58,075 bases of DNA from the NCBI GenBank assembly GCA_016935315.1, contig JAFGRD010000131.1:1-58075 (forward strand). Direction: 5' to 3'. Each line of letters begins with the position of its first letter. Positions within the stretch are counted from its first letter, which is position 1. Made by a program: the position numbers and the translations under genes. The notes below the pieces were generated by a model. It was not told the DNA's origin. It made no database searches and was given only the letters and a program-made list of their open reading frames with translations. Shown here in pieces: positions 1-58,075 of this stretch. The stretch comes from Pirellulales bacterium. Lineage in GTDB: Bacteria > Planctomycetota > Planctomycetia > Pirellulales > Thermoguttaceae.

Positions 1-235
1 GCGATGCCGCCGCGTCGGCCCAGGTGTCGCCCGAGCCGCCGGGCAAGGCATCCGCGTCGACGTGCAAGATGTGTCCGTCGGGCGGGGGGTCCGCCGCCAG
101 CGGCGTCGGCCATGGGCTGACCGCCAGCAGCCGCCGATCCTCCAACTGCTCCAGCGTGGCTCGCCGAAGGTTCAGCCGGGGCCTTCTGGTTTGCCGTGTA
201 CCTCCTCGTCCTCGGTCCAGACTGGTCCTAAACAT
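1..235 (-). CDS. N-terminus of a planctomycete surface protein (LEPR-XLL type), cut by the window edge
   Basis: An open frame runs from ATG at 233-235 to the window edge (78 codons). The upstream sequence AAGGGAGCGAGTC before the ATG supplies a Shine-Dalgarno site with good spacing. The product starts with a strongly basic, Arg-rich stretch without a classical hydrophobic signal, followed by TLEQLEDRRLLAVSP, which matches the LEPR-XLL type motif near the N-terminus of large planctomycete extracellular proteins. Next comes HILHVDADALPGGSGDTW, the usual opening of a right-handed beta-helix region ('DADA..G..G.SW'). It is therefore probably a secreted beta-helix protein. The remainder, including any C-terminal anchor, lies outside the window. 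The giant gene at 27148 has the same kind of N-terminus (VEQFEDRVLLS). Confidence 0.75.
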   Translation of the reverse strand, partial: MFRTSLDRGRGGTRQTRRPRLNLRRATLEQLEDRRLLAVSPWPTPLAADPPPDGHILHVDADALPGGSGDTWADAAAS

Positions 236-594
236 GACTCGCTCCCTTCCGGCCCGGTCGCCGCCGGGGTTGCCGGCGGTCCGGTCCAACTAAGACATTG
301 GATGAACAAATAACTCCGGATCGAATCGTGACGGAGCAATACCCGCCCGACTCGGCCGGAAGGAAGTCTGGCCGCAATATACTCCACTGCCCCAGGGAAT
401 GTCAATGGGGCGTAAGAGAAATCCGTTGGCTTTGATGATCCGGGCAGATGCCAGGCGGGACCCTCGTGTGGAGTCACGCGGCGTTTGTGCTCCGGTTGGA
501 TCAGATCGACCGGATCATGGTGCGGGAGAGCGTTGCGTCGGCCGGCGGCGACGGAAGGCCGAAGAAGTCGGGCTCCCGTTGGTCGCCCTCGCCG
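236..594. other. Intergenic region with a degenerate 103-bp element
   Basis: This 359-bp gap lies between the start of the leftmost gene and the stop codon of the 895-residue protein gene, both on the minus strand. I see no convincing gene in it. Its right end holds half of the dispersed hairpin element described separately. Confidence 0.5.
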
Positions 595-596
595 TC
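546..596 (+). repeat. 103-bp dispersed hairpin element, copy A (half copy)
   Basis: Contains GGGCTCCCGTTGGTCGCCCT, the right arm and flank of the hairpin seen complete at 4691-4793, 8172-8274 and 15467-15569. The left arm has decayed to ACGGAAGGCC. It ends right at the stop codon of the neighbouring minus-strand gene (595-597). Confidence 0.6.
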
Positions 597-3282
597 ATTC
601 GTTTGCCGGCGATTGCATGATGATCTCCACGTGGGCCGTAAGCGCCTCGTTGGTCATGGCGCCGTCGAGCGTCAGGCCGCGAAACCAGTTCAGCGGCGGG
701 GCCTGGTAGCCTTCCGGTGCCCGCATGCTGAGCAGGCTTCCGCCCGCTTCCGCAAGGGCCGTCGACGTCCAATAGCCGCTTCCGTCGGGACGCTTCTGGA
801 AGACATACTGGCCGCCGAGCGGGCAGACCAGCTTGGCGTCCAGGAGCAATTCGGCCGCCGCCCGGCAGTCTTCCGGCGGAACGTGGAGCTGTTGGTCCAG
901 CGCGTTGATCAACCGCAGATTGCTCAGCGAAGTCTCACGAGTCCGCGCGTAGCCCCAGTTGTTCAAGAAGGGCGTCATCCGGGCGTGCGACACGTCGCCG
1001 ATCCGCATTCGCAATTGGGCGGGCCGGACCGCCTGCTGAAACTGAAGTCGCGGCGTTACCGCGGCGAGCACCTCCGGATGCAGCGAGAAGACCGTGAACT
1101 GATCGAACTGACGGCGCCACAGGCCCAGCCGATTGCTGGAATAGCCGTGGCCGTCCGGGGCAGCCGGGATCTGCACGTCGAGCAGACTCAGCAGCCCGAG
1201 CGGTCCGGCGACGCCAACGTATCCGACCAACACATCGCGGAGCCTGCCGGTGGGAAGCATCTGCCCGTCGACGAGTTGCAACGGCGGGCCGAAATCGGCC
1301 AGCCCCCCAAACAGACGCTGGTCTTTCAGCACGAGTTCTCCAGCCGCTATGTCGCCCGGAATCGGAGCCAACTGGCTCGGCTCAGCCGACCCCACCACAC
1401 CCGCAAGCAGCTCGTATTGCTTGGAGGCCAAGGGGCTCATCCGCAAGTCCAGGGTGACCTTTTCCCGGTTTTCGGGCAACGCTTCCCGCTTCACGGCGGC
1501 CATGATCGGATCCAGCGGTCCCCATTTCTCCCGATAGAAGTCGGTGAATCTGCGATAGGCCGCCAGCTCTGCTCGGGTGATCTGGTCGGTCGGCACATCG
1601 GGCACCGGGAGAAGCGCCCCGCGATGGCCGCGGAGCTGGTCGTAGACTTGCCCGTCTTCAAGCACCGTGCGGCTGCCGTCGGGCCGTGGGCCGAACTCGG
1701 GTGGGAGCAGCTCGCCGGCGATGAGCTGCGCGATCGTATCGCCCGGTTTGCCCTCGCTGGCCGAAGCCAGCACGGCAAGCTGCACCAGATCGACGTCGGC
1801 GGCAGCCTGGAGACGCCGGGCCATTTCCACGCGATAGTGCGGTCCGGTCAGGGTGCGGAAGAACGCGTCGGAGAAGTAGACGAAAACCGTATCCTCGCGT
1901 TTCAGCGGCATCAGCGCCCGGGCGTGACGGAAATTGTCGGAGCTTCCCAGCGAGCCCGCCGCCGATTTCGTTTCGAGGAATCGAGCCGCCAGGGTCCTGG
2001 AGGTGGTCACCAGGTGAAAATCACCGTCGGTGGCGTAGTAGGATCGCACGCTGCCGTCGGGCGAGGCGAGCAGCGAGACCGTCGAGTCGCCGAGCTTGAT
2101 CTTGGTTTCCGTCACACCGCCGGCGTTGACTCGCTGCAACCGTTGGGCGGCGAAGTCGGCGCCCAACAGCGCGCTGTTTCGAGCGTAGAAGAGAATTCCG
2201 TACGCGGCCCCTTCACGGAAGAACATGTCGTTGCCGATAATGGCCACGTCGGCGATCAGCGTTCCGCCGAGCATGCGGGACAGGGCATTCTGCTTCAGCA
2301 CGAGCTGCGTTTCCATGCGCTGGCTCATCTCATAACTGAGCCCGCGGGTGGCCAGAAGGTTTTGCAGGTCGCCTTGCCATTTGGCCAGCGTGTCTTGCAT
2401 CCAGAGGAAATTGGCAAAGCTGCCGAAACGCACGTAGAAGCACTCCTCGGGCACGCGCATGGCGATGGGTTCCACTTCGACGTCGTCGGGTGGCTTGGGA
2501 GTCGTGGCCTCGGGAGACGGCAGCGGCGCGGGCAGCGGCTGATCGGCAACCTGATCCAGGTTGTTCAACCCCAGAATCCGGTCTTGCTGCATGGCAATGC
2601 GGATCGACTCGGTCCCCAGCATCAGCCCCAATGCTTCCTCCAGCTCGACCTGCCAGGAGGGGGCTTGTTCGGATTCGGGCAAGGTGAGACTCAGCCGTCG
2701 CGCAAGGGTCGTTTTCAGGTAGCTGTCGACCAGCGGCGGATAATCGGGCTTCTTCTCCAGCAGCCCCGGCGTGGCCGTGTACTGGCTCCACCAGGCACGA
2801 AGCAGGTTCCTGCTGGCTACCGGATCGTGGCGCGCGAGAACCGTCATTCGGTATGCCGTGCGACCTTGCAGCGTCAATTCCAGCGGGGCGTCGCCGCGGA
2901 ACAGGAAGTAGATGGTCGCCTTGGGCGGGCGATCGAGGATCGAACCCAGCAGTCCGCCTACCTGGCGCGCCAACGGTCGCCCACGCAACAGCGGTGAATC
3001 CTCGCTGAGGATTTCCTTGACAACGGCTCCGATCGCCGGTGCATGGATTGTCGGGTAGAGCACGCGACCGTCCCTCTCAGTCAGGCAAAGTGCCTCCAGG
3101 CCGAGCGCCTCGGGCAACATCGCCTTGTGCAGATCGATTTCCAGCTTGCCCACGCCAAACCGGCCGCCGGAGAAGGCCTCGGCGACGATCCTGACCTGGC
3201 CAAAGACCGGAGCCGTCGACGCACAGGCCAGGAGGATCACGGCCGAAGAAACGAGGCCCCGTCGCACTGTGTTGGATCGCAT
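595..3282 (-). CDS. Large secreted protein of unknown function
   Basis: 895 residues. The N-terminus is a signal peptide (MRSN, basic, then VILLACASTAPVFGQ), so the protein is exported. No catalytic motif or named domain is recognised. The middle has a Pro-rich linker at about residues 260-285 (PLPAPLPSPEATTPKPPDD) separating two globular parts. The second part contains several FVYFSDAFFR/FYVRFGS-like strands, resembling the many uncharacterised large exported proteins of planctomycetes. There is no transmembrane helix besides the signal and no lipobox. Upstream of the ATG only a weak TAGGAC ribosome site is visible. It lies on the same strand as, and 122 bp beyond the end of, the alcohol dehydrogenase gene. 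A long open frame on the other strand is a shadow caused by high GC. The function is unknown. Confidence 0.7.
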   Translation of the reverse strand: MRSNTVRRGLVSSAVILLACASTAPVFGQVRIVAEAFSGGRFGVGKLEIDLHKAMLPEALGLEALCLTERDGRVLYPTIHAPAIGAVVKEILSEDSPLLRGRPLARQVGGLLGSILDRPPKATIYFLFRGDAPLELTLQGRTAYRMTVLARHDPVASRNLLRAWWSQYTATPGLLEKKPDYPPLVDSYLKTTLARRLSLTLPESEQAPSWQVELEEALGLMLGTESIRIAMQQDRILGLNNLDQVADQPLPAPLPSPEATTPKPPDDVEVEPIAMRVPEECFYVRFGSFANFLWMQDTLAKWQGDLQNLLATRGLSYEMSQRMETQLVLKQNALSRMLGGTLIADVAIIGNDMFFREGAAYGILFYARNSALLGADFAAQRLQRVNAGGVTETKIKLGDSTVSLLASPDGSVRSYYATDGDFHLVTTSRTLAARFLETKSAAGSLGSSDNFRHARALMPLKREDTVFVYFSDAFFRTLTGPHYRVEMARRLQAAADVDLVQLAVLASASEGKPGDTIAQLIAGELLPPEFGPRPDGSRTVLEDGQVYDQLRGHRGALLPVPDVPTDQITRAELAAYRRFTDFYREKWGPLDPIMAAVKREALPENREKVTLDLRMSPLASKQYELLAGVVGSAEPSQLAPIPGDIAAGELVLKDQRLFGGLADFGPPLQLVDGQMLPTGRLRDVLVGYVGVAGPLGLLSLLDVQIPAAPDGHGYSSNRLGLWRRQFDQFTVFSLHPEVLAAVTPRLQFQQAVRPAQLRMRIGDVSHARMTPFLNNWGYARTRETSLSNLRLINALDQQLHVPPEDCRAAAELLLDAKLVCPLGGQYVFQKRPDGSGYWTSTALAEAGGSLLSMRAPEGYQAPPLNWFRGLTLDGAMTNEALTAHVEIIMQSPANE

Positions 3283-3404
3283 CGTTGTGTGTGTCCTATA
3301 ACGCTGTCCAGTATCTCGATGGAATCACGGCGTCGCCTTGCCGGCCGGAGACGCCGCATTTCTCTACCAGTATAGGTCATGGCAGTGCGGTCGCCGGGGG
3401 AGGC

Positions 3405-4406
3405 CTACTCCACGACCAGCACGCCCGTGCCGTTGATTCGATCGTTCTTCAGGTCCTGTAGCGCCCGGTTCGCTTCGGTCAGGGGATAGGTGTTGGTCCG
3501 CGGCCGGATGGGGATCTCGGCGGCCTCGGCCAGAAGCTCACGGCCGTCGTCGCGCGTATTGCAGGTGACCGAGTGGATGTCGCGTTCGTAGAAGACGTAT
3601 CGCTCGTAATCCATCTCCGGCAACGGCGTCATGTAGATGCCCGCCAATGCCAGCGTTCCTCCCTTTCGCAGCGAAAGCAGCGCCGGCGGCACCAACTCGC
3701 CCGCGGGGGCAAAGATGATCGCGCTATCGACCTGCACCGGCATTTCGGCCGGCCGCTCTCCGACCCAAACGGCTCCCATCTGCCGCGCCAACCGTCGATG
3801 GCTCTCACCGCGCGTGACCACGTAGACTTCACAGCCGCGATGCCGGGCGATCTGAATCACCACGTGGGCCGACGAACCGAATCCGTAAAGTGCCAGCTTC
3901 CCGTGGCGCGGCAACCGGGCCCGCTTCAACGCCCGATAGCCGATGATGCCGGCGCAGAGCAGAGGCGCCGCCTCCAGGTCGCTGAAGGCATCGGGAAGCT
4001 CGTAGGCGAATGCCTCGGGGACAACAGCATACTCGGCGTAGCCGCCGTCGGCATGGTATCCCGTGAAGCGAGCCGACTCGCAAAGGTTCTCTTGCCCAAC
4101 CGCGCAGAAACCGCACTCGCCGCAAGTCTGCCGCAGCCAGGCCACTCCGACGCGCTGCCCCACCGTGAGTCGTTGGCAACCCGGTCCGCGAGCGTCCACC
4201 GTGCCGACGACCTGGTGTCCGGGCACGATCGGCAGCTTCTGCCGCGGCAGATCGCCCTCAATCACGTGCAAATCGGTCCGGCAGATCGCGCAGCAGTGAA
4301 CTCTCAGCCGCACGTGTCCCGCCTCCGGTTCCGGGAGCGGCAGGTCCGTCAGCTTCAGCGGCGAAGAATCGATTGCCGCAATCTGTTCAAGACGCATGGC
4401 CTTCAC
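3405..4406 (-). CDS. Zinc-dependent alcohol dehydrogenase (MDR family)
   Basis: About 333 residues, a normal length for a medium-chain dehydrogenase. Catalytic zinc region: CAICRTDLH with Cys42, then PGHQ with His64. Structural zinc: CGECGFC and NLC (Cys95, 98, 101, 109). Nucleotide-binding Rossmann turn: LALYGFGSSAHVVIQIA. The protein probably oxidises alcohols or reduces aldehydes with NAD(P)H in the cytoplasm. The substrate cannot be told. The start chosen is GTG at 4404-4406, giving VKAMRLEQ. This matches the MKAM start of the family and has GGAGAG five bases upstream. ATG at 4397 is the alternative, and a longer open frame upstream has no homology. The usual Glu after the zinc His (GHE) is Gln here. 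Confidence 0.88.
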   Translation of the reverse strand: MKAMRLEQIAAIDSSPLKLTDLPLPEPEAGHVRLRVHCCAICRTDLHVIEGDLPRQKLPIVPGHQVVGTVDARGPGCQRLTVGQRVGVAWLRQTCGECGFCAVGQENLCESARFTGYHADGGYAEYAVVPEAFAYELPDAFSDLEAAPLLCAGIIGYRALKRARLPRHGKLALYGFGSSAHVVIQIARHRGCEVYVVTRGESHRRLARQMGAVWVGERPAEMPVQVDSAIIFAPAGELVPPALLSLRKGGTLALAGIYMTPLPEMDYERYVFYERDIHSVTCNTRDDGRELLAEAAEIPIRPRTNTYPLTEANRALQDLKNDRINGTGVLVVE

Positions 4407-4617
4407 GGGGTCTCTCCGACGGGAGCTGGTCGCGGGGAATTCTGTGGGCTGCACGGCGAATGTATGCACGACTCTCCGCGGAAGCGGCGACTCGCATCCC
4501 AGACGGCCGCTGCCTCCGCAATGCACCGTACACAGATCCACACAACATGATACGGCGGCGCGACGCAGCAAGGCAATACCCTATTCCGGCAGACCCGGCT
4601 TTGGCAAGATCGCCTAC

Positions 4618-4647
4618 TTGCCGGCGCGGCGTGCCGCGGCCTATAAT
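4618..4647 (+). promoter_or_regulatory. Candidate sigma-70 promoter upstream of the thioredoxin gene
   Basis: TTGCCG at 4618-4623, an 18-bp spacer and a perfect TATAAT at 4642-4647. It points toward the gene at 4815. The transcript would pass through the hairpin element at 4691-4793, which would then lie in the 5' leader. Confidence 0.45.
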
Positions 4648-4664
4648 GAACGCGATTGACCAAT

Positions 4665-4793
4665 CTGCACTTTCTGGAAAAACGGCACTTACTGATGTTT
4701 GCATTGTGAATGATCCAGACCGACCAACGGGAGGCCGGAAAAATCGGGCTCCCGTTGGCCGCCCTCGCGCATTGACTGTGCAAGCGTCAATAG
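4665..4793 (+). repeat. 103-bp dispersed hairpin element, copy B, with a left extension
   Basis: The 103-bp unit is 4691-4793. Its core is a hairpin, CGACCAACGGGAGGCC facing GGGCTCCCGTTGGCCG, followed by CCCTCGCGCATTGACTGTGC and AAGCGTCAATAG. On the left an extra CTGCACTTTCTGGAAAAACG (4665-4684) precedes the unit. The same end sequence recurs alone at 57205-57229, suggesting it belongs to the element. Confidence 0.8.
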
Positions 4794-4814
4794 TCCTCCA
4801 AATCGAGGGTCGAG

Positions 4815-5948
4815 ATGATGTGGCGATTCCTTGTCCGTGCCGGCGTCGTGGTGGCTACCCTGTTCTGCTCGATTTCGGCCGGATGGTCGGCGCCGAAAGA
4901 AGTGAAGACTTTGGAAATCGGGGCTGCGGCGCCGGATTTCGAGTTGCCCGGCATCGACGGCAAGACCTATCGGCTCAAAGACTTTGCCGATGCCAGGGTG
5001 CTGGTGATCGTCTTCACGTGCAACCACTGTCCCACGGCCCAGGCGTACGAGGACCGGCTGCTGCGGCTGCACGCAGACTACAAGGCCCGGGGCGTGGCCC
5101 TGGTGGCGGTCTCGCCGAATGACCCGCGCGCCGTGCGGCTGGATGAACTCGGCTATTCCGATCTGGGCGATTCGCTGGACGATATGAAGGTTCGGGCGAA
5201 GGACAAGGGTTTTGCATTTCCGTACCTGTACGACGGCGACCGGCAAGAGACCTCAGCGGCCTACGGCGTGCTGGCCACGCCGCATGTCTTCATCTTCGAC
5301 GCCCAACGGAAGCTCCGCTACGTGGGCCGCGTCGACGATTCCGAGGTGGGCACGGTCCAATCGCACGATGCGCGTAACGCCATCGAGGCCTTGCTGGCGG
5401 GCCGGAGCGTACCGGTCGAAACGACGCGCGTCTTCGGCTGCTCCACCAAATGGTCGGCCAAACGCAAAAGTGCCGCGGAGGCCCTGAAGCAGTGGGATGC
5501 GGAGGCCGTGTCGCTGGATGTGATCGATCAGGCAGGGGTTAAGAAGTCGGCGGCAAACGAGACCAAGAACCTTCGCCTGATCAACGTTTGGGCGACCTGG
5601 TGCATCCCCTGCGTCGAGGAGCTGGCCGAGCTGGTTACGATTCACCGGATGTACCGCAACCGCCGCTTCGAGATGATCACGATCAGTCTGGACGGGGCCA
5701 AGAATCGCGAGCGCGCGCTGGAATTCCTCACCAAGCAGCACGTGTCGGCGAAGAACTATGTGTTCGGCTCGGCCAGCTACGACGAGTTGGCCGAGTCGCT
5801 GGACCCGAAATGGCCCGGCCCGGTGCCCTATACGCTGCTGATCGCGCCCGGCGGCAAGATCATCTATCGCAAGCACGACGCGTTCGATCCGCTGGAGGTC
5901 AAGAAGGCCATTGTCGAACACCTCGGCCGCACGTACGCCAACCGCTGA
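4815..5948 (+). CDS. Secreted protein with two thioredoxin-fold domains (AhpC/TSA-like plus TlpA-like)
   Basis: 377 residues. The signal peptide is at residues 1-26 (LVRAGVVVATLFCSISAGWSA). The first domain (about 33-190) is a redoxin with APDFELPGIDGKTYRLKDF and the dithiol CNHC at Cys69/Cys72. The second domain (about 235-372) is TlpA/ResA-like, with INVWATWCIPCVEELAEL, dithiol Cys263/Cys266 and a YTLLIAPGGKIIYR strand with the expected cis-Pro nearby (GPVPYT). It likely exchanges thiol/disulfide or reduces peroxide outside the cytoplasm. Two redoxin-type domains in one chain suggest internal electron transfer, which is inference. The start ATG at 4815 follows GAGGGTCGAG. The gene converges with the SGNH hydrolase gene, with 20 bp between the stop codons. 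Confidence 0.85.
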   Translation: MMWRFLVRAGVVVATLFCSISAGWSAPKEVKTLEIGAAAPDFELPGIDGKTYRLKDFADARVLVIVFTCNHCPTAQAYEDRLLRLHADYKARGVALVAVSPNDPRAVRLDELGYSDLGDSLDDMKVRAKDKGFAFPYLYDGDRQETSAAYGVLATPHVFIFDAQRKLRYVGRVDDSEVGTVQSHDARNAIEALLAGRSVPVETTRVFGCSTKWSAKRKSAAEALKQWDAEAVSLDVIDQAGVKKSAANETKNLRLINVWATWCIPCVEELAELVTIHRMYRNRRFEMITISLDGAKNRERALEFLTKQHVSAKNYVFGSASYDELAESLDPKWPGPVPYTLLIAPGGKIIYRKHDAFDPLEVKKAIVEHLGRTYANR

Positions 5949-5968
5949 ACCGCACGGCGCCGGGAATC

Positions 5969-6715
5969 CTACTTTTCGCCCATCAGCTTCTTGACCGCCG
6001 GCTCCATGGCCTCGGCCCAGAGACGGTAACCCTTTTCGTTCGGGTGCAGCACGTCCGGCATGATGGACCTCGGCAGTCGGCCGTTCTTCTCCAGGAAGGT
6101 GCCGCTCAAGTCGAGGTAGAAGATGTGTTCGTCGTCCGCGTAGCCGGCGATGATCTTGCTGGTCGCGTCGTTGAGCTTGCGCAGCGGGTCGTTGGCATCT
6201 TCGCCTCGGGGAAAGACGGCCAGCAGCAGGACCTTGGTTTGCGGAAGGCGCGTACGCAACTGCTCCAGAACGGCCTTGATTCCCGCAGCCGTGTCCTCGG
6301 GCTTGTCCTGGCGATGGCCGGCGTTGTTGGTCCCGATCATCACGATGGCCAGCTTCGGCGATATGCCGTCAACCTCCCCGTTCTCCAGCCGCCAGAGGAC
6401 CTGCTCCGTGCGATCGCCGCTGAAGCCGAGGTTCAGTGCATGGCGTTTCGCGTAGTATTGGTCCCAAACCTTCTTCCCACCGTTCTCCCAACCGTGTGTG
6501 ATCGAATCCCCGATCATCAGCAGATCGACCGTTTCCTGCGACTTCAGCGCCGCGAGCTTCTGTTCGTGCCGCGGCATCCACCAGGTCTGCGCCCAGTCGG
6601 CGGTTTGCACCTCCGGCTTCAACGCGGCGACATCCTGAACCGCCGCCGCCCAGGCCACGGCAGGGGTTATCCAGAGCAGGACAGCGAGACAACGGGCGAC
6701 ACACTTCGTTCTCAT
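5969..6715 (-). CDS. Secreted SGNH/GDSL-family hydrolase
   Basis: 248 residues from ATG at 6713-6715, which follows AAAGGAAAG at good spacing. A longer frame upstream lacks support. The signal peptide ends near AVAWAAA (residue 25). SGNH blocks are present: LLMIGDSITHGW with nucleophile Ser71, GFSGDRTEQVLWRL (Gly block), VMIGTNNAGH (Asn130) and DVLHPNEKGYRLWA, holding the Asp-x-x-His pair. This pattern resembles the PAF-acetylhydrolase-like subgroup of GDSL esterases, which planctomycetes carry in many copies. It probably removes acetyl or acyl groups from polysaccharides or other substrates outside the cytoplasm. The actual substrate is unknown. Confidence 0.88.
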   Translation of the reverse strand: MRTKCVARCLAVLLWITPAVAWAAAVQDVAALKPEVQTADWAQTWWMPRHEQKLAALKSQETVDLLMIGDSITHGWENGGKKVWDQYYAKRHALNLGFSGDRTEQVLWRLENGEVDGISPKLAIVMIGTNNAGHRQDKPEDTAAGIKAVLEQLRTRLPQTKVLLLAVFPRGEDANDPLRKLNDATSKIIAGYADDEHIFYLDLSGTFLEKNGRLPRSIMPDVLHPNEKGYRLWAEAMEPAVKKLMGEK

Positions 6716-6956
6716 GTTCTTTCCTTTCAAGGAGCTATCGGTATGAGACTTCAGGAGGCTATGTGGCTGGCGGTGAATGCGGCGCAACAGCGAGACACGG
6801 GATGGCAAACCGGCGATCCGATGCTCGTGCGGACAACGCGGATCGGCTCCTTCGGGGCCTCGTCCACGCTCAGATTTCCAGGATACGCGGACCGGCGCCC
6901 ACTGTCAACTTCCGCCGTCAAGACGCCGCCACACCGCCCGCCGATCCCCGCCCCCG

Positions 6957-7874
6957 TCACCCGGCGTTCCGCGTTCGATCCTTGTCCGTCAGGACGCGGC
7001 CGCGCGGGGCTTCCTCGCCGGCGTCTTGGAAGCCGTACTCGACGAGATCGCCCATGTCGAAACGAAACCGATGGCGCTTCGAGATCTCGCCGGCCCGCCG
7101 AGCCAAGGCGTCGCGCGTCACCCGTTGTCGGCGAGGCAGCGCGATCAGGATCTTGTTGCCGGCACCGGGAACGTCCACGATGTAGAGCTGCTCGAACACG
7201 TCCTGGTACGTCCGAACCATCGAGTCGTACAGGCGGTTCGAGCTGCGCCCCCAAACGTTCCCGACAACAATGCCTTGGGCAGTGAGGGCGTCGCGGGCGG
7301 ATCGAAGAAACTCGCGAGTCGTCAAGGCGTAGGGAATGTCATCGGAGCTGAAGGCATCCAGGAGAATCAGGTCATACAGATTCCGTCGCTTTTCGATGAA
7401 CCGTCTGCCGTCCTCCACGTACGCACGCATGGTCGGGTCTTCGCGGAATCCGAAGTACGTCTTGGCTACTTCCACGACGTCCGCGTCGATATCGACCACG
7501 TCGATCCGCATCTGCGGGAAGTGCGCGTGAAGGAAACCTGGAATCGTCCCGCCGCCGAGGCCCACGATCAGCACGCGTTGCGGCTTCGCGACCAGTGCGA
7601 GTCCCACGGGCATGACCCGCGCGTAGGGAAGCTCAATGTGGTCCGGGTCTCCGAGCTTGACGACACTCTGCCGCGCACCGCCCTCCTCGAATCGCAAGAT
7701 GCGCAAGCCCTGGTCGTTCTCGGTGACCAGGATTCTGCTGTAAAGCGAGGTCTTTTCAAACAGCGTCCTTTCTTCAGCCTCGCCGCTGCCACAAAGGGCA
7801 AGGGCAAGCACGGCGAGGGCAAGACAGGCGAAACCCGCCAGAAGCCCTCGCGGAAGAAGCGTTCGGCTGAACAT
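6957..7874 (-). CDS. Exported spermidine-synthase-like protein
   Basis: 305 residues. The N-terminus is a signal peptide or membrane anchor (LLAGFACLALAVLALALCGSGEAEE). The rest is a spermidine synthase-like methyltransferase fold. It has RVLIVGLGGGTIPGFLH (nucleotide-binding Gly loop), IDVVDIDADVVEVAKTYFGF (acidic end of strand 2), YVEDGRRFIEK, and LILLDAFSSDDIPYALTT, which aligns with the D-x-D catalytic loop region. Canonical SpeE polyamine-binding residues cannot be confirmed. The family is common in Gram-negative bacteria, often fused to membrane segments, and its role is not settled. The start ATG at 7872-7874 follows GGGAGG. Cytoplasmic polyamine synthesis seems unlikely given the export signal. 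Confidence 0.78.
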   Translation of the reverse strand: MFSRTLLPRGLLAGFACLALAVLALALCGSGEAEERTLFEKTSLYSRILVTENDQGLRILRFEEGGARQSVVKLGDPDHIELPYARVMPVGLALVAKPQRVLIVGLGGGTIPGFLHAHFPQMRIDVVDIDADVVEVAKTYFGFREDPTMRAYVEDGRRFIEKRRNLYDLILLDAFSSDDIPYALTTREFLRSARDALTAQGIVVGNVWGRSSNRLYDSMVRTYQDVFEQLYIVDVPGAGNKILIALPRRQRVTRDALARRAGEISKRHRFRFDMGDLVEYGFQDAGEEAPRGRVLTDKDRTRNAG

Positions 7875-8355
7875 CGCGCCATACCTCCCACCATGACAAG
7901 TGCATTTTGCACGGGCCGCCCAGCAAGATAATGCGACCGTGAACTCCGCCCGAACGCCGTTCTCTACGGTCTACCGTACGATACCCCGTGGAGCATTCCA
8001 CAGCAAGTGTGCGTGTCGCATAATCGTCAGGGTTTGCCTGCCCACTCAGATCCGCATCGGTCTCCCGCGGTATCTTCGCCAGACCCGGTAAGAGCCCACC
8101 ATGGGAACCCCGGCGTATCCGAGTTTGTCCCGGTTGACTGCAAATCGAGCCGGATCGTCCCGATACTCCCATTATGGACGCTTGCACACTCGATGCGCGA
8201 GGGCGACCAACGGAAGCCCAACTTGCCCGGCCTCCCGTTGGTCGGCCTTGATCATTCAAAATGCAGAGATCAATAGGCAGCCCGAGAATCGGTCGGCCGG
8301 GCATACTCTGCCCGCCGGATTCCGGGATGGAGGCCGATGCGGACCCACGATTAGC
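7875..8355. other. Divergent intergenic region carrying repeat copy C
   Basis: This 481-bp region lies between the divergently read genes at 7874 (minus) and 8356 (plus). Apart from the 103-bp element at 8172-8274 I see no gene or RNA. A frame open from 8101 into the LysM gene translates the repeat and is not a real N-terminus. Confidence 0.5.
8172..8274 (-). repeat. 103-bp dispersed hairpin element, copy C
   Basis: Reverse orientation to copies B and D and exactly the same length (103 bp). The hairpin arms are CGACCAACGGGAGGCC and GGGCTTCCGTTGGTCGCC on the minus strand. It starts with ATTGATCTCTGCATTTTGAA and ends GTGCAAGCGTCCATAA. Confidence 0.8.
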
Positions 8356-9051
8356 ATGGTGAGAGGAATGGACCGCAGTGCGAAGATAGCCCTGGCGTTC
8401 TTTGTCGTGTTTGGCGGGACCGTGGCAGCTCTGTCGTTCCGCCGTGAAGCCCACCAGCCCCGTCCTTCCGAGTTCCAGGCCGGCCAGACTCTGGTGCTTC
8501 GGAACCATCCTGGTTCGGCCTCTGCCGACCGCGACGGAACGGAAGGCAACGGCGATTCGCGCATGCCGGGCGAGGAGTCGCTTCCTTCAGCCCAGCCGAT
8601 CACCGAGGCGGCGCGAATCCTCAGGCCGCTGGAGTCGGGCGAACCGCCGCCGTTGGCAAGGGTCTACCCCGACACGAGTGTGCCGGAGACGTCTCGCTGG
8701 GGGACTTCGATCGGTCTGGGCCTTCCGCCGGCAGCTCGATCGGTCGGGTCGCTGCGAACGCATAAGATTGCCGACGGCGACACGCTCGAGGCGTTGGCCG
8801 AACGGTACTTGGGGTCGGCCGAACGGTCCCAGGAGATCTATGAGGCCAATCGCGACTCGCTTCCCAGCCCGCAACTGCTGCCGATTGGTGCAGAGTTGAG
8901 AATCCCGTCCGGCGACGGCGATCGCGCGATCATTCCTGCTGAAGCGAATCCCGGCATGGGCGACGGAGAGCCTCCCGCCGGCGGTGGGGCGAGCGAGCGA
9001 CCCCTGGTACCGATCCGCCAAGACGTGAGCGCTCCACGGCTCGAGAAGTGA
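8356..9051 (+). CDS. Membrane-anchored LysM-domain protein
   Basis: About 231 residues. One transmembrane helix lies near the start (KIALAFFVVFGGTVAALSF), followed by a long low-complexity linker. A C-terminal LysM domain has THKIADGDTLEALAERYLGS, then QEIYEANRD and LLPIGAELRIP, the classic peptidoglycan-binding pattern. The protein is probably anchored in the membrane and binds cell wall; that modern planctomycetes keep thin peptidoglycan is established knowledge. The start is uncertain. ATG 8356 is the first within non-repeat sequence, and ATG 8368 lies just after GAGAGGA, too close for a ribosome site. The gene converges with the next one, with six bases between stops. Confidence 0.78.
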   Translation: MVRGMDRSAKIALAFFVVFGGTVAALSFRREAHQPRPSEFQAGQTLVLRNHPGSASADRDGTEGNGDSRMPGEESLPSAQPITEAARILRPLESGEPPPLARVYPDTSVPETSRWGTSIGLGLPPAARSVGSLRTHKIADGDTLEALAERYLGSAERSQEIYEANRDSLPSPQLLPIGAELRIPSGDGDRAIIPAEANPGMGDGEPPAGGGASERPLVPIRQDVSAPRLEK

Positions 9052-9057
9052 TCGCCG

Positions 9058-10128
9058 TCACTTGGGTCTGGCATAGGGATCCTTGACCCGCTTGCTCCAG
9101 GGAATCGCCCGGTTTTCCAGGCGGAGTTGGATGAATTGGGCGATGTGCTTTTCGAGATTGAGCTTTGCTCCGAGCAACTTCGTTCCCTGAAGCTTGGTAT
9201 CGAGCGTGCCGTAGAAGAGGTCCTTCTCCGGCGTCTTTTCGCCGGGCGGCGGATCGGGGTGAAATCGCTCGAACATCGTGTGCAGGCGTTTGGCTTCGCT
9301 GACCGCCCTGGAATTGCGTCCGCCGACAACGATCATCACGGAGACTTCCCGGCGAAAATCCAGGCTGACCGGCATGCCGAGCTGCAGCCCGACGCCATCC
9401 TTCAGGGCCCGTTGAAGCTGCCTGTCGGCGAGCACGACCGTCAACGGCTGGGCCCTCATGGGGGCGCTTATGGGAAGCCCCGGCGTGGACGACTCCGGCG
9501 AGAGAAGCACAAGCCCCTTGACGTCCTGCCCCTGTTTGACGTTGCCGATCGGCGGGCGAATCCAGTCGAGCCGGGCCCAGTTCACCGCCACCGACGCGCC
9601 CATGCCCGCTCCCACGATACACAGCTTCTCGATGTTTACCTTCTCTTCGTTGTTTTCCTTCAGCAAGAAATTCTTCAGCACCTCCATGTCGGCGTCGACC
9701 ATTCGCACGAATCCCAGACGGGGCATGGTGGCGGCGTCCAGCGGTGCTCGGGCGCCCAGCTTCTCAGTGCTCTCGCCGTGCCCGCGGAGGTCCGGCACCA
9801 GGACTGCATGGCCTTGCGACTGCAAGTACGCGGCCAGTTGGCCGAAGTCCTTGCCGCTGCCTTTGTGGTCGTGCAGCAGGATAACCGGCACCGTCTCTTT
9901 GCCATTTTCCTCGCTTTTCGGCCCGGGTAAGTACGTCGCCGCGAGTCTCACACCGTCGACGGTGGTCAGGCGAGCCGGGTCTTCTTTGTGGACTTCCACG
10001 GGAGGGGGGAGTTTTGAGGCCTCGCTGGTCGTGGCCTGTTGAGCCTCTGCCGGCGGGTTCCCGGCCGGCCCCGGCAGCAAGATCACAGCGGTGAACACCC
10101 CGTGAAGCAACAAGGATCGCCGTAACAT
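9058..10128 (-). CDS. Exported alpha/beta-hydrolase-fold protein lacking a recognisable catalytic triad
   Basis: 356 residues with a signal peptide (LLHGVFTAVILLPGPAG...AEA). The fold is that of dienelactone-hydrolase-like proteins: VPVILLHDHKGSGKDF, then HAVLVPDLRGHGES, the nucleophile-elbow strand LCIVGAGMGASVAVNWA, and VMIVVGGRNSRAVSEAK. At the elbow, where G-x-S-x-G is expected, the sequence is G-A-G-M-G, so the Ser position is Gly. No Asp is seen after the later strand (GGRNS) and no catalytic His near the end, where DTKLQGTKLLG stands. It is therefore more likely a non-catalytic or differently acting member. The start ATG at 10126-10128 has GGGAGA upstream. Confidence 0.8.
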   Translation of the reverse strand: MLRRSLLLHGVFTAVILLPGPAGNPPAEAQQATTSEASKLPPPVEVHKEDPARLTTVDGVRLAATYLPGPKSEENGKETVPVILLHDHKGSGKDFGQLAAYLQSQGHAVLVPDLRGHGESTEKLGARAPLDAATMPRLGFVRMVDADMEVLKNFLLKENNEEKVNIEKLCIVGAGMGASVAVNWARLDWIRPPIGNVKQGQDVKGLVLLSPESSTPGLPISAPMRAQPLTVVLADRQLQRALKDGVGLQLGMPVSLDFRREVSVMIVVGGRNSRAVSEAKRLHTMFERFHPDPPPGEKTPEKDLFYGTLDTKLQGTKLLGAKLNLEKHIAQFIQLRLENRAIPWSKRVKDPYARPK

Positions 10129-10335
10129 TTGCGTCTCCCATCGAATCGGTGGTGTGTCAGCACGGCCTCTCCGCCGCCATCGAGGAGCCGCAGAGCCCCT
10201 CCCCTATATGGTAAGTACGGCGTTGGGGGCAGTCAATGTTCGTCACTGCGCGAATGGAGCCGAGAAACCGTCCCCCCGACCCGGGGCCGCAAGGAGAAAG
10301 GGCAACACTTCAGCCACGTGCAGGTCGGCACGCTA

Positions 10336-11007
10336 TCAGTCCAGGGCCGTAGCATCCAGGGCGTAGTCTGCGTGGCGATCGTGGGGGTAGAAGTGGCGAC
10401 CGATCTGGTCGGCCAGGATCTGCACGAACTCGCGGCGGAACTCGCGTTCCTGCTTCTCCGAGGTCGGGATGACCGCGTTGGGCGGATAGACCGATTGCGG
10501 CAATTCCTTGCGGAACACGATGTCACCATCTTCGCGGCAGTCGCAAACACACAGCGTCACGTTGGCCTTGCCTTGGTAGAGGACCTGGCTCTGATAGATG
10601 GTGAAGCTGTGCAGGTCGATGCCGACCACCATGTCGGCCGCCACCGCTTCGGCCTGGCCAATCTCGGCGAAATCGGTCCAATCGCCGTGTTCGTCGAGCC
10701 ACTCGGTCACCTCTTGCGGATCAACGATTTCGATCTTGGAAACGTTGGCCTTCAACAAACGGCTGATCTCCTCGGCGAGATCTGTCGCCACGTTGGCGTC
10801 GCGATAGGTCAAGCTGCCGGTTGGACGGCAGACCACGGCCACCTTCTTGCCCTTGAGCTCGTCGAATTCGGCGTCAGCGGCGTTTCCCTTGAACAGGTAC
10901 GTTGCGGTGAACAACGCGCTGCGGCAACCGCCGGCCGCCGAGACAAGTCCCACAAGGACAACCAGAACGGCCGCCGGACATCCATGCCGTCGAAAGGAAC
11001 GGTCCAT
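10336..11007 (-). CDS. Lipoprotein of unknown function
   Basis: 223 residues from ATG at 11005-11007, preceded by GAGGG with six bases of spacing. An ATG 15 bases further upstream is less well placed. The signal ends in a lipobox, VGLVSAAGGC, so the Cys would be lipidated. The mature part has KKVAVVCRPTGSLTYRDANV, then SKIEIVDPQEVTEWLDEHGDW and MVVGIDLHSFTIY. This resembles lipoproteins that share the fold of curli or outer-membrane assembly factors with a GNA1162-like Rossmann-type core, but I cannot assign a family. It is read in the same direction as, and downstream of, the DUF2752 gene (42 bp). Confidence 0.7.
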   Translation of the reverse strand: MDRSFRRHGCPAAVLVVLVGLVSAAGGCRSALFTATYLFKGNAADAEFDELKGKKVAVVCRPTGSLTYRDANVATDLAEEISRLLKANVSKIEIVDPQEVTEWLDEHGDWTDFAEIGQAEAVAADMVVGIDLHSFTIYQSQVLYQGKANVTLCVCDCREDGDIVFRKELPQSVYPPNAVIPTSEKQEREFRREFVQILADQIGRHFYPHDRHADYALDATALD

Positions 11008-11049
11008 CGTATTCCCTCGCATTCGCTGTACTGTGCTTGTCAGGCCTGG

Positions 11050-11502
11050 TCATCCCATCGCAAGGCGGATTACCCAGCCCACGACCGCGGCCAGGACGGC
11101 CGCTGATGCCGCCCATGCCATGGAGGCACTTCTGGGCTGATATCCAACCCACCTTCCCAACGTGGCGGAAAGTAACAGCCAGGGGACGGCCAGCACCGCA
11201 AACACCCCTAGCAGCGCTCCACCCGCATTGGCCTGGAAGGCACCCAGCAACTGCCCTCGCACGAGGTGAGCCCAGGAGGTTGTCATCCCGCACGACGGGC
11301 AAGGCAAGCCGAAGAGGACTCGAAACGTGCACGGCGGCAAACCGAATTGCTGGTGTGTGCCAAGGCCGCGAGGATCCGGTCGAACCCATGCCGCCAAAGA
11401 CAACAGTACCAGCAGCCCGAGGGCCAAGCCGGTTGCCGTCAGTCGAACGCGGCCCGGAAGTGTGGTTCGCCGGAAAGTCGCAAAACTGCCTGTGTGTGCC
11501 AC
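11050..11502 (-). CDS. DUF2752 membrane protein
   Basis: 150 residues with three hydrophobic helices and the signature FGLPCPSCGMTTSWAHLVRG of the DUF2752 family, whose function is unknown. The Cys pair in CPSCG is the family hallmark. The start is GTG at 11500-11502, since no in-frame ATG precedes the first helix. The ribosome site is not clear, so the start is uncertain. The gene is followed by the lipoprotein gene on the same strand, and the two could be cotranscribed. Confidence 0.8.
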   Translation of the reverse strand: MAHTGSFATFRRTTLPGRVRLTATGLALGLLVLLSLAAWVRPDPRGLGTHQQFGLPPCTFRVLFGLPCPSCGMTTSWAHLVRGQLLGAFQANAGGALLGVFAVLAVPWLLLSATLGRWVGYQPRSASMAWAASAAVLAAVVGWVIRLAMG

Positions 11503-11798
11503 GCCAATTCAGGAAAAGGAACGCGGAAGATAGCCGGAAACCCGGTCCTCCGCAAGGGCGATTCCGAGTGAGTCGGGGGAACGTCTGTATTCTAGTCAAC
11601 ACCCGCCGATCAATACAAACATGGTCTTGCATAGTCTGGCTTGGCAGCGGACCGAAACCTGACGGGCTTGCCTCCCGAGTGGGGGCCTTGCTCCATTCCC
11701 GAGGATGGCCCGACGCCCCCATTGTACGATGCCCTGGTTTCGCGTAGCATGGCGGCTGATGATCACTTCGTGCCGAATTCCGTGAATCGTGTCCAACC

Positions 11799-12611
11799 AT
11801 GTTGAAACAGAGAATCGCGTTTGTCGGCGCCGGGCAAATGGCTACGGCGTTGGGCCAAGGATTTGTCAAGGGCGGGCTGCTGTCGGCCGAGAACTTGCTG
11901 GCGAGCGACCCGCAAGCAGATGCTCGGAAGCGGTTCTCAGACGCCACCGGAGGTAAAACTCTCGAAGACAACGCCCGGGCAGTCGCCGAGGCCGAGGTGG
12001 TCTTTCTGGCGGTGAAGCCGCAACAGATGCCCGGAGTCACGGCCGGATTGAAGGAGGTGGTTTCCCAGAGGCACCTGGTTGTGTCAATCGCCGCCGGCGT
12101 ACGTCTGGCTGCGTTGGCCGACGTGTTCGGCAAGAAAGCCAGGATCATTCGAGTGATGCCGAACACGCCGTGCCTGGTGGGCCAGGCGGCTTGCGGGTAC
12201 TGCCTGGGCCAGGCGGCCACGCCGGAGGATGGCCAGGTGGTCGAGAAGTTGCTTGGTGCCGTTGGGGTTGCCTACCAGGTCGACGAGAAGTTGATGGACG
12301 CGGTCACGGGGCTTTCAGGCTCGGGGCCGGCGTTTGTCTACACGATCATCGAGGCCCTCAGCGACGGTGGTGTACGGATGGGCTTGCCGCGGGCGGTGGC
12401 TACGGCCCTGGCCGCTCAAACCGTTCGTGGAGCCGCCGAAATGGTGCTGGCTACCGGCGAACACACGGGCGTGCTGAAGGACCGAGTTTGCAGCCCCGGC
12501 GGCACCACGATTGCCGGTATTCAAGCGCTGGAATCGGGGGGGCTGAGGGCGGCTCTGATGGCGGCCGTGGAGGCTGCCACGCGACGGGGCATCGAGTTGG
12601 GGAACAGCTAG
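11799..12611 (+). CDS. proC: Pyrroline-5-carboxylate reductase
   Basis: 270 residues, the normal length for ProC. It makes L-proline from 1-pyrroline-5-carboxylate with NAD(P)H in the cytoplasm. Visible features are the N-terminal Rossmann motif AFVGAGQMATALGQGF, VFLAVKPQQ, RVMPNTPCLVGQAACGY, the GLSGSGPAFVYTIIEAL loop and the C-terminal family signature around SPGGTTIAGIQALESGGLR. It begins an apparent cluster on the plus strand with the next two genes (44 and 58 bp apart). Confidence 0.96.
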   Translation: MLKQRIAFVGAGQMATALGQGFVKGGLLSAENLLASDPQADARKRFSDATGGKTLEDNARAVAEAEVVFLAVKPQQMPGVTAGLKEVVSQRHLVVSIAAGVRLAALADVFGKKARIIRVMPNTPCLVGQAACGYCLGQAATPEDGQVVEKLLGAVGVAYQVDEKLMDAVTGLSGSGPAFVYTIIEALSDGGVRMGLPRAVATALAAQTVRGAAEMVLATGEHTGVLKDRVCSPGGTTIAGIQALESGGLRAALMAAVEAATRRGIELGNS

Positions 12612-12655
12612 CGGCTGACGGCCGGCGAAACACGTTGCCAGGGAGGCCCGTTGCG

Positions 12656-13156
12656 ATGTCGATGTTTGAAGACAGCCAGTACCGCTGGCGCGAAACGTAC
12701 TTCGTGTTATTCCAGTCGAGCAACCGGCCGGTGCTGGAAACGGTCAAGAAGGCGCTTGCCGAGTTGAGCGACCAGTACACCCTGACGAACCTGAAGGCCG
12801 ACGACTCGGGTCTGTGCGAGTCGTTGACGTTGCTCTCGCCGGATGATTTCGCGGCGTTGGACGTGTGCTACACGGGCGGCGTGGAAGTGCTGGAGCAGGG
12901 GGCCGAGTTGGCCGACGAAATGCGACTGACCGCCTGTGACGCCGGCCCGGCCGACGTCTTGCAGCGGATCAAACAGAGCGACGGCCGGTTCGACGTGTTG
13001 CACTTCGAACGGGTCCCCGAATTCCCCGAAGAGGAAGACGCGGACGAAGAAATGCTCGATCCCACCGCCTTGATTCTGGTGCTCGGCGCTCTAGCCAAGA
13101 TTACCGGCGGCATCGCCGTTGATCCTCAGGCGGGCACGGTTCTCTCGGAGGAATGA
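12656..13156 (+). CDS. Acidic protein of unknown function between proC and efpL
   Basis: 166 residues. The start ATG at 12656 follows GGGAGG with nine bases of spacing. No signal peptide and no membrane helix are seen, so it is probably cytoplasmic. Sequence landmarks are YFVLFQSSNRPVLETVKKAL, LTNLKADDSGLCESLTLLSP and an acidic stretch FPEEEDADEEMLDP before a short hydrophobic C-terminal helix. No family is recognised. The placement in one direction between proC and the EF-P paralog suggests cotranscription, but the meaning is unclear. Confidence 0.75.
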   Translation: MSMFEDSQYRWRETYFVLFQSSNRPVLETVKKALAELSDQYTLTNLKADDSGLCESLTLLSPDDFAALDVCYTGGVEVLEQGAELADEMRLTACDAGPADVLQRIKQSDGRFDVLHFERVPEFPEEEDADEEMLDPTALILVLGALAKITGGIAVDPQAGTVLSEE

Positions 13157-13214
13157 GGAAGGCCCGGGTGCATGACGGGCTGCTGCCCGCTGCAGATCAC
13201 TACTTGAGATTGCC

Positions 13215-13778
13215 ATGATTGCCAAAGACATCAAACGCGGCCAAGTCGTCAACTATGAAGGTGCTCCTTGTCTGATCGAGGCCGTCAGCGTGCAATCGCC
13301 TTCGGCCCGCGGCGCCGCCACGTTCTACAAATATCGGGCACGAAACCTCTCGACCCGGCAGAAGGTCGACATCACGCTTCGGGGAGGTGAGTCGCTCGAT
13401 GAGGCGGATTTCGCCCGTCGGGCGATCAAGTACCTGTACGCCGACGCCACGCATTTGCACTTCATGGACGAGCAGAACTACAACCAGTACTCCGTGGCCA
13501 AGGAGGACGTGGCCGAGGAAAGGAAGTATCTCACCGAAGAACTCGAAGGCGTGTTGGCGCTGATCTACAACGACGAGTGTATCGGAATCCAGTTGCCGGT
13601 GGCGGTAGTGATGAAGGTCACGCAGTGCGATCCGGGCATCAAAGGGGCGTCGGCGACTGCCCGAACCAAACCCGCCACGCTGGAAACCGGACTGATCGTT
13701 CAGGTGCCCGAGTATCTCAGCGAGGGCGAAACGATCAAGGTGGATACGCGCACCGGCGAGTATCTTTCTCGGGCGTAG
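13215..13778 (+). CDS. efpL: Elongation factor P-like protein, YeiP/EfpL type
   Basis: 187 residues with the three EF-P domains. Domain I carries QSPSARGAATFYKYRARN, which matches the E. coli YeiP loop (SPTARGAATLYK) rather than the PGKGGAF loop of EF-P proper. The end GIKGASATARTKPATLETGL and VQVPEYLSEGETIKVDTRTG also follow YeiP. EF-P family proteins bind the ribosome between P and E sites and relieve stalling on proline-rich and some other motifs. The tip Lys/Arg that is modified in EF-P is replaced by the longer YeiP loop. The start ATG at 13215 has a weak upstream GAGA. The gene converges with the selenoprotein gene, whose stop is 35 bp away. Confidence 0.9.
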   Translation: MIAKDIKRGQVVNYEGAPCLIEAVSVQSPSARGAATFYKYRARNLSTRQKVDITLRGGESLDEADFARRAIKYLYADATHLHFMDEQNYNQYSVAKEDVAEERKYLTEELEGVLALIYNDECIGIQLPVAVVMKVTQCDPGIKGASATARTKPATLETGLIVQVPEYLSEGETIKVDTRTGEYLSRA

Positions 13779-13812
13779 GTGCGGCTCGGCGGAGGCGTTC
13801 TGGTACGAGTCC

Positions 13813-14049
13813 TTACGACAACTGCTCGCCGATCAGCTTCACCAAGGCGTCTTCGTCCGGAAACTCGCCGGTCTGGAGCTTGGAATAGAGCAGCTTGCCG
13901 TCCAGCGAGAGCTCAAAACACCCGCCGCCGGAAGCGATCAGCTTCACCTTGCCGACGCGATCCTGGTGGGCGGCCTCGATTTTGGCCGCCAAACTGGCGG
14001 CCCGGGGTTTGTAATTTCACTGAGAGCAGTACTGCAACTCGACTTTCAT
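13813..14049 (-). CDS. SelW-like (Rdx family) selenoprotein with in-frame TGA
   Basis: 78 residues if the TGA at 14017-14019 (codon 11) is read as selenocysteine. The start ATG at 14047-14049 has a strong AAGGAG seven bases upstream. The protein begins MKVELQYCSQ, then U, then NYKPRAASLAAKIEA, giving the C-x-x-U redox motif and the YxPR that follows it in the SelT/SelW/SelH family. It continues with GCFELSLDGKLLYSKLQTGE and FPDEDALVKLIGEQL, typical of the Rdx fold. The frame is otherwise open to TAA at 13813-13815. A hairpin suitable as a bacterial SECIS starts 14 bases after the TGA. It is a small thiol-redox protein of unsettled role. Ordinary gene finders would miss or truncate it. It lies downstream of xseA on the same strand. 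Confidence 0.85.
13984..14019 (-). promoter_or_regulatory. Candidate bacterial SECIS element with its UGA
   Basis: On the minus strand, after TGA (14019-14017), GGCCGCCA (14002-13995) pairs perfectly with TGGCGGCC (13991-13984), leaving a three-base loop GTT. Twenty-two bases separate the TGA from the loop. Known bacterial SECIS elements have an apical loop about 16-37 bases after the UGA, with a G among the first loop bases; both hold here. Confidence 0.75.
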
Positions 14050-14160
14050 GGGATACACTCCTTGGCGAAGACCGAAAGCAACGTATCGGGTAACACGTCC
14101 ATAGATACGTCAAGGCGAATGATCCGTCAAGGCCCCCCCAAGCCGCGTGCGGCAACGGGT

Positions 14161-15417
14161 TCAGCCGCGGATCTGCTCCACCCGGCTGACGGCCTCGCCG
14201 CAAGCGAACTGCGAGGTGATCTGTTCGCCAAGCGCCAAGTCGGCCGCGTTGCGGACCAGTCTCCCGTCCGTGGTCCGCTGCGTCAGGCTGTAGCCCCTGC
14301 TCAACACGCCCAACGGGCTGAGCGATTCCAGTTGCGCGGCCAGTCTGTCTGCCTGCTGTCGGGCATGTCGTGCACGGCCGCGAACCGCCCGGCTGCCACG
14401 GCCTTCCAACTCGTCCAGCCGCCGTGATAGATCGTGAATCCGCTGAAACGGGCGACGCAGCGTATGATGCTGAGCCAGGGTGTTCCATCGCGTGCGCGCG
14501 GCAGTGGCGCGGGTACGCAGAGCCGCCAGCAACTGCCGTTGATACTGCCTCAGTCGGGCCACCAGCTCTGCCGTGTCCGGAGTCACCAACTCGGCCGCTT
14601 CGCTGGGGGTTAATGCTCTGACATCCGCGGCCAGATCCGACAGCGTCACGTCAATCTCATGTCCGATCGCCGAGACGACCGGGATCGGCGACGCAGCGAT
14701 CGCCCGTACGACCGGCTCCTCGTTGAAGGCCCAGAGGTCTTCCAGGCTGCCTCCGCCTCGGGTGACCACCAGGCAGTCGATCGGCGCGCGGAGGCGCTGC
14801 ACCAACGCGATCGCGGCTGCGATCTCCTCGGCCGCCCCTTCCCCCTGCACGCGCGTGGGTACGACCAGCACATCGGCGCCCCGCCACCGTCGGCCGAGAA
14901 CCTGGAGAAAATCGTGAATCGCCGCTCCGCTCGGGCTGGTAACCACGGCAATCCGCCGCACGAAATCGGGCAACGGTCGTTTCCGGCCCGGTTCGAACAG
15001 CCCCTCGCGGCCGAGCTTTTCCCGAAGCTGCCTGAAAGCCAACTCCAGGGTCCCGATCCCCTTGGGCTCGATCTGTTCGACGACAAACTGGTAGCTTCCC
15101 CGGGGCGCGTAGACGTCGAGGTGTCCCCGGCAGATCGCCTCCAGGCCGTCGTGCAGGTCAAATCGCAGCCGGTCGGCCGTGTTGCGCCAGAGGATGGCAC
15201 GAAGTTGAGCCCGGTCGTCCTTCAAGGTCAGATACACGTGTCCCGATCGCGGCCGGCTGAGATTCGAGATTTCGCCGGTTACCCAGACCGACGGAAACGA
15301 AGTCTCCAACAGGTCCTTGATCTGGGCGGTCAGCTCCCAGACGCGCAATACGTGGCGCTGAGCCGGCTTGGCGTCGTCGGAAAAGTCGTCGTCGGAAAAC
15401 AGGTCTCGGGCACGCAT
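14161..15417 (-). CDS. xseA: Exodeoxyribonuclease VII large subunit
   Basis: 418 residues. The N-terminal OB domain contains VWVTGEISNLSRPRSGHVYL and LTLKDDRAQLRAILWR. The catalytic core has VVTSPSGAAIHDFLQVL, VVTRGGGSLEDLWAFNEE and SAIGHEIDVTLSDLAADVRA. The coiled C-terminal part ends SRGYSLTQRTTDGRLV. With XseB the enzyme degrades single-stranded DNA from both ends; no xseB is adjacent. The start chosen is ATG at 15415-15417 (MRARDLF). ATG at 15465 (MTSFAVGK) is the alternative and lies at the border of repeat copy D; frames further upstream only translate the repeat. Confidence 0.93.
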   Translation of the reverse strand: MRARDLFSDDDFSDDAKPAQRHVLRVWELTAQIKDLLETSFPSVWVTGEISNLSRPRSGHVYLTLKDDRAQLRAILWRNTADRLRFDLHDGLEAICRGHLDVYAPRGSYQFVVEQIEPKGIGTLELAFRQLREKLGREGLFEPGRKRPLPDFVRRIAVVTSPSGAAIHDFLQVLGRRWRGADVLVVPTRVQGEGAAEEIAAAIALVQRLRAPIDCLVVTRGGGSLEDLWAFNEEPVVRAIAASPIPVVSAIGHEIDVTLSDLAADVRALTPSEAAELVTPDTAELVARLRQYQRQLLAALRTRATAARTRWNTLAQHHTLRRPFQRIHDLSRRLDELEGRGSRAVRGRARHARQQADRLAAQLESLSPLGVLSRGYSLTQRTTDGRLVRNAADLALGEQITSQFACGEAVSRVEQIRG

Positions 15418-15466
15418 GCGATTCGGGCAGGGGGCTGGATTCTTGCCAACGGCAAAGGACGTCATG

Positions 15467-15569
15467 ATTGATCTTTGCGCTGTGCACGAGCAAGGCCAGC
15501 CAACGGGAAGCCGGAAGAGCCGGGCTCCCCTTGGTCGCCCTCGCGTATTGACCGTGCAAGCGTCAATAT
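15467..15569 (+). repeat. 103-bp dispersed hairpin element, copy D
   Basis: Exactly 103 bp, same orientation as copy B. It starts ATTGATCTTTGCGCTGTGCA, carries the arms CCAACGGGAAGCC and GGGCTCCCCTTGG, and ends GTGCAAGCGTCAATAT. Eleven bases later CAGAAAGTGTGCA follows, a near reverse complement of the GCACTTTCTG end seen left of copy B. It sits in the divergent region between xseA and queC. Confidence 0.8.
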
Positions 15570-15596
15570 AGCCTCTGTCAGAAAGTGTGCAACGAT

Positions 15597-15634
15597 TCTC
15601 ATTCGCGGCGACAGGTCTCATTCGCGGCGACAGG
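15597..15634. repeat. Perfect 19-bp tandem duplication
   Basis: TCTCATTCGCGGCGACAGG occurs twice, head to tail, at 15597-15615 and 15616-15634, between repeat copy D and queC. A TACAAT at 15679-15684 downstream could be the -10 of a queC promoter, but no good -35 is seen. Confidence 0.9.
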
Positions 15635-15750
15635 CCCAGACGCACTTCCCACCCCTTTTCCGCGGCCCGGCCGGGTCCTACAATAGTACGTGTTTCGGCG
15701 ATGAGTGTTCTTCCGGCATCTTCGACGGCCACGATCCTCCGGAAAGCTGC

Positions 15751-16437
15751 ATGAACTCTGGGTCTCTCGACGCACCGATTGCCTTGCTGCTCAGCGGAGG
15801 ATTGGACAGTTGCATCCTGCTCGGGCACCTGCTCGAGCAAGGGCGATGGGTTCAGCCGTTCTATGTTCGGTCGGATCTGGTGTGGCAGCGCGAGGAGTTG
15901 GCGGCTGTTGGGGGCTTCCTCCAGGCCGTGGATTCAACACGGTTGCGGGATCTGGTCATCCTCGATTTGCCGCTGAGGGACCTCTACGGGGATCACTGGA
16001 GCGTGACCGGACGAGACGTGCCGGAGGCAACCACCCCCGACAACGCAGTCTACCTACCTGGCCGCAACGTGCTGCTGGTCGTCAAGACGGCCGTCTGGTG
16101 TCAGTTGCACGGCATCGGCGAACTGGCCCTGGGCGTGCTGCGATCCAACCCTTTCGCCGATGCCACGGATGCGTTCTTTGACGACTTCGAGTCGGCGCTG
16201 GCTCGTGCCGCCGGCAATCGGGTCCATATTGTCCGCCCGTTTGCAGGGCTCGACAAGCGACAGGTCATGGCCCTTGGGAAGAGGCTGCCACTGGACTTGA
16301 CGTTCTCCTGCATTTCCCCGGCAGGAGGGATTCACTGCGGGATCTGCAACAAATGTGCGGAGCGCATCGCCGCCTTCCGGCTGATCGACGTCGACGATCC
16401 GACCGAGTATGCCGCGGGCCAAGTGGGCATGAAGTAG
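15751..16437 (+). CDS. queC: 7-cyano-7-deazaguanine synthase
   Basis: 228 residues. It has the PP-loop ATP-pyrophosphatase motif LLLSGGLDSCILLGHLL near the N-terminus, VYLPGRNVLLVVKTAVWC, and the zinc-binding end SCISPAGGIHCGICNKCAER, where three or four Cys hold the metal. QueC converts 7-carboxy-7-deazaguanine to preQ0 with ATP and ammonia, a step of queuosine synthesis. The start is ATG at 15751, preceded by GGAAAG; a longer frame from 15475 runs through the repeat and is not real. queD follows 30 bp later, so the two probably form an operon. queE is not in the window. Confidence 0.92.
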   Translation: MNSGSLDAPIALLLSGGLDSCILLGHLLEQGRWVQPFYVRSDLVWQREELAAVGGFLQAVDSTRLRDLVILDLPLRDLYGDHWSVTGRDVPEATTPDNAVYLPGRNVLLVVKTAVWCQLHGIGELALGVLRSNPFADATDAFFDDFESALARAAGNRVHIVRPFAGLDKRQVMALGKRLPLDLTFSCISPAGGIHCGICNKCAERIAAFRLIDVDDPTEYAAGQVGMK

Positions 16438-16467
16438 CCGACCAACTCCTCACCAACCGGTAGAACC

Positions 16468-16911
16468 ATGTTTCGCGTTTCTCGGCAAATCGACTTCTGC
16501 TACGGCCATCGACTGTTGGCTTATCCGGGCAAGTGCCGCAATCTGCACGGGCACAACGGCAGAGCCATCATTACGCTGGAGGCCTCCGGTCTGGACGAGC
16601 GCGGGATGGTGCTGGATTTCTCCGACATCAAGCGAATGATCAGCCGCTGGGTCGATGAACACCTGGACCACCGGATGATTCTTCGCCGTGACGATCCGGC
16701 GGTGCCGGTCCTGGAGAGACTGGGGGAACCGCTTTTTCTGATGGACGCCAATCCGACGGCCGAGAACATCGCCAAACTGATCTTTGACGTGGCTCTTAAG
16801 CAGGGCTGTCCGGTGATCGAGGTCCGCCTTTGGGAAACACCGAGCTGTTTCGCCACGTACTGCCCTGCTCGGCCGGTAGAGGGTCCGGATTCGGGCGTGC
16901 TCAAGAAATAG
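16468..16911 (+). CDS. queD: 6-carboxytetrahydropterin synthase
   Basis: 147 residues, a normal size for QueD/PTPS-family enzymes. Zinc-binding His residues are seen in FCYGHRLLAY and in CRNLHGHNG, with the catalytic Cys of the C-x3-H-x-H motif. Also present are LDHRMIL, NPTAENIAKLIF and the substrate-binding Glu in RLWETPSC. QueD makes 6-carboxy-5,6,7,8-tetrahydropterin from dihydroneopterin triphosphate, an early step of queuosine synthesis, which fits its place behind queC. A nested hairpin directly after the stop could end the operon. Confidence 0.93.
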   Translation: MFRVSRQIDFCYGHRLLAYPGKCRNLHGHNGRAIITLEASGLDERGMVLDFSDIKRMISRWVDEHLDHRMILRRDDPAVPVLERLGEPLFLMDANPTAENIAKLIFDVALKQGCPVIEVRLWETPSCFATYCPARPVEGPDSGVLKK

Positions 16912-16912
16912 C

Positions 16913-16953
16913 AACAGTCCGGGCGGCCCAATCTGGGCCAACACCGGACTGTT
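16913..16953 (+). terminator. Nested hairpin after queD, terminator-like
   Basis: AACAGTCCGG (16913-16922) pairs with CCGGACTGTT (16944-16953). Inside, GGCCCA and TGGGCC form a second hairpin. Only TTT and then a C-run follow, so it is not a textbook intrinsic terminator, but the position two bases after the stop codon is right. Confidence 0.55.
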
Positions 16954-17314
16954 TCCCCCCCTGGGAACGTACTTCCCTGTAAGATTGATCGCTCGGTACC
17001 GATTTGCCTCCAACAGGCTTGATGGTCCCGGTCAACACACCTCTTTCCGCCACCGGCTCCCTCGGCCGGAACGCCGCATCCTGCATCCCCGATCGGCGCG
17101 ACACTGAAGAAGATCGGTTATTGCCCGCCTCCACTTTGGCAAACTTTGACGGTTACGGCGATTCTGCCGGAACTATCGGTCCGGCAAACTGAGTTTAACT
17201 CAAAAAACCGCGCCGGTTACGCCGATTTTGAGGACCACGGGAGCCAATGCGCGGCGGGCGCACTGGAAGTCGGGCTCGGCCTGAATCGTGCAAGCACAAG
17301 GAAGGAAGCCAAAC
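16954..17314. other. Intergenic region with a spaced direct repeat and hairpin upstream of the channel operon
   Basis: No gene is seen in this stretch. ACGGTTACGGCGATTCTG (17149-17166) and CCGGTTACGCCGATTTTG (17213-17230) match at 15 of 18 bases with start points 64 bp apart. Between them TGCCGGA and TCCGGCA form a hairpin (17165-17186), and GAGTTTAACTC (17191-17201) is a palindrome. This may be a regulatory site for the operon starting at 17315. Confidence 0.4.
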
Positions 17315-18625
17315 GTGACATGGTCAACGAAGCTTTGGCGGGCGATCGCCAAGTCACCTATCTTGTGGGGAGGAGTGACGTCAGCGGCCTTCTACGGCCT
17401 GGTCCGATCGGGCGTGTTGGCGGGGCCGTTCATCCAGCGCTATTTCAACAGCCACCTGGTTGAGTATCTGGCCACGACGATGTTCTGCATTGGACTGGCT
17501 GCTCTGGCATTGAAGCTGATCGACATACTCGGACAATACCCGTTGCTGTCCGCATCGCTGCTGGGACCAATCCCCCGGGGAGGACAAGGGGCCAACGCCT
17601 GTGACTCTCTGCTGGATCGGCTCGCCCGTTTGCCTCGCCGGCGACAGGGCGATTATCTCGTACTACGGCTGCACAAGGCGATTGAACACGTGCGGCGGCG
17701 AGGCAGTGCCGAGACGCTCGACGAACACCTTCAATACTTGGCCGATCTGGACGCCGGCCGGCTGCATGCCAGCTATTCCCTGGTGCGCGTGATCATTTGG
17801 GCAATACCGATTCTGGGGTTCCTGGGCACGGTGATCGGGATCACGCTGGCGATTGCGAACCTGGCACCCGAGGCATTGGAGGACTCGCTGCCGGAGGTAA
17901 CCGCCGGACTGGGCGTGGCGTTCGATACGACCGCGCTGGCACTGGGCCTTTCGATCGTCTTGATGTTTGCCCAGTTTCTCACCGATCGTGCCGAGAGCAC
18001 GCTGTTGGCCCAGGTCGACGACCAGGCGGCAGCCGAGTTGGAGGGGCGTTTCGAACAGGTATCCGCCGGTCCCGACGGACAATTGGCAGCCGTACGGCGG
18101 ATGGCCGAAACGGTGGTCGAAGTGACCGAGCGGCTGGTTCAACGGCAGGCCGAACTGTGGCAGGCCTCGATGAACGAGGCAGGCAAGCGTTGGTCCACCC
18201 TCGCCGATGCGGCGGGCAAACAGGTCCAGGCGACGCTGGCCGGGGCCCTCTCCGAAAGCCTCAAGGGGCATGTCGGACAACTGGCTGCCGTCGAACAGTC
18301 GCTGGCCGAGCAGAACCGCCGCCACTGGCAGCAGGTACAGCAGACTCAGACACATAGTGTCCGGGCGATGGCCTCACTCCAGGAGGCGATCTCCCGACAA
18401 GGAGACGTGCTTGGCCGTGCGGTCGAGGCAACCGGCGAGGTGGTCAAGCTCGAAACCGCGCTGAACCGCAATCTGTCGGCCTTGGCCGGCGCGAGCAACT
18501 TCGAGCAAACAGTCATGAGTCTGGCCGCGGTGATCCACCTGCTCAATGCCCGGCTTGCCGGCAGCCCGAGCGACGCACCGCCGATTCAACTCGATGCCAA
18601 ACCACGAACGACGCAGGCGGCATGA
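17315..18625 (+). CDS. TolQ/ExbB/MotA-like proton channel protein with a long C-terminal tail
   Basis: About 436 residues from GTG at 17315, chosen because AAGGAAGG lies eight bases upstream. Hydrophobic helices are near ATTMFCIGLAALALKLI, then VIIWAIPILGFLGTVIGITL and VAFDTTALALGLSIVLMFAQ. The last two carry the GxLGTVxG and T-A-G-L-x-x-A-F pattern of TolQ/ExbB/MotA channels. After them come about 180 residues of mostly helical, Gln/Glu/Ala-rich sequence, a probable coiled coil reaching into the cytoplasm. Such proteins use ion flow to drive mechanical work together with ExbD/MotB-type partners. The next gene overlaps by four bases (ATGA), so it is translationally coupled. Confidence 0.82.
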   Translation: MTWSTKLWRAIAKSPILWGGVTSAAFYGLVRSGVLAGPFIQRYFNSHLVEYLATTMFCIGLAALALKLIDILGQYPLLSASLLGPIPRGGQGANACDSLLDRLARLPRRRQGDYLVLRLHKAIEHVRRRGSAETLDEHLQYLADLDAGRLHASYSLVRVIIWAIPILGFLGTVIGITLAIANLAPEALEDSLPEVTAGLGVAFDTTALALGLSIVLMFAQFLTDRAESTLLAQVDDQAAAELEGRFEQVSAGPDGQLAAVRRMAETVVEVTERLVQRQAELWQASMNEAGKRWSTLADAAGKQVQATLAGALSESLKGHVGQLAAVEQSLAEQNRRHWQQVQQTQTHSVRAMASLQEAISRQGDVLGRAVEATGEVVKLETALNRNLSALAGASNFEQTVMSLAAVIHLLNARLAGSPSDAPPIQLDAKPRTTQAA

Positions 18626-20340
18626 GAAGCTCTGCCCTCACACGCAACCGAAACCGCCAGCAAGCCGCCGCCGGTGTGTCGCTCTTCCCGTTCTTGGCGG
18701 TGCTCATCTGCACGATGGGGGCCTTGATTCTACTGCTTGTCGTGATCGCCCGGCGGGCCCGAATCCAAGCTGCACAAACGGCTGCAGCCGAACAGAGCCA
18801 GCAGGAGGAGCAACTGCGCCTTGCTCGGGAGGACACGCAATGGGCCGTGGAACAACTCAGCGCGTCACGCGAGCAGACAGCCAGACAAGTGGATGAAGCA
18901 CGGCTCGAACTGGGGCACATTGAGGACCATGCGCGGCGATTGCGCGACCGCGTTGCCCAATTGCAGGCGGCGTACCTCGAGTTGGACACGCTCGACGACA
19001 AGCGTGTGCAGCCGGGGAGCCAGTTGAAGACGCAACTCGAACAGGTCCGTGCCGAAATCGCAGAGACGGAACGCCGCTTGGCCGAATTGCGGCAGGCCGC
19101 GGCCCAACGGCGTCGTTCCTATGCCATCGTTCCCTATCGTGGTTCCCACGAAACGTATCGTCGGCCGATTTACATCGAATGCCGCGAGGATGCCGTGGTC
19201 TTGCAGCCGGAAGGGACTGCTCTGACCACAGATGATTTCAGCGGTCCCATGGGGCCCGGCAATCCGTTGGCCGCGGCGTTGCGGGCCGTCCGCGAGCATC
19301 TCCTGGCCCAGGGCGAATTCGACCCGGAGAACTCCGGCGAGCCCTATCCGTTGCTGTTGATCCGCCCGGACGGCATCGGTGCGTACTACGCGGCGAGGAC
19401 GGCGATGGACTCGTGGGGCTCGGAGTTCGGCTACGAGTTGATCGGCGAGGACTGGAGGCTCGATTTTGGTCCACCAGATCCGGAACTGGCGCAAGTGGTG
19501 CGGCAGGCCATTGACACGGCCCGAGTCCGTCAACGACTTCTGGCCGAGGCCGCCCCTCGCCACTACCACCGCTCGCGGCAGCAGACAAGATACCGAGTCT
19601 CGCCTACCCGAGGGGGTATCGAGGTCGACGGAGGACAACCTGCCAATCGTGACATCGCCCGGCCGTCGCCAAAGGCCCCCGGCACCTTTGGCCGGCGCTA
19701 CGATTCGGGTGCATCCGGCGGCGATCGCACGTCCTCCGCGGGCAGTGAAGATCGGGGGCCAACTGCCGGTGAGGGGGCGGGACGCGCGAGCGGTCCGGAG
19801 ACAACCGGCTTCCGGAATGCCGCCGGCGAACATCCGACGTCGTTCGGTTCCCCGCGAGAACAGGCAGAGCTTGCCGAGAATCGCGGCGGCGCCGCCATGC
19901 GCCCGGGAGAGTGGCAACCCGCTGCAACGCCCGCGGAGCGACGCAGAAGCGGCGAGCAGGCCGATCCCGGAGGCGCCGGCGAGCACGTGGAAAGTCTGGT
20001 GAAAAGCCGAGGACGCGATTGGGGACTGCCCGGCGCCGCGGACGGTTCGGTTTCCATCACGCGGCCCATCCGCGTTGAATGCCATCCGGACCGCCTGGTC
20101 GTTCTGGCCGAGCGGGGCTCTGCCAGGAGCAAGACCGTCTGGCTGAGATCGCGAGTCGACCAGTCAATCGACGAGTTTGTCTCGGGGGTCTGGGAACACA
20201 TGGACTCTTGGGGAATCGCCGGCAGGGGAATGTATTGGCGCCCGATCCTCCACGTGTACGTGGCGCCGGGCGGCGAATCACGCTACCAAGAGTTGCAGAT
20301 GCTGTTGGACGGCAGCGGATTGGCCGTGGACAAGAAATAA
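18622..20340 (+). CDS. ExbD/TolR-like membrane protein without the transmembrane Asp
   Basis: 572 residues. One N-terminal transmembrane helix, SLFPFLAVLICTMGALILLL, aligns with the ExbD helix (PF-I-D-V-L..), but the proton-binding Asp is Ala here. A coiled coil follows (about residues 55-165, rich in Gln, Arg, Glu). Two similar small domains come next, one with RRPIYIECREDAVVLQPEG and DSWGSEFGYELI, the other with TRPIRVECHPDRLVVLAERG and MDSWGIAGRGMYWRPIL. They are separated by a long disordered linker of about 170 residues. The tandem domains look like an internal duplication. The protein probably sits in the inner membrane with its domains on the far side. It overlaps the channel gene by four bases. 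Confidence 0.75.
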   Translation: MRSSALTRNRNRQQAAAGVSLFPFLAVLICTMGALILLLVVIARRARIQAAQTAAAEQSQQEEQLRLAREDTQWAVEQLSASREQTARQVDEARLELGHIEDHARRLRDRVAQLQAAYLELDTLDDKRVQPGSQLKTQLEQVRAEIAETERRLAELRQAAAQRRRSYAIVPYRGSHETYRRPIYIECREDAVVLQPEGTALTTDDFSGPMGPGNPLAAALRAVREHLLAQGEFDPENSGEPYPLLLIRPDGIGAYYAARTAMDSWGSEFGYELIGEDWRLDFGPPDPELAQVVRQAIDTARVRQRLLAEAAPRHYHRSRQQTRYRVSPTRGGIEVDGGQPANRDIARPSPKAPGTFGRRYDSGASGGDRTSSAGSEDRGPTAGEGAGRASGPETTGFRNAAGEHPTSFGSPREQAELAENRGGAAMRPGEWQPAATPAERRRSGEQADPGGAGEHVESLVKSRGRDWGLPGAADGSVSITRPIRVECHPDRLVVLAERGSARSKTVWLRSRVDQSIDEFVSGVWEHMDSWGIAGRGMYWRPILHVYVAPGGESRYQELQMLLDGSGLAVDKK

Positions 20341-20403
20341 TGGCTACTCTCGCCCCACTGCTTGTAAACGACGACGCACCGCCGACCGCCCACTGTCCGA
20401 ACC

Positions 20404-20439
20404 CATGTCTCGCGTAATGGCCATGTCTCGCGTAAGGGC
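20404..20439 (+). repeat. 18-bp tandem duplication at the start of the third operon gene
   Basis: CATGTCTCGCGTAATGGC (20404-20421) is followed by CATGTCTCGCGTAAGGGC (20422-20439), with one difference. This creates several in-frame ATG codons (20405, 20417, 20423) and makes the start of the next protein ambiguous. Confidence 0.9.
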
Positions 20440-21433
20440 CCAAGACACCGACGCCCCCGGACACGACTCCTTTCTGGACATCGTGGCCAACATGGTGGGA
20501 ATTCTGATCATCCTGGTGATGGTGGCCGGCGTACGCGTCAAGAACGCACCTGTGGCCGCCATCGTCGCGGCAACCGAACGGGAGCGGCTTGAGCTGGAAA
20601 CAGAGCAGGCGGCGGCCCGGTCGGTCCGCGGCGACGTGTTGAGGATGGCTGAAGAAATCGAGACTCTCAAGAGGGAAACCTCCCTTCGACGTCGGCAGCG
20701 CGACGCGTTGGCCGGCATCAGCTTGGCCTTGGAAGAGCAAGTTCGGACACGCCGCGAGCAGATGGACGCCGAGACACGGCAGCGCTTCGACCTCGCTCGG
20801 AGTCTCGATGAATCCAGGGCCGAGTTGGAGAGCCTGAGCCGCCGGCGGAGACAGGCGGAAAGCGTTCCGGTCGCGCCGATCCGAATCGAAAGCTATCCAA
20901 CGCCGTTGAGCAAGCCGGTGGACGGGCGCGAGGCCCATTTTCTGCTCCAGGCCGGCCGAATCGCAGTGATCCCGCTGGACGACTTGATCAGCCGACTGAA
21001 AGACGACGCCCAGCGACAAGCATACAAGCTGCAAGACTTGCCCGAATTGACCCACACGGTCGGGCCGGTGCGCGGGTTTCGGCTACGGTACACGTTGGCA
21101 CGTCGCGACATCTCTCCCGAGGTGGCCATGGCCACGGGGCGTAGCGGCAGCTACGCCGAGCTTACACGCTGGACGCTGATCCCGGTGTCAGGGCGGATGG
21201 GCGAGCCCGTCGAGACGGCATGGTCCGAAGGCTCCGAATTCCGCCAGGCGCTCGCGCCGCTCGATCCGGCTCGAAGCACGGTGACGTTCTGGACCTACCC
21301 GGACAGCTTCGATTTGTTCCGCCGGTTGAAGAAGGAACTGTTCAACGCCGGCTATGCGGTGGCCGCCCGGCCCCTGCCACACGGCGTTCCCATCAGCGGC
21401 TCGCCCCACGGGAGCAAGTCGGCGGCGGAATGA
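20405..21433 (+). CDS. ExbD/TolR-like membrane protein with the conserved Asp
   Basis: About 342 residues if ATG 20405 is used; ATG 20417 and 20423 are alternatives because of a small tandem duplication, and no clear ribosome site is present. The single transmembrane helix HDSFLDIVANMVGILIILVM keeps the F-x-D of ExbD/TolR, where Asp carries protons. A coiled coil follows (about 60-150), then a domain with REAHFLLQAGRIAVIPLDDL and a C-terminal domain with STVTFWTYPDSFDLFRRLKK. The latter pattern resembles the small domains of the preceding protein. Together the three genes would encode one channel with two unlike B-type partners. The gene lies 64 bp after the second gene, in the same direction. 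Confidence 0.75.
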   Translation: MSRVMAMSRVRAQDTDAPGHDSFLDIVANMVGILIILVMVAGVRVKNAPVAAIVAATERERLELETEQAAARSVRGDVLRMAEEIETLKRETSLRRRQRDALAGISLALEEQVRTRREQMDAETRQRFDLARSLDESRAELESLSRRRRQAESVPVAPIRIESYPTPLSKPVDGREAHFLLQAGRIAVIPLDDLISRLKDDAQRQAYKLQDLPELTHTVGPVRGFRLRYTLARRDISPEVAMATGRSGSYAELTRWTLIPVSGRMGEPVETAWSEGSEFRQALAPLDPARSTVTFWTYPDSFDLFRRLKKELFNAGYAVAARPLPHGVPISGSPHGSKSAAE

Positions 21434-21453
21434 GGACGGCGCCCCGTCGGCCG

Positions 21454-22047
21454 TCAACTGGAGGGCTTTGCCTCGATCCAGGGCACGACTTCAGCCGTCT
21501 CGGAGATGGGACCGAGATCGCCTTCACGCTGCTCAAGCTTCAGATCGGTGATGATGACGTCGGCAATGGCTCGGAGGCCGAGCGTTTCGTTGATCTGCTC
21601 CTGGAGTTGCCTCTTCAACTCGGCAAGACCGGGATCGTCGAAGTCGCCACTGTGGGCTTGGCGGAGCAACTGCTCAATATCCTGCTGGACCCGAAACCTG
21701 TGCGACTGAAGCTTGAGCCTGGCCAACTGGTGGACTTGGTCCAACAACGCGATGTGGAGCGAGAACTCCGCCTTGGCGACCCGGCCGTTTTCCTGCTGGT
21801 CGGCCTCGAACTGAAAGACACCGAGATCGACCTCGGGGCTGGCCGGCACCGGTGCGGACGATCGACCCAATCTAGAGTAGGCAAAGGTGAGGCTGGGAAT
21901 CATCACACTAGCCACCACAAGGACGACCAGCCATCTCGGTGGGGTCAATCGCGACACCAAGGACTTCATGCCCGGGGCATTCGACTGCTTTTCGTCCGCT
22001 CCGGCAGCTTCCGTGGCCACGGTTTTGTCGGAGATCTCTGCGGCCAT
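21454..22047 (-). CDS. FliL-like membrane protein
   Basis: 197 residues. The start is ATG at 22045-22047 with GGAG six bases upstream; an in-frame GTG four codons earlier is possible. One transmembrane helix, WLVVLVVASVMIPSLTFAY, is followed by a domain with EVDLGVFQFE and AEFSLHIALLDQVHQLARLK, then RVQQDIEQLLRQA and INETLGLRAIADVIITDLKL. This is the layout of FliL (single helix plus an SPFH-like periplasmic domain ending in the I-x-x-V-x-F-T-D-like strand). FliL supports the flagellar stator; here no flagellar genes are nearby, but a stator-like operon converges with it (20 bp between stops), so a link is tempting but inferred. Confidence 0.72.
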   Translation of the reverse strand: MAAEISDKTVATEAAGADEKQSNAPGMKSLVSRLTPPRWLVVLVVASVMIPSLTFAYSRLGRSSAPVPASPEVDLGVFQFEADQQENGRVAKAEFSLHIALLDQVHQLARLKLQSHRFRVQQDIEQLLRQAHSGDFDDPGLAELKRQLQEQINETLGLRAIADVIITDLKLEQREGDLGPISETAEVVPWIEAKPSS

Positions 22048-22158
22048 CCCCAGCTCCACCCCCCCTTTTTTGTGTGAAAGGCTTCCGCCTACGCGTGTTC
22101 CACTAGCACTCCATAAGAACCTTAGCTCACGATTGGACTGCGGCCGCGCAAAAAACTA

Positions 22159-22242
22159 GGGCCTCTGACGTGCCACATTCCACAGTGGCCTGCCAGGCGG
22201 TAAGGGCAAGGTAACCGTCTGGCCGGAATCCGTCAGAGGCCC
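22159..22242 (+). ncRNA. Candidate structured RNA: three-way junction
   Basis: GGGCCTCTGACG (22159-22170) pairs perfectly with CGTCAGAGGCCC (22231-22242). Inside, GCCAC/GTGGC (22172-22176 with 22185-22189) and GCCAGGCGG/CCGTCTGGC (22192-22200 with 22215-22223, one G-U pair) form two hairpins with loops of 8 and 14 bases. No known RNA family is recognised. It could be a free RNA, part of a leader, or a palindromic DNA element; the strand is arbitrary. Confidence 0.4.
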
Positions 22243-22460
22243 CACGGGCCAGCTTAGTTAAGGCGAACTCGTCGTTCGCTCGGGTGAATACAGGATGCAC
22301 GCGGCATGCCAATCCAGAGTAATCGCCGAAGGCTATTGGGTCTAAAAACGCAAGTGTCTTTCATGAAACGACTTATAGTTTCCTGGAGAGGCTCCAGAAG
22401 GCTGAGATCCTAACGACGCAGGTCCCTGTCGGGTGTATCGTTCCGCTACAGGTGAAGCGG
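22243..22460. other. Further hairpins in the gene-free region before the lipid kinase
   Basis: No gene is seen. Hairpins: GCGAAC-TCGTC-GTTCGC (22263-22279), an imperfect stem AAGT...TTTCATGAAA...ACTT (22352-22374), CTGGAG-AGG-CTCCAG (22383-22397) and CCGCT/AGCGG (22443-22460). With the three-way junction just upstream this makes about 300 bp of successive folds. Further on, TATACT at 22513-22518 could be a -10 box for the kinase gene. Confidence 0.4.
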
Positions 22461-22608
22461 TCTGGCGCTACAATGCAGCCGAGCAGATGCTGTGTCTTCC
22501 GCGTGTATCGCGTATACTGAGTCGATTCAGTACGTATTGAGACTCGCGGGCGAAGTCAGCCCTCTCCGCGGAGATCAGCCGAGATCATCTGCCCAGGAGC
22601 CACGTTCC

Positions 22609-23541
22609 TTGCCACAGGATCCGACGACTCCCCCCCCCTTGGCCAATCGTGTGGTCGTTTCAGTGAATCCGAATGCCGGGTCTCGATCGGCCCGCGAGCG
22701 GGTCCTACACCTCCGCAGGCTATTGGAGGCACAAGGACTCGAGACAGAAATCGTCGAAGCCCTTGATAACGCTGAGTTTTTGGCTAAGAAATGGCATTCG
22801 CAGGGGCGATTGAGGTGCCTGGTCAGCGTGGGGGGGGACGGCACGGCAGCCGAACTCGTCAATCGGACCGCTTCCGGGCTGCCTATGACCTTGCTTCCGG
22901 CCGGAAACGAGAATCTCTTGGCCAGGTATCTGGGACTTGGAGACTCGCCGGAGACGGTTTGTCGAACGATCACGGACGGGAAACTCATACACCTTGATGC
23001 GGGTGCTGCAAACGGACGCATCTTCCTGCTGATGATCAGTTGTGGCTTCGATGCCGATGTGGTTCGACGCGTCCACGATAGCCGCACGGGGCACGTCTCT
23101 TGGCGGAGTTACTTCAAACCGATTCTCAAGTCAATCCGTAGTTATCACTATCCGCGGTTGCGGGTATACTGGGACGATCAAAGCGGTGACGCGGCCGATC
23201 GTTCTCGTCCATCGCTAGAGGCTTGTTGGACTTTTGCGTTCAATCTCCCCTGCTACGGCATGGGGTTGCGATTGGCCCCCCGAGCCGACGGCCGTGACGG
23301 CTTGCTTGATGTCTGTGCCTTTCGACGCGGATCCCTATGGCACGGCCTGCGTTATGCGGGCGCCGTGTGGTTGGGGCGGCACGAGGGCCTGGCCGACTGT
23401 ACGACCCGCCGTGTGCGACGTTTGCGAATCGAATCTGAAGCCGGCGTGCCGTATCAACTTGACGGTGACCCGGGGGGACTGCTCCCGGTCGACGTGGAAG
23501 TGGTGCCGAACCGCCTGACTCTGGTGGTCCCGTCGTCCTAA
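22609..23541 (+). CDS. Diacylglycerol/sphingosine-kinase-like lipid kinase
   Basis: About 310 residues from TTG at 22609, which has AGGAG nine bases upstream. An in-frame GTG at 22492 would add 39 residues with no resemblance to the family. DAGK catalytic domain: VVVSVNPNAGSRSARERVLH, then CLVSVGGDGTAAELVN (the GGDGT nucleotide motif) and LPAGNENLLARYLG (the P-x-G-x-x-N equivalent). The C-terminal beta-sandwich shows YQLDGDPGG. It probably phosphorylates a lipid such as diacylglycerol at the membrane. LPAGNEN differs from the usual PLGTGND, so the lipid is uncertain. It is followed 102 bp later by kdsA. Confidence 0.85.
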   Translation: MPQDPTTPPPLANRVVVSVNPNAGSRSARERVLHLRRLLEAQGLETEIVEALDNAEFLAKKWHSQGRLRCLVSVGGDGTAAELVNRTASGLPMTLLPAGNENLLARYLGLGDSPETVCRTITDGKLIHLDAGAANGRIFLLMISCGFDADVVRRVHDSRTGHVSWRSYFKPILKSIRSYHYPRLRVYWDDQSGDAADRSRPSLEACWTFAFNLPCYGMGLRLAPRADGRDGLLDVCAFRRGSLWHGLRYAGAVWLGRHEGLADCTTRRVRRLRIESEAGVPYQLDGDPGGLLPVDVEVVPNRLTLVVPSS

Positions 23542-23643
23542 GAAATCGTAGAAGAACAAGGTGGGCGTTTTCATGGGTACGAAGCCGGCGGTCGGCATTG
23601 CACCCACTCAACAGGTAATGGACTCGACGAGGACTTTGAAATC

Positions 23644-24474
23644 GTGCCTGAAAACCCCGCCATTGTCGGGCCGTATCGATGCGGCAAGGGCCAGCCGCTA
23701 TTGGTGATTGCCGGTCCTTGCGTCATGGAAGACGAGGCCCTGGTGCTGTCGATCGCCGAGCGCCTCAAGCAGATCGCCACGGAACTGCGGTTGCAGATGG
23801 TGTTCAAGGCCTCCTTCGACAAGGCGAACCGCACCAGTGTGGATGCGTACCGTGGGCCGGGGCTTCGGCGGGGGTTGGACATTCTGCATCAGGTCAAGGA
23901 GGCGACGGGGCTGCCGGTAACGACCGACATTCACGAGCCGCCACAGGCCAGCCCGGTCGCCGAAGTCTGTGAACTGCTGCAGATCCCTGCCTTTCTCGCC
24001 CGACAGACCGATTTGCTTTCCGCGGCTGCCGAGACGGGGCGGGCCGTACACGTCAAGAAGGGTCAATTCCTTGCCCCGTGGGACATGAAGCACGTCGTCG
24101 GGAAACTCGCAGCGGCCGGCTGCCGCCACGTCCTGCTCTGCGAGCGAGGGACGTTCTTCGGCTACGGGCGACTGGTCAACGACATGAGGGCGATTCCGCA
24201 GATGCAAACCCTTGGCGTGCCGGTCGTCTTCGATGCCACCCACAGTGTGCAGGAGCCCGGCGGGCTGGGATCGGCCACGGGCGGCAACCGGGCGATGGTG
24301 GAACCGTTGGCCCGGGCGGCCGTCGCCGTGGGTGCCGACGGCCTCTTTTTTGAAACGCATCCCGTGCCCGAAGAGGCGCTCAGTGACGGGCCGAACATGG
24401 TCCCGCTGGATCAGTTCGCCGGCCTGCTCCGGCGTCTGCTCGCCGTTCGCCATGCCGTGGAGGAATTGCCGTGA
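23644..24474 (+). CDS. kdsA: 3-deoxy-8-phosphooctulonate synthase (KDO-8-P synthase)
   Basis: 276 residues, the normal length. It condenses phosphoenolpyruvate with arabinose-5-phosphate to make KDO-8-phosphate for lipopolysaccharide. Motifs: [89 protein letters not shown]. The Cys in AGPC, instead of Asn as in the E. coli enzyme, points to the metal-dependent class, with His and Glu ligands in DATHS and FFETHP. The start is GTG at 23644. The stop TGA overlaps the GTG start of the next gene. LPS synthesis fits the Gram-negative envelope now accepted for planctomycetes. Confidence 0.95.
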
Positions 24475-26426
24475 GAAAGCCCCTCAGGAAGACGAGTCGG
24501 CAGGCCAGACAGGATGGGTGCGCACTCGGCTCGTCGGTCGCGCCGTTTGCCGTGGCGGCCCTGGCATTCCTGCTGCTCGGCGGCGGGGGCGGGTGCCGCG
24601 ATTCCTCGATTGCGCCAAGCCCCCGCGGACGTAACGCAGCGGCAAGCACCGGCCGGCAGCAAGAGGAATTGTTCCGCTACGCGATCGACAACCTCAATCG
24701 CTTGGAGGAATTCAACACGGGCCAAATGGCCCGCGATATCCTCCAGACCCTGGCCGACCTGGTGCAACCGGCCGGGACGTCTTCCGAGCGTCGAGAAGAC
24801 CCCCTATTGTTGACCTGGCCGGAACCGGAGATGCTGCGACAGATCGTCAATCGCCTCCAACAGTGGGGGCAGGCACAGCCGCGGCAATCCGACTGGAAAC
24901 CGGATCCGATGGTGGCCGCTCTGCCTGCCGCGATGGGCCAACTACCGTGGCTGCGCGACGCCGATCAACTGGAGTTCTCGCGCTACGACGGCTTTGCCTT
25001 GCGAGAAGCCGTTTGGATTCGCGGCGTATCCCAGTGGGCCCGTGGCGAAGGGCTGGACGATCTGCAACGCGCCAAGAGCCTTTTCGACTGGACGGTCCGC
25101 AACATCCAACTCGAAGCCGACTCCGCCGAGCGGATCCCGCAGTTGCCTTGGGAAACGGTGCTCTTTGGGCAAGGCACGGCAATCGAACGCGCTTGGGTGT
25201 TCATCCTCCTTGCCAGACAGCAGGGCATCGATGCGGCACTGCTCGCGGTGGCCGACTCAGCCGATGGCAAGCCGTCGCCGCCACGTCCTTGGGCGGTGGC
25301 CGTTCTCCACGAGGGGGAGTTGTACGTGTTCGATTCGGAGTTGGGGCTGCCCATTCCGGCCCCCAGCGGCAACCGGCTTGACGAGGCCGGCCAAGTGGAT
25401 ATCCAACCTGCCACCCTCGCGGAGATCGTGCGCGACCCGAGCCTGCTGCGGCGACTCGACGTGGAGCAGGCAGGCCCGTATCCCATGAAGACCGGCGACG
25501 CCCAGAGGATCGTGGTTCTTCTGGAGGCTTCACCGGCTTACCTGACTTGTCGAATGAAAATGGTGGAAGCACACCTGACGGGCAATCAGAAAATGGTCCT
25601 AACGACCGCCCCCTCGGCACAGGCAGAACGCTTTGGGGCTTGTGCGCACGTCGCCGGCGTGCGGCTATGGATGCGGCCGTTCGACGTAATCGCACAACGA
25701 ATGCAATTGGAGCCGCAACGCATCGGTCGGCAGTTGGTCAAACTGCTGCCGTTTTATGCCGTTACGTCGGCGCCGTTGCGCCGAGGCCGACTGCTACACC
25801 TGAAGGGCCAGTTCACCGGCCCGCAGGGCGCCACCGAGTACTACCAGAACTGTCGGCCGTCGGATCGCAGCCTGCAGCAACACGAGAGCGAGCAACTCGA
25901 GAAGGCCGTGGAAGCCGCTCGCCAGTCGGGAGTGGAGTTGTCGCAAGAGCAGAAAGCGGAGATCTTCAGGGAGGTTCGTCTTGAGACGGTCATGCTCCAT
26001 CAGGCCAAGCAGTATGCGAGCTACTGGCTGGGACTGATTGCCTTTCAACGGCAGAAATACGAGACGGCCGTCGACTATTTCTTCGTGCGGACGCTACAGG
26101 CCTCGCCTCGTGGCCCCTGGGAGCATGGGGCACGGTACAACTTGGCGCGCACCTACGAAAGCTCCGGCCAATCCGCCAAGGCCATCGAGCACTACGTTTC
26201 CGATACGCAATCGCCGGGCTATCACGGCAACGTGCTTCGGGCACGTTGGCTGGAAGCCTTGCGGAAGGGTGACCCAGAGCCACAGGCACCGTCCGATGCG
26301 CCCGCGGGTCCCGCGGAGGTGCCTGAGCCAGCGGTCGAGATGCCGGAACCAACAGCGCCACCGCCCGAACCGGCCATCGAGGTGCCGGAATCGGGGGCGC
26401 CATCTTCGCACGCCCCGGATCAATGA
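24471..26426 (+). CDS. Lipoprotein with transglutaminase-like and TPR-like parts
   Basis: 651 residues, with GTG start overlapping the kdsA stop (translational coupling). A long basic N-region is followed by [16 protein letters not shown], a lipobox, so it is probably a lipoprotein. Residues about 185-330 resemble a transglutaminase-like fold: [35 protein letters not shown] and [20 protein letters not shown]. The usual Cys of that family is not evident (ERAWVF stands in its place), so it may be inactive. Residues about 520-600 look like TPR helices ([40 protein letters not shown]). A Pro/Glu-rich tail ends the protein. The role is unknown. Confidence 0.72.
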
Positions 26427-27019
26427 GTGGAAGGCGACCACTTACGAGACGTAGCTTTCCGAGGGGGCTCTGGTCGGGTCGGTTCTGCCGGGAATAGGGG
26501 GCAGAATCGGTCACATGGGTTTCCGAAACTGCGACGCTTTTCCAGGACGGCCGCGACTTGGGCACCCATGCTTCGGGGTGGCTTACCGGGGTCGCATCAG
26601 ACGCCGATGTCACCGGAACGTCGCGACGGAGCTGGTTGGAGAGTATCGGTTCTGCGGAAAATCCGGGCGCGGTGTCCATGAAAACGCTTGCAATGGCGGC
26701 AGAAACCTGATAGCCTACAGGCTAAGGGCATCTGTACAGCCGCGCAAAATGCCCGGCCTGTGCGCAACGCTTAAGCGTCTGAATAAGAATGCGCACCTCG
26801 CTTCAGTTCGCGCGGCGTCTTGGCGGCGTCGCCAGAGCTTCTATGGCGTCCACGGCGCGGCGGCTGGGTCTGCGGACTGATCGCCGGTCGTCATTCGCAA
26901 GTCTCCGCGATGAAGCGACTTCCGGTTACCGCGTCGGCGGCGGCTATCGGCAGGGTTGGGTATGTCCCCTCCGCGTGATGCAACCTGTCAATCTAGGCAA
27001 CATGCGCGCTGGTTTTTGG
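26427..27019. other. Long leader region before the giant gene
   Basis: Together with the promoter and 5' UTR, 721 bp separate the lipoprotein gene from the giant gene. No conserved gene is recognised. A perfect small palindrome TAGCCT-AC-AGGCTA lies at 26711-26724. The sequence becomes noticeably AT-richer after 27000. Confidence 0.4.
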
Positions 27020-27048
27020 TTGATTTTTGCGTCGCCGTTAGTTCTAAT
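27020..27048 (+). promoter_or_regulatory. Candidate promoter of the giant gene
   Basis: TTGATT (27020-27025), 17-bp spacer, TCTAAT (27043-27048), in a locally AT-rich stretch. It would give a 5' UTR of about 90 bases that includes the small hairpin ATGCG-CCTTTT-CGCAT (around 27074-27089). Confidence 0.45.
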
Positions 27049-27147
27049 CAATGAATATCCGCGCATATCCATAGAATGCGCCTTTTCGCATCGGAACAGA
27101 CTGCCTGCATCGCTTTTGCACGGTAATTGACCAAAGGAGATTGGCCC

Positions 27148-30100
27148 ATGGGGATCTGGAATTCGTTACGCCGTTTCTCGGAAAAACGGGAACATCGGCG
27201 GCGTTCCAACGGCCGCAAATCGGGGAAGAAGGCAACTCAATTCTGCAATCGGGACCTCCGGGTGGAGCAGTTCGAGGACCGAGTGCTCTTGAGCATCAGC
27301 CCGAGCGGGGGCGACGATGACCTGGCCTGGCAGAGCACGCTTGCCCACGCGATTCAGCGGGCAACCGACCTGCAACAGTACAGCGAAGCAAGTCTTGATG
27401 CAACGGACAATTGGGTTGTTGGCCTGGCGAACGGATTCTCGGCAGAGGCGGTGGCCGGAGCCGTGGGGGCCGATGTCCTGGGCAACGCGGCCAACCTGGA
27501 CAACACCACGATTTGGCAGTTCTCCACCGAGGTCGGCTGGGAAGAGGCCGCGGAGAAGCTCGAGGCTACCGGAGGTGTATCGTTCTTCTATCCCCTGGTG
27601 AAGACGCAGCAGCAGGCGAGGCTGATCCCCAACGACCCGCTGTTTGCGACCCAGTGGCACTTGGACAATACGGGCCAGACCGGAGGGACTCTGGGCGAGG
27701 ATCTCAACGCCGTCGACGTGTGGGACACGTACACGGGTAGCGGTGTCGTGATTGGAATCGTCGACGACGGCATCGATCCCAGCCACCCCGATCTCGCCAA
27801 TCAGTATCGCAGCTCGCTGAGCTGGGACTACAACTTCAACGATGCGGATCCGACGCACGACGATCCCCTGGCCCCAGCGTCTTACGACCGGCACGGCACG
27901 GCCATGGCCGGAATCGCGGCGGCGGAACAGAACAACGCGGAGGGTGTTTCCGGCGTCGCGCCGGGGGCCGACATTGCAGCGTTGCGTCTGACGTCGCTGC
28001 CCACGACGGATCAGATGATCGCCAACGCACTGGTGCATGAATACCAGAACATCGATATCTACAGCAACAGTTGGGGGCCGCGCGACGGCGTCGACTGGCT
28101 GGTGGGTCCCGGTCCCTTGACGTTGGCCGCCCTGAGAGACGGAATCGAGAACGGCCGGGGCGAACGAGGAAGCATCTACGTCTGGAGCGGCGGAAACGGC
28201 CGGCAGAGCGGCGACAACGTCAACTACGACGGCTATGCCAACTCCCGATTCACGATTGCCGTCGGCGCGTTGGATCACAACGGCGTGCAATCGCCGTTGT
28301 CGGAACCGGGGGCTCCGCTGCTGATTTCGGCGTATGGCGGCGACGGCACGAGTGGGATTACCACGACCGACCGCACGGGCCCCGCCGGCTACGATCTGAG
28401 CGCCTATGCGACGATTTCCGAAGGCACATCGTCGGCGGCTGCGGCGGTTTCCGGCGTGATTGCGCTGATGTTGGAGGCCAACCCGGAGCTGACCTGGCGC
28501 GACGTACAGCACATTCTGGTGGAGACGGCCGTCCAGAACGATCCCACCGACTCGGATTGGGTCACCAATGCGGCCGGACATCCGGTGAACCACAAGTACG
28601 GTTTCGGAGCAGTCGACGCCGAGGCGGCCGTGGCGCTGGCAGAGACTTGGCAAAACGTCTTGCCGGAACACTCGCTCCAATCCGGCTCGGTTCTGGTCAA
28701 CTCCGCGATTGCCGATGACTCGCCTTTCGGCGCTTCGTCGATGGTCTACTTGCCGATCGGCCTTCAGAGCGTGGAGCACGTGACGGTCACCTTCAGCGCC
28801 GACCACACCCGCCTCGGCGATCTGGAGGTGAAGCTGATCTCTCCCAGCGGGACCGAGTCCGTTTTGGCATTGCAGCACGACGATCCGGGCAATCCCGAGG
28901 GCTACAACGACTGGGTTTTCACTTCAACCCGGAATTGGGGCGAAGAGGCGGAAGGTATCTGGACCCTGGAAGTGACGGACGTGGTTTCCGGGCAAACGGG
29001 AACCTGGAATACCTGGGAGCTGACCGCCTACGGTCCCGTCGACCCGGACGCCGGCCCCCATTTGGTTTCCATTATCCGCAGCGAGGGCGACCTGCTTTCC
29101 GACGGCGACATTCTCGACGTGGCGCCCAGAGAGCTCACGTTGCGGTTCAACGAGGGGCAGATCATCAACCCGTCCAGCTTGGGCGCCATCCAGGTCATAC
29201 GTGCCGGTCTGGACGGGACGTTCGACGACGACGGCGACGGAGTCGTCGAGCCCGGCGAATACGTGAACGTCGAGCTCGGCTACATCGGAATCGGTGAGCG
29301 AACGTACGAAGTCGTATTCCGTTTTCAGGAAACGCTTCCCGACGACTTGTATCAGATCAGCATCGACGGCAATATGCCGGGCGGGCTGACCAACGTGATC
29401 GGCGTTCCTTTCGTGCCCTTCAACGCTGACGGCGCCGATGACAAGGTGCAAGTGGTCAACTTCGAGTTGGACCTGGGCGGCCAGGTGATCGCCGTCGTTC
29501 CGCAACCGGTCAGCCGCGACGCCGCCGGACACCTGACGCAGGCCCGCAATCAGATCGACGTCTATTTCAACAACGACGACCTGGATCTCGCATCGGCCGA
29601 GGACCCGCGGTTCTACCAGCTCCTATGCACGAACGAGACGGCCGAGACGGGCGACGACAACGTCTATTACCCAACCTATGTCCGCTACAGTGCCGCCGAC
29701 GACAAGGCGGAGCTCATCTTCCTGCGGCCTGTCGGTTCCGTGGCGATCCGGCTGGATGGAGAAAACAACGATTTGCTGCTCACCGCGGCGGGACCGGGCG
29801 TTGCCACGGACGAGGTGATCGAAGTCCTTTTCGTGGCCGAGCAAGCCACGGGCAACGAAGCAATTCTCCTGTTCGACGAGTCGGGAAAGACCCTCACGAT
29901 CGACATCGACCCCGCGGCGACGACCGCCCAGACCGTCCTTGCCGCCATTCGCGCTGAAGGAACCTTCAACGTCAAGCTGGACACGACGCAGGATGCGACC
30001 AACGATGGGAGCGGGCTGATCGGCATGCTGGGGCTGGCGGGCCGCACCGGCGTGCCTTTGCCGCTGGACGAACTGGATCCGAAGGGTGAAGACGCGTTCC

Positions 30101-33100
30101 GGTTGCGTATCGGCACCGAGTATGAAGAGGTCGAGACGTCCGTGCTCGAGGCGGTCAGCCAGGTGACCGGGGGCGGCGTGCTCACGGGCGTTGTCCCCGA
30201 GCCGAGCGACACGATCCTGAACGTGTATGACCCGGGTATCGTGACGGACGTTGTCAACGGGTTTGAGGGCAGTGGTTACATCGGCGACAATCCTTACCTG
30301 CCCTCCGATTCCGCCAACGACGTCGATTTGATCCGCATCGAGCTGGCCACCGGTGACTATCTGACCATCGACATCGATACTCCGGATGACGGCCACACGC
30401 TGGACACGATTCTGCGGCTCTTCGACGCCAACGGCATGGAACTGGCCTACAACGATGACTACACCGGGCCGGACGGGCTCTGGTCGTTGGACTCGTACCT
30501 GTCGTTCACGGCGTCGGTCGCGGGTGTCTACTACGTCGGCGTCAGCAGCTTCGGCAACTTCGGTTACGATCCCTACGTCTCGGACAGCGGTTTCGGCGGC
30601 TCGACGGGTTATTACACGATCAAGATCAACATCGGGTCGATGGACGTCGTGCAGAAGCAAGACGCCGGTTCGAGCTTCGCAACAGCGAACGGGGACTTGG
30701 GCGCGTTCGGCCTGGATACCACGGCCCAGAGCAGAATCATTACCGGGGAGAGCATCGAGCCGACCTTCTACGACATGCAATACCTGCTGGAGTGGCCCGG
30801 CGCAGTGGACGAGCCCGGACATCGCGACATGCCCGACGAGTCGTACGGCCGGGCCGGCGACGATCACTATTTCGGCCACAAGTATTGGTTCTGGGACGAC
30901 GGTTTCTGGGAATACAACACGCCGGCGGACGATTACGCCGGCACCGCTGCGCAAGTGCTCCCGTATTGGCTCACGCCGATGACCACGATCCCGTACAACT
31001 TCCGGGACGACTATTACGCCACGAACTACCACAACCTGATCACGGACGTTCAGAAGGATCGTGTCCGCGAGGTTTTTGAGTTGTGGAGCACGTACTTGGG
31101 CATCCAGTTCGTGGAGACCTCGCCGGAACCGGGCGATGCCTTTCCGGGCATCACGATCGCTACGGGCGAGGTGGACGGCTATACCTATGTGAACAGTGTT
31201 ACCGGCTGGTGGCAGGACTCGCAGGGCGTCGACTTCCCGGTGGCGATCATCAGCAATACGCCGACCACACCCACCGGGACCTGGGGGACGTCCGCGTACG
31301 GCAGCGAGTATTTCGCCACGGTCATGGCCGCGATCAATTTCGTCTTGGGGTTCGGCTATGCCGAAGACTTGCCGCCTACCACGGTGATGAATCTGGCGGG
31401 TGTCGGCGGCATCGATCCGGTGTATGGCATCGGGGCCTCCGAGCGGGTGCTGCCGGGCGACAACGACGTCGTCCACGGCGAGCACCTGTACCGGCCCGAC
31501 AGCAACGATATCGACCTGTTCCGGTTTACCGTCGAGACACCGGGGCTCTTCAGCGCGGAGACACTGGCCGAGCGGCTGGAAAGCACGAGCCAACTGGATA
31601 CCGTGCTCACACTATTCCGAGAGTATGTCGACACCAGTAGTGGCGAGGCGGCGGTTGTCCGGGAAGTCGTCGCCCGCAACGACGACTACTACAGCGAAGA
31701 CTCGTATATCGAGCTCCACCTGAAACCGGGCACCTACTACCTGGGTGTCAGTAGCACGGGCAATCACGACTACGATCCGTTGATCGAGAACAGCGGCGTC
31801 GGCGGCACGTCACAAGGCGTCTACGACCTGCGCGTGAATTTCGCGCCCGACATCGAGGACCACTTGATCGACGCCACGTCGACGCTGTTCGACGGCGACG
31901 CCGACGGCGTTCCCGGCGGAGTCTATGACTTCTGGTTCAACGTCCGGGATGAGGCAAACACGCTGTTTGTCGACAAGACCGCCAGCGGCGTCAGCCCGGA
32001 CGGCACGCTGGCCCATCCGTATAGGACGATCTCCTCCGCGTTCGCCGCGGCGGATTCGGGCGACATCGTGCGCATCGTGGGCAACCATTTCGAGAACGAC
32101 GATCCCTCCATTCCGGCCACGTTGCGGGACAACCAAGCGTACGAGATCGGCGAGGATGTTTTTGGGAACGCGTTGCCCGACGGAGAGCGGATGGAGGTTC
32201 CCCAGGGCGTGACCGTGATGATCGACGCCGGGGCGACCTTCAAGCTCCGCCGAGCGAACATCGACGTAGGCAGTTCGGCGGAAGGAATCGACCGCAGCCT
32301 CGGCGCCTTGCAGGTTCTCGGCACGCCGGAGCACAGCGTCTACTTCACTTCCTACCACAACGAGGCAATCGGCACCGACGGCGAGCCCGACCGAGCGACG
32401 GAGCCCAAGAGGGGTGATTGGGGCGGCGTCGTGTTCCGCAACGACCTGGACTATGACGACGGCCGCACGGTATTGCAGGCAGAAGGGATCTTTCTGAATT
32501 ACGTCAACCATGCCGACATCAGCTACGGCGGCGGCCAGGTGACGGTCGACTCGATCCCAGCGCCCTTCAATCCCATCCAAATGATCGAGGCCCAGCCTGC
32601 GGTCTCCTTCAATACCTTCACCAAGAACGCCAACGCGGCGTTGTCGGCCGATCCGAACAGCTTCATCGACATCAAGTTCCAGAACCACTTCGGTGTACCG
32701 ATAGAAGCTGCCCTGAACACTTCCGTGGAGGCCGATAACGACGGAACCGGCCTGGTCGTGCCCTTGGGCAGGGTGGCCACGACGATGCGGGAAGCCGAGA
32801 GCGAATTCGCCTCGGCGAAGCTCTCGCTGCCGGGCAAGAACAACGATTTGACCCTGACCGCCACCTGGCCGGGATTGGTCTTCGACGGCGTGGAAGTCGT
32901 TTTCATCGATCATTCCGGGGCAGGTGATCAGGCCATCGTGTTCTTCGATGCCCTGACCCGCACCTTGACGCTTGCCATCGATCCCGCCGCCACCACGGCA
33001 GCCACGCTGCTAAGCGCAATCAATGCGGAGGGCACCTTCTCCGCCGAGTTGGACGCGACCGCCGATCGGGCCAACGACGGCACCGGATTGCTCACTCCGC

Positions 33101-36100
33101 TGAACGGTGTCGCGGCAACCCTGGGCGGGGGCGGCGGAGGAATCGCCGCGGTCAGGCCGCTCGGCAACCACAACGATTTCATCATCACTCCCACCGTGCC
33201 CGGGGCCGCCTATCAGAACATCGACGTCGTCTTCACACACAACGCGGCAACGGGCAATCAGGCGATCGTGGACTTCGACCCGATTGCCCATACGCTCACC
33301 ATCGACGTCGACCCCACCGCCACCAGGGCCCTGACGGTCGTCTCGCGAATTACGGCTGAGGGAACGTTTACGGCCCAACTGGACCCGTCCCAAGAGCCGG
33401 GTAACGACGGCAGCGGGCTGATCACCGAGTCGGGCACGCTTGCGACAACCAGCGCCGAATGGGCCGTACTCTCGTTGCCAGGCGAGCACAACGATATCGA
33501 GATCTCGACTCCCGGGCTGGAATCCGACGTGGATATCGTCTTTGTGCGCCATCGGGCGAAGGGGGATCGCGCCATGGCCAGCTACGATGAAGCGGCCGGC
33601 GTGCTGACGATGGATATCGATCCGTCGGCCACGACGGCAAAGACCGTCGTGGACGCGATCAGCCAGATGGGCAAGTACACCGCGGATTATGATCGCGTGG
33701 GACCGGACATCCACGGCAACCGGCTGGTCGACAACACGATCAACGGCATCTTTGTGCGCATCGACACGCCCTTCGGGCAGGAGTTGAAACAACTCGAAGT
33801 GCCCGCGCGCTTCGACGACACGGACATCGTTCACGTCATCGGCGAGAACCTGGTGATCAACGGCACACCGGGTGGGCCCGTAAGGGACATCGAGACGGGT
33901 GAGTTGCAGGCCCGGCTGGACGCGCGACTGGCCATCGACCCGGATGTCATCGTCAAGATGGACAGCGCGACCATCGAGGCCGAAATCGGGACGCAACTGA
34001 TTGCCGGAGGGACGGTCGGACATCCGGTGATCTTCACGTCGATTGTGGACGATCGCTTCGGAGCGGCAGGAACGTTCACGACGACCATCGATCCGCTGGG
34101 GGCAGGGCCCACCGGCGGTGATTGGGGTGGCTTGTTTTTCGCTCCGATTTCGCGAGGCAATCTGGATCACGTCCTGATTGCCTATGCCGGCGGACCAACG
34201 ACGATCGAAGGCGGATTCGCTGATTTTAACCCGGTCGAAATCCACCAGGCGTTCGTGCGGATCAGCAACAGCGTCTTCGAATACAACGCCGACGGTAGCG
34301 ATTCGACCGATCGCAACGGGCGGAGCTCGACGGTTCCGGCAACGATCTTTGTCCGCGGCGCCCAGCCGGTCGTTGTGGACAATACCTTGCGCAACAATCA
34401 GGGGCCGGTGATCAGCATTGACGTCAATTCGCTGGATTCACAGACACTCATCGATTGGGGACGGAGCACCGGGGAAATCGGAACCACCGCGCAGTATGCC
34501 AACAACCGCGGCCCGCTGGTCCGCGGCAACCGTTTGGCCAACAATTCGATCAACGGCATGGCGGTCCGCGGCGGTACGCTGACCACCGAGGTGGTATGGG
34601 ACGATACCGACATCGTCCACGTGTTGCGCGACGAAGTCGTCGTGCCGAACCATCACACCTACGGCGGCTTGCGACTACAGAGCAGCCCGTCGGAGAGTCT
34701 GGTGGTCAAGCTGGACGGCCCGAATGCGGGATTCACGGCCACCGGTTCGCCGCAGGAGATCGACGACCGCATCGGCGGGACGGTGCAGGTCATCGGGACG
34801 CCGGGACATCCGGTCGTGTTGACCGCCATGGCCGACGATTCCTACGGCGCCGGCCTCGACCTGTGGGACCAGTTGCAGTGCGACACGAACAACGACGGGA
34901 TGAACAACGACCCGGATCCGACCCAGCGGGGCGCCCAACCCGTGGCGGGCGCATGGCGGAGCGTCAAACTGGACCGCTACAGCAACGACCGAAACGTGGC
35001 GGTGATTCCCGAATTGGAGGAAGCCTCCGATAGCATCGAGGACATGAACGCGAACCCGCAGAGTGCACAATACGTCGGTGACCTGGCACCCGACCAGAAG
35101 TCCGGCGACGACAATCTGCGGCTGGGCTTCGAGATCAACGGATTCATCCGGCTGGACGATGCCCGCGATGTCGACGTCTATGCTTTCAAAGCCGAAGCGG
35201 GAACGGAGGTCTGGCTCGATATCGACCGCTCGACTCATTCCCTGGATACGATCATCGAGTTGATCGACGCCAACGGCAACGTGCTGGCCCGGTCCGACGA
35301 TTCGTACGACGAGCAGAATGGCCTGGTCGATCCCGACGGCTTGGCGCGGACCATGGACTCAGACGTTTGGCTGACCAAGGACTACGAGACCACGAATCCC
35401 CGCGACGCCGGGATGCGGGTCGTGTTGCCCGGGGCCCAGGGCCAGGTGCGGACCTACTACGTGCGGGTGCGCAGCTCGCTGGCGATCGGCCACGTGGGCG
35501 ACGCGTCGGACCTGATGGATCAGGACTGGTTCCGCATCACGAGTGGGGAAACCACCCTGACGTTCGAATTCGACACGGGCCCGGACGTGCGCATGAAACC
35601 CGCCGGCGCCGCGGCCGTTCGCGACGGCGAGACCTTCCTGCTCAGCGACGGGACCAGCACGAAGGTCTTCGAGTTCAACAGTGGCCCGGTGCTGGTCGTC
35701 CGCGAGGACACGCCGGTGGCCGACGGCGATCGGTTCGTGCTCACCGACGACACAGGCGTGAACTTGCCGGTGACTTTCGAGTTCGAGCAGATCGATCCGG
35801 AGTCGCAGCTCGGTGACGGTGTCAAAGACGGCAACGTGGCGATTCCTTTCACCGCGTCGGACACGGTGGGGCGACTGGTAACGCTGATCGTCGAGGCGAT
35901 CAACGGCGCCCGCGATGCGGAACTGCTGACCGTGACCGCGTCCGGTTCCTCGCTCGACGGGACGGAGGGGCGCGTTTCGCTGGTCAACGACTCGGCCGTA
36001 CAACTGCCGAGTTGGGCCACCATCCGGCTCGACGGAGACCACAACGATCTGGAAATCCGTGCCGCAACGCCTGGCCCCGATTTCGAGAACATCGACATCG

Positions 36101-39100
36101 AATTCCAGAATGTGCCCGGACTTGCTGTCCCGGTTGCCAGCTTCGATGCAGGGGCGGGCACCCTCACCGTCACGGTCGACGTCGACACGACGACCGCCGG
36201 CGAGGTGGTCGTCGCCATCAACGACGAAGGCACGTTCCTCGCGGAATTGGACGCGACGGTCGATGAGGACAACGACGGCTCCGGCCCAGTCGGCGCTTCG
36301 GGCGTCGTGGGCCAGACCCGGGGAACCGCCAGCCTCGGGATCGAGGGCGACTATACCTTGGTCGATCCCGCTGGCCACGTCGCGATCGCTTTCGAGGAAA
36401 CGGACTCGCACGATGTCTTCGGGCAGAAGATCGTGGCGGCCGTGGAGGCGGCCTTGCCGAACATCCATGCGGGCGCCGGCTTGGCCATCGGCTGGTTCGA
36501 TCCTTCGGCACTCGACCCCCGAGTGACCTTCTATCAAGCTGCTGATGCTGCGTTTGCTCCGCGCGCTTCCGCGTTGGAGATCACGATGCCGGGCCAGAAC
36601 AACGACTTGCTGATTGCCGCGAAGGTGCCCGGCCCTGAGTTCGACGGCGTCCGTGTCGTGTTTGTCAACGCCATGGCCAGCGGTGATCAGGCGCTGGTCA
36701 GCTACAACGACGTGTCGCGAACGCTGACGATCGACGTGGATCCATCCGCCACGCTGGCCACGACCGTAGTCGCGGCCGTCGGCGCCAACAGCCCCTTCAC
36801 GGCCGAACCGACTGCGACCGCCTCGGACGTCTCCAACAACGGTAGCGGTCTGATAACGGCATTGGGCGATTCCGGCATGACCGCTGGAGGAACGCTCGTG
36901 AGCGTGGCGTCCTTCACGCAGTTGGACGTTGCGCAAGACGGCGTGGCCGCGTCTGCCGATATCACGATTCCGCTGACCGCCGGCGACAGTGCGGCTGAAG
37001 TCGCCGCGGCGATTGCAGCGGCCGTTGAAGAAGCCAAGGCGAGCTACGGGTTGAACATCGCGCCGCGCGTGTTGGAGGGCAAGGTCGTTTTGGACGGCCC
37101 GGCAATCGAACTCAACACGGGAACCACCCCGTTTGCCGCGGTCGGCCCGACCGAGGGCGCCTATCAATTGCAGCTCCGCTTGCGCGAACTCCAGGAGTAC
37201 CCCGGTTCGGTCGTCCGCTACGCAAGTATCCACTATGCCACCAACGGCATCGAGGTGTACGGCTTGCCCAACCGCTCGCCGCTGCTGGCCGAGGTCGCCG
37301 AAGTGGAGAGTTCACCGGACACCGCCGCTGTGGCCGGCATCAGACCGGCCGGCGCGAACAACGACCTGGTGATTACGGCCGCCACGGCGGGAACGGCCTT
37401 CAACGGCATCGCCATCATTGTCGAGAACAACACCGCGACGGGCAACCAGGCGATTGTCACGTACGACGATACGGAACGAACACTGACGCTCGACGTCGAT
37501 CCGGTAGGGACCACGGTCAACACCGTGATCGCGGCAATCAACGCGGAAGGCACCTTCCGTGCCGCACTCGACCGCAGCGTCGAATTCTCCAATAGCGGAG
37601 CCGGCGTGATCAGCGAAACCGGCACCGTGGGGACGACCTCCGGAGGCACCACCGGATCCGGAAGCAACAACACCTTTGCCAACGCCCAGTTCATCGGAAA
37701 CGTGCTCGACTCCGACCAGGGCGTGTTGCGCGTGGGCGGCGCGATCGACATGGCCCACGACGTCGACTGGTATCAATTCACCTTGGACGCCGAGAAGGCG
37801 CGGGACTACAGCACCGGCAGTTGGCCGGTGACGTTCGACATCGACTATGCCGACGGCATGGAGCGGCCCGACTTGAACGTCTGGGTGTTCGACTCCGCCG
37901 GCAACCTGGTTCTCAGCGGCCTGGATTCCAACATCGTGGACGACCGTCCGGGACCCTATCAGGGTGCCGATATCGACAACCTGGATCGCGGGACGGTCGG
38001 TGCGGGGGACCCGTTCATCGGCACGGTGCAGATGGGGGAGAACCTTGGCACGACCTACTACGTGGCGGTGGCGAGCCACGACATGATGCCGGACATGTTG
38101 AGCCAGCAGTTGATGCGCCGCGAGCCGCTGCCCTCGTTGTATCGCGTGGCTGAAGATCATATCGGCTCGTGGGACAGATCGAGGATCGGCGGATACTCCA
38201 GCACCTACAGCACGCCGCTGTTCGGCGACGGCTCTTCCGGTTCGGTGATCTCGCTGAACGCCAACGCCGACGATTTTCACTTGGGCGACGTGGTGATGTT
38301 CGTCAACACGGGCGTCGAGTTGTATACCATCGATCCGTTCACCGGCGAGTTCGAGACCGACGTCACGGGCACGGGGCCGAACGAGCGTCTGCCCGACACG
38401 GTTGGCAGCCCATGGCTCTCGTATGGCGACATCGCCATGCGCAACGACGGCATGCTGTACACGTTCACGCGGACCGGTAATGTTGTCGCGAACCAAAACA
38501 ACATCGCTGGCCAGTACCGGCGGTTCGACACGGGCGACGCGAAGATCCTGCTGCACGATCAGGACAACGGCATCAACACTTTCGAACTGGATTACCCCGA
38601 CAATCCCTACAACATCGTTCCACAGAATAACAACGGCGGCGTCAACTTCGAGGCGATCGTGCACGAGCCGGTCGACCGCAATCGGCACGTGTACGCGGTG
38701 GGGTACCGCCAGCCGGGTAACGGCGTCAAATTCACGAGAAACTTGCTCTACAAGTTCGACGCCGACGGGGTGGCCCAACAGTATCCGGATCTGCCAACGG
38801 ACGATCGCCTTCCGACCGACATCGTTCCCATTGCCCACCTCGTTGCCGGCCCGACGATTATCCTCTCCGATGCCACCGACACGGTCTATCCGTTCAACAA
38901 CCCGGGAGATCTGCTGGACGGGGCGACGCTGGTGGTCGATGATCACGGCAATCTGGTGACCTTCGAGTTCGACTGCGGTCCCGACATCCGCTTGGACCCG
39001 ACGGGGGCCCAGGCGGCGCGCGACGGGGAACTCTTCGTGCTGGAAGCCGACGGCACCAGCGTTACTTTTGAATTCGACAGCGGCCCGGTGCTCGCCCACG

Positions 39101-42100
39101 GCGACGGCACGACCCTGGTCGACGGCGACACCTTCACGATTCAGGACACGCCGGGCGTTATCTATACCTTCGAGTTCAACGACGTCAACAGCGGTACGCA
39201 GGTGGGCTCAGGCAACGTCGAGATCCAGTTCGCGCCCTTCGAAACGGCCGACGTCGTCCACCAGACCATCATGGAGGCGATCAACGGGGCCGGATCCGCG
39301 ACCCTGGTTGCCACGGGCTTCCTGCCCGATGCGGACCACGGGCGCATCTCGCTGGCGGGCGACCGTGCGATGTCTCATGGGCTGGTCGCCACGAGCGTGC
39401 GGGTCGAAGGGGACTACTCCGATCCCGAAGAGACGGACAACGTGCTCGTGCTCTTCGAAGAGACCGACCCGGTCGACGTTTTCGGACAAGGCATCGTGGA
39501 TACCGTGATGGCGACCTTTCCGCAAGTCGACGGCGGCTATGCCCACCGGACGGGCGAACCGGAACCGCTGACAGTCGGCGACCGGCTCACGCTGTACGGC
39601 ACGACCGGCTATTCCGCCGCGCCGACGTACGCCACCGTGGACGTCGACCCGGACGGCGCGGACAACGAGTTCACGATTACGGCAGTCAATCCCAGCGCCA
39701 ACTACAACGGCGTCGAGATCGTCTTTGTCGACACCACGATGTTCCGGACCGTTTCCGGACCGGACATCGTCGATTCGCAAACCTTTACGGTCAGCGACGG
39801 GACGACGACCGTCACCTTCGAGTTGGACACGGGCGATGGCGTGACGGTCCCGAACATGCCCGTGCTGTTCAACAACAGCTTCTCAGCCGCGGAGGTGGCC
39901 GACGCCGTGGCGACGGCCATCAACAACGCACCGGGCGGAACGGCGACGCTGACCTTGGCAGGCGACAACAACGACATCGGAATCACGGCGGCCACCCCGG
40001 ATCCGGCTTACGAGAACGTCGCCGTCATCTTCATGCAGGCGGCGGGAACCGGCGACGTGGCAACGGTTGCCTTCGACGGCGGAGCCGGCACCCTGACCAT
40101 CACCATCGATCCGGACGCCACCAGGGCCCAGACGGTTGTCGACGCGATTAACGCCGAGGGCACGTTCACCGCGGGATTGGACCCGACGATCGATGATCCC
40201 AACGACGGCAACGGATTGATCAGCGAGACCGGCACCGTGGCAACGACCTCCGTGGCGTTGATGGTGACGGCCACCGCGTCGGACGACGTGGTCAGCCTGG
40301 AACTCAGCCAGCCGCCGGGGGCCCTCTCCTTCGATCTGGACACGTTGACGCCCACGTCGTTCATCGACCTTCGCGTGACCGACGGGTTAGCGCGCGTCAC
40401 TTTCGACATACTGGCGCAACCCCGCACGATGACCATCGACATCGACCCCGGCGTGACCACCGCCGCCACGGTCGTCGAGGCCATCAACACCTTCATCGAC
40501 GGCATCGACACCAGCGAGTTCTTCGCCCAACTGGCAGAGGGTGTAGCGGGCGACGGCGTGATCACGACCTTGGGCACGGCCGGTACGATGGACGGCGGCT
40601 TTGGCGTTCCGTCATACACGCTCGCCATGGGGGTCAACGGGCTGAGCGATACGGGCATCGCTCCCACCTCGCAACACGTGATTCCGTTCACCGCCGCCGA
40701 TACGATCGTGGATCGCCTTCAGGCCCGCGTCCTCAACGCGATCAACGGTGCCGGCGCCGGCTTCAATGCCCGCGGCATGGGGGACGATGAGGTCGAGATT
40801 CTCAACGCCGTGAGGGCGACCATTTCGCAGCCGCTGCAGATCATCGGCGAAGGTCCCGGCGGTGACATCACGGGAATGGCGCACATCGGCAACACGCTCT
40901 ACGCCGTGAGCAATCTGGGCGGATTGTACCGTGTGCTGGATGTCGACAGCTACAATCTGCACCCGGTGACTCGAATCGTTTACGATGAGAATGGCAATCC
41001 GCAGGAGATCCTCGACGTCGCACGTGGCACCGGGGGCGCGCGGCTGGCGTACGTGGGACCTTCGGAAGACTACCTCCTGGGGCTTCAGTTCTCGGGCCTG
41101 GCCGCGGGACCGTCGAGCGTGGAAGGCGGCAAGTACTCTCAGGTGTTGTTTGCCACCACCAGCGACGGTCACCTCTACGCCATCAACGTGGAGAACAACC
41201 CCGCCCAGAGCAAGATTCCCGGCATGCTGATGCCGTACTTCCTCGACGGCGAGACGACCATTCAGCTCCAAACGGCGGACGGCCTTCCGCTGACGGGTCT
41301 GACCGGCGTCGATTTCTCCACCGTCGATTACAACCTCTGGCACGTGACCAACTATCGCGAGGGCGATGCCGGTCACGGTATCGAATCGGCTGACAACGTC
41401 GATGAAAGCCGGCCTACACCTGCATATCGCGTCGATGGTCGCACAAGCTTCTACTTCGGTTTTGAGGATCCCCGGCCGAACACGACGATTTCCTTGCAGC
41501 CGGGGGCCGGCAACTACACGGAAACCAACCCCGGCGTGTTCTACACCTACGATCTGCCCGGCGGTGCGCACGGCAGCCTGACGACCAATCCCTTCAGCCT
41601 CGTCGGATACAGCGCCGACGATGAGCCCATGCTGTATTTCAACTACCTGCTCGAAACGGAAGGGAGCGATCGGTGGGATAGCGCGCGGGTGTTTATCTCG
41701 CAGGACGGTGCGACCTGGAGACTCTTGAGCGACCTCGGCGACAGCGCCGACCAGTGGAGCCAGGCGAGGATCTCCCTGGCCGGCTACGTCGGCCAGGAGA
41801 AGCTTCAACTGCGATTCGATTTCAGCACGGCGGGCGATATGCACGTCGGCGACGCCAATGGCATCTACGCCAGCAGCGAGTTCACCACGGGAGCCTATCT
41901 GCGCGCCCTGGCCGGTAACGAACTGAGCGACGGCCAGCAGTTCACGATCCAGGGTGATCTCGCGGAGCCCTACCAGACGTTCGAATTCGATCTGGGGTAC
42001 GAACTGCTGGTTCCCAACGCCGCCGGTGCGGCGATCAAGGACGACCCGGTCCGAGGGGCCGAATGGTTCTTGATCCAAGACGGCACGGGGCAGACGGCGG

Positions 42101-45100
42101 TCTTCGAGTTCGACGAAGACCAGTTCCTGGTCCACGGGACCGTGCCCGTTCCGATCACCGACACGATGACGACCAACCAGGTTGCCAGCGCCATGACAGC
42201 GGCGATCGAAAACAGCGGTCTGACCGACGTCACCGTGTACGCGTACGACGGTAAAGTGACCGTGCAGGGAGCGACCCTCGTTGCCCAGAGCGACCTGAGT
42301 GACCCGCAAGAGATGACACCGAGGGTCGTCCTCCGCGGCGGTAACGGCGTTGCCCTGACCTCCGTCCCCGTGCCGATTACTCCCGACATGACCGCCGAGC
42401 AAGTGGCCATCGTCATTGCCGAAGCCATGGACCAGCGCTACAGCGGTGCCCGAATGTTTCGTCCCGCGGACGGCGAGACCTTGGCGGCCTCGAAGTCGCT
42501 CACCGCTGCGCTGGATAGTACGGCCGACGTCGGCAACGACGGGTCGGGTCTGGCGACGCCGCTGAACCACGCCGTGGCAACGACCGACGGCACCGGCGCT
42601 GCGATCGTGCAGTTGGCGGGCGCCAACAACGATTTCGCCATCGGCGCCGGCACGGCCGCGGATCCCGCCTCGGTCGACGTCATCTTCGTCAACAATCCCG
42701 GTGCGGGCGATACGGCCGTGGTCGCCTACTTGGAGGCGCTGCGTATCCTGCTTGTCGAAATCGACGCGGCGGCAACCACGGCAAACACCGTGGTCAACGC
42801 CCTGAACGATGAAGGCTCGTTTACGGCCGCGCTGGACGAGACCGGAGCGGACAGCCCGAACGACGGCAGCGGAACGATCACCCCGTTGGGCGTCGTGGGA
42901 TCGATCGCGGCGGACAGCGTTGTCGCAACCGCGGCCATTGCCCCGAACGGCAACAACAACGATTTCGTGCTTACCGCCAATACACCGGGAACGGGATCCG
43001 TGGGCGTCCACGTCATCTTCGTGCATAACGTGGCATCAGGCGATCAGGCGATTCCGGTATTCGACGGCGCGGAGGGTACGTTGATCATCGACGTCGACCC
43101 GACCGCCACCACGATGAACACCATTATTGCGGAGATTACCGCCGAAGGCACGTTTACCGCCGTTTTGGACGAGACGGCCGAACCCGGCAACGACGGCAGC
43201 GGTCTGATCGATCCCATGGACTTGAGCACGACGTTGGGGACGACTACCGGCGACGCCGTGATTTCCATCGCGCTGACGCTCGGCGACAACGATTTCACGA
43301 TCTCGGCCGCGTCGCTGGATGCCGCTTTCGGAGGGATTGACGTCGTCTTCGTGGCCGACCAGGCGTCGGGCGACGAGGCAATCGCCGCCTTCGACGCGGT
43401 GGCCGGGACGCTGACGATTGACATCGACCCCGCGGCCACGACGGCCAATGCAATCCTTGCGGCCATCAATCAGGAAAGTACCTTCACCATCAGTGACGGG
43501 ATCACGACCTTTACGCTGGAATTCGACAACCAGGCCTTTGCCGACGGGGTCGGCCCCGGGCACATCGCGGTTCCCTACAGTACCGGCGACAGCCCCGCCG
43601 AGGTCGCTGCCGCAATTCTCACCGCGTTCGATCTGGCCAACAGCGCCAAGGCAACACTGGTGTTGCCCGGCGCGAACAATGATCTGATGATTGCCGCCGC
43701 GACTCCCGGACCGGGGTTCGAGGCCATGCGCATCGAGATCGTGAGCACGCTCGGGCTGGGCGATGTGGCGAACGTCTCCTTCGGCGGCGACACCTTGACC
43801 ATTGAGATCGACCCGCTTGCGACGACGGCCAACACGGTCATCGCGGCAGGGGGAGCCACGGGCATGTTCGTTGCCACGCTCGATACCGGGCAGGATCCGG
43901 GCAACGACGGCACAGGTTTGATCGCCCCGCTGGGCACGGCGGCGATCATTTCGGCGGCCAACGGCCTGGCGTGGGCGTCCGTCACCCCGACGGGCGACAA
44001 CAACGACTTCCTGATCATCGCCAACGCCCGAGACGCCGATCTCCAGGGGATTCGCGTGGTGGTCACGGCCGATCCCGGCGTCGTGGGCGATGCGGCTACC
44101 GTTCAGTTCGATGCCGTGACCCGCGCTCTGGTAATCGGCATCGACCCCGATCCGATCAGTGGCACGACGGCCGCCACAATTGTCGCCGCGATCAACGCCG
44201 AGGGCACGTTCGCGGCTGTGCTGAACGACCTCCTGGAAGTGGGCAACGACGGCAGCGGGTTGATCGATCCGGCCGACCTGGACGTTGTGCTGGGCAATAC
44301 GGCGGCGATTCCGGCGGCCCAATTGCTGCTGGCGGGCGACAACAACGACTTCGTCATCGACGCGCTGACCTTCGACCCGGCGCTGGAGGGGATCGAGGTC
44401 GTTTTCGAGCACGCTCCCGACACCGGCGACGTGGCGACGGTCGTCTACGACGACGTGGCGGGCACCCTGCTGATCACGCTCGATCTGGCGGCGACGACCG
44501 TCAATACGATCATCGGCGAGATCAATGCCGAGGGCACCTTCCTGGCGGCGCTGGACACGACGCTGGAGGCGACCAACGACGGCACCGGCCTGATCGCGCC
44601 GCAAGGCGTGGTCGCCACGGCCACGAATCCGGTTTATCTGAATATCACGGCCCAAATGCTGCTCGGCTCGAACGACGTCATCTCGTTGGACGGCCCGGTG
44701 GTCTTGTTCGACGCGGGGAACAGCCCGCTGACTATCGTCGGCTCCGTGGACCGTCTCGATACGTTCACCTCCATCAAGGTGGACGGGAGTCTGCTGCACA
44801 TCATCGGCCACACGGTGTCGTCTTCGGGGCCGCTTCCCTACAGCAATATTCTGCCGTCGGACCATCCCACGCCGCTTCCGCCGCTGGACTATTTCCACGA
44901 TTATCAGCGCGGCCAGGACAACGTGCATGAAGGCTTCTACATCGATGATCTCATCATCGGTTTCATCGAGCGTGGAGAGCTCTACACGGCTCAGACGGCC
45001 GACACGAATTTCCACGAGGTCCAAGTGGGCATCAACACCGGGGCCTATCAACTCGAAATCCGCACCGGGACCGAATACGGTGTGCCGCTCTACCGGGCCT

Positions 45101-48100
45101 TCGACACCAACGACCGACTCCGTCAGGCGATCACGCTCGAGGCACTGGACTCGGGCGATATCTACCACGGGCGGACTTTCACCGTCAGCGACGGTGTAAA
45201 CCAGGTGACCTTCGAGTTCATCGATCCTCTCCTGCCCGTACCCGGCAACGGCGTGCCAATCCAATTCACGGGCACGGAGACGGCCGCACAGATCGCCAAC
45301 CTCGTGGCGCAGGCCATCAACCACGTTACTGCGCCGCTGGACGTCTCGGCCACTTCCATCGCCACGAGCGATCGGGCCGACCTGTTCGGGGCCGCGTGGG
45401 TCAACGGCATCAACTACATCGTCTTTGGCGAGGCGTCCACGCCCAGGGTGTTCCCCCAGGACGTCGTCAAGGTCACCGAGATCACGACCGACGCCAACGT
45501 GCTCCGCGACGCGATTGTAGGGGCCGGCATGACACCTGTCGGCGACGCGACCCTCGTGGGCGGGGCGACGTCGGCCGGGCTCTGGACGTCCGGCACCCAG
45601 ACGGGGATCATCCTTTCGACCGGCGACGCCGGTATCGGGGCGGGGCCGAACCGCGCCGACGGCGAGGACGGAGGGCTCGCCTCGGAGCAGGGTGATACGA
45701 GTCTGAACCGTTTGGCGGGGACCGTGACGACCGACACCACTTCTCTGGAATTCAACTTCGAATGGGTCGGCGGCGATTTGCAGATCGATTTCGTCTTCGG
45801 CTCGGAAGAGTACAATCAGTACGTCCACTTGGGACACAATGATGTTTTCGGGATCTTCATTGACGGCACCAACTATGCCACGATCAACGGCACGCCGATT
45901 CCCGTCACGGTCGACACGGTCAACGGCGGGAATCCGCTGGGTGTCAATGCAAGCTACGCCCAGTACTACCACGACAACGATCCCGACGGCGACGGCCCGT
46001 TCGTGAACCTGGTCGGCTATGACGGCTTCAGCGACGTCTTCTCTGCCCTGGCTACGAATCTTGCGCCCGGCTTGCACACGATCAAGCTTGCGATTGCGGA
46101 CGTCGGCGACATGGCGGGCGACTCGGGCGCGTTCATTCGCCTGACCCCGCGACGCGTCGACGCGATCGACAGCGACATCAATCATTCCCGCGAACAGGGG
46201 CAGTTGTTGATCAAGTCGAACGAGATTACCCATTCGCTGCAATACGGGATTCTCGTCGACGCCGGCGACCGGGACACGGCCGCCAACTGGGCGCATCCGG
46301 CTTCCGTAGCGCCGTTGCGGGAGATCAACACCTCGCGTCTGGTGCCCGGTGTAACGATCGAGAACAACTTGATTGCCAATGCCGAGCGCGGCGGCATCCG
46401 CTTCAGCGGCGACGCGAATGCCAGCGGAAACCCCGTCGCTGCGGTGCCCTTCGGTCGGATCGTCAACAACACGATCTCCGGCGGCGTGGCGGTTACCAGC
46501 CAGGCGGTGACGCAGGCCGACATCGTGTTCCTGCTCGACACCTCGGGGAGCATGGGCACGGCCATCGAGAACGTGAAGCAGAACTTGCTGCAAACGGAAG
46601 CGGCGATGTTGGCCGCCGGAATCGATGCCCACTACGGACTCGTGGCGTTTCCGGCGTACGTCGGCGACACCATGGACGAGCGAAACGAACCCTTGATGCT
46701 GCAGGACGTTGTCGACTTCCAAACCTTTACGGCTGCCGGCAGTGCCTTCGACCAATTGACCGAGACACCGACGGCCACGGAATATGGAAGCCGCGCAGTC
46801 CTGGAATCGCTGAACCAGATCATCGACACCACGACCCTCAACTTCCGCTCCGACTCACGCGTCGTGCTCGTGATGGTCACCAACGAGGATGACGACAGCG
46901 ATCCGACGGACATCGCCGCGGCTCAAGCCGCCGTCGCCGCCAACAACGCGCTGTTCGTCTACATCGGCGATCTGTGGTGGTCTTCGTGGTATCCATGGGG
47001 CGCGACGACGGATGCCTACGCCGACCTGGCGGCGGCCAGCGGCGGCGGCGGTTTCGAGATCACCGATTTCCTCAACGATCCGGATGCCTTCTTTGCCAGC
47101 TTCTCCCAGTTTCTCGTCGGCGCCGTGGTCGGCGGGACGCGCGGCGTGGCAGGCATCGTGGTGGACGAGAACGCCTCACCCACGATTCTCAACAACATCG
47201 TGTCCGGCTTTGAAACGGGCATTGCCGTCGACGCCACGTCGCAGACCACGGTCATCGGGGGCTCGGTCTATCAGAACAATCTGGCGAACACCTCGCCGGG
47301 GGTCGGCTTGGGCAGCTTCCCCATCGATCTGAGCGCTCCCGAATACCAAGGACTGCCGTTGTTCGTCGACGCGCTGAGCGGGAACTTCTACCTTCAGGAA
47401 GGCTCGCCGGCCATCGACAGTTCCATCGAGTCGTTGGACGATCGCCCGGCACTGACGACCGTCAAGGCCCCGTTGGGGATCGCGCCGTCGCCGATTCTGG
47501 CCCCGAACCAGGATCTGTACGGACAGGTGCGGGCGGACGATCCCGACGTGTCGGGATACGGCGGGTCCGGTGTGAATATCTTCAAGGACCGCGGGGCAAT
47601 CGACCGCATCGACTTCGACGGTCCCATGGCCAGGTTGAACGCTCCGCTCGACGACTACCCGGAGGGACTCGACCGCGAGCCCGCCAGGCACCACGTGCGG
47701 CTCGTCAACCAGACCGTAACCGAATTTGCCATTCAGCTTTCCGATTTGGGTATCGGCATCGACGACAGCAGCGTGACCACCCACGCGGTGCGGGTCTACC
47801 GAGACGACAACGTCTTGTTGACTTCCCCCCGCGACTACACGTTCAGCTACTCCGCCACCAACGATCTGATTCGTCTGATTCCGGCGCCGGGCGTGTGGTA
47901 CAACGGCAGCGACTACCGCATCGTGCTGGACTGCTCCGCCGACCCCTTGTTCGACGGCAACTACGTGGCGCCCATCCGCGACCTGGCCGGCAATCCCTTG
48001 TTGCCCAACCAGTCGGACGGCTCGGTCTCCTTCACGATCGAGCTTCGGGGCCTCGACTACGGCGATGCGCCGGATGCGCCCTACCCCTCGCTGTTGGAAA

Positions 48101-51100
48101 ACGACGGACCGCGGCACGTGCTGCTGCGCGACTACCAGTTGGGCGTGCGCGCCAGCTACGAACCCGACGCCAGACAGAATGCCACCGCCACGGCCGATCC
48201 CTATGACGACGGCATCCTGATGGACAGCGCCCTGTGGATGGGTTCCACGGTCGACATGATCGTCACGCTTGACGTGCCGGCAGGGGGTCTTCCTCAGTTG
48301 CAGCAGGGCTTCTTGGACGCTTGGATCGACTTCAACCGCGACGGCGTCTGGAGCCAGAGCGAACGGCTGGCACAGGCCACGGCCACGCTGGCATTGCCCG
48401 GCGACAATAACGATCTGACCATCCAGGGCGCCACGCTGGGGACAACACTGGGCGACGTCAACGTCGTCTTTGTGCACGTCACGGCGGGCGATCAGGCGGC
48501 GGTCGTTTTCGACCAGAGCGCGGCCACCCTGACAATCTACCTCGATCCGTTGGCGACCACGGCCAATACGGTGGTTGCGACGATCAACGCCGAGGGGACG
48601 TTTACGGCCGAGCTCCATACGGCCGCGGAACCCGACAACGACGGCACCGGCGTGTTCGACGTGGCCGGCCCGGTGGGATCCACTTCGTTGACCAGCCCGC
48701 GGTTGGAACCTGGCGACAACACGCTGACGATCGCCACGCCCGAGTTCGACTTCCCGGCCGGCGTGACGCGGTTGACCACGTATGCCCGCTTCCGCCTGAG
48801 CAGTCAGGGTGGCCTGGGATTGACCGGCGAGGCGCCGGACGGCGAAGTCGAAGATTACCAGTTGGTTATGGTCCCGTACTTGCAGGACTTCGGCGACGCT
48901 CCCGACGACGCCAACACCCCGCTCTATCCGACCTTGGCTGCCAACCAAGGCGCCTGGCATCGCCTCGGTTCCGGCCTGTTTCTGGGGGCCGATGTCGACT
49001 CTGAACTCAACGCGTATCCCGACTCGGCGGCCCGCGGCGACGACGACACCCACCGAGACGACGAGGATGGCGTCGTGTTCAACGAGGCTCTCTTGCGGGG
49101 GCTGCCGGCCGGCATGACGGTGACGGCTTCGGCCGCCGGAAGGCTCGACGCGTGGATCGACTTCAACCAGGACGGCGTGTGGGACGAGAGCGAGTGGCTG
49201 GCCTCCGCCGAGACCGGTATCTCGCTGCCTGGCAACAACAACGACCTGGACATCCGCAGCACGTCGCTCGGCACGGCCAGGGACGGGGTCGACATCGTTC
49301 TGGCCAGTGCGCCCGGCGCCGGCGACCAGGCCATCGTCGTCTTCGATGAAGATGCGGGAACTCTGACCATCTTCATCGACCCGGCGGCGACTACCGCAAA
49401 TACCGTGACGGGGGCCGTCAACGCCCAAGGCATCTTCACGGCCGAACTGGGGACCGCGGGCGATCCCGGCAACGATGGCAGCGGGCTCATCGCTCCGGGA
49501 GGCTTGCAGGACCCCGTGTTGGTAGGTTCGTTGTCGCTGACCAGCCCGATGCTGGTAGCCGGCGCCAACGTCTTGGACGTGGCAATCCCGGAGGAAGCCG
49601 GCGAAGGAGCGACCTACGCCCGGTTCCGCCTCAGCAGCACCGGGGGGCTGACGCCCTCGGGCGGCGCGGCCGACGGCGAGGTCGAGGATTATCAACTCGT
49701 CATTGCCGAGCCGCCGCTCGATTTCGGCGACGCTCCCGACCAGGCCGGACAGACCGGCTACGGCACGCTCATGGCCAACGACGGGGCTCGGCACCGCCAG
49801 GACCCGCGAGTGCCTTTGTTCCTGGGGGCGAATGTCGATGCCGAGTTGGACGGCCAGCCGGGCTCGATGGCGCTGGGCGATGACAACGACGGCAACGACG
49901 ACGAGGACGGCGTGATCCTTACCGCAGCCCTGGTTCAGGGCCTGCCCACCACGATCACCGTGACGGCGTCGCAGAGCAGCAAGCTCGACGCCTGGATCGA
50001 CTTCGACGGCGACGGCACATTTGGCAACGACGAATGGCTGGCATTGGCTACGGCCGTTCTCGATCCCGAGGGCGACAACAACGAGTTGCGGATCGAGTCG
50101 CGCACCCTTGGCAGCGAGTTCGACGGCGTCGAGATCGAGCTGGTCGGTGGGCAGTCGGGCGGCGAGGCCTCGGCCAGCTATGACGGCGTCGCCCGCAAGC
50201 TGACCATTGCGATCGACGACGTAAACGGCACGACTGCCAACGCGGTTGTTGCGGCAATCGATGCCGAGGGAACCTTCGCCGCGGCCGTCGACACGTCGGC
50301 CAATCCGGTCAACGACGGCACTGGCTTGATCGACGGCATGTCGCTCGGCCTGGCGGGCGCCATGTCCTTGGCGAGCCCGACACTCCTGGCCGGCGACAAC
50401 GTGCTCACGTTTGTCGTGCCGCTCGACGCCACGTTGGGCGTCAGCTACGCTCGGTTCCGCGTCAGCACGGCCGGTGGACTCGCGCCCTTCGGGAAGGCGC
50501 TGGACGGCGAAGTCGAGGATTACCAGGTGGCGATTGTCGAGGCGCCCGAGGACTTCGGCGACGCCCCCGACAGTGTAGCCCAGCCCGGATACCCGACGCT
50601 GCTGGTCCACGACGGTGCCCGGCACCGAGTCGATGCGGGGTTCCGCCTCGGCATGGAGATCGACAACGAGTTGGACGGACAGCCGGATGCCACGTCCACC
50701 GGCGACGATCTGGACGGCAACGACGACGAAGACGGGATCACCTTCGTGGACTACCTGATTCCGGGCATGCCGTGCATGGTCACCGTGGACGTGTTCAACA
50801 CGACGGGCATCGACGGGGTTCTCAATGCCTGGATCGATATCAACGGCGACGGCGATTGGAGTGATCCGGGCGAGCAGATCTTCGTGGATACGATCCTGCC
50901 CGCCGACGGCGGCGTGGAGGACCCGGTCACCGGTCTTCGTAGCTATGAGCTGACATTCAACGTGCCCGAGCAGATCAACGACGTGGACGTCACGGCGAAG
51001 ACGACGGTGGGACGGTTCCGCCTCAGCCAGGAGACCGGTTTGTCGTATGCCGGCCCGCCGGAAGGCGAGGACGCGCCGGTCGGCGAAGTCGAAGACTACG

Positions 51101-54100
51101 GCGACGTGCAGATCATTGTGGGCGATTCGACCGTCAGCGGCTGGAAGTTCGACGACCGCAACGCCAACGGCCAGTGGGAGTTCGACTCCATCCTCACCAA
51201 CGCGGAATTCGAGCTAGCGCCGCTTGGGCAACCACTGCTGTTCGAGTGGTACGATTCGACCACGGGTCAGTACCAACTGAGTGGCCCGAACGATGACGGC
51301 TACTCCTACCTCTCCGACATCGGTTTTTCGTTCGAGTACTTCGGTTTCAGCTACGACTATCTCTATGTCAACAACAACGGCAGTGTCAGCTTCGGCTACG
51401 CTCCGTACTACGACTCCGAGGGTTTCCCGCAGTGGTGGTACTACTCGCCGGTGATCGCGCCTTTCTGGTCCAACGTGGACACCCGCCCGGACGCCGTCAC
51501 GGGCAATCCCGGCGGCCAGGTGTTCCTCAACAGCGGGCTCAGCAGTCTCAGCGGCAATCCCTTCATCCAGATCGACTGGCTCGCTGTGGGCTACCACGAC
51601 CAGCACAGTGACCTGCAGAACACCTTCACTCTATACATGGAAGACAATCCCGAGGGTGACATTGTTGCGTTCGTCTACCATGACATGCAGTGGACGACTG
51701 CCGACTTCGACAGTTACGGCTACCTTCCCGACGGCACGAACGGATTCGGCGGCATGGGCGCGGAGATCGGGTTTGACGCCGGTGACGGCACCGCCTTTTA
51801 CAGCCTGGGACGCCCCAGCACGCCCCAGGATCTGGCCGACCTGATGGCAACGGGAGAATACGTCGTCCGCTTCGATCCCATCACCGGATTCCCGATCTCG
51901 GCCGACGACGCCGGCCTGGCCGGCGTGCCGATCTACATCGATCTGAACGACAATGGGGTGTTCGACTACACCGACGTCAATCAGAACGGCGTGTTCGACC
52001 CCGGGTTGGACGAGTCCGACGAGCCGATCACCTACACCATGGAAGACGACCCGGCCACGATGGGCGTGGACGAAACCGGCTACTACGAGTTCAACGAGTT
52101 GTTCTCCGGCGACTACGTGATCCGCGAGATCCGTCAACCGGGTTGGGTCCAAACGTATCCCAACGTGGACAACGTGGTCTTGGCCAATGGGGCCTTGACC
52201 CATTACCTCGGCAATCCCACGCCCAAGGGTTGGGATCCGGACCTGGACGGTTGGTACACGGTCCACGTGAATCCGTCCTCGACGGTCGAGAACGTCAACT
52301 TCGGCAACTACAAGCTCGCCAGGGTCGGCATCTCCGACGCCTACGTCACCGAGGGCGACGAGGGAACGACCGAGATGCACTTCACGCTCGATCTGCGCGA
52401 GTCGTTCGGCGCCGAAGTCGAAGTGTTCTACCAAACCGTCGACGGGACGGCCACGTCGTCCGGCCCGGAGGCCGACTATGAAGGCATTACCCAGGGCTCG
52501 TTCACCTTCCAGCCGCAACACGTCCCGGCCCCGCCTTGGGAACTGACGGCGGTGACCAGCAACGACACGCCCGACTGGGACTACCAGATCTCCGGCTCCT
52601 ATATCGTCTATGAGAACGATTCCGAGATCTACCTCTACAACGGCACCGACACGCTGCGGCTGACCAACAACACGGTGGCCGACCGGCAGCCTTCGGTGTC
52701 CAACGGCTACGTGGCCTGGTCGAGCCACGACGGCACGGACTACGAGATCTACCTGTTCGATTACAACGCCTACCTCGGCGGCGCAACGATTGCGGACGCT
52801 ACCAGGCGGCTGACCTACAACAGCTACAACGACAAGGCGCCGCAGGTTTCCGACGTCGCCGTGACCTGGTACGCGGAACAGTCCACCGACGACGAGATCT
52901 ATTACTACGACATCCTGGCCGGCGGATCGCCGATCAACGTCTCGAACAACGCCTACGACGACTACAGTCCGCAGATTTCCGGACGCAACGTCGTGTGGTA
53001 CGGCACGGACGGTTTCGACCAGGAGGTCTATCTCTACGACGGCGCGACTCGGACGGTCACGCGGGTGACCAACAACGTCCGCAACGACCGCCGGCCTCGC
53101 GTCGACGGCAACCGAGTCGTATGGGAAGGCTACGACGGACAGGACTACGAGATCTTCCTCTTCGACTACGCCATGTATCGCGCGAATCCCGGCATGCCGG
53201 TCCGCGACGCGACGTTCCAGATCACCACCAACCAGGTCCGCGACGAGGCACCGGAAATCTCCGGCGACTACATCGTCTGGCATGGTATCGAGTGGGCCGA
53301 GACCATCGATCCCTACAGCGGTGAGACGACGTTCGTCACGTACGACCAGGAGATCTTCCTCTACGACTACGTCTACCACACCTACACGGGCGAACCGCCG
53401 GTCAACATCTCGCAAAACACCATGCTCGACGAGTTCCCGCGAATCTGCGGCGATCGGCTGGTCTGGCACCGCTACGAGGAAAACGTGTCGGGCGAGGGCG
53501 ACTGGGAGGTCTTCTTCTACCAGGTCGGCAGCGAACACGCACCGACCAACGTTTCGCACAGCGCGGATCGCAACTGGAAGCCGCAAGTCTCGGAGTCCCT
53601 GGTCGTCTGGCGCAACTACGACGGCAACGACTACGAGATCATCGTGGCCACCCAGGGCGAGTCTTCCCTGAGCCAAGAGATCACCATCACCGTGTACGGT
53701 GATCTGCGGGTCGAGGGCGACGAGACGTTCTACGTGGAGCTTACCGGCGCCTCGTTTGCGGAGAATCCCGCCGGCACCAGGGCCCTGGGGCGGATTCTCA
53801 ACGACGATGGCGGAACCAACGGGCTCGACTTCGGCGACGCACCGGATCCCACGTATCCCACGCTGCTGGCCAACGACGGGGCCCGGCACGCGATCAGTCC
53901 CACGCTCTACCTGGGTGCCAGCGTGGACGCCGACCAGGACGGCCGGCCCAATGCCACGGCCACTGGCGACGACACCTGGACCACCGACGATGAGGACGGC
54001 GTCCTGTTGCCCGTCTCTCTGGTGCAGGGCTCCTTCGCCATCACCACGGTCAACGCCTCGGCGGCCGGCAAACTGGACGCCTGGATCGACTTCAATGGCG

Positions 54101-57100
54101 ATGGCGATTGGAGCGACCCCTACGAGCAAATCTTCGCCAGCAAGCCGCTGGTGGCCGGCGACAATCGGCTGTCGTTCTTCGTCCCCTTCGACGCAGAATT
54201 GGGGACCACGTTCGGCCGCTTCCGCTTCAGCAGTCAGGGCGGCCTCAGCTACACCGGCGCGGCCGCCGACGGCGAGGTGGAAGACTACAAGATCGACGTC
54301 GTGGCGGCCACCAAGGACTTCGGCGACGCGCCCGCCCCCTACCCGACGCTGTTGGCCGACGACGGCGCCCGACACACCTTCGTGGCGAACTACCGTCTGG
54401 GCGCTTCGGTCGATACCGAGACGAACGGGCTGCCCAACGCCACGGCCACCGGCGACGACCTCAACAACTTCGCCGACGAGAACGGAGTCGTCCTCACCTC
54501 CGAGTTGATCCCCGGCCAGACGGCCTCCGTGACCGTCACGGCCACCATGGGCGCGGATTACCTGCCGCAGGGTTACCTCGACGCCTGGATCGACTTCAAT
54601 GCCGACGGCGATTGGGACGACCCGCGCGAGAAGATCTTCAGCAGCCGCTCGCTGGTCAGCGGCGATAATCTGTTGACTTTCGACGTGCCGTTCGACGCCG
54701 CGGCGCTGACCGCTACCTTCGCCCGCTTCCGCTTCAGCAGCACCGGCGATCTTGGCGTCGGGGGCGACGCGGCGGACGGCGAAGTCGAGGATCACCGGTG
54801 GGTCATCGGCGAGGCGCCCAACTACGACTTCGGCGATGCCCCCGACGACCCCGGCACCGCCGCCGACTATCCGACGCTCTACGACAGCGACGGCGCCCGG
54901 CACATCTTCGACCCGACCCTCTATCTGGGCGCCTCGGTCGACGGCGACCCCCAAGGCCAGCCCAACGCCACGGCCACCGGCGACGACGACAACGGCCTCG
55001 ACGACGAGGACGGCGTCGTGTTCCTCGATCCGTTGACTCTTGGACAGGCGGTCGAGCTGACCGTGATCGCTTCCGACGTCGGCAAGCTGGACGCCTGGAT
55101 CGACTTCAACGGCGACGGCGATTGGGCCGACGCCGGCGAGCAGATCTTCCTGAGCCAGGACCTGGTGGCCGGCGACAACACGCTGACCTTCAGCGTGCCC
55201 GTCGCCCCCGATGCCCAAGTCGGGGCCACCTACGCACGATTCCGTCTCAGCCGCGCCGGCGGCCTCTCCTACTCGGGCGAGGCGGCCGACGGCGAGGTGG
55301 AAGACTATCGTGTGATCGTCGTCTCCGGCGAGCAGGACTTCGGCGACGCCCCGAGCCCGTATCCTACCCTGTCCGCCAACAACGGCGCCCAGCACATTCT
55401 CGTGCCCGGCTTCCATCTGGGAGCCGCGATCGACGCCGAAGCGGACGGGCAACCGGATGCCATGGCCGGCGGCGATGGAAGTGACGAAGACGGCGTGGTT
55501 CTGGAAACCAACCTGGTCCAGGGTGAAACGGCCGCCATCAGCGTAACCGCCTCGGCTGCCGGCCGGCTTGACGCCTGGTTCGATTTCAACGCCGACGGCG
55601 ATTGGGACGACGCCGGCGAGCAGATCTTCACCAGCGAGGAACTGGCTTCCGGCACGAACGATCTGCACATCGACGTGCCTCTGGACGCCGCCGTGGGTTC
55701 GACGTTTGCCCGCTTCCGCTTCAGTTCCGCCGGCGGCCTCTCCCCCGACGGCGAAGCCTTCGACGGCGAGGTGGAAGACTACCGGTTCGACGTCCAGTCG
55801 ATGCCGCTGGACTTCGGCGACGCCCCGGAGAGCCTCGGCTATCCGACCCTTCGTAGCAGCGACGGCGCACACCATCGCCTCGACCCCGACGTGAATCTCA
55901 AACTGGGCAGTGCAGTTGACGCCGACCCGGACGGGCAACCGACGTTGGGGGCCACCGGCGATGATGATGACGGCCAAAACGACGACGACGGACTGATCGG
56001 GTACGACGATCTGGTGCCGGGAAACCTCGTCGGGATGGTCGTAAGGGCCTCCAGCGCGGGTGGATTCCTGAACGCCTGGATCGACTTCGATGCCGATGGG
56101 ACCTGGGAAGCGGAGGAACAGATCTTCGTCGACACCGCGCTGAGCTCAGGTTTCAATATTCTGGACTTCACGGTCCCGGCCGATGCCGCTATCGGAACGA
56201 CCTACGGCCGCTTCCGCCTCAGCACCCAGACCGGCCTGGCGCCCACCGGGTTTGCGATCGACGGCGAAGTAGAGGATTACGAATTTCAGATTACTGCGGG
56301 AGCCTTCCCGGCGATGGAACCGGCCCAGGTAGTCGGTCGCCATGTCTTCTACAACGGCTCGATCTTCGACGGCAACGACGCCGCGGCCAACGCCGACGAC
56401 GACCACGCCATCGCCCCCGACAAGACCGCCTTGTTGCCGGGCGAGGCAGCCACCTTTGCCAACTACACCAGCTACGACTCCGGTATCAACGGCCTGATGA
56501 TCGACGTCGATCTGCTGGGCGGCACGCCGACGGTCGACGACTTCGTGCTGAAGGTCGGCAACGACGACACGCCCGACGATTGGGCCGACGCCCCGGCCCC
56601 GACCGGCATCAGCGTGCGTCCGGGCGCCGGCGCCGGCGGCTCCGATCGCGTAACGCTCCTCTGGGACGACTACGCCGTCTTGAACCAGTGGCTCCAGGTA
56701 ACCGTCCTGGCCACGCCGAGCACCGGCCTGGCCGAGCCCGACGTGTTCTACTTCGGCAACGCGGTGGGCGAGACCGGCAACTCCGCAGCGGATGCCAAGG
56801 TCAACACGACCGACGTTCTGGAAGTCCGCAACCACCCGCGGAGCTTCCTCGACCCGGCCCCCATCGACTCGCTGCACGACTTCAACCGCGACGGCCGCGT
56901 CAACGCCACCGACGTGCTGTTGGCCCGCAACAACCAGACGCACTTCCTCAACGCCTTGCAGCTCATCGGCGCGCCGCCGATCGAGCGGACCGCCAAGGCC
57001 GCCGAGGGCGTCGCCAAGGCCTTGGCCCACGACGCCGCGCTGCAAGGGGACGAAGAGCCCAACACGACCGCCGACGACGCGTCGCGAGACCAGTGGGGTT

Positions 57101-57204
57101 GGCTCTACGAATTCGAACGGATGCAGGCCAGGGACAAGGCGTCCCGCAAGGACCATGCGGCCGAACAGGCCGTCGACAGCCTTTTTGACACCGATTGGAT
57201 GTAA
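27148..57204 (+). CDS. Giant multidomain surface protein (about 10,018 residues)
   Basis: One uninterrupted frame of 30,057 bp. The start ATG at 27148 follows AAAGGAG at eight bases; TTG at 27127 contains no better site. The N-terminus is basic, then RVEQFEDRVLLSISP (LEPR-XLL-like, residues about 39-53). Order by residue: kexin-like subtilase 165-505, P domain 509-632, PPC domains near 1025, 1445, 2632 and 3505, inactive matrixin-like domain 1272-1422, beta-helices 1605-2572, TFEFD-type modules and cassettes 2800-5830, split jelly-roll, choice-of-anchor-L-like 6085-6338, vWA 6453-6665 inside a beta-helix, Ig-like 6825-6965, nine GEVED modules 6970-9715 with nidogen-like, SdrD_B, Calx-beta and propeller insertions, then a final sandwich and dockerin 9870-9948. 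It is probably secreted, processed or anchored at the cell surface, with roles in adhesion or degradation; this is inferred from domains. Confidence 0.93.
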   Translation: MGIWNSLRRFSEKREHRRRSNGRKSGKKATQFCNRDLRVEQFEDRVLLSISPSGGDDDLAWQSTLAHAIQRATDLQQYSEASLDATDNWVVGLANGFSAEAVAGAVGADVLGNAANLDNTTIWQFSTEVGWEEAAEKLEATGGVSFFYPLVKTQQQARLIPNDPLFATQWHLDNTGQTGGTLGEDLNAVDVWDTYTGSGVVIGIVDDGIDPSHPDLANQYRSSLSWDYNFNDADPTHDDPLAPASYDRHGTAMAGIAAAEQNNAEGVSGVAPGADIAALRLTSLPTTDQMIANALVHEYQNIDIYSNSWGPRDGVDWLVGPGPLTLAALRDGIENGRGERGSIYVWSGGNGRQSGDNVNYDGYANSRFTIAVGALDHNGVQSPLSEPGAPLLISAYGGDGTSGITTTDRTGPAGYDLSAYATISEGTSSAAAAVSGVIALMLEANPELTWRDVQHILVETAVQNDPTDSDWVTNAAGHPVNHKYGFGAVDAEAAVALAETWQNVLPEHSLQSGSVLVNSAIADDSPFGASSMVYLPIGLQSVEHVTVTFSADHTRLGDLEVKLISPSGTESVLALQHDDPGNPEGYNDWVFTSTRNWGEEAEGIWTLEVTDVVSGQTGTWNTWELTAYGPVDPDAGPHLVSIIRSEGDLLSDGDILDVAPRELTLRFNEGQIINPSSLGAIQVIRAGLDGTFDDDGDGVVEPGEYVNVELGYIGIGERTYEVVFRFQETLPDDLYQISIDGNMPGGLTNVIGVPFVPFNADGADDKVQVVNFELDLGGQVIAVVPQPVSRDAAGHLTQARNQIDVYFNNDDLDLASAEDPRFYQLLCTNETAETGDDNVYYPTYVRYSAADDKAELIFLRPVGSVAIRLDGENNDLLLTAAGPGVATDEVIEVLFVAEQATGNEAILLFDESGKTLTIDIDPAATTAQTVLAAIRAEGTFNVKLDTTQDATNDGSGLIGMLGLAGRTGVPLPLDELDPKGEDAFRLRIGTEYEEVETSVLEAVSQVTGGGVLTGVVPEPSDTILNVYDPGIVTDVVNGFEGSGYIGDNPYLPSDSANDVDLIRIELATGDYLTIDIDTPDDGHTLDTILRLFDANGMELAYNDDYTGPDGLWSLDSYLSFTASVAGVYYVGVSSFGNFGYDPYVSDSGFGGSTGYYTIKINIGSMDVVQKQDAGSSFATANGDLGAFGLDTTAQSRIITGESIEPTFYDMQYLLEWPGAVDEPGHRDMPDESYGRAGDDHYFGHKYWFWDDGFWEYNTPADDYAGTAAQVLPYWLTPMTTIPYNFRDDYYATNYHNLITDVQKDRVREVFELWSTYLGIQFVETSPEPGDAFPGITIATGEVDGYTYVNSVTGWWQDSQGVDFPVAIISNTPTTPTGTWGTSAYGSEYFATVMAAINFVLGFGYAEDLPPTTVMNLAGVGGIDPVYGIGASERVLPGDNDVVHGEHLYRPDSNDIDLFRFTVETPGLFSAETLAERLESTSQLDTVLTLFREYVDTSSGEAAVVREVVARNDDYYSEDSYIELHLKPGTYYLGVSSTGNHDYDPLIENSGVGGTSQGVYDLRVNFAPDIEDHLIDATSTLFDGDADGVPGGVYDFWFNVRDEANTLFVDKTASGVSPDGTLAHPYRTISSAFAAADSGDIVRIVGNHFENDDPSIPATLRDNQAYEIGEDVFGNALPDGERMEVPQGVTVMIDAGATFKLRRANIDVGSSAEGIDRSLGALQVLGTPEHSVYFTSYHNEAIGTDGEPDRATEPKRGDWGGVVFRNDLDYDDGRTVLQAEGIFLNYVNHADISYGGGQVTVDSIPAPFNPIQMIEAQPAVSFNTFTKNANAALSADPNSFIDIKFQNHFGVPIEAALNTSVEADNDGTGLVVPLGRVATTMREAESEFASAKLSLPGKNNDLTLTATWPGLVFDGVEVVFIDHSGAGDQAIVFFDALTRTLTLAIDPAATTAATLLSAINAEGTFSAELDATADRANDGTGLLTPLNGVAATLGGGGGGIAAVRPLGNHNDFIITPTVPGAAYQNIDVVFTHNAATGNQAIVDFDPIAHTLTIDVDPTATRALTVVSRITAEGTFTAQLDPSQEPGNDGSGLITESGTLATTSAEWAVLSLPGEHNDIEISTPGLESDVDIVFVRHRAKGDRAMASYDEAAGVLTMDIDPSATTAKTVVDAISQMGKYTADYDRVGPDIHGNRLVDNTINGIFVRIDTPFGQELKQLEVPARFDDTDIVHVIGENLVINGTPGGPVRDIETGELQARLDARLAIDPDVIVKMDSATIEAEIGTQLIAGGTVGHPVIFTSIVDDRFGAAGTFTTTIDPLGAGPTGGDWGGLFFAPISRGNLDHVLIAYAGGPTTIEGGFADFNPVEIHQAFVRISNSVFEYNADGSDSTDRNGRSSTVPATIFVRGAQPVVVDNTLRNNQGPVISIDVNSLDSQTLIDWGRSTGEIGTTAQYANNRGPLVRGNRLANNSINGMAVRGGTLTTEVVWDDTDIVHVLRDEVVVPNHHTYGGLRLQSSPSESLVVKLDGPNAGFTATGSPQEIDDRIGGTVQVIGTPGHPVVLTAMADDSYGAGLDLWDQLQCDTNNDGMNNDPDPTQRGAQPVAGAWRSVKLDRYSNDRNVAVIPELEEASDSIEDMNANPQSAQYVGDLAPDQKSGDDNLRLGFEINGFIRLDDARDVDVYAFKAEAGTEVWLDIDRSTHSLDTIIELIDANGNVLARSDDSYDEQNGLVDPDGLARTMDSDVWLTKDYETTNPRDAGMRVVLPGAQGQVRTYYVRVRSSLAIGHVGDASDLMDQDWFRITSGETTLTFEFDTGPDVRMKPAGAAAVRDGETFLLSDGTSTKVFEFNSGPVLVVREDTPVADGDRFVLTDDTGVNLPVTFEFEQIDPESQLGDGVKDGNVAIPFTASDTVGRLVTLIVEAINGARDAELLTVTASGSSLDGTEGRVSLVNDSAVQLPSWATIRLDGDHNDLEIRAATPGPDFENIDIEFQNVPGLAVPVASFDAGAGTLTVTVDVDTTTAGEVVVAINDEGTFLAELDATVDEDNDGSGPVGASGVVGQTRGTASLGIEGDYTLVDPAGHVAIAFEETDSHDVFGQKIVAAVEAALPNIHAGAGLAIGWFDPSALDPRVTFYQAADAAFAPRASALEITMPGQNNDLLIAAKVPGPEFDGVRVVFVNAMASGDQALVSYNDVSRTLTIDVDPSATLATTVVAAVGANSPFTAEPTATASDVSNNGSGLITALGDSGMTAGGTLVSVASFTQLDVAQDGVAASADITIPLTAGDSAAEVAAAIAAAVEEAKASYGLNIAPRVLEGKVVLDGPAIELNTGTTPFAAVGPTEGAYQLQLRLRELQEYPGSVVRYASIHYATNGIEVYGLPNRSPLLAEVAEVESSPDTAAVAGIRPAGANNDLVITAATAGTAFNGIAIIVENNTATGNQAIVTYDDTERTLTLDVDPVGTTVNTVIAAINAEGTFRAALDRSVEFSNSGAGVISETGTVGTTSGGTTGSGSNNTFANAQFIGNVLDSDQGVLRVGGAIDMAHDVDWYQFTLDAEKARDYSTGSWPVTFDIDYADGMERPDLNVWVFDSAGNLVLSGLDSNIVDDRPGPYQGADIDNLDRGTVGAGDPFIGTVQMGENLGTTYYVAVASHDMMPDMLSQQLMRREPLPSLYRVAEDHIGSWDRSRIGGYSSTYSTPLFGDGSSGSVISLNANADDFHLGDVVMFVNTGVELYTIDPFTGEFETDVTGTGPNERLPDTVGSPWLSYGDIAMRNDGMLYTFTRTGNVVANQNNIAGQYRRFDTGDAKILLHDQDNGINTFELDYPDNPYNIVPQNNNGGVNFEAIVHEPVDRNRHVYAVGYRQPGNGVKFTRNLLYKFDADGVAQQYPDLPTDDRLPTDIVPIAHLVAGPTIILSDATDTVYPFNNPGDLLDGATLVVDDHGNLVTFEFDCGPDIRLDPTGAQAARDGELFVLEADGTSVTFEFDSGPVLAHGDGTTLVDGDTFTIQDTPGVIYTFEFNDVNSGTQVGSGNVEIQFAPFETADVVHQTIMEAINGAGSATLVATGFLPDADHGRISLAGDRAMSHGLVATSVRVEGDYSDPEETDNVLVLFEETDPVDVFGQGIVDTVMATFPQVDGGYAHRTGEPEPLTVGDRLTLYGTTGYSAAPTYATVDVDPDGADNEFTITAVNPSANYNGVEIVFVDTTMFRTVSGPDIVDSQTFTVSDGTTTVTFELDTGDGVTVPNMPVLFNNSFSAAEVADAVATAINNAPGGTATLTLAGDNNDIGITAATPDPAYENVAVIFMQAAGTGDVATVAFDGGAGTLTITIDPDATRAQTVVDAINAEGTFTAGLDPTIDDPNDGNGLISETGTVATTSVALMVTATASDDVVSLELSQPPGALSFDLDTLTPTSFIDLRVTDGLARVTFDILAQPRTMTIDIDPGVTTAATVVEAINTFIDGIDTSEFFAQLAEGVAGDGVITTLGTAGTMDGGFGVPSYTLAMGVNGLSDTGIAPTSQHVIPFTAADTIVDRLQARVLNAINGAGAGFNARGMGDDEVEILNAVRATISQPLQIIGEGPGGDITGMAHIGNTLYAVSNLGGLYRVLDVDSYNLHPVTRIVYDENGNPQEILDVARGTGGARLAYVGPSEDYLLGLQFSGLAAGPSSVEGGKYSQVLFATTSDGHLYAINVENNPAQSKIPGMLMPYFLDGETTIQLQTADGLPLTGLTGVDFSTVDYNLWHVTNYREGDAGHGIESADNVDESRPTPAYRVDGRTSFYFGFEDPRPNTTISLQPGAGNYTETNPGVFYTYDLPGGAHGSLTTNPFSLVGYSADDEPMLYFNYLLETEGSDRWDSARVFISQDGATWRLLSDLGDSADQWSQARISLAGYVGQEKLQLRFDFSTAGDMHVGDANGIYASSEFTTGAYLRALAGNELSDGQQFTIQGDLAEPYQTFEFDLGYELLVPNAAGAAIKDDPVRGAEWFLIQDGTGQTAVFEFDEDQFLVHGTVPVPITDTMTTNQVASAMTAAIENSGLTDVTVYAYDGKVTVQGATLVAQSDLSDPQEMTPRVVLRGGNGVALTSVPVPITPDMTAEQVAIVIAEAMDQRYSGARMFRPADGETLAASKSLTAALDSTADVGNDGSGLATPLNHAVATTDGTGAAIVQLAGANNDFAIGAGTAADPASVDVIFVNNPGAGDTAVVAYLEALRILLVEIDAAATTANTVVNALNDEGSFTAALDETGADSPNDGSGTITPLGVVGSIAADSVVATAAIAPNGNNNDFVLTANTPGTGSVGVHVIFVHNVASGDQAIPVFDGAEGTLIIDVDPTATTMNTIIAEITAEGTFTAVLDETAEPGNDGSGLIDPMDLSTTLGTTTGDAVISIALTLGDNDFTISAASLDAAFGGIDVVFVADQASGDEAIAAFDAVAGTLTIDIDPAATTANAILAAINQESTFTISDGITTFTLEFDNQAFADGVGPGHIAVPYSTGDSPAEVAAAILTAFDLANSAKATLVLPGANNDLMIAAATPGPGFEAMRIEIVSTLGLGDVANVSFGGDTLTIEIDPLATTANTVIAAGGATGMFVATLDTGQDPGNDGTGLIAPLGTAAIISAANGLAWASVTPTGDNNDFLIIANARDADLQGIRVVVTADPGVVGDAATVQFDAVTRALVIGIDPDPISGTTAATIVAAINAEGTFAAVLNDLLEVGNDGSGLIDPADLDVVLGNTAAIPAAQLLLAGDNNDFVIDALTFDPALEGIEVVFEHAPDTGDVATVVYDDVAGTLLITLDLAATTVNTIIGEINAEGTFLAALDTTLEATNDGTGLIAPQGVVATATNPVYLNITAQMLLGSNDVISLDGPVVLFDAGNSPLTIVGSVDRLDTFTSIKVDGSLLHIIGHTVSSSGPLPYSNILPSDHPTPLPPLDYFHDYQRGQDNVHEGFYIDDLIIGFIERGELYTAQTADTNFHEVQVGINTGAYQLEIRTGTEYGVPLYRAFDTNDRLRQAITLEALDSGDIYHGRTFTVSDGVNQVTFEFIDPLLPVPGNGVPIQFTGTETAAQIANLVAQAINHVTAPLDVSATSIATSDRADLFGAAWVNGINYIVFGEASTPRVFPQDVVKVTEITTDANVLRDAIVGAGMTPVGDATLVGGATSAGLWTSGTQTGIILSTGDAGIGAGPNRADGEDGGLASEQGDTSLNRLAGTVTTDTTSLEFNFEWVGGDLQIDFVFGSEEYNQYVHLGHNDVFGIFIDGTNYATINGTPIPVTVDTVNGGNPLGVNASYAQYYHDNDPDGDGPFVNLVGYDGFSDVFSALATNLAPGLHTIKLAIADVGDMAGDSGAFIRLTPRRVDAIDSDINHSREQGQLLIKSNEITHSLQYGILVDAGDRDTAANWAHPASVAPLREINTSRLVPGVTIENNLIANAERGGIRFSGDANASGNPVAAVPFGRIVNNTISGGVAVTSQAVTQADIVFLLDTSGSMGTAIENVKQNLLQTEAAMLAAGIDAHYGLVAFPAYVGDTMDERNEPLMLQDVVDFQTFTAAGSAFDQLTETPTATEYGSRAVLESLNQIIDTTTLNFRSDSRVVLVMVTNEDDDSDPTDIAAAQAAVAANNALFVYIGDLWWSSWYPWGATTDAYADLAAASGGGGFEITDFLNDPDAFFASFSQFLVGAVVGGTRGVAGIVVDENASPTILNNIVSGFETGIAVDATSQTTVIGGSVYQNNLANTSPGVGLGSFPIDLSAPEYQGLPLFVDALSGNFYLQEGSPAIDSSIESLDDRPALTTVKAPLGIAPSPILAPNQDLYGQVRADDPDVSGYGGSGVNIFKDRGAIDRIDFDGPMARLNAPLDDYPEGLDREPARHHVRLVNQTVTEFAIQLSDLGIGIDDSSVTTHAVRVYRDDNVLLTSPRDYTFSYSATNDLIRLIPAPGVWYNGSDYRIVLDCSADPLFDGNYVAPIRDLAGNPLLPNQSDGSVSFTIELRGLDYGDAPDAPYPSLLENDGPRHVLLRDYQLGVRASYEPDARQNATATADPYDDGILMDSALWMGSTVDMIVTLDVPAGGLPQLQQGFLDAWIDFNRDGVWSQSERLAQATATLALPGDNNDLTIQGATLGTTLGDVNVVFVHVTAGDQAAVVFDQSAATLTIYLDPLATTANTVVATINAEGTFTAELHTAAEPDNDGTGVFDVAGPVGSTSLTSPRLEPGDNTLTIATPEFDFPAGVTRLTTYARFRLSSQGGLGLTGEAPDGEVEDYQLVMVPYLQDFGDAPDDANTPLYPTLAANQGAWHRLGSGLFLGADVDSELNAYPDSAARGDDDTHRDDEDGVVFNEALLRGLPAGMTVTASAAGRLDAWIDFNQDGVWDESEWLASAETGISLPGNNNDLDIRSTSLGTARDGVDIVLASAPGAGDQAIVVFDEDAGTLTIFIDPAATTANTVTGAVNAQGIFTAELGTAGDPGNDGSGLIAPGGLQDPVLVGSLSLTSPMLVAGANVLDVAIPEEAGEGATYARFRLSSTGGLTPSGGAADGEVEDYQLVIAEPPLDFGDAPDQAGQTGYGTLMANDGARHRQDPRVPLFLGANVDAELDGQPGSMALGDDNDGNDDEDGVILTAALVQGLPTTITVTASQSSKLDAWIDFDGDGTFGNDEWLALATAVLDPEGDNNELRIESRTLGSEFDGVEIELVGGQSGGEASASYDGVARKLTIAIDDVNGTTANAVVAAIDAEGTFAAAVDTSANPVNDGTGLIDGMSLGLAGAMSLASPTLLAGDNVLTFVVPLDATLGVSYARFRVSTAGGLAPFGKALDGEVEDYQVAIVEAPEDFGDAPDSVAQPGYPTLLVHDGARHRVDAGFRLGMEIDNELDGQPDATSTGDDLDGNDDEDGITFVDYLIPGMPCMVTVDVFNTTGIDGVLNAWIDINGDGDWSDPGEQIFVDTILPADGGVEDPVTGLRSYELTFNVPEQINDVDVTAKTTVGRFRLSQETGLSYAGPPEGEDAPVGEVEDYGDVQIIVGDSTVSGWKFDDRNANGQWEFDSILTNAEFELAPLGQPLLFEWYDSTTGQYQLSGPNDDGYSYLSDIGFSFEYFGFSYDYLYVNNNGSVSFGYAPYYDSEGFPQWWYYSPVIAPFWSNVDTRPDAVTGNPGGQVFLNSGLSSLSGNPFIQIDWLAVGYHDQHSDLQNTFTLYMEDNPEGDIVAFVYHDMQWTTADFDSYGYLPDGTNGFGGMGAEIGFDAGDGTAFYSLGRPSTPQDLADLMATGEYVVRFDPITGFPISADDAGLAGVPIYIDLNDNGVFDYTDVNQNGVFDPGLDESDEPITYTMEDDPATMGVDETGYYEFNELFSGDYVIREIRQPGWVQTYPNVDNVVLANGALTHYLGNPTPKGWDPDLDGWYTVHVNPSSTVENVNFGNYKLARVGISDAYVTEGDEGTTEMHFTLDLRESFGAEVEVFYQTVDGTATSSGPEADYEGITQGSFTFQPQHVPAPPWELTAVTSNDTPDWDYQISGSYIVYENDSEIYLYNGTDTLRLTNNTVADRQPSVSNGYVAWSSHDGTDYEIYLFDYNAYLGGATIADATRRLTYNSYNDKAPQVSDVAVTWYAEQSTDDEIYYYDILAGGSPINVSNNAYDDYSPQISGRNVVWYGTDGFDQEVYLYDGATRTVTRVTNNVRNDRRPRVDGNRVVWEGYDGQDYEIFLFDYAMYRANPGMPVRDATFQITTNQVRDEAPEISGDYIVWHGIEWAETIDPYSGETTFVTYDQEIFLYDYVYHTYTGEPPVNISQNTMLDEFPRICGDRLVWHRYEENVSGEGDWEVFFYQVGSEHAPTNVSHSADRNWKPQVSESLVVWRNYDGNDYEIIVATQGESSLSQEITITVYGDLRVEGDETFYVELTGASFAENPAGTRALGRILNDDGGTNGLDFGDAPDPTYPTLLANDGARHAISPTLYLGASVDADQDGRPNATATGDDTWTTDDEDGVLLPVSLVQGSFAITTVNASAAGKLDAWIDFNGDGDWSDPYEQIFASKPLVAGDNRLSFFVPFDAELGTTFGRFRFSSQGGLSYTGAAADGEVEDYKIDVVAATKDFGDAPAPYPTLLADDGARHTFVANYRLGASVDTETNGLPNATATGDDLNNFADENGVVLTSELIPGQTASVTVTATMGADYLPQGYLDAWIDFNADGDWDDPREKIFSSRSLVSGDNLLTFDVPFDAAALTATFARFRFSSTGDLGVGGDAADGEVEDHRWVIGEAPNYDFGDAPDDPGTAADYPTLYDSDGARHIFDPTLYLGASVDGDPQGQPNATATGDDDNGLDDEDGVVFLDPLTLGQAVELTVIASDVGKLDAWIDFNGDGDWADAGEQIFLSQDLVAGDNTLTFSVPVAPDAQVGATYARFRLSRAGGLSYSGEAADGEVEDYRVIVVSGEQDFGDAPSPYPTLSANNGAQHILVPGFHLGAAIDAEADGQPDAMAGGDGSDEDGVVLETNLVQGETAAISVTASAAGRLDAWFDFNADGDWDDAGEQIFTSEELASGTNDLHIDVPLDAAVGSTFARFRFSSAGGLSPDGEAFDGEVEDYRFDVQSMPLDFGDAPESLGYPTLRSSDGAHHRLDPDVNLKLGSAVDADPDGQPTLGATGDDDDGQNDDDGLIGYDDLVPGNLVGMVVRASSAGGFLNAWIDFDADGTWEAEEQIFVDTALSSGFNILDFTVPADAAIGTTYGRFRLSTQTGLAPTGFAIDGEVEDYEFQITAGAFPAMEPAQVVGRHVFYNGSIFDGNDAAANADDDHAIAPDKTALLPGEAATFANYTSYDSGINGLMIDVDLLGGTPTVDDFVLKVGNDDTPDDWADAPAPTGISVRPGAGAGGSDRVTLLWDDYAVLNQWLQVTVLATPSTGLAEPDVFYFGNAVGETGNSAADAKVNTTDVLEVRNHPRSFLDPAPIDSLHDFNRDGRVNATDVLLARNNQTHFLNALQLIGAPPIERTAKAAEGVAKALAHDAALQGDEEPNTTADDASRDQWGWLYEFERMQARDKASRKDHAAEQAVDSLFDTDWM
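27640..29040 (+). other. Subtilase (S8, kexin-like) plus P domain of the giant protein
   Basis: Catalytic residues are all present: Asp206 in GVVIGIVDDGIDPSHPD, His249 in YDRHGTAMAG, oxyanion Asn307 in SNSWG, Ser428 in EGTSSAAAAVSG. The D-D-G pair and the following P domain (VEHVTVTFSADHTRLGDLEV ... WTLEVTDVVSGQTGTW) are as in kexin/furin-type proteases and their bacterial relatives. It may cut the giant protein itself or other surface proteins (inference). Confidence 0.9.
30964..31410 (+). other. Matrixin-like domain with destroyed zinc site
   Basis: TTIPYNFRDDYY and VREVFELWSTYLGIQFVE match the start of matrixin-type metalloprotease domains, and LPPTTVMN the end. Where HExGHxLGLGH is expected, the sequence is AAINFVLGFGY (residues 1394-1404): the Glu and all three His are replaced, while the L-G-x-G frame is kept. 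Confidence 0.65.
32734..33690 (+). repeat. Three cassette copies in tandem (giant protein)
   Basis: Copies 2-4 of a roughly 100-residue repeat: L-P-G-x-N-N-D-L opening, a D-x-V-x-V-V-F strand, G-D-Q-A-I-V-x-F-D, T-L-T-I-D-I-D-P-x-A-T-T-A, A-I-N-A-E-G-T-F, and N-D-G-S-G-L-I end. Copy 1 stands alone at about 29740-30045. The array sits in the middle of a beta-helix region, before the helix resumes near 33700. Confidence 0.85.
36010..37655 (+). repeat. Cassette copies 5-7 alternating with other modules (giant protein)
   Basis: Copies at about 36010-36330, 36570-36895 and 37320-37655, interleaved with a second module type rich in TFEFDxGP and GxVxIPFT strands followed by a helix (V-x-x-A-I-N-G-A), which occurs at 35560-36000, 38900-39360 and elsewhere. 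The first line of copy 7, RPAGANNDLVITAATAG, is typical. Confidence 0.8.
39945..40600 (+). repeat. Cassette copies 9 and 10 (giant protein)
   Basis: Copy 9 (39945-40250) is typical, with LAGDNNDIGITAATPDP and TLTITIDPDATRAQTVVDAI. Copy 10 (about 40255-40600) is strongly changed and is recognisable only by RTMTIDIDPGVTTAATVVEA. A truncated copy 8 (DGADNEFTITAVNPSANYNG) breaks off at about 39740, where a TFEFD-type module begins. Confidence 0.75.
41440..44985 (+). other. Jelly-roll domain split by an insertion of about 950 residues
   Basis: The first half at 41440-41850 has FYFGFEDPRPN, MLYFNYLLETEG, ARVFISQDGATWRLLSD and LQLRFDFSTAGDMHVGD. The last strand, GFYIDDLIIGFIERGEL, comes only at about 44935-44985. 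Between them lie TFEFD-type modules and cassette copies 11-16, so they appear inserted before the final strand. Confidence 0.65.
42500..44640 (+). repeat. Array of six cassette copies, 11-16 (giant protein)
   Basis: The copies start at about 42500, 42910, 43250, 43650, 43960 and 44305. Copy 13 is cut after AAINQESTF and runs directly into TISDGITTFTLEFD, a module of the other type. Copy 15 has a small insertion (DPDPISGTTAATIVAAINAE). The repeats are conserved as protein but differ clearly in DNA, so they are not recent. Confidence 0.85.
45400..46160 (+). other. Choice-of-anchor-L-like domain
   Basis: LQIDFVFGSEEYNQYV followed by NDVFGIFIDGTNYATING and GLHTIKLAIADVGDM matches domains found in secreted proteins with various anchors. 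It probably forms a beta-sandwich, and the function is unknown. Confidence 0.75.
46165..47560 (+). other. Beta-helix interrupted by a von Willebrand factor A domain
   Basis: Beta-helix turns (VTIENNLIANAERGGIRFSG, RIVNNTISGGVAV) are broken by a vWA domain with the MIDAS motif DIVFLLDTSGSMG (Asp6464 to Ser6468), a Thr in the next loop and VVLVMVTNEDDDSDP. The helix continues with GIVVDENASPTILNNIVSG and TTVIGGSVYQNN. The vWA domain likely binds a protein ligand through a metal ion. Confidence 0.8.
48376..50370 (+). repeat. Cassette copies 17-19 inserted inside GEVED modules 1-3
   Basis: Copies at about 48376-48690, 49213-49533 and 50050-50370. In each, the GEVED sequence stops after the W-x-x-x-E-R/W-L-A position and resumes with SLTSPxLxxGxNxL or SLASPTLLAGDNVL. 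The same site is used three times. Modules 4-9 run straight through this point (for example SDPYEQIFASKPLVAGDN). Confidence 0.88.
51118..52305 (+). other. SdrD_B-like domain split by a nidogen-like domain
   Basis: VSGWKFDDRNANGQWEF starts an SdrD_B-like (prealbumin-like) domain, which resumes only at about 51900 with GLAGVPIYIDLNDNGVFDY and ends GDYVIREIRQPGWV. Between lies a nidogen-like domain: GFSFEYFGFSYDYLYVNNNG, PVIAPFWSNVDTRP, FIQIDWLAVGYH and FTLYMEDNPEGDIVAFVY. Confidence 0.75.
52320..53815 (+). other. Calx-beta-like domain split by a TolB-like beta-propeller
   Basis: ISDAYVTEGDEGTTEMHFTL and VFYQTVDGTATSS form the first half of a Calx-beta-like domain. The second half, LRVEGDETFYVELTGASFA and GRILNDDG, follows at about 53700. 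Between them lie repeats such as RQPSVSNGYVAWSSHDGTDY, APQVSDVAVTWYAEQ, SPQISGRNVVWYGTDGFDQE, RRPRVDGNRVVWEGYDGQDY and APEISGDYIVWHG, the blades of a propeller. Confidence 0.8.
56290..57000 (+). other. C-terminal beta-sandwich and dockerin-like region
   Basis: VVGRHVFYNGSIFDGNDAAA and FANYTSYDSGINGLMIDVDL belong to the sandwich often found before planctomycete dockerins. Then come two calcium-loop helices: ADAKVNTTDVLEVRNHP and HDFNRDGRVNATDVLLARNN (residues about 9879-9930). Dockerins bind cohesins or act as anchoring tags; no cohesin is seen in the window. A charged tail of about 75 residues follows. Confidence 0.85.
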
Positions 57205-57229
57205 CTGCACTTTCTGAGAAAACGGCACC
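57205..57229 (+). repeat. End fragment of the 103-bp element family
   Basis: CTGCACTTTCTGAGAAAACGGCACC directly after the giant gene's stop matches the sequence left of copy B (4665-4689, CTGCACTTTCTGGAAAAACG...) with few differences. No hairpin follows. Confidence 0.65.
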
Positions 57230-57238
57230 TAGGCCCAT

Positions 57239-57847
57239 ATGACGGATCCGTTGATCGACCCGCTGCAACGGAAGCAGCAGCTCCGCACCGAGGCATCTGC
57301 GCGTCGCCGGGCACAGGCGGGCAAGGATCGGCTCAGCCGCGAGATCTGCGGGAAGCTGGCCGCTTTGCCGGAATACCTCGCCGCCGCCACGGTGCTGTTC
57401 TACGTGGGCGTTCGCGACGAGGTCCGCACGCGCCCCTTCCTGGAAACCGCCTGCGGCGCCAAGCGGATCGTGGTCCCCTATTGCGTGGGCCCACGGCTCG
57501 AACTGTTCCACATCGAGTCGCTCGCCGAGCTGGACGTCGGCGGCTTCGGGCTCTGGGAGCCGAAGGCCGAGCTGCGCCCGCGCGCCGACCGCCGGGTGGC
57601 CGTTGCCCAGCTCGATCTGATCGTGGTGCCGGGCGTGGCCTTCGACGGCCGCGGCGGCCGGCTGGGCCATGGCCAGGGCTACTACGACCGGCTGCTGCGC
57701 CAAACGGGCCCGGACACACCCACGGTCGCCGTGGCCTTCCAGTGCCAGCTCTTTGCCGAGGTTCCCATGCTGCCCCACGACGTCTTCATGCGCAAGATCC
57801 TCACGGAAACGGCCGTCTACCCACCAGCGCCGCCCACGCCGGGCTGA
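57239..57847 (+). CDS. 5-formyltetrahydrofolate cyclo-ligase family protein
   Basis: 202 residues, a usual length. The enzyme converts 5-formyltetrahydrofolate to 5,10-methenyltetrahydrofolate with ATP. Seen: KQQLRTEASARRRAQ (the N-terminal K-x-x-L-R pattern), VLFYVGVRDEVRTRPFL, FHIESLAELDVGGFGLWEP (the G-x-x-G-I-x-E-P substrate loop), and LIVVPGVAFDGRGGRLGHGQ followed by GYYDRLL, the ATP-binding signature. The start ATG at 57239 has no clear ribosome site. The gene begins 34 bp after the giant gene. Confidence 0.92.
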   Translation: MTDPLIDPLQRKQQLRTEASARRRAQAGKDRLSREICGKLAALPEYLAAATVLFYVGVRDEVRTRPFLETACGAKRIVVPYCVGPRLELFHIESLAELDVGGFGLWEPKAELRPRADRRVAVAQLDLIVVPGVAFDGRGGRLGHGQGYYDRLLRQTGPDTPTVAVAFQCQLFAEVPMLPHDVFMRKILTETAVYPPAPPTPG

Positions 57848-58006
57848 CGCCGGTGCGGGGTCGATCGGCCACTCGGCGGTCCGTCGTCCTTGGCCCCCTT
57901 GGCGAGAATCGACTCATGCGGAGACAGCGGGGCAACACGCCGCCCATCGGCGACCTGGGCCTAGTGCTCTGTCACGACTAAGAAATGAGGTTGAGTACCG
58001 AGGATA
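57848..58006. other. Non-coding right edge
   Basis: No gene seen up to the inverted repeat. TAGTGCTCTGTCACGACTAA near 57962-57981 might be the edge of a mobile element, but nothing in the window confirms it. Confidence 0.3.
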
Positions 58007-58073
58007 GTAACCCGAAGCGTGAGCGAGAGATGCGGTGGATTCCGCGTTTTTCCTCGCTTACGCTTCGGGTTAC
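58007..58073. repeat. Inverted repeat of the CCCGAAGCGT type
   Basis: GTAACCCGAAGCGTGAGCGA (58007-58026) and TCGCTTACGCTTCGGGTTAC (58054-58073) are complementary except for one base, with a 27-base loop. Hairpins with this core appear to be frequent intergenic elements in Pirellulales genomes (from memory, not checked). Confidence 0.8.
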
Positions 58074-58075
58074 GA

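Follow-up and report, generated by a model that had tools for sequence, protein, structure and literature searches.

The window, a stretch of 58,075 nucleotides from Pirellulales contig JAFGRD010000131.1, contains one giant open frame on the forward strand (27127–57204), which encodes 10,025 amino acids without an internal stop. The protein combines a subtilase with a long series of modules, including nine GEVED modules as counted by motif, and is threaded with copies of a cassette of about 103 residues: 17 near-full copies and four fragments. Those of its domains that we call VWA-like, Calx-beta-like and dockerin-like are matches below the Pfam cut-offs. The GEVED profile (PF20009) matches the host modules with E 1.1e-42 and 4.2e-74 in the two stretches scanned, whereas GEVED does not appear among the families listed when 19 cassettes were scanned. 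The features are as follows.

27127–57204 (+): giant gene, with subtilase, P domain, PPC matches, T-modules and cassettes; further parts choice-of-anchor L, VWA-like, NIDO, Calx-beta-like and a dockerin-like end
27736–28608 (+): Peptidase_S8 (subtilase) domain, PF00082, E 3.7e-55, aa 204–494
29743–30054 (+): cassette copy 1, site A, without cassette in 32/32 relative ORFs
32704–32784 (+): C-terminal cassette fragment opening permuted array B, profile 75–101, 12–14 bits
32818–33126 (+): cassette copy 2, site B
33148–33456 (+): cassette copy 3, site B
33466–33702 (+): cassette copy 4, closing permuted array B, profile 2–85, common to G041
35719–35940 (+): T-module (TFEFD type) inside the site C insert
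36019–36324 (+): cassette copy 5, site C, without cassette in 79/79 relative ORFs
36577–36888 (+): cassette copy 6, site C
37336–37644 (+): cassette copy 7, site C2, a shared site occupied in 4/78 relative ORFs
39643–39738 (+): N-terminal cassette fragment, site D
39769–39954 (+): T-module running into copy 8
39946–40254 (+): cassette copy 8, site D, without cassette in 22/22 relative ORFs
40387–40590 (+): degenerate cassette, profile 38–101
42487–42585 (+): C-terminal cassette fragment opening permuted array E, profile 70–101, 13–14 bits
42604–42912 (+): cassette copy 9, site E
42934–43251 (+): cassette copy 10, site E
43264–43494 (+): cassette copy 11, closing permuted array E, profile 2–77, running into a T-module
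43477–43662 (+): T-module between copies 11 and 12
43654–43956 (+): cassette copy 12, site E
43978–44298 (+): cassette copy 13, site E
44320–44628 (+): cassette copy 14, site E, a site without cassette in 20/20 relative ORFs
48055–48858 (+): GEVED module 1, host of copy 15, its N-half grouping with cassette-free orthologs (98/94)
48385–48690 (+): cassette copy 15
48886–49692 (+): GEVED module 2, host of copy 16
49216–49536 (+): cassette copy 16
49720–50523 (+): GEVED module 3, host of copy 17
50056–50367 (+): cassette copy 17

With a profile made from 16 copies chosen by hand, the 17 near-full copies are recovered at 87–131 bits each, along with weaker partial matches, and a 17-copy profile run against the whole genome (E ≤ 1e-3) finds 22 places: the same 17, one partial match in the giant gene and four on contig C164. 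Pairwise identity among the 17 averages 43% at the amino acid level and 57% at the nucleotide level, with a maximum of 65% in nucleotides; in copies 4 and 11 the C-terminal quarter is missing. These matches, coupled with the low identity among the copies, show the cassette family to be real and old; the profile and whole-genome searches rule out chance repeats, and the ceiling of 65% nucleotide identity rules out an assembly artefact. The first-pass annotation had described a repeated cassette of roughly 100 residues within one gene, and the open frame, the profile and the whole-genome search bear it out. Its “about 19 copies” resolve into the 17 near-full copies and four fragments (32704–32784, 39643–39738, 40387–40590, and 42487–42585), while the span it gave does hold cassettes but starts too late, at 32734, a full copy being present already at 29743–30054.

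Six insertion blocks (A, B, C, C2, D, and E) were compared with a panel of the best 80 of the 335 relatives found, 5 of the 80 loci having been removed as duplicates of G contigs. Counting only ORFs in which both flanks were found, the cassette is present in 0/32 relatives at site A, 0/78 at B, 0/79 at C, 0/22 at D, and 0/20 at E, and in 4/78 at C2, the site of copy 7; at site B, 65 of the 70 gaps listed in relatives measure 6–23 residues. That five of the six blocks are cassette-free in every flanked relative ORF argues for insertion inside the gene, as had been proposed from the window alone, and we regard cassette insertion inside the giant gene as well supported by these alignments. Five giant relatives (G015, G016, G018, G032, and G089) hold two cassettes each, against 17 in the window gene, the giant genes of G018 and G032 running off their contig ends. 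One tree places L070 as the sister of the window gene (99/96), and at site C L070 has one T-module and no cassette, where the window gene has T-modules together with copies 5 and 6. The insert at this site splits ...YYVRVRS from GAYQLQLRL, two stretches that adjoin in relatives, and it sits directly after a partial PPC match, the profile match itself ending earlier; by our own reading of the residues, the interrupted stretch would be the end of the PPC domain, and the earlier suggestion that a cassette interrupts a jelly-roll is to this extent plausible. Copy 4 groups with a cassette of G041 (98/96), to which it is 54% identical; because the window copies are more unlike one another than copy 4 is unlike this counterpart, the copies may predate their present places.

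Three instances are circularly permuted, by a tolerance of 14 positions that we set ourselves: arrays B and E, and one cassette in the FliD of G018, which is flanked by FliD_N and FliD_C (Pfam). The profile order is 75–101 ... 2–85 in B, 70–102 ... 2–77 in E (both opened by fragments that match weakly, at 12–14 bits), and 75–102 followed by 2–82 in the FliD, so the break falls near the same place in the cassette, around GTFTA. We asked at which register the empty hosts best match the cassette, choosing hosts by neutral anchors (a choice by patterns containing the motif is biased). At site B the insertion register ranks 1/103 over 53 hosts and 2/103 in seven close kin; at E it ranks 16/103 (8 hosts, median single-host rank 39) and at C2 6/103 (71 hosts, median single-host rank 46), neither of which stands out, and the match is strong at B only among the three compared. 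The GEVED register, at rank 3/103 on just 4 hosts, was kept out of the evidence. A tentative reading, to which we give a minor share of probability, is that the cassette is an intragenic mobile domain inserted as a whole unit, whose register would be set by short stretches shared between host and cassette (GTFTA/FTADYD at B, possibly TFT at the T-module), with the same rule operating in flagellar FliD as in the giant surface genes. Under this reading the cassette would look circularly permuted wherever such a shared stretch falls in the middle of the domain, and the rule, if true, would offer bacterial giant genes a general route of growth by nested insertion.

Copies 15–17, numbered 17–19 in the first-pass annotation, occupy one equivalent site of three GEVED modules, as stated there. 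The accompanying idea of separate insertions was not supported: the wording of the junctions on both cassette sides is common to modules 1–3, the C-terminal halves of the hosts group together, weakly (81/75), and one cassette tree pairs copy 15 with copy 16 (98/88). It is unlikely that each of the three embedded copies arose by an insertion of its own. The shared junctions would also follow if one cassette-bearing GEVED had been duplicated twice as a whole unit, which we hold to be possible and on balance rather unlikely. One cassette tree unites copies 15–17 (86/83), and the other does not reject their union (p 0.36); the host tree pairs modules 2 and 3 (95/89), and AU does not reject a grouping of all three hosts together either (p 0.18 for the whole module, 0.195 for the N-half). 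The host tree, however, joins module 1 to five cassette-free first GEVEDs of relatives (97/97; N-half 98/94), so the check by tree did not return simple duplication of one unit. Furthermore, in six of seven relatives the alignment runs without a break from the upstream region into module 1 and ends close to where the cassette begins (that of G018 continues), and the sister pairs conflict, hosts 2 and 3 against cassettes 15 and 16, with AU rejecting neither alternative (p 0.27, 0.18). Modules of G007 were left out of the GEVED trees. Module 1 appears composite in its affinities: its N-half goes with the orthologs and its back half, weakly, with modules 2 and 3, the native grouping of the back half not being rejected (AU p 0.48) and its highest identity, 63%, being to the positional orthologue in G032. 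Upstream of copy 15, a stretch of 56 nt that ends 13 nt short of the cassette shares 84% identity with its counterpart in module 2. Recombination between neighboring GEVEDs fits these alignments, and most likely the cassette would have passed to a neighboring GEVED by unequal crossing-over or gene conversion.

Outside the giant genes, the strongest relatives of the cassette belong to hook proteins of the flagellum within the same order, FlgL-like ones (a name we assigned by sequence) and one FliD. A FlgL-like match, at locus L150, reaches 122 bits (E 4.9e-35) over positions 4–102 of 103, and the FlgL-like cassettes lie upstream of Flagellin_C (Pfam; above the cut-off in L150, just under it in L154). 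On the cassette copies every Pfam and NCBIfam model stays below its cut-off, no curated family in Pfam, NCBIfam or PHROGs names the domain, and a PDB sequence search with two cassette profiles found no relative (nothing at E ≤ 10 with one, unrelated proteins from E 0.16 with the other). For the libraries searched, the domain is therefore as unrecognized as it first seemed. Flagellin_IN (PF07196) was ruled out, being absent from the families listed at E ≤ 1 for the 19 scanned cassettes and from those listed for the window stretches, and in flagellar proteins its matches fall outside the cassette copies. The first-pass hint of a flagellin-IN-like domain is accordingly supported in its flagellin-like part, because the strongest relatives outside the giant genes sit in flagellar hook proteins, and not as regards Flagellin_IN itself.

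The structure predicted for the cassette alone is of good quality (pLDDT 89.3, pTM 0.82), and that for GEVED module 2 with its cassette is poor (pLDDT 53.7). We read the cassette as a compact beta/alpha domain, probably exposed at the surface. Foldseek found nothing in the PDB under E 0.001 for the cassette model. When 252 Foldseek chains were realigned with VIA-align, the best PDB rows were the phi812 sheath (Z 4.6, 4.2, and 3.7, where Z below 8 may mean a common arrangement only), the weak match at 4.6 spanning residues 152–243, and the only other family listed near these rows was one selecase at Z 3.2. BFVD gave one unnamed match at 7.8e-4, then mostly uncharacterized phage proteins at 6.5e-3 and above. 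In sequence, PHROG 279 (tail sheath) weakly matches three of 19 cassette members (best 3.6e-5) and one of the 17 window copies. The likeness to phage tail sheath domain II (PF17481, PHROG 279) thus consists of weak sequence matches and a weak fold match to phi812, and these lend the phage-tail hint of the first reading some slight support. On the other side, PF17481 matches one of 19 cassettes at E 0.031, short of its curated cut-off of 31.4 bits (on this scale a 35-bit match is E 5e-8). Profile-profile comparison of the cassette with planctomycete sheath domains by hhalign gives a probability of 0.6%, a tentative negative from a thin alignment of four of five loci. No relative came up when viral contigs were scanned with one FlgL-like cassette, and a tblastn search of phages with one window copy gave a single weak match (E 6e-2).

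As a whole explanation, we consider it probable that an ancestral cassette of the hook-protein family, at the site of copy 7, multiplied inside the giant gene in this lineage. Pirellulales also carry this cassette family in their flagellar hook proteins (FlgL-like, FliD), flanked there by the conserved ends; the presumed direction is from flagellar protein to giant gene, and the ancestor of the giant secreted protein would have had one cassette at the copy-7 site. Whole units or short arrays would then have entered five further host positions outside GEVED, often adjoining T-modules, and such insertion was probably tolerated because the cassette is predicted to fold on its own. The vehicle would be ordinary recombination, or template switching, where short coding stretches resemble each other, and not a transposable element. 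The copies would probably serve to make the exposed stalk of a surface protein, adhesive or proteolytic, longer and more varied.

Because the cassette tree is almost without resolution, repeated import keeps some probability, and a series of imports of already diverged cassettes from flagellar or other surface genes, in place of copying inside the gene, strikes us as unlikely without being negligible. The 17 window copies are not recovered as one clade: AU comes close to rejecting such a clade (p 0.0645), and for all giant-gene copies together it gives p 0.12. Several window copies are about as similar to FlgL-like cassettes from a different taxonomic family as to one another, and the same genome has a FlgL-like gene with three relatives. 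(Both cassette trees omit the G007 and G008 copies, and the second omits the long ortholog cassettes G015_2564 and G016_2567.) This obvious local donor does not fit, however, since its copies score 41–54 bits against 95–140 bits for the 17 giant-gene copies; the sister relation of copies 15 and 16 in adjoining modules and the tandem arrays at B and E, which suggest local duplication, likewise speak for copying in place. An array of many cassettes already present in the common ancestor and since lost from most relatives is improbable: it would account for copy 7 being common to four relatives and missing in other close kin, and for copy 4 being closer to its G041 counterpart than paralogs are to each other, but it requires loss at five sites in all relative ORFs tested, with the short B gaps counted above. 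We give almost no credence to a selfish coding element of transposon type with genes as its targets, even though copies lie in several unrelated domains of the one gene, as the frame is single and unbroken throughout, the position in FlgL-like proteins is regular, near-identical copies are missing and inverted repeats of at least 30 nt (seed 14) are absent within 29000–51000. A MITE-like transposon with such repeats is ruled out on the last two counts. Copies and hosts have diverged far in their DNA, which would hide any target site duplication. In-gene multiplication from the copy-7 cassette is the reading that we retain.

The phenomenon is domain shuffling, of a known kind and here unusually well resolved, with a domain that is nameless in the libraries searched. 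The growth of giant bacterial genes is usually inferred from tandem repeats alone; in this gene a domain is inserted at several sites, some of them nested, and the empty sites in relatives, the kin with only the companion T-module and the permuted arrays together allow the insertion steps to be ordered and tested. The nameless family also ties the middle domains of flagellar hook proteins to modules of secreted giant proteins. A phrase search of the literature on domain insertion and adhesins, shuffling in giant proteins, flagellin with tail sheath, and permutation with nested insertion returned nothing to the point, which is no proof of absence in print.

Among known systems, GEVED-bearing fibrillar adhesins are long surface proteins that grow by domain shuffling (Barringer et al. 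2023, PMC10952558), and the giant protein resembles them in carrying GEVED modules in such a setting, whereas the accessible text of that study mentions no domain nested inside GEVED or other domains. Giant flagellins with hypervariable regions, planctomycetes being among their holders, similarly place large exposed inserts between conserved flagellin ends (PMC6248924, PMC7018530), but the accessible parts of these papers name no shared insert domain and draw no tie to giant surface proteins. The middle domains of planctomycete FlgL-like and FliD proteins belong to the same family (40–54% identity among the best matches listed, with the same motif order), occur in tandem pairs and precede a conserved flagellar C-terminal end; they differ in number and placement, with about 2–4 copies in the proteins examined against 17 in the secreted giant protein, several of these nested.

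The giant gene (27127-57204, + strand) is a stop-free reading frame of 10,025 amino acids in a genome assembly of 7.1 Mb and 172 contigs, and those of its relatives that have named records are planctomycetes, for the most part uncultured and many labelled Pirellulales. The protein opens with two domains, subtilase (E 3.7e-55) and P; after these come matches to PPC, a domain of the choice-of-anchor L type, a stretch resembling VWA, nine GEVED modules by motif count, a NIDO domain and an end that resembles a dockerin; one account of fibrillar adhesins describes GEVED as a stalk domain (PMC10952558). The neighbours at 1-26500 have Pfam matches to LysM, alpha/beta hydrolase, MotA/ExbB and diacylglycerol kinase, and weakly to TPR and transglutaminase-like families, while 57239-57847, downstream, matches 5-formyltetrahydrofolate cyclo-ligase. 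Ten neighbouring ORFs of the window gave no match to mobile-element families (Pfam, E<=1e-4).

A search with a profile of hand-picked copies found 17 near-full copies of the ~103-residue cassette, plus weaker fragments, with the consensus LxGxNNDLxIxAxTPGxxxxGVxVVFVxxxxxGDxAxVxFDxxAxTLTIxIDPxATTANTVVAAINAEGTFTAxLDxxxxxxNDGxGLI. The multiplication proposed in the first-pass annotation holds; the span it gave, from 32734 on, misses the first copy at 29743. Identity among copies averages 43% at the amino acid level and reaches at most 65% in nucleotides. AlphaFold2, given the 17 copies, returned a confident model (pLDDT 89.3, pTM 0.82) with a predicted order of four strands, a helix and a strand.

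No Pfam or NCBIfam model scored above cut-off on any cassette in stretches covering all window copies; two sub-threshold NCBIfam UxxU_metal_bind matches overlap copies 4 and 8, and Pfam on 19 cassettes (7 from the window, 12 from relatives) gave scattered weak matches only (best E 0.0051). A possible kinship with phage tail sheath domain II is a lead: it is suggested by PHROG 279, which matches 3/19 cassettes (best E 3.6e-5), and by the top VIA-align rows for the model (Z 4.6); the Pfam test of sheath domain II failed on the cassettes (1/19, at E 0.031), and the profile comparison gave a probability of 0.6%.

The cassette family does occur in flagellar proteins, as a flagellin-like hint at first pass had anticipated. 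The best cassettes outside giant genes (122 bits, E 4.9e-35) lie in reading frames of about 1250 aa within the same order, and a Flagellin_C match, one just below cut-off, ends both such loci scanned with Pfam. The window's own genome has the family in a protein that is FlgL-like by sequence, with Flagellin_N and Flagellin_C ends (41-54 bits), and a faint relative in a flagellin (26 bits); FliD of one giant-gene relative, G018, also carries a cassette. Its presence in FlgL-like proteins and this FliD identifies the cassette, as judged from sequence, as a domain from the middle of flagellar hook proteins that is used also in the giant surface protein. Matches were found in 63/119 genomes of the same taxonomic family (E<=1e-3), 78/396 of the order (E<=1e-14) and 9/392 of the phylum (E<=1e-12), the window genome counted each time and, for order and phylum, up to 12 candidates scored per genome. 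From this breadth we infer passage from flagellum to surface protein, where a surface-exposed spacer or binding module would be the likeliest role. Large exposed inserts in flagellins appear in two published accounts (PMC6248924, PMC7018530), and the FlgL-like and flagellin genes of the window genome (L050:14396-17407, + strand; 2178-5378, - strand), both with diverged cassette relatives, each exceed 1000 aa.

A second shuffled unit, the T-module (TFTISDG..VTFEFD..AAEVAAAIxxAIN), has 10 matches in the giant gene, none with a Pfam match above cut-off, and matches in 79/673 panel ORFs of planctomycete relatives (E<=0.01). The six strongest, within the + strand gene, are:
35719-35940, T-module
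39118-39312, T-module
39769-39954, T-module
42061-42240, T-module
43477-43662, T-module
45163-45351, T-module

That the cassette spread by insertion inside the gene, as claimed at first pass, is well supported by the flanks of six insertion blocks outside GEVED, mapped in 75 loci and 8 relatives: sites A-E are cassette-free in every relative ORF with both flanks.

Cassette occurrence and spacing between flanks
Site; ORFs with cassette; residues between flanks in relatives; residues in window
A; 0/32; 29-50 in 23 ORFs, 139-703 in 9; 312
B; 0/78; 6-23 in 65/70 gaps listed; 344
C; 0/79; 1-38 across 70 gaps listed; 556
D; 0/22; 1-16 in 5 ORFs, 318-455 in 17 (T-modules in all three long gaps inspected); 671
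E; 0/20; 7-46 in 10 ORFs, 147-1293 in 10; 779
C2 (copy 7); 4/78

Among the best 80 of 335 loci fetched by a conserved region of the giant gene (flank <=10 kb), 5 have a cassette at E<=1e-4, all previously known relatives. Relatives of the giant gene have fewer cassettes than the window's 17: G015, G016, G018, G032 and G089 have two each, the giant genes of G018 and G032 extending past their contig ends, and the more distant G007 has six weaker ones. Copy 4 is common to the window and the relative G041 (tree support 98/96), whose contig starts within site B. At locus L070, sister of the window gene in one tree (99/96; the order is unresolved once G041 is added), sites B and C2 are empty and site C holds one T-module and no cassette, which looks like an intermediate toward the window's T-modules plus two cassettes. 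G041 (L061) also has its own host insert of ~175 residues (aa 422-599), absent from the window gene; other domains, therefore, have dropped into this gene family too.

Three inserts are permuted, with cluster ends complementary to within 14 positions: array B (profile 75-101, full, full, 2-85), array E (70-102, full, full, 2-77, then a T-module) and FliD of G018 (75-102, then 2-82). All three break close to one cassette point, about GTFTA (profile 70-85). Window clusters (n=12) comprise 9 in phase, 2 permuted and 1 partial; those elsewhere (n=58, many of them in genes that closely resemble each other) comprise 45, 1 and 12. The empty site B host reads FTADYD in several kin, and the host-cassette match at the insertion register ranks 1/103 across 53 hosts and 2/103 among 7 close kin, but is unremarkable at E (16/103) and C2 (6/103); recombination at shared short stretches is therefore supported at B, and is conjecture at other sites. 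In a separate giant-gene lineage (L062, G007:C72; L065, G008:C28), tandem cassettes lie inside GEVED modules, one of them appearing by eye permuted around an NDG stretch and classed as partial by script.

In GEVED modules 1-3, copies 15-17 follow the conserved AWIDF..DG stretch and precede the LxAGDN strand, the equivalent internal site described at first pass; five relatives have their own cassette at a different GEVED position, after D[YF]GDAP. Four tandem cassettes of G007 occupy the corresponding place in the first GEVED listed for that genome and match those of G008 best, not copies 15-17, so that the place may be a recurrent insertion point.

For these three copies, duplication of a GEVED with its cassette as one unit, which we consider rather unlikely, is kept by the AU test (p 0.18), as are the other groupings tried, and agrees with a clade of copies 15-17 (86/83) in one cassette tree, the other giving 15 and 16 as sisters (98/88). 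Against it, module 1 groups (97/97) with first GEVEDs that lack a cassette, from five relatives, modules 2 and 3 being sisters (95/89). When modules are split, the front of module 1 remains with those five (98/94) and the back groups weakly with modules 2 and 3 (81/75). Separate insertion of these copies, as implied at first pass, is not supported, and a plain duplication of one GEVED unit is not shown either. Over a 56-nt stretch that ends 13 nt upstream of copy 15, module 1 shares 84% identity with module 2, 75% with module 3 and 63% with module 4. These signs in trees and nucleotides are best fitted by transfer, in which the cassette would have passed between neighbouring GEVED modules.

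Serial import of cassettes into the giant gene is, in our estimate, somewhat more unlikely still; it draws on a mostly unresolved cassette tree, in which a single clade of all window copies has p 0.0645. Multiplication within the gene with transfer between neighbouring GEVEDs is probably the best explanation. The back half of module 1 is most alike (63% identity) to the orthologue at its own position in G032, and its native grouping survives the AU test (p 0.48); these two results lower our confidence in that explanation slightly and raise it slightly in unit duplication and serial import. The observation itself is real and of a kind already known, domain shuffling, and the cassette tells more than ordinary tandem repeats do.
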